From a virus: a stretch of DNA of 31,693 bases. The notes below the pieces were generated by a model. It was given only the letters and a program-made list of their open reading frames with translations. It was not told the origin of the DNA and did no database searches. The stretch is from positions 1 to 31,693 of IMG/VR virus record IMGVR_UViG_3300027859_000054. The stretch is one strand, 5' to 3'. Shown here piece after piece: positions 1 to 31,693 of the stretch. A program made the translations under genes and the position numbers. Each line of letters opens with the position of its first letter. Position 1 is the stretch's first letter.

Positions 1-1959
1 AAAACAGTTTTTGACTGGAAAGAGTACCCAGAAGAATTTAAGGAAAAATGGTATGATTACATCGATAATGAATTCACCCGTAGGGAGGAAGGTTTTTGGT
101 TTTATAACAAAGACGTGCCTACTTACATTAGTGGTACTCATTACATGTACTTGCAGTGGAGCAAAATCGACGTTGGCGCACCAGACTTCCGTGAAGCAAA
201 TAGACTTTTCTTTATCTTTTGGGAGGCATGTAAGGCCGATGTACGCTCTTACGGATTGTGCTACCTTAAGAATCGTCGATCGGGCTTTTCCTTTATGGCA
301 TCAGGAGAGGTGGTTAACTTGGCAACCATATCTAGCGACTCCAGATATGGTATTTTATCTAAGTCTGGACCCGATGCGAAGAAGATGTTCACGGATAAGG
401 TGGTTCCAATATCCGTTAATTACCCCTTCTTTTTCAAGCCCATCCAGGACGGAATGGACCGTCCAAAGACCGAGCTTGCCTTCAGAGTCCCAGCCAGTAA
501 GCTTACCCGTAGAAAACTTACCAGCAACGAAACCATACAGGAGCTCGAGGGACTTGACACGACCATCGATTGGAAGAACACGGGAGATAACTCCTACGAT
601 GGGGAGAAACTTAAACTCCTCGTCCACGATGAATCGGGGAAGTGGGAGAGGCCGAACAACATCCTCAACAACTGGAGGGTTACGAAAACCACGCTACGAT
701 TAGGTAGTAGAATAATCGGTAAGTGTATGATGGGATCAACATCAAACGCTTTAGATAAAGGTGGTGATAATTTTAAAAAATTATATAAAAACTCAGATGT
801 TACAAAAAGAAACCGCAACGGACAGACAGGTTCGGGACTCTATAGTTTGTTCATACCTATGGAATGGAACTACGAGGGATTCATTGATTCTTATGGCTTA
901 CCTGTATTCGATACGCCCGAGCAAGAGACTATTGGACCGTATGGGGAGAATATAGATATAGGTATATTAGAGCATTGGCAAAATGAAGTTGATGGTTTAA
1001 AAAACGACGGAGATGCTTTAAATGAATTTTACAGACAATTTCCAAGAACTGAAGAACATGCTTTCAGAGATGAAACTAAAAATAGTATATTTAATTTAGC
1101 AAAAATATACGAGCAAATAGATTTTAACGAAGATATAAATAATAATTCTCAAATAACAACTGGTAGTTTTCAGTGGGTTAATGGAATTAAAGATTCAAAA
1201 GTTATTTTTTACCCAAACCCTAGTGGTAGGTTTAAAGTAAGCTGGGTACCACCAGCAAATAGGCAAAACGCTTCTATTGTTAAAAACGGAATGAAATATC
1301 CAGCTAATGAGCATATGGGTGCTTTTGGTTGTGATAGTTATGATATATCAGGAACAGTAGATGGTCAAGGATCTAAAGGTGCTTTACATGGGTTAACTAA
1401 GTTTAGTATGGAGGATTGTCCACCAAATCAGTTCTTTTTAGAGTATATAGCTAGGCCTAAGACCTCAGAGATGTTCTTTGAGGATGTTCTAATGGCTTTA
1501 GTGTTCTACGGAATGCCTATACTTGCAGAGAACAATAAACCTCGTCTATTGTATTATTTAAGAAGACGTGGTTATAGAGGTTATTCAATGAATAGACCTG
1601 ATAGAACTTGGAATAAATTATCAACAGCTGAAAAAGAAGTTGGTGGTATACCAAATTCAAGTGAAGATATTAAGCAAGCGCACGCCGCTGCTATTGAAAT
1701 GTATATACAGGATCATGTTGGAGTAAAGTCTGATAATACATATGGAACATGTTATTTTAACGAAACATTGCAAGATTGGGCAAAGTTTGATATTAATAAT
1801 CGTACAAAGTTTGACGCGGCTATTAGTTCAGGTTTAGCTATTATGGCTTGCAATAGGCATCTGTATAGAGCAAATCCAATTATGAAAAAAGAAAAATTAA
1901 ACTTAAGCATAGCTAAATATAAGCAATCAGGTATGCAATCAAAACTAATAGAAAATTAA
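1..1959 (+). CDS. terL: Terminase large subunit (5' end outside window)
   Basis: This is the ATP-driven DNA-packaging motor with its headful nuclease, acting at the portal vertex of the procapsid. The frame is open from base 1, so the gene starts left of the window; a GTG at 115 is internal. Counting from base 1, the ATPase shows a basic Gly-containing Walker-A-like loop (KNRRSGFS, nt 268-291), a Walker B with catalytic acid (LLVHDE, Asp at 628, Glu at 631) and a coupling-motif candidate (GSTSN, nt 733-747). The RNase-H-like nuclease shows GCDSYD (Asp at 1333 and 1342), an acidic ENN region near 1520, and a late FDAA (Asp at 1813). The Walker A is not the textbook GxxGK[ST] but fits the divergent form of some terminases. 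The portal gene starts two bases after the stop. Base composition changes sharply inside the gene, as reported separately. Family call is firm; exact lineage is not. Confidence 0.92.
   Translation, partial: KTVFDWKEYPEEFKEKWYDYIDNEFTRREEGFWFYNKDVPTYISGTHYMYLQWSKIDVGAPDFREANRLFFIFWEACKADVRSYGLCYLKNRRSGFSFMASGEVVNLATISSDSRYGILSKSGPDAKKMFTDKVVPISVNYPFFFKPIQDGMDRPKTELAFRVPASKLTRRKLTSNETIQELEGLDTTIDWKNTGDNSYDGEKLKLLVHDESGKWERPNNILNNWRVTKTTLRLGSRIIGKCMMGSTSNALDKGGDNFKKLYKNSDVTKRNRNGQTGSGLYSLFIPMEWNYEGFIDSYGLPVFDTPEQETIGPYGENIDIGILEHWQNEVDGLKNDGDALNEFYRQFPRTEEHAFRDETKNSIFNLAKIYEQIDFNEDINNNSQITTGSFQWVNGIKDSKVIFYPNPSGRFKVSWVPPANRQNASIVKNGMKYPANEHMGAFGCDSYDISGTVDGQGSKGALHGLTKFSMEDCPPNQFFLEYIARPKTSEMFFEDVLMALVFYGMPILAENNKPRLLYYLRRRGYRGYSMNRPDRTWNKLSTAEKEVGGIPNSSEDIKQAHAAAIEMYIQDHVGVKSDNTYGTCYFNETLQDWAKFDINNRTKFDAAISSGLAIMACNRHLYRANPIMKKEKLNLSIAKYKQSGMQSKLIEN
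61..720. other. GC-rich block inside terL
   Basis: Hand counts give about 43% GC for 61-360, about 51% for 361-660 and about 43% for 661-720. By contrast 1-60 is 32%, 721-780 is 30%, 1021-1080 is 30% and 1081-1140 is 18%. Within the block, codons such as CTC, ATC, TCC, GAC, AAC and AAG replace the TTA, ATA, TCT and AAA that dominate the rest of the window. The reading frame and ATPase motifs are unbroken. A weaker patch continues at 781-960 (35-45%). The block covers most of the ATPase domain. It may reflect recombination with a GC-richer relative or a chimeric assembly. Confidence 0.7.
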
Positions 1960-1960
1960 T

Positions 1961-4384
1961 ATGGCTGAGTCAGTTGTAAAAAGTTATTTTCCGAGTCAAG
2001 TTGTACCTGACGCAGAAAAAGTAAGTGCTGAATACGGCTTACAAGTGGGTAAGGCTATTGAGTACGAATGGTTTGATGGATCTACATCTGCCAGAAGATA
2101 TAATCAGCATCAAGCTGAGTTTCATAAATTAAGACTTTATGCTAGAGGTGAACAACCTGTTCAAAAGTATAAAGATGAGTTATCTATAAATGGTGACTTA
2201 AGTTATTTAAACTTAGACTGGAAACCAGTACCAATTATATCTAAATTTGTAGATATAGTTGTTAATGGTATATCAGAAAGAAGTTATGATATAAAAGCAT
2301 ACTCACAAGACCCTTACGGTGTAAGTAAAAGAACTAAGTACATGGAATCAGTGCTTAGAGACATGAAGACGCAAGAGTTATCTTTATTTGCTCAAGAAGC
2401 GTTTGGTATTTCTTTATTTGAAAATCCTCCAGAAAAACTACCTGATAGTCAAGAGGAGTTAGACTTACACATGCAGCTTAGTTATAAGCAAGGTATTGAG
2501 TTAGCAGAGGAACAAGCTATAAGTGTATTACTTAAAGGTAATAGATACGATTTAGTAAAGAGAAGAATTAACTACGATTTAGCAACTATAGGTATTGGTT
2601 GTGTTAAGAATACTTTTTCTACGTCAGAAGGCGTTAAAGTTGAGTACGTTGATCCAGCAAATATAGTTTATTCATATACAGAAGATCCTGATTTTCAAGA
2701 TATATACTATGTTGGTGAAGTAAAAACAGTTCCTATAAATGAGCTTAAAAAAGAATTTCCAAACTTAACAGAGGAGGATTTAAAAAATATACAAGCTCAA
2801 AGTATACATAGCCCAGGTCACGCTTACAATAGATATTCTTCTTCTAGTTACGAAGATAGAAATCAAATTGAAGTTTTATATTTTAATTATAAAACTTATA
2901 TGAATGAGGTTTATAAAGTTAAAGAAACAGCTACTGGTGCTGAAAAAATAATATTAAGAGACGATACATTTGATCCACCTATAAATGAAATGACTGGTAA
3001 TTTTGGTAAAATATCAAGATCACTAGAAGTTTTATATGAAGGTGTTTTAATACTAGGTACTGATTACTTATTAAGATGGGAGCTTGCTAAAAATATGATG
3101 CGCCCAAAAAGTGATTATAGTAAAGTTAAAATGAATTACGCTATAAACGCTCCTAGAATGTATAAAGGTAAAATTGATTCATTAGTAAAACGTATAACTG
3201 GTTTTGCTGATATGATTCAATTAACTCACTTAAAACTACAACAAGTAATGTCTAGAATGGTGCCAGATGGTGTTTATTTAGACGCAGACGGTTTAGCTGA
3301 AGTTGATTTAGGTAATGGAACAAATTATAATCCACAAGAAGCGTTAAATATGTTCTTTCAGACGGGATCTATTATAGGTAGATCTTTCACTTCTGAAGGT
3401 GACATGAACCCTGGTAAAGTACCTATTCAAGAAATAGCATCTGGTAATGGTGGTAGTAAAATGCAAAGCTTAATAGCTAATTACAACTACTATCTTCAAA
3501 TGATACGAGACGTGACGGGGTTAAATGAAGCTAGAGATGGTAGTGTGCCCGACGCTAGAGCTTTAGTTGGTGTTCAAAAATTAGCAGCCGCAAATAGTAA
3601 TACTGCTACAAGACATATATTACAATCTGGATTAGCATTAACACAAGAGTTAGCTGAAAGTTTATCATTAAGAATATCTGATATATTAGAATTTTCACCT
3701 ACAAAAGAAGCTTTTATACAGAAAATAGGTAATCAAAACGTTGGCATACTAGAGGATATAGCTAAATTACATTTACATGATTTTGGTATATTTATAGAGC
3801 TTATGCCTGATGATGAAGAAAAACAAATACTTGAAAATAATATTCAAGCAGCTGTTGCTGGAGGTTTAATAGACCTTGAAGACGCTATTGATCTTAGAGA
3901 GCTTAAGAATATAAAACTTGCAAATCAATTACTTAAAATACGTAGAAAGAAAAAGCAAGAAAGAGATCAAAAGATGCAACAAGAGAATATGCAAGCTCAA
4001 GCGCAAGCAAACGCTCAGTCTCAACAAGTTGCAGCTCAAGCTGAAGTACAAAAATCACAAGCGTTATTTCAGATTGAATCTCAAATGGAACAAATTAGAG
4101 CTGATTTAAAAAATCAAAGCTTAGAAAAAGAAGCAATGTTGAAAAAAGAATTAATGGCTTTAGAGTTTGAATTTAATATGCAGCTCAAAGGTTTAGAAGT
4201 TGACAATGCTAAAAGTAAAGAACAATATAAAGAAGATCGTAAAGACGAAAGAACAAAAATACAAGCTAGTCAACAAAGTGAGTTGATAGCTCAAAGACAG
4301 AATGACGCTCCACCAAAGAAATTTGAGTCATCTGGAAATGATAACATGAGTGGATTTGATTTAGGTTCGTTTGGACCTATGTAA
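1961..4384 (+). CDS. Portal protein
   Basis: An 807-aa protein directly after the terminase, where the portal is expected. Portals form the dodecameric ring at one capsid vertex through which DNA enters and leaves. The N-terminal third has a portal-like pattern: a YARGEQ segment, then LNLDWKPVPIISKFVDIVV, a typical wing/stem lead-in. The middle is mixed alpha/beta with many aromatic residues. The C-terminal region (about residues 650-770) is a Gln/Glu/Lys-rich helix or coiled coil with runs of QAQAQ type, suitable for a crown or barrel. The end (SGFDLGSFGPM) is short and Gly-rich. The length suits the long portals of crAss-like and other large podoviruses, compared with about 535 aa in T7. 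ATG follows the terminase stop by one base, with no Shine-Dalgarno sequence. The order terminase-portal-scaffold-capsid supports the call. Confidence 0.9.
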   Translation: MAESVVKSYFPSQVVPDAEKVSAEYGLQVGKAIEYEWFDGSTSARRYNQHQAEFHKLRLYARGEQPVQKYKDELSINGDLSYLNLDWKPVPIISKFVDIVVNGISERSYDIKAYSQDPYGVSKRTKYMESVLRDMKTQELSLFAQEAFGISLFENPPEKLPDSQEELDLHMQLSYKQGIELAEEQAISVLLKGNRYDLVKRRINYDLATIGIGCVKNTFSTSEGVKVEYVDPANIVYSYTEDPDFQDIYYVGEVKTVPINELKKEFPNLTEEDLKNIQAQSIHSPGHAYNRYSSSSYEDRNQIEVLYFNYKTYMNEVYKVKETATGAEKIILRDDTFDPPINEMTGNFGKISRSLEVLYEGVLILGTDYLLRWELAKNMMRPKSDYSKVKMNYAINAPRMYKGKIDSLVKRITGFADMIQLTHLKLQQVMSRMVPDGVYLDADGLAEVDLGNGTNYNPQEALNMFFQTGSIIGRSFTSEGDMNPGKVPIQEIASGNGGSKMQSLIANYNYYLQMIRDVTGLNEARDGSVPDARALVGVQKLAAANSNTATRHILQSGLALTQELAESLSLRISDILEFSPTKEAFIQKIGNQNVGILEDIAKLHLHDFGIFIELMPDDEEKQILENNIQAAVAGGLIDLEDAIDLRELKNIKLANQLLKIRRKKKQERDQKMQQENMQAQAQANAQSQQVAAQAEVQKSQALFQIESQMEQIRADLKNQSLEKEAMLKKELMALEFEFNMQLKGLEVDNAKSKEQYKEDRKDERTKIQASQQSELIAQRQNDAPPKKFESSGNDNMSGFDLGSFGPM

Positions 4385-4414
4385 TTAATTTTTATAATTT
4401 TATAATATTTTATT

Positions 4415-5575
4415 ATGGCTAAAGAAGAAAAAGTAGTCGAAGAGCTAGTTGAAGAAACAACTCCTCAAGCTGAAAAGACTGAAACAGGTGATCTAGTACC
4501 TGAAGTTACTATAAAAGAAGATGGTACTCATAAAATAGATTTTGACAAACTAGTAGCTAAACCAGAAAAAGGTAAAGTTGCTGAAGAGGTTAAAGAAGAA
4601 GTTAAGGTTGAAGAACCTATAGCTGTTGTTGAAGAAAAAGTTGCGCCTGAAGAGCCAACTGTTTTAGAGGAAATAACAGAAGAAGAAGTACAAGAAAAAG
4701 TAGAAGATTTACAAGAGGACATAGTTGAGGCTATTGAAGAACAAAAAGAAACTGGTATTGATTTACCAGAAAACATACAGAAAGTTGTAAATTTTGTAAA
4801 TGAAACAGGTGGTAGTCTTGAAGACTATGTAAAACTTAATCAAGACGTAGACGCTTTAAATGAAGAGCAGTTGCTTGTTGAGTATTATCAAAATACAAGA
4901 CCACACTTAGACCCATCGGAAATTAATTTTTTAATAGAAGATAAGTTTGCTATTGAAGAAGACGTAGAAGATGAAAGAGAAATTAAAAGAAAAAAGTTAG
5001 CTAGAAAAGAAGAATTAGCAAACGCTAAAAATCATCTAAATAACTTAAAAACAAAATACTATGAAGAAATCAAAGCTGGTTCAAGGTTATTACCAGAACA
5101 ACAGAAGGCTGTAGATTTTTTCAATAGATATAACAAAGACAAAGAGGTTGCTGAAAAGCAAACTCAAACTTTCAACAATAAAACTAACCAAGTTTTTAAT
5201 GACGATTTCAAAGGTTTTGAATACAAAGTCGGAGACAAAAGGTATAGGTTTAATGTTAAAAACCCGAATGAAGTAAAAGACAATCAAAGTAACATCAACA
5301 ATTTTGTTAAGAAGTTTCTTGATAAAAACAATGAGATGAATGACGCTGCTGGTTATCATAAATCTTTATTCACTGCAATGAATCCCGATGCAATTGCAAA
5401 CCATTTTTACGAACAAGGAAAAGCTGATGCTATGAAGCAAAGTGTTGCTAATACAAAAAATATCAGTATGGATCCAAGAAAAGGTCAAAGTGCTGCGCCT
5501 CAACAAGGTACAACATATAGATCTGTCGATGCAGATGGTCAAACGGTTAAATGGGGATTTAAGAAACGAAAATAA
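4415..5575 (+). CDS. Probable scaffolding protein
   Basis: A 386-aa protein between portal and major capsid genes. Residues 1-120 are extremely acidic, rich in Glu and Val repeats, and probably disordered. The middle (about 150-300) is charged and helical. The C-terminus is short and basic (ending WGFKKRK). An acidic, elongated, helical protein with a basic tail just upstream of the capsid gene matches the general pattern of tailed-phage scaffolding proteins, whose basic C-terminus often contacts the capsid protein. No enzymatic motif or protease triad is visible, so a maturation protease is unlikely. ATG at 4415 is preceded by 30 bases that are entirely A/T, with no Shine-Dalgarno sequence. 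A minor head or internal core protein is the main alternative. Confidence 0.6.
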   Translation: MAKEEKVVEELVEETTPQAEKTETGDLVPEVTIKEDGTHKIDFDKLVAKPEKGKVAEEVKEEVKVEEPIAVVEEKVAPEEPTVLEEITEEEVQEKVEDLQEDIVEAIEEQKETGIDLPENIQKVVNFVNETGGSLEDYVKLNQDVDALNEEQLLVEYYQNTRPHLDPSEINFLIEDKFAIEEDVEDEREIKRKKLARKEELANAKNHLNNLKTKYYEEIKAGSRLLPEQQKAVDFFNRYNKDKEVAEKQTQTFNNKTNQVFNDDFKGFEYKVGDKRYRFNVKNPNEVKDNQSNINNFVKKFLDKNNEMNDAAGYHKSLFTAMNPDAIANHFYEQGKADAMKQSVANTKNISMDPRKGQSAAPQQGTTYRSVDADGQTVKWGFKKRK

Positions 5576-5601
5576 ATTAACAAAACTTAAAATTAAAAAT
5601 T

Positions 5602-7143
5602 ATGGCTTTAGCTGGAACTGGTGCTGAGTTACTACACGTAGTACCTCGCCCAAACAAACTTGCATATGACAATAACTATTTGTCAATTGCAGATAATGAT
5701 TTCAACTTTGCTAAGCAGTTTTTACCAGAAGTATATGAGAAAGAAGTAGAAAGATACGGTAACCGTACTATCTCTGGTTTCTTAAGAATGGTAGGTGCTG
5801 AAATGCCTATGGCTTCTGATGAAGTTGTATGGTCTGAGCAAGGAAGAATACACGTAGCGTCTGAGAACGCTTTATTAACTGAAGGTGGTGGTAAAAATGT
5901 TATCACTTTTCAAGATGATGGATTAAATTCAACTGGTGGTGGCACTGCAATTAGTGCTGCAAACGGTGGTTTAAGTCCTGCTCAACAAGCTGCTTTATAT
6001 TCTGTTGGTGATACATTAGTTGTATCTCAGAATGTTAAAACTGCAAAAGTTAGAGTATCAGCTGTTAACGCAACTTCTATTGATGTTTTACCTTACGCTG
6101 CTGCTTTACTTGGTGACGTTGCTGCTGGTGATTTTAATACTACTAACGGTGCTGGCGCTAATATGGTTAGCTGTTTTATATACGGTTCTGAATATGGAAA
6201 AGGAACAGATAATTCTGATCAAAAATCAGTTGATGCTCCTTTCACTAAGTTTACTAACAAGCCACTTATCATGAAAGGTAAGTACTCTATCTCTGGTTCT
6301 GACACTGCTCAGATCGGTTGGGTAGAAGTAGCTACTGAAGCTGGTGCGTCTGGTTACTTATGGTATTTAAAATCAGAAAGTGAAACTAGAATTAGATTCG
6401 AGGATAAAATTGAAATGGCAATGATTGAAGCTGAAAAAGCTGCTGCTGCTTCTACTATTTCTTTAGTTACAGGTAATGCTGCAACTGGAAATGCTGGAAC
6501 TCAAGCTGCTGGTGTAGGATCTGAAGGTCTTTTTGCTGCTATTGAAGACAGAGGTTTAGTATATAACGACCAAAACTTTGGTAATGCAAATGCTGATGCT
6601 GGTATTCTAGAATTTGATAACATTTTACAAGAACTTGATAAACAAGGAGCTATTGAAGAGAACATGATGTTCTTAGACAGAGCTACTGCTTTATCAATTG
6701 ACAAAATGTTAGCTAATCAAAATTCTTACGGAGAAGGTGGTACATCTTACGGTGTATTTGACAACTCTGAGGATATGGCACTTAACTTAGGATTTAGTGG
6801 TTTCCGTAGAGGATCATATGACTTTTATAAGTCTGACTGGAAATATCTTAACGACTCTGTAACAAGAGGATTGGTTGCTGATATTGAAGGTGTTATGGTA
6901 CCTGCTGGAACAAGTACAGTTTACGATCAACAATTAGGTAAGAATATTTCAAGACCTTTCTTACACGTACGTTATAGAGCTTCTGAAGCTGATGACAGAC
7001 GCATGAAGTCTTGGATTACTGGATCTGTTGGTGGAAACTACACTTCTGACTTAGATAGCATGACTGTAAACTTCTTATCAGAAAGATGTTTATGTGTACA
7101 AGCTGCTAATAACTTTGTATTACTTAAAGATACAACTGCATAA
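5602..7143 (+). CDS. Major capsid protein
   Basis: A 513-aa protein, probably of the HK97 fold, forming the icosahedral shell. The N-terminal region carries an extended arm and helix (KQFLPEVYEKEVERYGNRT). A Gly/Ala/Ser/Thr-rich segment at about residues 100-200 looks like an inserted surface domain. Then comes a strongly conserved-looking core with SISGSDTAQIGWVEV and GYLWYLKSESETRIRFEDK, and a C-terminal P-domain-like stretch. Codon choice is uniform, with many GCT, GGT and GAA codons, as expected of the most highly expressed gene. The stop TAA is followed at once by an in-frame TAG (7144-7146). A strong hairpin follows, supporting high expression with a defined transcript end. The call rests on position, length and sequence character; no search was possible. 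Confidence 0.88.
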   Translation: MALAGTGAELLHVVPRPNKLAYDNNYLSIADNDFNFAKQFLPEVYEKEVERYGNRTISGFLRMVGAEMPMASDEVVWSEQGRIHVASENALLTEGGGKNVITFQDDGLNSTGGGTAISAANGGLSPAQQAALYSVGDTLVVSQNVKTAKVRVSAVNATSIDVLPYAAALLGDVAAGDFNTTNGAGANMVSCFIYGSEYGKGTDNSDQKSVDAPFTKFTNKPLIMKGKYSISGSDTAQIGWVEVATEAGASGYLWYLKSESETRIRFEDKIEMAMIEAEKAAAASTISLVTGNAATGNAGTQAAGVGSEGLFAAIEDRGLVYNDQNFGNANADAGILEFDNILQELDKQGAIEENMMFLDRATALSIDKMLANQNSYGEGGTSYGVFDNSEDMALNLGFSGFRRGSYDFYKSDWKYLNDSVTRGLVADIEGVMVPAGTSTVYDQQLGKNISRPFLHVRYRASEADDRRMKSWITGSVGGNYTSDLDSMTVNFLSERCLCVQAANNFVLLKDTTA

Positions 7144-7153
7144 TAGCAACAAT

Positions 7154-7210
7154 TAAAGGTTAGGGCGTCAAAAAGCTTTGCTCAATGGGCGCCCAGAAAC
7201 CTTTATTTTT
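7154..7210 (+). terminator. Terminator-like hairpin after the capsid gene
   Basis: An 8-bp stem pairs 7154-7161 with 7198-7205. After a small internal loop, a 5-bp GC stem pairs 7163-7167 (GGGCG) with 7190-7194 (CGCCC). The 22-base apical region contains a further short AGC/GCT pairing. Five T residues follow at 7206-7210. It lies 10 bases after the capsid stop and before the next gene's AT-rich leader. It probably ends or attenuates the capsid transcript, or protects its 3' end. Confidence 0.7.
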
Positions 7211-7233
7211 AAATTATTTAATTATATTATATC

Positions 7234-8007
7234 ATGGAAAAAACAAAAATAAAAAAATACCCAGGTGTACCAGAAGGTGTCAAATGGGAAATACAAGACA
7301 GGTTATATACTTTGAATGGTAAAAAACCTTTAGTATACACGGTTTTATCAAAACATAGTGGACGTAGACCTTTACTTTGGTTTGATGAAAAAGCTGGTTA
7401 CAACAAAGAATTAAGATATGCAACAAACATGGCTTCACCATTAGTTGAAGAACAAAAAGGAGAAGCTACTTTAGGTAGAATAGTTTTTAGAAACGGAAAG
7501 CTGTTTGTTGATAAAAAAGATCAGTGTTTACAAAAACTACTTTCATTATATCACCCATTAAAAGGTAAGATATTCTCTGAATATAATGCTGTTGAAGAAG
7601 CTGTAGATGATTTAGCTTATTTAGAGTATGAATTAGCCGCGTTAAACGCAGCAAAAGGTTTAGACATAGAGGAAGCAGAAGCTATATTAAGATCTGAAAT
7701 AGGTAGTGACGTTAATAATCTAACTAGTAAAGAAATAAAAAGAGACGTACACTTAATGGCTAGAAGAAACCCTAGTCTTTTCTTGCAGTTAGCTAATGAT
7801 GAAAATGTTGAGCTTAGAAATTTTGGCGCTAAATGTGTAGAAAATAATCTAATAAAGCTTAGTGATGATCAAAGAGTATTTACATATCCTAACAATAAAA
7901 AGCTTTGTGTTGTTCCATATGACGAACACCCATACAATGCTTTAGCGGCTTTCTTCAAGACTGATGAAGGCATGGAGGTATATAAAAACTTAAGCAAAAA
8001 ACTATAA
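7234..8007 (+). CDS. Unrecognised virion-region protein
   Basis: A 257-aa protein I do not recognise. It begins with a Lys-rich segment and a beta-rich domain (about residues 1-100, including GRRPLLWFDEKAG and GRIVFRNGKLFVDK). A mostly helical second half follows with a Glu/Ala-rich stretch near 125-150, and the protein ends in a helix (ALAAFFKTDEGMEVYKNL). No membrane segment, signal peptide, catalytic motif or cysteine cluster is visible. Its place between the capsid hairpin and the adaptor genes suggests a head-associated role such as decoration, completion or DNA-end handling, but this is only context. It starts at ATG 7234 after an AT-only leader and is followed by its own hairpin, so it may be transcribed as a short separate unit. 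Confidence 0.45.
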   Translation: MEKTKIKKYPGVPEGVKWEIQDRLYTLNGKKPLVYTVLSKHSGRRPLLWFDEKAGYNKELRYATNMASPLVEEQKGEATLGRIVFRNGKLFVDKKDQCLQKLLSLYHPLKGKIFSEYNAVEEAVDDLAYLEYELAALNAAKGLDIEEAEAILRSEIGSDVNNLTSKEIKRDVHLMARRNPSLFLQLANDENVELRNFGAKCVENNLIKLSDDQRVFTYPNNKKLCVVPYDEHPYNALAAFFKTDEGMEVYKNLSKKL

Positions 8008-8014
8008 ATAAAAC

Positions 8015-8040
8015 GCAGCCGTCTAACGGCGGCTGCATTT
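8015..8040 (+). terminator. Terminator-like GC hairpin
   Basis: A 7-bp stem pairs 8015-8021 (GCAGCCG) with 8030-8036 (CGGCTGC) around an 8-base loop. An alternative nested pairing, GCCGT with ACGGC, uses the same bases. A short ATTT follows. It lies 7 bases after the previous stop and 10 bases before the next ATG. Its GC content is far above the surroundings. The T tract is short, so attenuation or 3'-end protection is as likely as full termination. Confidence 0.6.
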
Positions 8041-8046
8041 ATTAAA

Positions 8047-8199
8047 ATGAAAAAACAAAAAGGTCTAGGTGATACTGTTGAAGCTATCACTAAAGCAACT
8101 GGAATAAAAAAAGTTGTTGAAAAAATTAGCAAGGCCACAGGAAAAGACTGTGGATGCGATAAAAGAAAAGAATATTTAAATAAAAAATTCCCTTATTAA
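8047..8199 (+). CDS. 50-aa conserved-looking mini-protein with CxC motif
   Basis: A short gene from ATG 8047 to TAA 8197-8199, ending two bases before the ATG of the next gene. The product begins MKKQKGLGDTVEAITKATG and ends with CGCDKRKEYLNKKFPY. The pattern of a GLGDT start, two cysteines (35 and 37), a basic patch and a terminal LNxxFPY is one I associate with small proteins in Bacteroidota and their phages, from memory only. Residues 11-20 and 24-33 are near repeats (VEAITKATGI and VEKISKATGK). There is no signal peptide or membrane segment. The cysteines could bind a metal alone or by dimerising. Function is unknown; the regular spacing, clean ORF and tight packing support a real gene. 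Confidence 0.75.
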   Translation: MKKQKGLGDTVEAITKATGIKKVVEKISKATGKDCGCDKRKEYLNKKFPY

Positions 8200-8201
8200 T
8201 T

Positions 8202-8909
8202 ATGGCTGTAAGTGTAGATACCGTTTACCAAACTGTTTTGAGTACGTTAAATAAAGAGCAGCGTGGTTACGTTACTCCACAAGAATTTAACTTATTTGCA
8301 GAACAAGCTCAATTAGATATATTTGAACAATACTTCTATGATATAAACCAATTTGGCCGACTGCATGGAAACAGCACGGAATATTCAGACATGTTAAATA
8401 TACTAGAAGAAAAAATAAGTATATTTGAACAATTTAATCAAGATGTCAATATGGGTAACGGTGGTGTAGGTACACTACCAACTAACTACAGATTAGGCGA
8501 TTTAATGTACAAAGAAAATGCAGATCGCCCTTATGTGACAATAGAGCACATAAACAAAGGCAATCTAAGAAAGATACAATCTTCACCCTTAACAACTCCA
8601 AACTTAATTAGACCTGTTTATATTAAAACATCAGAGACACAAATACAAGTATACCCAATAACTATAACTTCTAGTGTTACTTGTAACATAATAACTAAGC
8701 CAACAGCTCCTAATTGGGGTTATGTAATGGTTTATGGTGAAGCTTTATATAACTCTGCAACTAGTGTTAACTTTCAACTACATCAATCAGAAGAAGTTGC
8801 GTTAGTAGAAAAAATATTAGAGTTTGCAGGACTATCTACGAAAGAGGTTCAAACTTATCAGATTGCAAATCAAGAAGAAATGCAAACAATACAACAAGAA
8901 AAACAATAA
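8202..8909 (+). CDS. Probable head-tail adaptor/ring protein 1
   Basis: A 235-aa protein with an N-terminal helical domain. NKEQRGYVTPQEFNLFAEQAQ and DIFEQYF resemble the start of connector-type proteins found next to nozzle genes in marine and Bacteroidota phages. The middle is beta-rich (about residues 90-170, including YVTIEHINKGNLRKIQ and QIQVYPITI). The C-terminus is a helix that includes a Gln/Glu-rich tail (residues 200-235). Such helix-plus-beta proteins form the dodecameric rings between portal and nozzle in T7 gp11-like, P22 gp4-like or crAss-like virions. The gene starts two bases after the 50-aa gene and ends three bases before the next gene, fitting a single connector operon. Assignment to a particular ring is not possible by eye. 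Confidence 0.55.
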   Translation: MAVSVDTVYQTVLSTLNKEQRGYVTPQEFNLFAEQAQLDIFEQYFYDINQFGRLHGNSTEYSDMLNILEEKISIFEQFNQDVNMGNGGVGTLPTNYRLGDLMYKENADRPYVTIEHINKGNLRKIQSSPLTTPNLIRPVYIKTSETQIQVYPITITSSVTCNIITKPTAPNWGYVMVYGEALYNSATSVNFQLHQSEEVALVEKILEFAGLSTKEVQTYQIANQEEMQTIQQEKQ

Positions 8910-8912
8910 GAT

Positions 8913-10079
8913 ATGCCATTATTTCAAGGAACACAACAAGCTTATTATAGTCAAACTCAGAGTTTTATAGGAGCAGGTGCTGGTAATCTTACATATGGCC
9001 CAGTTACAACTACTGCTTTCCCAACAAGACCTGTTCAACAAGCAGATATTACGGTTTTTATAAATAATATAGAAATAAATAAAAACAGTTATTCATACAA
9101 TGGTACTAGCCCGGGTGATACTGCACCAGATAATAGTTACAACATAGTATTTAATAACACAAACGTAAACACAGATGTTCAAGCCGCTGATGGATCGCCA
9201 TTAAGTGGTTTATCTATTTTGTTTCAAGAAACATTACCAAACGAACAATACGGTAACTATCAATATGTTTCATTAGAAGATATTATAAACAATTTTATAA
9301 TATCGTATGTTGGTGAAGACAAGATAATAAGTAAAATAAGAAGAACAGATGTAGCTTTTCACGCTCAAAGAGGTTTAGCTGAGTTTAGTTACGATACGCT
9401 TAGATCTTTTAAGTCACAAGAAATAGAAATACCTCCATCTTTGTCAATGAAACTACCTCACGATTACGTTAACTATGTAAAAGTTTCTTGGCTAGACGGC
9501 GATGGTATTGAAAGAATATTAATGCCAGCTAGAAAAACTAGTAACCCTGAAGCTATAGTACAAGACAGTGATTATAATTACACTTTTGATCAAGACGGAA
9601 CTTTATTGATGGCTAATGATTCTGAGACACTTGAGTCGTTTAGACAAGCTACAAACAGAAACGTTACTAACAACGATAATCTAGATGAGTTTGAAAGATA
9701 TAGAGGCTTAGGTGGCGGAAGATATGGTTTAGATCCAGAGTTTGCTAATAGCAATGGGGTTTATTTTATAGACAATTTAAGAGGTAAGATATTTTTTGAT
9801 TCAAGTTTAACTGGTAAAATAATAACATTAAATTACATAAGTGACTCTCTCGGAACAGACAACGAAATGGTTATCCATAAGTTCGCAGAAGAGGCTATAT
9901 ATAAATATATTGCACATGCAATATTAGCTACTAGAGCTAATACTCAGGAGTATTTAGTAATGAGATTTAAAAAAGAAGCTTTTGCAGCCAAAAGAAATGC
10001 AAAATTAAGATTATCAAATTTAAAATCAGAAGAACTTGCTCAGGTAATGAGAGGTAAATCTAAGATAATAAAACACTAA
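8913..10079 (+). CDS. Probable head-tail adaptor/ring protein 2
   Basis: A 388-aa protein. Residues 1-100 are Gln/Tyr/Gly-rich beta sequence, including GAGNLTYGP and FPTRPVQQADITVFIN, which resembles phage fibre-attachment or Ig-like segments. From about residue 125 a connector-like domain follows, with ISYVGEDKIISKIRRTDVAF, a helix (HAQRGLAEFSYDTL), then KSQEIEIPPSLSMKLPHDYV, a pattern I associate with tail-tube or ring proteins. A C-terminal helical section (EEAIYKYIAHAILATRA, then basic KKEAFAAKRNAKLRLSNLK) would suit packing against the portal. It sits between the other adaptor candidate and the nozzle gene, with 3-base spacers on both sides. The N-terminal extension could dock fibres. 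Position and pattern support the role; no ring number can be assigned. Confidence 0.55.
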   Translation: MPLFQGTQQAYYSQTQSFIGAGAGNLTYGPVTTTAFPTRPVQQADITVFINNIEINKNSYSYNGTSPGDTAPDNSYNIVFNNTNVNTDVQAADGSPLSGLSILFQETLPNEQYGNYQYVSLEDIINNFIISYVGEDKIISKIRRTDVAFHAQRGLAEFSYDTLRSFKSQEIEIPPSLSMKLPHDYVNYVKVSWLDGDGIERILMPARKTSNPEAIVQDSDYNYTFDQDGTLLMANDSETLESFRQATNRNVTNNDNLDEFERYRGLGGGRYGLDPEFANSNGVYFIDNLRGKIFFDSSLTGKIITLNYISDSLGTDNEMVIHKFAEEAIYKYIAHAILATRANTQEYLVMRFKKEAFAAKRNAKLRLSNLKSEELAQVMRGKSKIIKH

Positions 10080-10082
10080 AAT

Positions 10083-13000
10083 ATGCCAGAATTTATTCAT
10101 AACTTTACTCAAGGCAAGATGAATCATGATCTTGACGAGAGAATGGTTCCTAATGGACAATACCGTGATGCTTTAAACGTAACAGTGGCTACATCCGAGT
10201 CTAGCAATGTTGGTGCTTTACAAAATTTAAAAGGTAACACTGAAAGAAAAGGATCGCCAGCTTCTAACGGAAACTGGACCGTAGATTATATTAGTAATTT
10301 AGTTAATCCAGTTTGTATAGGTTCTATAAGACATGAGCCTACAGAATGTATATATTGGTTTATAGCTACTGATAGAGATAACAGAAAAAACGCTATAAGT
10401 GCAATAGCAGAGTTTAATCAAAGAACTGGCGATGTTACACCTGTTATAATTGATACTCAAAACATATTAAAATTTGATAAACAAAATCTTATAACAGGTA
10501 TAAACATAATAGATGACTTGTTATTCTTCACAGACAACATAACAGAACCTAAAAAAATAAATATTAAAAAATTTAAAACTGGTTCTTCTAATGGTGGTAG
10601 CCCAAAATTTAACGTCCACACAAAAATACCTAAATATTACCCCTCTAATAATTCATACCAGTATGACCCTAGTGGAGATAGTTTTACAGAAGCAGATGTT
10701 ACTGTTATAAAAAAATCACCTTTATGTAAGCCAACACTTACTATGGCTACTAGTTCAAGGTCTAGCGCTGGAGAAGAAGTATCTGGGACTGGTACCAGCC
10801 CTTTAAACACTACTTATAATCTTGTAGGAAACTTTCCTGCATCAGGCGATAAATATACTAATTTTACATATATATCTAATCCTTCAAATGGAAGTCAAGC
10901 AGCTACTTACGAGCCGTTACCTACATATCAAGAATGGTTTGAAGATAGTCAATTAGCTCCAGATGTTAGAGAGTATGCTGCTAACATGGAAACAGTTTCA
11001 TTGGTTTTTAACGCAGCGCCTACTGGCTGGGAAGATGGTGATATAATAACTTTAACCGGTAGTGCAGTAGGTGATTATAACAATATAGATGAATATTCAA
11101 TTAGACTTGAAATAATACCTAATGGTATAAACGGTAACGAAGTAGAGTTTCATATAATGTCTACTCCATCAACTATATTAAGATTTTCAGAGGACGACGA
11201 AGAACTTGTTTCTTGGGAAGCTATTTTAGAAGAGAAAGATCCTATGTTTGAGTTTGAATTTCCTAGATTTGCTTATAGATGGAAATATGAAAACGGAGAG
11301 TATTCTACTTTTTCACCTTTTACAGAACCTGCTTTCGAAGGAGATGACTTTGAGTACTTGTCAAGTGACGGATATAACTTGGGTATGCAAAATCATTTAA
11401 GATCTTTAATAATAAGTGATTTTAACTGGGGCAGTCAAGAAGTTATAGAGGTTGACGTGTTGATGAAAAAATCAAGATCCAATAATATATATGTAGTTGA
11501 TACTTTAAAAAGAGAAGATAAAGACGCTTTAAATGTCTCACCTCCTAATCAATTTAATTTAAAAACAGAATTAATAGGTGCTACTGTAGAATCTAACCAA
11601 CTATTAAGACCCTGGGATAATGTGCCTAGAGCAGCTAAAGCTCAAGAAATATCTGCTAATAGAATTATATACGCTAATTATTTACAAAATTTTAATGTTC
11701 CAAAATTAAAATTAGGTCTAACCGTGTCAAGTAGTAAGCACGAAGGTTATATTGATTCAGATAATGATGAGGAAATATCAGATGAAGCTAACTTTAGAAG
11801 ACCTCTTCCTTCTATAAAATCTATTAGAAAATACCAAGTTGGCATAGTTTTACAAGACGCTTATGGTAGACAGACTCCTGTTTTTAGTAATCCAGAGGCT
11901 ACGTTTAATTTAGACAAAACTCAAGCTGAAAAAACATCTAAATTTATAGTACAACCTTTTTCTGCAATAGCACAAGGAAGTCTTGAATTTACTCATTATA
12001 AGTATTTTATAAAAGATACTTCTAATGAATACTACAACTTAGCTTTGGACAGGTATTATTTTGCAGAAGACGGAAATGTTTGGTTGAGTTTTCCTTCTTC
12101 TGAAGCCAGCAAGGTTCAAATAGATAGTTATTTAATATTAAAAAAACAACACGATAATGACGTTGCTTCTACTGGACCCTCTAGATACAAAATTTTAGAT
12201 ATTCAATCTAAAGCACCAGACTTTATATCATCATCTAAAAAAGTTATTGCATCATCTTCTTGTAGTGTAATTAGTGGTTTTAAAGAAGGTTTTTCTGAAA
12301 TTAGTTTTACTTCTTCGGCTGATATTAATAGTGTGTTTTCACAAAGCTTTAACGGCGATAATTTTATAAGAATATCTTCAGGAAGCAGTAGTACCGATAT
12401 GATAGGTATAAAAAGTGGCGGAAGAACTGGTGGAGCTGAAAGTCCTTTTGTTGTTAAGCTTGATACTCCACTAGGATCTGAATCATTATGGATGGGTACG
12501 GGTGGTTTAACAGGTGGTTTTACTGTTCAAATAGATATTTTATCTGAAGAAGTTGATAGATTGCCCGAGTTTGAAGGTAGAGTTTTTGTTAAAATTAATA
12601 GAGATACAGACTTTGACACTAATATAGTTAAAACTTTTGCAGACACAAACAAAAGATATGGCATAGTTGCTAGTATAACATTTAACACAGGTAGACACAT
12701 AATGCCCGCCAACAACGAGAATGGTTTAAGTCATAGTCGTACTTGGGGCTTTTGGCATGGTGATCATGGTCAAACTGGTTCTAGATGCGCGTGCTCTGCT
12801 TGTCCTAGTGAATGGAGATTACCCGCGCCTTTTAACGCCAACGGTCACAGGCCTACTGATCAAGGTTTAAATGCGAACACTGTACCAAACACTATAACTA
12901 GACCTAACCCAGGTTTTAAAATTAGTTCTAATTATTTAGTAGGCTGCGCTACAGGGTCAAAAATAATCGGTATGGTTTACGTAGGCTCTAGAAACTGGAT

Positions 13001-15740
13001 TAGTAGCGGTGTTCAACCTGGTAGTGTTGAAAAAGGTGGATGTACTGGTGATTTTTGGAGTAAGAGAGCTAAGCAAGGAGAAAAAATAAGAGTTGTTCAT
13101 GTTGACGGAAGAGTTAGTGAACCTTATGAAATTAAAACGCATTGGAGACAAGCTCACGGTAGAGGTTGCAAGTATGGTTGCCCAAAGGTTGGTGGCACAG
13201 ATTGTAAAGATCAGAAAGATCAAAGCGGAAACAATAGGATGGCTTTAGTTTTAGAGCTAGACAAACCTATATCAGAAGATTGGGTAGGAAGTAGAAGCGT
13301 GTCTTCTATGCAAAACATAAAAGGTTATGAAATAGTTGAAGAAGTAATTGTAGATGACAACAGTATATTAACTTCTACTAATCCAGCTATATTTGAAACA
13401 GAACCAAAAGAAGCTGTTGATATAGATATTTATTACGAAGCTTCTTGTGCTTATCCCATATCAGACTTAACAAGTAACAACCCAGTAGCTAGAGTTTTAG
13501 ATTATTATAACTGTTATTCTTTTGGAAATGGTGTAGAGTCTGATAGAATTAGAGATGATTTTAACGCGCCGACAATAGGTAAAGGCGTAAAAGTGTCTAC
13601 AATACTAGACGAGCCTTATATGGAAGAAAGAAGATCAAGCGGTCTTATATTTTCTCAAATATATAATTCCCAATCTGGTATAAATAGATTAAACCAATTT
13701 ATACAAGCTCAACCAATAACAAAAGATTTAAATCCTGAGTATGGTAGTATTCAAAAGCTTCACTCTAGAAACACAAACTTAGTTACATTATGTGAAGACA
13801 AGTGTTTAAAGATACTAGCAAACAAAGACGCGTTGTTTAACGCTGATGGAAGCACTAACGTAACTTCAAACAAAGCTGTTTTAGGCCAAGCTGTTCCATA
13901 CGCTGGAGAGTTTGGTATTAGTGATAATCCAGAATCTTTTGCTTCTTATGGTTTTAGAGCTTATTTTTCAGATAAAAACAGAGGTGCTGTAATTAGACTA
14001 TCGCAAGATGGTATAACTAATATAGCTTTAAAAGGTATGTCAGACTTTTTTGCAGACAACCTACCTAGTTCTACTAAAATAATTGGAAGCTATAACGATG
14101 ACAAGGAAAACTATAATTTAACATTAAATTATTTAACCGACGAGTGGCAAGATAAGCTTTCTAAGACACCAAAAGATAAAACACACTGTGAAGTATCTAA
14201 CGATGAATCTGACGATATAGAAACAACTACAGTATCATTTAAAGAGACTGTTGATGGTTGGACTAGTAGAAAATCTTATTACACTAAAACTGGTAGTGTT
14301 TTTTATCCACTAGAAAGTGGCGAATCACTAAATGACAAGTATTACACTTTTAACAAAGGATTAATATGGGAGCATGCTTCTAACCCTGTTTATAATAATT
14401 TCTATGGCACTCAGTATGATAGCTCTGTTAATGTAATTATAAACGATGTAACTGAATCTATAAAAGGTTTTAAAACATTAAACTACGCTGGTACTGACTC
14501 AAGAAGATATAAGTACGGTACTAGCACTGGATTAAGTGGATTAAGCATAGAGCAAGTTGTTCATCAACAAATAGCTCCTTCAATAATAAACAGCGAAACA
14601 GTAACTCCCGGCTGGTACACTAACTACATTAATACTGACATGGAAGAAGGTCAGATAAAGGAGTTTGTTAAAAAAGAAAACAAATACTTTAACAAGATAA
14701 AAGGTTTAAAAACATTTTACAAAGATAATTGTGATAACAATGTTGACTCTTCTGCTTTCCAAACTCAAGGCTTAGGTTTTGCAGCTGTTACAGCTTCACC
14801 TCCAAGCGCTTTTAACTTGACTGTAAATATAGACACGAGCTGTAGTGGCACAGGTGATGGAGATAGCAGTTTACCTGACACAACTAAAAAGTTTTGGTAT
14901 TATTGGACTTGTAACAAGCCAAATAGTAATATAGATTTAGACATAAGACAAATAACTACAGACCAACTAGTTAAATGTGGTATTGAATCTTTTTATAACA
15001 ATTTTCCAAACGGATATAGTGATATAGATAAAAATTATTTTAATTTTAAATTTTACGCTTCTTCTGGTATAAACGTAAACACTCTTCTTTATAATGAAGA
15101 CAATCAACCTATAAGTGAAAGCGGTAAGTTTTTATATATAGAACCAACAAATACACCTGACAACAATGCTTTAAACGCTAATGTTTCAGGAACATCGGTT
15201 CCTAACACTTACTTTATATTAACAGTTACAAGTGGCGTTATAACTGCTAAAACACAATACAACACTTTAGCTGGATGCGGAACACCAACAGCGGAAGTAG
15301 ATTTTCCTCTGTTTGTTGGTTATAGATATGGATCAAATAATACAAACCTAAAAACTGGTACAGCATCGCAGCATGCTACGCCTTCTGGCAGAGCGGCATT
15401 AGCTAAAACACAATTAAAAACTTGGTTAAATTCACCATTAATAAGCGGCGTTAGCACTAATGACCTTGTTAGACTAACTGATGTTTGGAAATATTCTGGA
15501 GCAACCGGCTTAGTGGTTGGTGCTCAGCTTCATAATGATATTGGGGCTTTAAGTTCTAACGGTATAATAGCGCACAATACTAGTTCAGTTGCCTCAGCTT
15601 CTGGCTACTGGACTTACGCTACGCCTCCTACTCATCTATTAAAAACAGACACAGGTTGGACTAGTCTTGATAGTTCTTGGAAATTTATAACTTTTGAAAA
15701 TGGTATTGTAACTCACATAACAACTATGAATACTTTATAA
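10083..15740 (+). CDS. Probable tail nozzle/stabilisation protein, very large, with Cys/His-rich insert
   Basis: An 1885-aa protein whose N-terminus (IHNFTQGKMNHDLDERMVPN then YRDALNV, then a Gly/Asn segment) matches the usual opening of podovirus nozzle, stabilisation or muzzle proteins of the T7 gp12, P22 gp10 and crAss-like kind. The rest of the first half is repetitive beta sequence consistent with propeller blades and inserts. A distinctive region at about residues 890-1050 holds eight cysteines (902, 904, 907, 955, 987, 1029, 1033, 1041) plus several histidines and tryptophans. The C-terminal half has more beta-rich receptor-type sequence. It is far longer than T7 gp12 (about 800 aa), so receptor-binding domains are probably fused to it. 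ATG follows the upstream stop by three bases; the stop overlaps the next start (TAATG). Confidence 0.7.
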   Translation: MPEFIHNFTQGKMNHDLDERMVPNGQYRDALNVTVATSESSNVGALQNLKGNTERKGSPASNGNWTVDYISNLVNPVCIGSIRHEPTECIYWFIATDRDNRKNAISAIAEFNQRTGDVTPVIIDTQNILKFDKQNLITGINIIDDLLFFTDNITEPKKINIKKFKTGSSNGGSPKFNVHTKIPKYYPSNNSYQYDPSGDSFTEADVTVIKKSPLCKPTLTMATSSRSSAGEEVSGTGTSPLNTTYNLVGNFPASGDKYTNFTYISNPSNGSQAATYEPLPTYQEWFEDSQLAPDVREYAANMETVSLVFNAAPTGWEDGDIITLTGSAVGDYNNIDEYSIRLEIIPNGINGNEVEFHIMSTPSTILRFSEDDEELVSWEAILEEKDPMFEFEFPRFAYRWKYENGEYSTFSPFTEPAFEGDDFEYLSSDGYNLGMQNHLRSLIISDFNWGSQEVIEVDVLMKKSRSNNIYVVDTLKREDKDALNVSPPNQFNLKTELIGATVESNQLLRPWDNVPRAAKAQEISANRIIYANYLQNFNVPKLKLGLTVSSSKHEGYIDSDNDEEISDEANFRRPLPSIKSIRKYQVGIVLQDAYGRQTPVFSNPEATFNLDKTQAEKTSKFIVQPFSAIAQGSLEFTHYKYFIKDTSNEYYNLALDRYYFAEDGNVWLSFPSSEASKVQIDSYLILKKQHDNDVASTGPSRYKILDIQSKAPDFISSSKKVIASSSCSVISGFKEGFSEISFTSSADINSVFSQSFNGDNFIRISSGSSSTDMIGIKSGGRTGGAESPFVVKLDTPLGSESLWMGTGGLTGGFTVQIDILSEEVDRLPEFEGRVFVKINRDTDFDTNIVKTFADTNKRYGIVASITFNTGRHIMPANNENGLSHSRTWGFWHGDHGQTGSRCACSACPSEWRLPAPFNANGHRPTDQGLNANTVPNTITRPNPGFKISSNYLVGCATGSKIIGMVYVGSRNWISSGVQPGSVEKGGCTGDFWSKRAKQGEKIRVVHVDGRVSEPYEIKTHWRQAHGRGCKYGCPKVGGTDCKDQKDQSGNNRMALVLELDKPISEDWVGSRSVSSMQNIKGYEIVEEVIVDDNSILTSTNPAIFETEPKEAVDIDIYYEASCAYPISDLTSNNPVARVLDYYNCYSFGNGVESDRIRDDFNAPTIGKGVKVSTILDEPYMEERRSSGLIFSQIYNSQSGINRLNQFIQAQPITKDLNPEYGSIQKLHSRNTNLVTLCEDKCLKILANKDALFNADGSTNVTSNKAVLGQAVPYAGEFGISDNPESFASYGFRAYFSDKNRGAVIRLSQDGITNIALKGMSDFFADNLPSSTKIIGSYNDDKENYNLTLNYLTDEWQDKLSKTPKDKTHCEVSNDESDDIETTTVSFKETVDGWTSRKSYYTKTGSVFYPLESGESLNDKYYTFNKGLIWEHASNPVYNNFYGTQYDSSVNVIINDVTESIKGFKTLNYAGTDSRRYKYGTSTGLSGLSIEQVVHQQIAPSIINSETVTPGWYTNYINTDMEEGQIKEFVKKENKYFNKIKGLKTFYKDNCDNNVDSSAFQTQGLGFAAVTASPPSAFNLTVNIDTSCSGTGDGDSSLPDTTKKFWYYWTCNKPNSNIDLDIRQITTDQLVKCGIESFYNNFPNGYSDIDKNYFNFKFYASSGINVNTLLYNEDNQPISESGKFLYIEPTNTPDNNALNANVSGTSVPNTYFILTVTSGVITAKTQYNTLAGCGTPTAEVDFPLFVGYRYGSNNTNLKTGTASQHATPSGRAALAKTQLKTWLNSPLISGVSTNDLVRLTDVWKYSGATGLVVGAQLHNDIGALSSNGIIAHNTSSVASASGYWTYATPPTHLLKTDTGWTSLDSSWKFITFENGIVTHITTMNTL

Positions 15741-17770
15741 TGGCTACACAATCACATAATAATTATACAATAACAAACGTAACATATTCTGTTGCAGGTG
15801 GATCAAATGTATACACGTCACATCCTACAGCTGTTTTAACTATTACACCAGACGTTGGTTATAGCGTAACAGCAGAAGATTTTTCATGGGCTAATACTAC
15901 TTTAGCTAACGTTAACACAGTTGTTTTTACACAAGACGGTGTAAACGTAATATGTACTGTTACTTTTGACAATCCTTTTACCATGCCTACGTCTAATACT
16001 ACATTAAGTTTATGTATAAATGGAGCAGCCATAAGACAAAGACTTTCTCTTAGAGGTTATTACCAAGCAACTGGATCTAACACAAATATGTCAATAGTTC
16101 AAGATTGTCCTGTTCCTCAAGAAATATCTTATGAAGTGTCTGGTGTTGAAGGTTATCAAGCTCTTATTATAGATAAAACATATACTGCGTCTAGCGGTTA
16201 TTATTTTAATGGTAGCTTTAATATTTCTTATACTGGAGATGAAATGGTAGCTGAAAACTACAACTGTATAGAAACAGAGACACTAGACTCAAGCGGTAAA
16301 TTAACTTCTATTAACATAAAGTTTTATTATACTTTTCCAAACAACAGCGTTATAAATGATAAAATAACTGTTGAAGTACCTGCTACAAAACAAATAAAAG
16401 TTGTTCCTGTAAAAATATTTAGTTATTCTATGCTTACTACTGATGCTTCGCCTGATGGAGATTATAGAGTTATGAGAGTATTTGGTACACCTACAGCGAC
16501 GTTTACATTGGCTAGTAATAATGGATCTATATTAAGTTTTGACACATATGACGCTAGCTCAGGTGATTTATTAACATATACCACTACACCCGCGTTAACT
16601 ATACCTGCTTCTGGATTTTTTGATATAAATATAAACCTTCCAACAGTTACGTCTAATGCTGTATATTGTTTAACTTTAGGCGGAGGTAATTTAGTTTCAC
16701 CTTTTCCTCAGTCTAATCCTGTTTGTATATATCAATACGTAAACACTTCTTTAACGTTTACAGCAAGTGGAACAAACATGAGTGTAGGCTCAACATCTTA
16801 TGTGAGAACATACCCAGCTCTTTCACAACCATCACCTGGTACTGATGGATATAACAACACGTTAATTTTTTCTGTTAGTGGTGACTCTGGACAAGCTCTT
16901 TCTTTGGTTTCTAATCCAGATGTTGATAATGCTTGGAGCAATTATCCAAATATATTAAAAACAATTCAATCAACGGTTTCTAATGCTAATATAATAGCTT
17001 TAAATAATGTAACTAATTTAGTTGTTGGTATGGAGTTAGCTCAGGTTGATAATTTTATAGAGCCAGCTAGAAAAATAACAAATATATCTGGTAATAACAT
17101 TACTATCGACGGTGCAGCTATTACTATTAGTTCTTTAACTGATTTTCCTGATTTATCTTTTAATGGTAGACAAAAATCTGAATTATTTTTACCCGCTGAA
17201 GTAACACTAAATGACACTTCTACTGAAGCCACTGTTACAAGCTCTGGGTATATATCTAAATACGGTGATGCTAATGTTACGTTTAATTTAAATTTAGCTA
17301 ATTTAATAACAGTTGGATCTACAAATGCTTGTGGAAAATACACTGTTTCAGCTGGAACTAGAGGTGGTAGTTTTATATACTTTGACTGTATAACAAGTGA
17401 AAAGAGACAAATAGTATTAAACAAAGGTGATGTTAGTTTTTCAATATGTGCTTTAGCTTCGCCAGCTCCTTCCGGTAGCGGAACAGTTACAGTTGTTAAC
17501 AACAACGCGGTTTGTAATAAAACAGCTTCTACTCAGTTAGATTGTATAACATGGAGCATAGTATACAACCCAGGATTAAACGCAAAAGCTAAATCCGTTG
17601 AAGTAACATATATAGACTGTGTAACTTTAGAAGAAGAAACTTTAAATGTTGGTATAGGAGCAACCGCAACAACTCAGTGTGCTACAAGACAGGTACCTAT
17701 TAGTTCTGATCCAGGTGATGGAGGAGCAACAATAACTCAAGCATGGAGTGGAAGCAATCCATGTACATAA
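15740..17770 (+). CDS. Beta-rich fibre or adhesin-like virion protein
   Basis: A 676-aa protein rich in Thr, Ser, Asn and Val, with repeating beta-sandwich texture and no membrane segment. The first about 200 residues contain two similar modules with aromatic-Gly turns (PDVGYSVTAEDFSW and ASSGYYFNGSFNISY). The C-terminal part has two clearer repeats: FDCITSEKRQIVLNKG with cysteines 550 and 570, and IDCVTLEEETLNVGIG with cysteines 627 and 647. Both pairs are spaced 20 residues apart and the modules 77 residues apart. Such Ig-like or carbohydrate-binding modules are typical of tail fibres and adhesins of Bacteroidota phages. The start overlaps the nozzle stop by one base, suggesting translational coupling and a part attached to the nozzle. 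No receptor can be inferred. Confidence 0.6.
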   Translation: MATQSHNNYTITNVTYSVAGGSNVYTSHPTAVLTITPDVGYSVTAEDFSWANTTLANVNTVVFTQDGVNVICTVTFDNPFTMPTSNTTLSLCINGAAIRQRLSLRGYYQATGSNTNMSIVQDCPVPQEISYEVSGVEGYQALIIDKTYTASSGYYFNGSFNISYTGDEMVAENYNCIETETLDSSGKLTSINIKFYYTFPNNSVINDKITVEVPATKQIKVVPVKIFSYSMLTTDASPDGDYRVMRVFGTPTATFTLASNNGSILSFDTYDASSGDLLTYTTTPALTIPASGFFDININLPTVTSNAVYCLTLGGGNLVSPFPQSNPVCIYQYVNTSLTFTASGTNMSVGSTSYVRTYPALSQPSPGTDGYNNTLIFSVSGDSGQALSLVSNPDVDNAWSNYPNILKTIQSTVSNANIIALNNVTNLVVGMELAQVDNFIEPARKITNISGNNITIDGAAITISSLTDFPDLSFNGRQKSELFLPAEVTLNDTSTEATVTSSGYISKYGDANVTFNLNLANLITVGSTNACGKYTVSAGTRGGSFIYFDCITSEKRQIVLNKGDVSFSICALASPAPSGSGTVTVVNNNAVCNKTASTQLDCITWSIVYNPGLNAKAKSVEVTYIDCVTLEEETLNVGIGATATTQCATRQVPISSDPGDGGATITQAWSGSNPCT

Positions 17771-17781
17771 AAAAATAAATC

Positions 17782-18123
17782 ATGGCGACACAACCAATAA
17801 CATTATTATTTCCTACAGCGGTAAACGTATCACTACAAGTTGGTGATACTGTTTATTATTTAGCTGCAAACGATGAGATAGTAGAAATAGGTTTAATAAC
17901 TAGTATAACTATAAACGCCAACGGTACTGTTACAGTGGTTGCTAGTATAGACACTCAAACAACACCACCAACGAACACAAGTTATATATTTTTCACAAAA
18001 GACTCACAAGGTAATACTTCTAATTTAAAAGGTTATTATGCTGAGGCGCAGTTTAGAAACGACAAAACAACAGAGGTTGAATTATTTTCAGTAGGCTCAG
18101 AAATATTTGAAAGTAGTAAATAA
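17782..18123 (+). CDS. Small beta-rich structural protein
   Basis: A 113-aa protein made almost entirely of predicted strands. The sequence VNVSLQVGDTVYYLA, a central Ile/Thr/Val-rich stretch, then YIFFTKDSQGNTSNLKGYYA and a closing ELFSVGSEIFESSK form a pattern I recall from small proteins in the structural gene clusters of marine phages. There is no signal peptide, cysteine or membrane segment. It follows the fibre-like gene by 11 bases and precedes the internal-protein genes by 33 bases. A tail-fibre accessory, cap or minor tail part is likely. The family resemblance is from memory and the role is unproven. Confidence 0.5.
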   Translation: MATQPITLLFPTAVNVSLQVGDTVYYLAANDEIVEIGLITSITINANGTVTVVASIDTQTTPPTNTSYIFFTKDSQGNTSNLKGYYAEAQFRNDKTTEVELFSVGSEIFESSK

Positions 18124-18156
18124 CCTGTAATTATAATAAGATAAACACTAATTAAA

Positions 18157-18810
18157 ATGGCACAAGGATTAAAAAAATCATCACCTGTAAAAATGGCAGG
18201 AGCACTAATATCTCAAGGAGTCGGTGGACTCATGGGTGTAGCTGGTGGTATAATAGGCTCAGGTAAAAGAAAAAAAGAACAAAGAGCTGCTCAAAGAGAA
18301 ATGGAAGCCAACAAAGCTAGATACACAAACCTAGACACATCTAATTTAGCCGCCAACCTGGATAACGCTTATGAAGATCTTACAGTTAACACGCAGGCGG
18401 CGGATTTTGCAAGAGAACAGTCTCAACAAAGCCAAGCTAATATAATGAACAACATGGGTGGAGCTGCTGGTGGATCTGGTATTGCTGCAATGGCACAAGC
18501 GTTGGCTGGCTCTGCTAATCAACAAGCGCAACAAGCAGCTGTAAGTATAGGTCAACAAGAAAGAGCAAATCAGCTGAAAGCTGCTGGTGGAAGAATGAGT
18601 GTACAAAATGCAGAAATACAAGGTGCTCAAAACGCTAGAGCAGCAGAAAAAGATAAAGTAGAAACACTGTTAGGTATGTCACAGCAGAGATTAGGTGCCG
18701 CTAACGCAGCGAGAGATGCTGCTACAGCTAGTATAATGGGTGGAGTTGGTCAAATGGCTGGGGCTGTTGGTGGTCACATTGATAGTTTACCAGAAAAAGG
18801 CTCTCTTTAA
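18157..18810 (+). CDS. Probable internal virion protein, T7 gp14-like in character
   Basis: A 217-aa protein with a hydrophobic Gly/Ala segment near the N-terminus (MAGALISQGVGGLMGVAGGI, about residues 11-30), a Lys/Arg-Gln/Glu stretch, then a long Ala/Gln/Asn-rich helical middle. A second Gly/Ala/Met hydrophobic segment lies near the C-terminus (ASIMGGVGQMAGAVGG). T7 gp14 (about 196 aa) has a comparable size, composition and gene position and is ejected into the outer membrane to form part of the DNA channel. Here the gene is likewise first in a small-medium-giant series. Sequence similarity to gp14 itself is not claimed. No lipobox or cleaved signal is present, as expected for a protein packaged inside the capsid. 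Confidence 0.55.
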   Translation: MAQGLKKSSPVKMAGALISQGVGGLMGVAGGIIGSGKRKKEQRAAQREMEANKARYTNLDTSNLAANLDNAYEDLTVNTQAADFAREQSQQSQANIMNNMGGAAGGSGIAAMAQALAGSANQQAQQAAVSIGQQERANQLKAAGGRMSVQNAEIQGAQNARAAEKDKVETLLGMSQQRLGAANAARDAATASIMGGVGQMAGAVGGHIDSLPEKGSL

Positions 18811-18820
18811 AAACAACAAC

Positions 18821-19933
18821 ATGGCAAATCAATCATTAATAAAAGGCGCGGGCATAGCCGCAGATACTTTCGCAAACGTACAAGGTGGTTACAATGCTGG
18901 TCTTCAAACCGGTTATAACACTGAGGCTGTTGCTATGGCTCTTAGACAAGCTCAATATCAAAGAAATAAAGATGAGGCTGAATTAAAAAACTACGTGAAT
19001 AGTATGGACACTATAGACGTAGCTAAAGTTGAGCCTGGTATGAGAGACGAGGTTAATAACTTTTTAATTTCAAACAGAAACAAATACGCTAGAGCAGCTA
19101 AAACAGCATCAGAATTAGACGCTGATGATCCAGATTATATAAAAGCTATATCTACAATGAATGAGATAAATAGCGCTTTCAAAGCACTCAGTGAAAATTT
19201 AGATCTTTTTAAACAAAAAAGAGAGGAGTACTACGACGATGTTAGAAACAATAGGATAAGCGAAGCATCTATAATAAATGGTAACACGGATAACTTAAAT
19301 TCTTTATTTAAAAATAATGATTTTGATATTGTTATAGAGCCTGGCGGAACTTTTCAAATAAACCATGATGGTGATTATATACCCTTTTCTGACTTTGAAA
19401 AAGATAGTGATTATAACTACCACTTAATTAACAGCGAGGGTTTTAACGCTATAATGGAATTAACCAACAAAGCACAAAACGGTGGTGTTAAAATAGAAAA
19501 CGCTTTAGAAACTAATTACAAGTACCAATTAAACGGTATGTTTAACACTATGAGCAGAGAAGACATGATGTCTATGATATACGACACTGTAATATCTGAT
19601 ACTCCATTAAACATGGTTCCTGGTAATGGCTGGGACGATTCTTATTTAGACATAGAAAATGATAAACAATTAAGAATGTGGTTAGCTAATACTTATTTAG
19701 CAGGTTTAAAAAAAGTAGCTCTTGGTTCTTATAACCAAAAAAGAGCTGAGGCAGATCAAAAAGTAAGAGACTCTTACAATAAATCTAGAGCTTCAGCAAG
19801 AGGTAGATTAAGTGTGTCTAGTGAAAAACCTTTTATAGAGCAGTACAACAGCTTGAGTGAAGCTGAAAAAATAAAGTTTAGAGAAGATCTTATTGAAAGC
19901 CAGAATCAAGTTACTTTACCAACAGAAGAATAA
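18821..19933 (+). CDS. Probable internal virion protein, T7 gp15-like in position
   Basis: A 370-aa protein. I place the start at ATG 18821, ten bases after the upstream stop, because a GTG at 18740 would extend it 27 codons into the preceding gene with an atypical hydrophobic lead. The product is largely helical: an N-terminal Gly/Ala region (KGAGIAADTFANVQGGYNAG), long charged helices (about residues 35-150), a small beta segment with DGDYIPFSDF, and a C-terminal basic helix (YNQKRAEADQKVRDSYNKSR). There are no membrane segments or enzyme motifs. It is the middle gene of the series preceding the giant protein, matching T7 gp15 in order, so a component of the ejected trans-periplasmic tube is the best guess. 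Function is inferred from context only. Confidence 0.5.
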   Translation: MANQSLIKGAGIAADTFANVQGGYNAGLQTGYNTEAVAMALRQAQYQRNKDEAELKNYVNSMDTIDVAKVEPGMRDEVNNFLISNRNKYARAAKTASELDADDPDYIKAISTMNEINSAFKALSENLDLFKQKREEYYDDVRNNRISEASIINGNTDNLNSLFKNNDFDIVIEPGGTFQINHDGDYIPFSDFEKDSDYNYHLINSEGFNAIMELTNKAQNGGVKIENALETNYKYQLNGMFNTMSREDMMSMIYDTVISDTPLNMVPGNGWDDSYLDIENDKQLRMWLANTYLAGLKKVALGSYNQKRAEADQKVRDSYNKSRASARGRLSVSSEKPFIEQYNSLSEAEKIKFREDLIESQNQVTLPTEE

Positions 19934-19944
19934 AATATAACTAT

Positions 19945-22900
19945 ATGAAGAGTGCACCATTAAAACAAGCCGCTATCGCTAGGGCTTCTTTAGAAAATCA
20001 AAAATTCTTATTCAACGGTAAATTATTTACTAGAAAAGAAATAGATAAAGCCAGAGGAAATACAGATTTTGATACTTATTTGTCAAAACACAATATAAAA
20101 CTATCATCAACACCCGAAATAACAAGTGGTGAAAATGAAGATGGACTTATAAGTAATATACTGAATAACGCAAATTTTCAGAACGATCCTGCAGATGCGG
20201 AGACCAATGTAGGATCGAACCAAAGCGATACGGTCTCAGATTTGGCAGTGTCTTTATCGGAATACAAATCTAAATTAGATACCAAAAGAGATAAAAAGCG
20301 TACTGAAGAATTTGGTGTAAAAGTAGATAATACACGTGTAAATATTCCAAAGTTTGATAAGGTGTTGTTAAAACCAGAAGACAACCCTGGAACATCTAAT
20401 TACTTAAAAGGTCTTAAAGCTTTATATACCGACCCTACTAGATTAGACTATGGTATACCTAAAGAAGAGGTTGAAGAGTTAATTTCACAAGGCGAAGATG
20501 GTATTAATAAATTATTGCAAATGAAAAACATAGATGGTGTATCTGTTGTTGATCAATACAATGATAAAGTAAAAACCATAGACGAAGTAATAAAGATAGA
20601 CAGACAGAGATACTTAGTTGATTCTAAAAAGGCTGAGATGCTAAATGATCCGCCTAATAAAGAAAAAAAGGTTGATTTTTTATTAGAACCATTTGAGCCA
20701 ACTATAAACGAAGATGGTTCGGAAAATTATGGTTTTAGAAATAATATTTTTAGTCAAGACGAAGAAGAAGGTGAGAAAAATCTTGAACAAATGTTTGAAG
20801 GAACCAACATACAAGTTGAACAAGCTAGTGTAGATGATATTCCAGAAGAGGACTATAAAAGAATGGAGTCTGAAAACCCTAACATTGGAGGTTTTGAGTT
20901 TATAAAAGTTACAATACCAGGCGCTGAAGATTCTGTTGTGTTAGAATTTAATACTGATTTTGCTGGTAATGTATTTGGTGAAAAAGCTAATAAACTTAAC
21001 TACGATATGCTTAAGGCTTATATGTTAGAAAACTCTGATTTAATATCTACAAACGCTGATGTTTTTTCAAACAGAGAGAAAAAAGCTGAAATAGCAAGAG
21101 CTATAACAAACGAAGCTACAGAGTCAAACCTAAACTACATAGAAGAAAAAAAGACAATAGGTGAAAAATATAATAGAAAAAACCTAGAAGACGCTAATTC
21201 AGAAACATCAAAACTTTTTTCAGGCACTACGGTAGCTATGCCCACTAACGCTTTAGACGGTATGGACGTACAAGGTGAAAAAGAAATGTTTGTTAAAGGT
21301 GTTTTAAGTGATCAATACAAACAAGCATACAAAGAGCTTAGCGATTTAAGTGAGGAAGTTTTAGAAAAACAATTTAAAGTTTATGGTGTTAAAAGTGTAG
21401 AAGAGCTAGCTAAAGTTGTGGTGTTAAACCAGAATGAAGTTTCTGAAATTAACGCACTTAAAAGTAAATACACTCAAATATATATTGAAGACGCAGAGGT
21501 TTTTAGCTACGGTAGCAAAGATAAGCGTAGAGAACTTGCGGCAATATACAACGTTGGTTCTAGATTTGAAGAAGTTAAGCTAACAAAAGAACAACAAGAA
21601 ATTGAGCTAAAGCAGGATATAATATTAGATACCACTAAAAACAACGCTGAGATTGGTAAAATAATAAAACAAGTAGTTGATCAAAAAGGTATAATAACAC
21701 CAGAGCAAGAAGAAACACTAACAAAAGCTTTAAACAATATGGGGATTCTTATAAATCCTCTTGAAAACACTGTAAGAACTCAAACAAACATAGACGAGAA
21801 CGGTGTTGAGACAACTGAGATATATAACGAGGCTATTCTTAAAAATCTACAAGCGCTTTACGATAATGTTTACATAACCAACGAAGCAAACTATAAGCTT
21901 TTTAATGATTTAAACGAAGAGAGTCAAGATATTGCAGACAAGCAAGGTGATTTGTCTATAGCTATGAACACTGCTTCAAGAAATTATGATAGAAGCGAAA
22001 AGTATATATCTAACGTAACGCTTGGAACAACTGATATTTTTATGGGTATTGGTAATTTAGGTTATAATATTATAATGCTTGGGACTCAAATGGATGAAGA
22101 CAGTGTTTTTCAATCATACTACGAAGGTTCTAATAGAATTAGAAACTCTTATGTTAGAGATATAGATTTTAGCTCTAAAGAAGGTGGCGCATTTAGTCCA
22201 TCAAAAGGTTATCTTGGGCTTGGTAATTTTGGTGCTTTTTTAATGCAAGAAGCAACAAATCAATTACCTATATTAGCAGCTATGGTGGCGAGTGGTGGTT
22301 ACGCAGCGGTAGTTGTTGGAGCCTCTTCAACAGGTCAGAAGCAAATGGATATGACATATCAAATAATGAATGGTATGGAAGATTATAGTCATGCTAACAT
22401 GTGGTTTACAAGTTTAGGTTATGGTATTGCTGAAGGCGGTTTTGCTCATCTTACAACAGTACCTATACTTAATAGAGCTAAGAAAACTCTTTTAAGAGGA
22501 AATAAACTTAAAGGGTTTCAAGCTATGGAAACTGGTCAAAAGCAATGGCTTAAAGAAAACTCTAAAGGAACTGTTACAGATATACTGCTAGAGCCATTAG
22601 GCGAAATAGGTACTGTTGGTGCTCAAAATATGTTTGACGGCAACGATATAACTATGGGTATGGACCACGCTGGGTTTAGTGGTTTAGGTTTTGGTATATT
22701 GTTTAGTGGAATACCTTTTCTTCGTGGAGCATATAACTCTAAGTTTTCATCATATGAAAATCAAAGCGAAATGAGAACCTTAAGAGGTGAAATAGATGCT
22801 ATGAGTAGTAAGCTTGACATGTTAAGAAAAACAGGTGGTAGTTTTCTAACTAGAGACCAGTTAATTGAAAATATAAAAATAAAACAAGATAAGCTTAATA

Positions 22901-25900
22901 GCTTAATTGAAAGTGATACTCAGTTAATAGAAAACACTTTAGGTGCAGAAGCTATAGGAATGACTATAGAAACTAGAAACAAGCAGTTAGAGCTACAGAA
23001 CAAAATAAACGCAGTAAACGCAAACACTGATCTTGACCAAGCCACAAAAATAAAATTAATAAAAGAATACGCTGCAGAGTTTGACAGACGAAATGCTATT
23101 TTAGATACGGCGTTGTCTAACGATAATAAGAAAAAGCTTAGAACAGAGTTTGAATTATTAAACGATGCAGACACAGATAGATATAATGATTACTTAACAA
23201 AAGCAGAACAAGAGTTAAATAGCTTAGATCCTAACAAAGATTACTCTGCTGATAAAATAAGAAATAAAGGCTACGAGCTTTTTATGAGAGACAAGTTTGA
23301 AGAGAGTGATTCTCAAGCTGGTGCAGAGGGTGTTGAAATAGAGATGTTTGAAACTGTTGATGAGGCTGTTGTCCATGTACAGGGTTTAATAGAAAATGGA
23401 ACGGTATCAGAAGCAGATGGAGAATTAATGATACAAGGTTTCAAACAAGGTAACGATGGCGCAGCTGTTAAAGGTACTGACGTAACTATTTCTATAATGG
23501 AAAATAGACTGAAAAATGAACAACAGTATGTAAAACACCATGAAATAGGTCATCAAGTATTTTGGAAGATATTTAATGGAGAGATTGGTTTTGAAGATGT
23601 TTCTAGTCAACTGCTAGAGTCTATGAGTAACATTGACAATAAGGTTTACCAAGACTTTATAAACGATCAACGTATATATGACAACAATGGAAATGTAGAT
23701 TCTAAAGAAGTTATATCTGTTTTTCTTGAATACATTGCTGCTGATAGATTTGGAACTAAAAAATCTAAAGGATTAGCTGGGTTGTTTGGTGTGCTTACTG
23801 AAGTTAAACTTAAAGATAAATACAAGTTTGACTTTAAAGGTGCTGATGATTATTTTTCTTTCGCTGTTGAATTAGGTAAGAAAATAAATAATGGTACACT
23901 TACAAAAGAAGATATATCTGATGCTAGTCAATCTCAAGTTGTAATAGACGCTAAGTCAAACGATATAATCAACAACAGTAGGCAAGCTCCTTCAAACATA
24001 GCAAACAGTGCTAGCACTAACTTAGAAGGTATGTTAAATGACTATGTTTCTGGTCGTATGAACAATGATAGATCTAAAAAAGGTTTACCTAAGCTACCGC
24101 CTGACTATACACCTAAGCCTGAAAAGAAAAGAGAAAAAATTAGAGGTTTTGTAAACGACATGCTTAGGTATGATGTTAACGGTAATTTTGTTAACAATAT
24201 TATGGACTCAAAATTAGTTACCGAGTCAGACGCTATGGGTCCTTATATAACCACTATTTCTAATAGAATATGGAACGGTTTAGATCCTATGAATAGAGAG
24301 GGTCAAACTTTAGAAACATGGAAGGAATTAGTTGCGATGGAGCTATCTACCATGATACAACAAGAGTATTTAAAACCAAACAAGGATGGCGTTACTAAAT
24401 ATCAAGATTTAGATAAGTTTGTAAGAAACAGAGGTTATTTTAGAGTTTTCTCTTTAGCAGAAGAAACATTTAAACAAACCCCGGCAAGCTTAGGATTAGA
24501 GACTGTTGCAGATGTTACTAACGAAAACAATGAAACACAAGCAGAAGAAGTTAGTGTTGTACCAGGAAGAAAAAACTTTGGAGATAAAGTAAAGTTTATA
24601 AGTGATGGCAAAGCAATTACAATACCTAATATATTAATAGACAGAATAAAAGACAATATAGTCAAAACATTTAGATTAGGTAACTTTAAAAACAAAGTAG
24701 GGACAAATAAGTTTAGAACTGAGTTAGCAAAAAAATACTCAAACAGTATAGGTTTGATTTTTAGAAAACTAATGCAGCGTGGTGAAAACTTTAACAATGA
24801 TGTTAAATTAAGTCGAGAACAAGTTAGAGGTAATATCAGCGAGTTTTTATCTGCTAACTTTGACAATGTTTATGATCTACCTGTTGATGTTCTAACTAAA
24901 AAATATCCTTTCTTAACTCAGTCTACAGGTGTTAGAATGAACGCTGAACAAATAAGAAATCATAACGATGCTGTAGACAAAGGTTTAATTGTAGCTAAAA
25001 AAATTACTGATATAAAATCTGGACCTTTTATATTTGAAAAAGTAAAAGATAAGAAAAAAGCTAAAATTGATTTTTTAAATTACTTCGAAGGTAATAACGT
25101 AGCACCTAACACAAGAGGCGCAAGACAATTATCACTAGCTGATACTTTTGCTCAAGAAGCTGGTTTTGATGTTCAAGCGGAAGTCTTAATGGAGGCTGGT
25201 TTTAAAACAGAAGCGTTCATACAAGATCTTAGTAAAAATGTAGGTAGAGTAGCTTTTAGCGCGGTAAATAAATTAACTGTTGATAAGCAAAAGGTTTTTT
25301 ACGCTAGCATACCTGGTGTAGCCTCACAATTAAACCCTAGCTCTACAAACTGGGGTAGTGAAGATAGTGTGTTAAACACGTTTAAGTCTTTACTTTCTGC
25401 AAACCTACCTGATAGCTTTACAAAAAAAGAAATTAACGCTATTGCTAAAGACCTAACTAGTTATGCCAAGAGGTTTGATTTAGTTGATCCTTTAGTTAAA
25501 AACGACACAGGAGCTTTAACAATGTTTTTAGAAACGATGACTTCTGAAGGTCAAGTTAACCAAGCTTTAAAAGAGTATTTAGGTTTAAAAGATAATATAT
25601 CAGAAGGTTTTAACTCTAAAGAAAGAATAGAAAGACACAGAGCTTTACCGTTAGATTACATAAAACAATTTGAACCTGGAACTCCTGAGTTTGAGCAAGC
25701 TGTTATAGACATAGTTATAAACGGCCCTATGTACAAAGGCGCCACGTTAATCGGTAACGGTAAGTTTACAATAGAAGACGGTAATGTAGTAGAAAACAAA
25801 GAAGCATCTAGAAAAGGAACACATAGATACCAAGTGTTTTTAAACACTTCAGATTTTTACAATCACTTAAATACCATACCAGGTGTTGATATAGATATAA

Positions 25901-28900
25901 AACTAACGCGTCAAAAAAAGTTACCTTGGCTAAAAATAAATGGTAAAGAAATATCCACTAATGATGTAACTTTAATACCTGAAACCAGCAAATCAGGCTT
26001 GAGCGATAGGGACTTTGAAGGTAGATTAGAACAAGCTAAAAATGCTAGAAGATTTGTAAAAAACATGATGGAAATGGTTGTCGACGGAGATTACGACAAT
26101 ATGGATCTTGCTATGTTGATGAAGCAGATGGATTCTCAAATGACAGCGCCTTTAAAAAGAGCCGCTAACTTAGAGTACGTTGTAGAAGGATTAAAAGCAG
26201 CGGACGCTAGGTATGAGCATATGATGCCTACTAACTACGTCTTAATGAACTTAGTAGACTACTATAAAAATAATAGATCAGAAGCTGGTAATTTATCAGA
26301 TAAACTATTTGAAGAATACAAAGTAGCTATTATACCAAAAAATATGGACAACTTTTTAACTAAAGTAGGTTTACAGTCTAAAATGAACCTAGGTTATAAA
26401 GTTGGAGATCCTGTTTGGAAAAGATATTATAACATTAGAACATGGGGTAATCCAAACTTTGTTGCAATAAAAAGTATTAATCCGGATGCTAACGGAGAAA
26501 TTATAGGTGAAGCTTGGGAGACTGCTGGTAAAGCTGTCAACAAACCTGAGTTGTTTAAAAAATTACAACAGCTAAGAGCAGAGACAAAAGCTATATCATT
26601 AGCTAGTACTGTTGCTTTTTCTAAAAAACCTAAAGGTATAAGTGTTTGGGATTTTGATGATACACTTGCTCAGACTAAATCTAACGTGCTTTATACGCTG
26701 CCAGACGGCACTAAAGGTAAAATAGATGCTACACAGTTTGCGTTACAATCTGCTGACTTAGAAGCTATAGGTGCTAAATTTGATTTTAGCGAGTTTAGTA
26801 AGGTTATGAAGGGTAAAAGAGGCCCTATGTTTGACAAGGCTGTTAAACGTAATAATAAATTTGGTAATGAAAATGTATTTATACTTACCGCTAGACCACA
26901 GAACGCCGCGCCTGCTATACACACTTTTTTAAAAGGTATAGGCTTAGACATACGTTTAGATAATATTGTGGGCTTAGAAGACGGTACGGCTAAAGCAAAA
27001 GCTGACTGGATGATAACTAAAATAGCTGATGGCTACAATGATTTTTATTTTGCAGACGACGCTATTAAAAACGTTAAGGCTGTAAAAGAAGTATACGATA
27101 GTTTCGATGTTAAAGGTAAAGTTCAGCAAGCCAAAGTAGCTTTTAGTCAAAGTCTAAGCGACGACTTTAATAAAATGATAGAGCGTCAAAAAGGTGTAGA
27201 CGCTAACAAAAGGTTTTCTGAAGTAGTAGCAAGAAGAAGAGGCAAGAAAAGTGGTAGATTTAAATTCTTTGTTCCACCATCAGCTGAAGACTTTAGAGGA
27301 TTAACGCAATATATTTTTGCTGGTAAAGGTAAACAAGGTGAAGCAGATCAAAAGTTTTTTGAAGATTCTTTAATGACACCATATTTTAAAGGTGTAGCAG
27401 CAATAGAGTCAGCTAGACAAGCAATTAAAAGAGATACTAAGGCTTTGTTAAAAATGTATAAGCCAGTTGTTAAAAAACTAGGTAAATTAATACCAGATGG
27501 TGATTTTACTTTTGACTCTGCTATAAGAGTTTATTTATGGACCGAGGCTGGTGTTGAAATACCTGGTATATCTAAAAGAGATCAGAAAAAATTACACAAC
27601 TTAGTTAAAAATGATTCTGATTTATCTGGTTATGCCGATGGATTACTATCTGTTTCAAAAGCAGAGACATGGCCAGAACCTGGTCAATACTGGGACACTC
27701 AAACAACATTGAGTGATTTACAAAACTTAACAGATAAAGTAAATAGAAAAGAATACTTATCAGAATTTATAGAGAACGTTGATATTATATTTAGTAAAGA
27801 GAATTTATTTAAAATAGAGGCTTTATATGGTAAATCTACTAGAAGCGCTATAGAAGATTCTATATACGCTATGAAAACTGGTAGTAATAGAACAAGAGGA
27901 GGTAACAGTATAAATAACGCTTGGTTAAATTGGATAAACAACTCTGTAGGTACTATAATGTTTTTTAACAGAAGATCTGCTTTATTACAAACAATATCTT
28001 CTACAAACTTTATAAACTGGGGTGACAACAATATATTAAAAGCCGGTTTAGCATTTGCTAATCAAAAACAGTATTGGAAAGACTTTGCAATGATTTTTAA
28101 CTCTGACAAACTAAAGCAAAGACGTAGTGGATTAAAATCAGATGTTCAAGAAGCTGAAATAGCTAATGCTGCTAAAAACACGCAGGATAAAGCAAATGCT
28201 GTTATATCTTATTTACTTAAAATAGGTTTTACACCTACACAGATAGCAGATAGTTTTGCTATTGCTGCTGGTGGTGCTTCGTTTTATAGAAACAGGGTAA
28301 ATACTTATATAAAAAAAGGAATGTCTAAAGCAGAAGCTGAGGCCGCTGCTTTTCAAGATTTTAGTAAGGTTTCAGATGAAGCACAGCAGTCTGGTGATCC
28401 AGCTTTAGTTTCTCAACAACAAAGAAGTACGGCTGGTAGATTAATACTAGCGTTTCAAAATACACCTATGCAGTATACTAGATTAATGAAAAAAGCTGGT
28501 CAAGATATTATAAACGGTAGAGGTGATTTTAAGACAAACTTTAGTAAAATAATATATTACGGGGCTGTACAAAACTTAATATTTAACGCTCTTCAAAATG
28601 CTCTATTTGCTTTAATACCTGGGTTTGATGATGATGAAATTGAAGATGAAAAGTTAGAATTAAATCAATCTCAAAAACAAGCTAGGATATTAAACGGTAT
28701 GATGGACTCTATAATTAGAGGTAGTGGTATATATGGAGCTGTTGCTACAACTATAAAGAATACTTATTTAAAGTATTTACAGCAAGAGAAAAAAGGTTAT
28801 AATGCTGACCACGCTTACACTTTAATAGAAGCTGCAAATATATCACCACCTATTGGATCTAAGTTTAGAAAAATATATAGCGCGATACAAACTAAAAAAT

Positions 28901-29403
28901 TTGATAAAGATGTTATTAACAAACATCCTTGGGATGTAACTATAAATGGTAAATACAACCCATCACCTAACTATGAAATAATAGGGTCTTTGTCTTCTGC
29001 TATTTTAAATCTACCACTTGATAGAGCTTTAATAGAAGCTAAAGGTATTGCTGAAGCATTAGATAGTAGAAATACAACTATGCAGAGGTTGGCTTTAGCT
29101 TTAGGTTGGAGAACTTGGGGCGTAGGTGTTGAAAACGAAGAGTTTGATGAAATAAAAGCAGAAGCTAAAGAAAAAAGAAAAGAAGAGGGTATAATAAAAG
29201 CTAAGAAAACTAGAGAAGAAAATAAACTTAAAGAATTATTAAGGTATAATAACTTATCACCTGAAGAGAGAGCTGCTGAAGACGCTGAAAAAGCAAGGAA
29301 AAGATCTGAAGCTGCTAAAAAAGGGGCTGAAACAAGAAAAAGAAATAAAAGAATAAAAGACTCAATACAAACCGCTGACTTAATAAAACTATTACAACAA
29401 TGA
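19945..29403 (+). CDS. Giant polyvalent internal virion/ejection protein with zincin-like and HAD domains
   Basis: A 3152-aa protein with no interruption. Residues 1-700 are mostly charged helices. Residues 740-930 include hydrophobic Gly/Ala stretches (QLPILAAMVASGGYAAVVVG at 773; GFGILFSGIPFLRG near 914) that could insert in a membrane. Residues 950-1150 look coiled-coil. HExxH (His1199, Glu1200, His1203) follows an edge-strand-like TDVTISIM, with Glu1255/Glu1262 as possible third ligands. HAD motifs lie at 2236-2372. A well-ordered module at about 2433-2895 (MFFNRRSALLQTIS, ILAFQNTPMQYTR) is of a type I recall from other phage giants. The tail is basic. It resembles the last member of the T7 gp14-15-16 set, but no lytic transglycosylase motif was found. 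Multidomain 'polyvalent' phage proteins mixing peptidase and HAD domains are an established theme. The 3' end overlaps the next start (ATGA). The ejection role is inferred. Confidence 0.65.
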   Translation: MKSAPLKQAAIARASLENQKFLFNGKLFTRKEIDKARGNTDFDTYLSKHNIKLSSTPEITSGENEDGLISNILNNANFQNDPADAETNVGSNQSDTVSDLAVSLSEYKSKLDTKRDKKRTEEFGVKVDNTRVNIPKFDKVLLKPEDNPGTSNYLKGLKALYTDPTRLDYGIPKEEVEELISQGEDGINKLLQMKNIDGVSVVDQYNDKVKTIDEVIKIDRQRYLVDSKKAEMLNDPPNKEKKVDFLLEPFEPTINEDGSENYGFRNNIFSQDEEEGEKNLEQMFEGTNIQVEQASVDDIPEEDYKRMESENPNIGGFEFIKVTIPGAEDSVVLEFNTDFAGNVFGEKANKLNYDMLKAYMLENSDLISTNADVFSNREKKAEIARAITNEATESNLNYIEEKKTIGEKYNRKNLEDANSETSKLFSGTTVAMPTNALDGMDVQGEKEMFVKGVLSDQYKQAYKELSDLSEEVLEKQFKVYGVKSVEELAKVVVLNQNEVSEINALKSKYTQIYIEDAEVFSYGSKDKRRELAAIYNVGSRFEEVKLTKEQQEIELKQDIILDTTKNNAEIGKIIKQVVDQKGIITPEQEETLTKALNNMGILINPLENTVRTQTNIDENGVETTEIYNEAILKNLQALYDNVYITNEANYKLFNDLNEESQDIADKQGDLSIAMNTASRNYDRSEKYISNVTLGTTDIFMGIGNLGYNIIMLGTQMDEDSVFQSYYEGSNRIRNSYVRDIDFSSKEGGAFSPSKGYLGLGNFGAFLMQEATNQLPILAAMVASGGYAAVVVGASSTGQKQMDMTYQIMNGMEDYSHANMWFTSLGYGIAEGGFAHLTTVPILNRAKKTLLRGNKLKGFQAMETGQKQWLKENSKGTVTDILLEPLGEIGTVGAQNMFDGNDITMGMDHAGFSGLGFGILFSGIPFLRGAYNSKFSSYENQSEMRTLRGEIDAMSSKLDMLRKTGGSFLTRDQLIENIKIKQDKLNSLIESDTQLIENTLGAEAIGMTIETRNKQLELQNKINAVNANTDLDQATKIKLIKEYAAEFDRRNAILDTALSNDNKKKLRTEFELLNDADTDRYNDYLTKAEQELNSLDPNKDYSADKIRNKGYELFMRDKFEESDSQAGAEGVEIEMFETVDEAVVHVQGLIENGTVSEADGELMIQGFKQGNDGAAVKGTDVTISIMENRLKNEQQYVKHHEIGHQVFWKIFNGEIGFEDVSSQLLESMSNIDNKVYQDFINDQRIYDNNGNVDSKEVISVFLEYIAADRFGTKKSKGLAGLFGVLTEVKLKDKYKFDFKGADDYFSFAVELGKKINNGTLTKEDISDASQSQVVIDAKSNDIINNSRQAPSNIANSASTNLEGMLNDYVSGRMNNDRSKKGLPKLPPDYTPKPEKKREKIRGFVNDMLRYDVNGNFVNNIMDSKLVTESDAMGPYITTISNRIWNGLDPMNREGQTLETWKELVAMELSTMIQQEYLKPNKDGVTKYQDLDKFVRNRGYFRVFSLAEETFKQTPASLGLETVADVTNENNETQAEEVSVVPGRKNFGDKVKFISDGKAITIPNILIDRIKDNIVKTFRLGNFKNKVGTNKFRTELAKKYSNSIGLIFRKLMQRGENFNNDVKLSREQVRGNISEFLSANFDNVYDLPVDVLTKKYPFLTQSTGVRMNAEQIRNHNDAVDKGLIVAKKITDIKSGPFIFEKVKDKKKAKIDFLNYFEGNNVAPNTRGARQLSLADTFAQEAGFDVQAEVLMEAGFKTEAFIQDLSKNVGRVAFSAVNKLTVDKQKVFYASIPGVASQLNPSSTNWGSEDSVLNTFKSLLSANLPDSFTKKEINAIAKDLTSYAKRFDLVDPLVKNDTGALTMFLETMTSEGQVNQALKEYLGLKDNISEGFNSKERIERHRALPLDYIKQFEPGTPEFEQAVIDIVINGPMYKGATLIGNGKFTIEDGNVVENKEASRKGTHRYQVFLNTSDFYNHLNTIPGVDIDIKLTRQKKLPWLKINGKEISTNDVTLIPETSKSGLSDRDFEGRLEQAKNARRFVKNMMEMVVDGDYDNMDLAMLMKQMDSQMTAPLKRAANLEYVVEGLKAADARYEHMMPTNYVLMNLVDYYKNNRSEAGNLSDKLFEEYKVAIIPKNMDNFLTKVGLQSKMNLGYKVGDPVWKRYYNIRTWGNPNFVAIKSINPDANGEIIGEAWETAGKAVNKPELFKKLQQLRAETKAISLASTVAFSKKPKGISVWDFDDTLAQTKSNVLYTLPDGTKGKIDATQFALQSADLEAIGAKFDFSEFSKVMKGKRGPMFDKAVKRNNKFGNENVFILTARPQNAAPAIHTFLKGIGLDIRLDNIVGLEDGTAKAKADWMITKIADGYNDFYFADDAIKNVKAVKEVYDSFDVKGKVQQAKVAFSQSLSDDFNKMIERQKGVDANKRFSEVVARRRGKKSGRFKFFVPPSAEDFRGLTQYIFAGKGKQGEADQKFFEDSLMTPYFKGVAAIESARQAIKRDTKALLKMYKPVVKKLGKLIPDGDFTFDSAIRVYLWTEAGVEIPGISKRDQKKLHNLVKNDSDLSGYADGLLSVSKAETWPEPGQYWDTQTTLSDLQNLTDKVNRKEYLSEFIENVDIIFSKENLFKIEALYGKSTRSAIEDSIYAMKTGSNRTRGGNSINNAWLNWINNSVGTIMFFNRRSALLQTISSTNFINWGDNNILKAGLAFANQKQYWKDFAMIFNSDKLKQRRSGLKSDVQEAEIANAAKNTQDKANAVISYLLKIGFTPTQIADSFAIAAGGASFYRNRVNTYIKKGMSKAEAEAAAFQDFSKVSDEAQQSGDPALVSQQQRSTAGRLILAFQNTPMQYTRLMKKAGQDIINGRGDFKTNFSKIIYYGAVQNLIFNALQNALFALIPGFDDDEIEDEKLELNQSQKQARILNGMMDSIIRGSGIYGAVATTIKNTYLKYLQQEKKGYNADHAYTLIEAANISPPIGSKFRKIYSAIQTKKFDKDVINKHPWDVTINGKYNPSPNYEIIGSLSSAILNLPLDRALIEAKGIAEALDSRNTTMQRLALALGWRTWGVGVENEEFDEIKAEAKEKRKEEGIIKAKKTREENKLKELLRYNNLSPEERAAEDAEKARKRSEAAKKGAETRKRNKRIKDSIQTADLIKLLQQ
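23452..23739 (+). other. Zincin-like metallopeptidase segment in the giant protein
   Basis: Residues about 1170-1265 contain an amphipathic strand (TDVTISIM), a linker, then HHEIGHQVFWKIF with the zinc-binding HExxH at 1199-1203. About 50 residues later the helix KEVISVFLEYIAADRF offers Glu1255 or Glu1262 as a third ligand. This order of strand, HExxH helix and downstream Glu helix fits gluzincin-type peptidases. There is no metzincin HExxHxxGxxH. Possible roles are self-processing, processing of other virion proteins, or cutting peptides in the host wall. Confidence 0.6.
26632..27090 (+). other. HAD-superfamily phosphatase domain in the giant protein
   Basis: All four HAD motifs are in order. 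Motif I is VWDFDDTLA (nucleophile Asp2236, acid/base Asp2238). Motif II is ILTARP (Thr2315). A motif III lysine is Lys2350 or Lys2352 in GTAKAKADW. Motif IV is FADD (Asp2371, Asp2372). The TARP motif and the FLKGIGLD segment resemble the phosphatase domain of T4 polynucleotide kinase and related nucleotide-end phosphatases. The catalytic residues appear intact, so activity is plausible. Substrate is unknown. Confidence 0.8.
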
Positions 29404-30686
29404 GAAATATTATAATTACTATTTTAGTACTATTAACTTTCACGTTAAATGCACAACAACCTATTATAAAAATTGGTAGCAAAGACGTAAAAAAAGAAGT
29501 TAAAAAAGATAAACCAAAAAAACAATTCTTTAAAAAGTTTTATAAAGATTTTTTTAAATATGCAACTATATATGGTGCTGGTGATTATAGAGCTCCTTAC
29601 GAGTCATCTGATAAAAAATATCTAATAAGACAGCCTGATGGTGCTGGTTTGTACGATGTGCCTCAAGTTGTTGATGTGACAGAGTATTTTCCTTCTGATT
29701 ACAGAATAGGTTTTGGTATACGTAAATTAGGTAGGTTTGATTATGAAAGAAAACCAGGTAACTTTTGGACTGGTGATCAAAATGTAGAAAGACAAAATGC
29801 TTTGATAGCACCTACATCTGCTGTAAAAGGCTGGGAATATTTATTTCATTTTGAAAAAGAAAGACGTAGAGGTGAAGAGTGGAATAACCAAAGATACTTC
29901 CTAAGACATACTGGTAAGTATCACATTGTTAAATTAGAGTCAAGATACCAAGGTGCTTTTGATTTTAATTATAATGCTGTTGATGTTAGAGCTAGATTAC
30001 CTATAGGTAAAAAGTTTAGTATATCTGCTGGCGCAGCTTTTAGAACACATGAAAGAGTTTACGGTGTTAATCCTTACGAAATATGGGTTAGTGCTTTGGA
30101 TGCTAATGGTAATCAAGAAAACTATTGGTATGAATTAGCTTACGAGTATGGTTATCAGGACGCTTACTATACTACTGAAATTTATAACCCTATAACTGGT
30201 GAAGAAGAAAACATTGGTGGTTATTTTTGGTGGAACCCAGAAGGACAAATAGTAGCTTCATCTGATCCTCAGTTTAGAGATGGTCCTTATAAACAATTAA
30301 TATCACGATATAATAACGATATTCTAGGTAACACAGGAACTTTTGGATTAGTAAGTCCAGTTGTAGGTTTTGACTGGTATCATTATGGGTCTAAGTTTTG
30401 GGCGCATTTATATGGATCTGCTTTCTTACCTTATCACAAATATGTTATGGGTGACAAAGATGATCAAGGTAGAATACCGTTGTCATATTTATATAGAAAT
30501 AGCTGGGATCAATATGGTTTAGCTGATGCAGCTGACGGAGAACAATGGTGGGATTACCAAACGGGAGCTAATATTGGTTGGAAGTTAACTAAATCAATAG
30601 GCGTGTTTGCCGAAGGTGAATATACTAAAATGTGGGACTCAGAATTTTTTATAACAACATTTGGAATTAACATTACACTTAGATAA
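29400..30686 (+). CDS. Exported probable outer-membrane beta-barrel protein
   Basis: A 428-aa protein with a clear signal peptide (MRNIIITILVLLTFTLNA, cleavage probably before Gln19). The mature part starts with a Lys-rich segment (about residues 28-52). It continues with alternating aromatic/polar strands rich in Tyr, Trp, Phe, Gly and Arg, such as YFLRHTGKYHIVKLESRYQG, VDVRARLPIGKKFSISAGAA and SIGVFAEGEYTK, and ends on a strand (FFITTFGINITLR). This texture and terminal strand are typical of Gram-negative outer-membrane barrels, although the last residue is Arg rather than Phe or Trp. The ATG overlaps the giant gene's TGA (ATGA). Possible roles are superinfection exclusion, envelope weakening at lysis, or nutrient uptake during infection. 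It could also be a secreted soluble beta protein. Confidence 0.6.
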   Translation: MRNIIITILVLLTFTLNAQQPIIKIGSKDVKKEVKKDKPKKQFFKKFYKDFFKYATIYGAGDYRAPYESSDKKYLIRQPDGAGLYDVPQVVDVTEYFPSDYRIGFGIRKLGRFDYERKPGNFWTGDQNVERQNALIAPTSAVKGWEYLFHFEKERRRGEEWNNQRYFLRHTGKYHIVKLESRYQGAFDFNYNAVDVRARLPIGKKFSISAGAAFRTHERVYGVNPYEIWVSALDANGNQENYWYELAYEYGYQDAYYTTEIYNPITGEEENIGGYFWWNPEGQIVASSDPQFRDGPYKQLISRYNNDILGNTGTFGLVSPVVGFDWYHYGSKFWAHLYGSAFLPYHKYVMGDKDDQGRIPLSYLYRNSWDQYGLADAADGEQWWDYQTGANIGWKLTKSIGVFAEGEYTKMWDSEFFITTFGINITLR

Positions 30687-30688
30687 CA

Positions 30689-30976
30689 ATGGCAGCACCA
30701 GAAATAGGAGAGAGCACTAAGGTGACTCTAGATTTAAAAACAATAGGTTTAATAATAGGTGGAGTAGTTTCACTAGCAAGCATGTATTTTATAATGCAAG
30801 CAGATATAGCTCTAGCTATGGAAATGCCTAAACCGGTTATTGACAGGGTTGAATATGATTTAAAAGATGAATTAATTCGTCAAACAATCATGGACACTCA
30901 AGATGATGTGGAAGAAATAAAAGAAACTATAGATAAGATAGATCAAAGACTTTACGAAATACAAAAAAATAGATAA
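30689..30976 (+). CDS. Small single-helix membrane protein with coiled coil
   Basis: A 95-aa protein. After a short polar N-terminus (TKVTLDLKTIG), one hydrophobic helix spans about residues 19-42 (LIIGGVVSLASMYFIMQADI). A charged C-terminal half follows with heptad spacing (DDVEEIKETIDKIDQRLYEI), likely a coiled coil. No signal cleavage site is seen. This layout occurs in some holins and inner-membrane spanins and also in unassigned membrane proteins of marine phages. It sits between two exported proteins, two bases after one and overlapping the next start by one base (TAATG). A lysis role (holin or i-spanin) is plausible but not shown. Confidence 0.5.
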   Translation: MAAPEIGESTKVTLDLKTIGLIIGGVVSLASMYFIMQADIALAMEMPKPVIDRVEYDLKDELIRQTIMDTQDDVEEIKETIDKIDQRLYEIQKNR

Positions 30977-31386
30977 TGAAATACTTAATTTTACTTCTAA
31001 TACCATTTTTATCTTTTACACAAACTAATGTGCCTGAAAAATACTGGCTGACTGATTCTGGTTTTGAAAAAGCTATAAGCGGTACTTCTGCTTTTGGAGA
31101 CGAAAGCGAAAAGCCTGTTGTTATAGAGTTTTGGGCTAAGTTTAACGAGGATAATTGCTTCTCTAACTGGAACAAATTAAAAGATGTTACATACTATAGA
31201 GTTGATATAGCTAAAGCGCCAAACGCAAAGAAAAAATATAGAGTTCGTATGGCACCTACTCTTATAATATTTAAAAACGGTATTAAAGAAAAAGTTTTTA
31301 AAGCAGGTTTAGATCTTGTGTTGCCTGCAGATTTAAATGAAATACAAGAAACTATAAACGAAATAAATAACGCAAGTAAATTTTAA
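30976..31386 (+). CDS. Exported thioredoxin-fold protein lacking CxxC
   Basis: A 136-aa protein with a signal peptide (MKYLILLLIPFLSFT, then Gln16 at the likely +1). The mature part shows the thioredoxin pattern: a strand with FWA (residues 52-54), a second strand giving YYRVDIAKAP, and the cis-Pro loop MAPT (Pro94) followed by LIIFKNG. Where CxxC normally stands (residues 57-60) it reads NEDN, and the only cysteine in the protein is Cys61, next to that site. Disulfide exchange by the standard mechanism is therefore not possible; a single-cysteine or purely structural role is more likely. Such proteins would act in the periplasm. The start overlaps the upstream stop. The fold call is good by pattern; the function is open. 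Confidence 0.7.
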   Translation: MKYLILLLIPFLSFTQTNVPEKYWLTDSGFEKAISGTSAFGDESEKPVVIEFWAKFNEDNCFSNWNKLKDVTYYRVDIAKAPNAKKKYRVRMAPTLIIFKNGIKEKVFKAGLDLVLPADLNEIQETINEINNASKF

Positions 31387-31390
31387 AATT

Positions 31391-31621
31391 ATGTGGAAGT
31401 TAACTAAACAGTATTGGAAGGACATGTGGAAAGCACTATGGAACAAAACAACTATAGATGAAAAAGCTATCGCTACAGTACAAGAAATAAAGAAAAGATA
31501 CAAATTAACAGCTCAAGAATTAGCTGACGTTGGTGCTGCTATTAAAGAAGTAGGTAATCAAATTGGTGATATTGATGACGCTTTAAAAGGTAAAGAAAGA
31601 AAAGGTAGAAAAAAGAAATAA
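31391..31621 (+). CDS. Small basic protein of unknown function
   Basis: A 76-aa protein. The N-terminus is Trp/Lys-rich and amphipathic (WKLTKQYWKDMWKALWNK). The middle and C-terminal part is helical (YKLTAQELADVGAAIKEVGN, then GDIDDALKG) and ends in a strongly basic tail (KERKGRKKK). I recall similar small proteins, with a helix then KGKxRxGRK, in Bacteroidota and marine phages, without known function. There is no signal peptide or membrane helix, although the Trp-rich N-terminus could associate with membranes. It begins five bases after the upstream stop and its stop overlaps the next start (TAATG), so it is co-expressed with the exported proteins on both sides. Confidence 0.6.
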   Translation: MWKLTKQYWKDMWKALWNKTTIDEKAIATVQEIKKRYKLTAQELADVGAAIKEVGNQIGDIDDALKGKERKGRKKK

Positions 31622-31693
31622 TGAAAAAGCTCATAGTATTATTTTTACTACCTTATATGTGCTCTGCACAGTTGGACCTATATGGTTGGGAGG
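31621..31693 (+). CDS. Exported protein, N-terminal part only
   Basis: The gene starts at ATG 31621 inside the preceding stop (TAATG) and runs off the right edge after 24 codons. The visible part is a signal peptide: two Lys, a hydrophobic core (LIVLFLLPYM), then CSA with a likely cut before Gln17. Cys14 is not in a proper lipobox (it is preceded by PYM), so a lipoprotein is unlikely. It is the third signal-peptide gene within 2.3 kb. Its function cannot be judged from the part visible here. Confidence 0.6.
   Translation, partial: MKKLIVLFLLPYMCSAQLDLYGWE

Follow-up and report, generated by a model that had tools for sequence, protein, structure and literature searches.

The closest described counterpart of the protein analyzed here is gp44, the muzzle protein of phicrAss001 (structures 7QOL and 7QOK; PMC10172136), which carries a crass domain at the tail tip. 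Section 9 of that paper describes this distal domain as formed by insertions into an immunoglobulin-like domain and as bearing exposed loops. The domain varies in length between crassviruses through such insertions, and a role in contact with the cell surface and in the first step of gate opening has been suggested for it. The account given in that section of the muzzle's encounter with the host and of its opening is a proposal rather than a demonstration. The same section compares the muzzle with the nozzle protein of T7 (gp12), whose ring-joining domain and propeller resemble those of the muzzle; in contrast, the crass domain, in which the cysteines considered below are found, has no counterpart in the nozzle. 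Disulfides do occur in the tail and the portal vertex of phicrAss001. The main text of PMC10172136 describes them for the tail hubs, the rings and the portal-vertex protein without using the word 'cysteine', and the tail disulfides, which may include bonds of the muzzle, are tabulated in its Extended Data Table 2. Among the titles and abstract openings listed from one library, a search of the literature on crAss-like tails, muzzle proteins and hypervariable phage tail tips found no work on muzzle cysteines.

The window, that is, the whole 31,693-base virus record analyzed in this work, contains an open reading frame at positions 10083-15740 of the plus strand that encodes a protein of 1885 amino acids. 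Of the Pfam muzzle models, only the C-terminal one, crAss_MUZ_C, matched this protein, with an E-value of 3.1e-5 and 24.8 bits, below the cut-off of 27. When 12 aligned members of the family were compared with the same models at an E-value of 0.01 or better, crAss_MUZ_C matched 11 (best 1.1e-18) and crAss_MUZ matched two (best 7.3e-17). The window protein also matched phrog_14478, a virion structural protein, with an E-value of 4.4e-128. An AlphaFold2 model of residues 385-1262, based on an alignment of 90 sequences and with a mean pLDDT of 78.5, matched the muzzle fold, which is characterized by propeller-linked IG and crass domains. The structures closest to this model were those of the phicrAss001 muzzle, 7QOL_P and 7QOK_A (Foldseek E 6.7e-7 and 2.0e-5; VIA Z 13.2 over 382 residues and 12.9 over 400 residues), and the next matches reached a Z of 7.2 or lower. 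The window protein and gp44 share this fold over residues 385-1200 of the former (model residues 1-816; Z 13), although they are only 9-12% identical and the window protein is about 500 residues longer. Named matches among predicted viral structures included a crassvirus muzzle domain protein of Virus NIOZ-UU157 (rank 2) as well as crAss-like stabilization proteins. Searches of solved-structure sequences gave no relatives, either with the single sequence or, as a profile, with the 12-row alignment.

The gene order of the window is terminase, portal, head protein, further structural genes and then the muzzle. The same order is annotated in the uncultured podovirus MW202828.1, whose terminase is the closest to that of the window in the phage collection (65.6%), followed by the terminases of Elemovirus phages of Flavobacterium (47.9%). 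Four isolated Flavobacteriia phages, phi38:1 and Calle (both Pervagoviridae), Gundel (Pachyviridae) and Elemovirus, have muzzles that are homologous to the window protein in blocks, at 28-31% identity, and several like-sized structural genes lie just upstream of them, as in the window (about 3 kb of upstream DNA was compared). Its predicted fold identifies the protein as a muzzle of the crassvirus type, related to the nozzle of T7, from a flavophage-like crass relative, a designation that makes no claim to a place within Crassvirales proper; its host is presumed to be one of the marine Bacteroidota. The initial annotation had named it a nozzle protein. The Pfam, Foldseek and VIA matches agree with it on a tail-end protein but refine the family to the crassvirus muzzle, which has the propeller and ring-joining domains in common with the nozzle (PMC10172136, section 9). 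By analogy with the crAss-like muzzle, we assume that the protein forms a hexamer that closes the tail tip.

Bases 12744-13205 of the window, which correspond to residues 888-1041 of the muzzle, had drawn attention as an insert rich in cysteine, histidine and tryptophan. The translation bears out the eight cysteines at residues 902, 904, 907, 955, 987, 1029, 1033 and 1041, as well as the motifs CACSAC, CKYGC, WHGDHG, THW and AHG; the motif HSR (residue 884) starts four residues ahead of the region. The remaining 14 of the 22 cysteines of the protein lie outside residues 902-1041. When the protein was shuffled, a 140-residue window with at least eight cysteines appeared in 40 of 5000 shuffles, and 20 cysteine, histidine and tryptophan residues within 154 residues appeared in one of 2000. 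The concentration of cysteines was also apparent in 62 homologous stretches (the near set, described below), where they make up 1.92% of the region (204/10608) against 0.21% of its two flanks (16/7673), a nine-fold enrichment.

The overall range of the structural match to gp44 places this part of the modelled protein in the crass domain. The cysteines fall within a fast-diverging stretch of the domain that covers residues about 858-1089 (12654..13349, plus strand). In a second model (pLDDT 69; model numbering + 799 gives protein numbering), DSSP assigned strands at about 858-866, 961-967, 1001-1006, 1015-1026, 1051-1059 and 1079-1088. Loop A (residues 888-921; 12744..12845, plus strand), with C902, C904 and C907, lies in the first long connection. 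Loop B (residues 1027-1051; 13161..13235, plus strand), with C1029, C1033 and C1041, lies between the fourth and fifth strands. In the 385-1262 model, pLDDT values of the 10-residue blocks around C902-C907 and C1029-C1041 were 63-83. A structural search with the stretch alone returned weak matches to a GH110 glycosidase (Z 6.1, rmsd 12.1), to beta-barrels of V-/F-type ATPases (Z of 5.7 or less) and to EF-Tu (about 4), and a decorated small beta-barrel is plausible from the models. The muzzle was absent from the best 50 matches of this search, a result that carries no conclusion on the corresponding part of crAss001, and a sequence search with the 240-residue stretch alone gave no relatives.

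In all 82 relatives, the positions of query columns 866 and 1080 enclose a version of the stretch, 71 to 623 residues in length, and both models place beta strands in it. The region is not, therefore, the clean insertion that had been suggested, and a recent insertion by transfer is likewise unsupported, as each of these relatives has a stretch at this place. A scan of genome contigs for further relatives added one distant locus, L178. Unlike the window protein, the muzzles of the four isolates (L015-L018) have no cysteine in the corresponding stretch, whose length in these phages ranges from 71 to 173 residues, and MW202828.1 has three cysteines between its aligned blocks. Comparison of 28 hand-picked clade members showed that mean pairwise identity is lowest, for the first 1600 residues, in residues 881-1080 (0.16-0.24). 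In 14 pairs, also chosen by hand, dN/dS was 0.07-0.41 in the stretch versus 0.04-0.13 in the remainder of the protein, and in none of the 14 did the stretch fall below the remainder; these pairs share rows, and dS exceeds 1 and is saturated in several of them. The aligned sequences thus establish that the stretch diverges fast, in a pattern that falls short of proof of positive selection. Strong positive selection acting on the stretch as a whole was not supported, as dN/dS did not reach 1 in any of the 14 pairs, a few of which have saturated dS.

We then compared the loop cysteines among near relatives. The near set comprised 62 rows, the window and 61 of 79 loci, after 18 loci had been omitted by eye as apparent copies or fragments (L170, L174); it was drawn from the best 80 relatives and hence leans towards the query. 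In the alignment, cysteines of the two loops were present in concert: 44 rows had cysteine in both loops, 12 in neither, six in loop A only and none in loop B only (Fisher p 8.6e-9, a value that ignores kinship). Thinning at 60% identity of the region left 29, 10, 3 and 0 rows in the same classes (42 in all), and thinning at 40% left 24, 4, 3 and 0 (31 in all). These loop counts are barely sensitive to the exact alignment of the cysteines, whereas counts for single columns are sensitive to it. Among the 44 rows with cysteine in both loops, the position of C907 (codon 12801..12803, plus strand) is cysteine in 43 and that of C1041 (13203..13205, plus strand) in 42. In contrast, C902 is cysteine in nine of them and C904 and C955 in two each, and altogether six of the eight query cysteines, like the query histidines, are lineage-specific. 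Other near-invariant positions in these rows were D894 (43/44), Y1015 (44/44), R1027 (41/44) and G1028 (43/44). Homologs with scattered, non-conserved cysteines had been named as the outcome that would count against a metal-binding or disulfide-stabilised domain; this description fits six of the cysteines and does not fit C907 and C1041.

One cysteine in each loop was the commonest state (18 of the 44 rows). It was followed by two in loop A plus four in loop B and three plus one (six rows each); four rows had two plus two and three rows three plus three. The sum of the cysteines of both loops was even in 38 of the 44 rows and, once these had been thinned at 60%, in 23 of 29. Much of this excess is due to the one-plus-one rows, since without them the sum was even in 20 of 26 rows and, after thinning, in only 10 of 16. 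When all cysteines of residues 856-1051 were counted, the total was even in 38 of the 62 rows and odd in the other 24. Loops with cysteine were longer than loops without it, measuring 32.3 versus 25.0 residues for loop A and 22.8 versus 14.2 for loop B, so that changes in length and in cysteine content are confounded.

The association was also analyzed in a wider set of 112 rows, obtained from 151 open reading frames and the window by thinning at 97% identity, which left 115, and by dropping three on the length of the stretch. This set leaves out muzzles of 2400 amino acids or more, and its loop borders differ slightly from those used for the near set. Cysteine was present in both loops in 37 rows, in neither in 54, in loop B only in 17 and in loop A only in four; 15 of the 17 B-only rows had at least one further cysteine in the stretch. 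On a quick tree of the 112 rows, built with the stretch left out, cysteine in both loops requires eight changes, and of the 52 rows in the query's clade, 35 have cysteine in both loops, 16 in neither and one in loop A only. Nine independent pairs gave averages of 5.4 differing in the same way, 0.3 in the other way and 3.3 without difference (median p 0.0625, range 0.0312-0.375). The link between the two loops is consistent, if less clean in the wider set than in the near one, yet formally marginal once kinship is removed. Changes in both loops can also be followed at close range. L148, L150 and L155 have two cysteines in loop A and four in loop B, and their near relatives L139, L140, L141 and L175 have one in each, a gap of one cysteine in A and three in B; outside the stretch, segments of the L150 and L175 muzzles are 90-99% identical.

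On balance, we favour the interpretation that a disulfide between C907 and C1041 pins two variable loops rigidly on an exposed surface of the crass domain at the tail tip, and that the extra cysteines elaborate on this bond. According to this model, the muzzle hexamer plugs the tail tip, and the stretch would consist of beta strands and long, fast-evolving connections inside its distal crass domain. Loop A (about 888-921) and loop B (about 1027-1051) would most likely be bridged by the C907-C1041 bond, and the extra cysteines of some lineages, which bring the total over both loops to six in the window, would form further bonds. Such a staple would keep the long variable loops rigid on the surface, where they may make contact with the host and assist in initiating gate opening. 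Virions are assembled in the reducing cytoplasm, and therefore the bond would form after lysis. The disulfide-stabilised domain proposed in the initial annotation is thus supported, as a putative bond, for one pair, by the co-occurrence of loop A and loop B cysteines in the near set, and does not extend to the other six cysteines, which are not conserved.

The main competing explanation is that the cysteines, together with histidine or aspartate, bind a metal (zinc or an iron-sulfur cluster) by which the tip is kept intact. The three cysteines per loop of the window, with their CACSAC and CKYGC motifs, would suit such a site, as would the two-plus-two, three-plus-three and two-plus-four rows; in the 44 rows with cysteine in both loops, moreover, histidine makes up 1.33% of the stretch versus 0.18% of the flanks, and at least one histidine is present in loop A or in residues 1015-1051 in 14 of the 18 one-plus-one rows. 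However, the other four of these rows have no histidine in those loops, and none of the query histidines is kept, the positions of H892, H1020 and H1006 being histidine in 3, 8 and 6 of the 44 rows. D894, which might serve as a ligand, is near-invariant also in alignment A4, some rows of which lack the cysteines, and is therefore not tied to them. When at least three conserved cysteine or histidine ligands were looked for among the eight cysteines and the tabulated histidine positions of the query, with aspartate not counted, only C907 and C1041 proved to be kept. As one plus one is the commonest state, a disulfide fits better than a metal site, and the metal-binding domain suggested at the outset is not upheld as a family feature. 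We consider metal binding unlikely overall; single lineages, that of the window among them, may have a site of their own. The cysteines might also form no pairs, or come and go freely in a surface region that changes rapidly, and play no structural role there. The lack of conservation of six of the eight query cysteines, the raised dN/dS and the indels of the region, together with the 17 B-only rows of the wider set, agree with such drift; but the conservation of the C907 and C1041 columns, the nine-fold enrichment over the flanks and the joint presence of cysteines in both loops of the near set make it improbable.

Two further alternatives accept the conserved pair and differ from our interpretation in what it does. 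The bond might join neighbouring subunits of the muzzle rather than parts of one chain, given that the muzzle is a hexamer and that inter-protein disulfides stabilise the phicrAss001 tail (PMC10172136). Covariation is blind to the distinction between pairing within and between chains; we would place the bond within one chain and regard a bond between subunits, too, as improbable. Alternatively, the pair might act as a redox switch, in which the loops are freed by reduction or thiol exchange once the tip meets the host envelope, and the gate opens as a result. Its location in the domain thought to start this opening (PMC10172136, section 9) would be appropriate for such a role, but 12 of the 62 near relatives have no cysteine in either loop and the pair is therefore not needed for every muzzle; we hold a switch to be very improbable.

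If the C907-C1041 disulfide is real, it would represent a way of building tail-tip surfaces that are variable and yet rigid. A broader proposal, which we put forward as possible but doubtful, is that these phages, which probably infect marine Bacteroidota, vary the shape of their tail tip through evolving disulfide patterns, with a constant core bond and extra cysteines arising in concert in both loops, so as to present differently shaped rigid surfaces to the host without a diversity-generating retroelement (DGR). The cysteine-rich loops of bovine antibodies, as presented in PMC7366855, offer an analogy, since they are variable, differ in their number of cysteines and are biased towards even counts; they have no kinship with the muzzle, and their diversity is somatic, whereas that of the muzzle is found between phage lineages. 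DGR targets of crAss-like phages, as described in PMC12386605, resemble the stretch in being a variable exposed part of a tail protein, but they are C-terminal lectin domains of tail fibres. We found no sign that the stretch is itself a DGR target: no repeat of bases 12600-13300 was found elsewhere in the window (62% over 60 bases, 10-base seed), the reverse transcriptase model PF00078 had no match in 14 records, which may be fragments, and no adenine bias was seen by eye in the base changes between close pairs. As the part of the modelled tail tip that varies most, the stretch is a candidate site of host contact in a widespread group, with at least 598 related stretches in viral contigs, and the proposal names two residues and two loops of one domain that can be tested directly.

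Cysteine content was also unusual in neighbouring genes. The frame immediately downstream of the muzzle (15740..17770, plus strand) encodes 676 amino acids, 14 of them cysteines (2.07%), and had no Pfam, PHROG or PDB-sequence match at an E-value of 0.1. In each of four relatives, a frame of 683-691 amino acids with 11-20 cysteines lies just downstream of the muzzle; the product is possibly another exposed tail part. In contrast to the muzzle and to this neighbour, the product of a 3152-residue frame at 19945-29403 has no cysteine at all. It contains a HEIGH motif and a weak match to polynucleotide kinase/phosphatase, and is perhaps an ejected protein. Long open frames matching it in four relatives encode 2983-3172 amino acids with 0, 0, 2 and 2 cysteines. 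Further downstream, a frame of 136 amino acids (30976-31386) has a signal-like start and, by eye, a thioredoxin-like look, and it adjoins a 428-residue frame (29400-30686) that is outer-membrane-like in look; neither had a match in PHROG.

A few muzzle homologs were exceptionally large. Those of L081 (frame from 6501), L098 (6498) and L087 (6495) comprise 2903-3368 amino acids and contain 42-87 cysteines, which lie mostly in C-terminal parts with repeats of the CVDPGxGxGQ type. The L098 protein, which also passes the cut-off of crAss_MUZ, ends in a Hint (hedgehog/intein-like) domain at residues about 2888-3027 (PT-HINT E 1.8e-9 and Hint E 6.9e-8, both over cut-off). It would be unusual for a protein of the tail tip to process itself.
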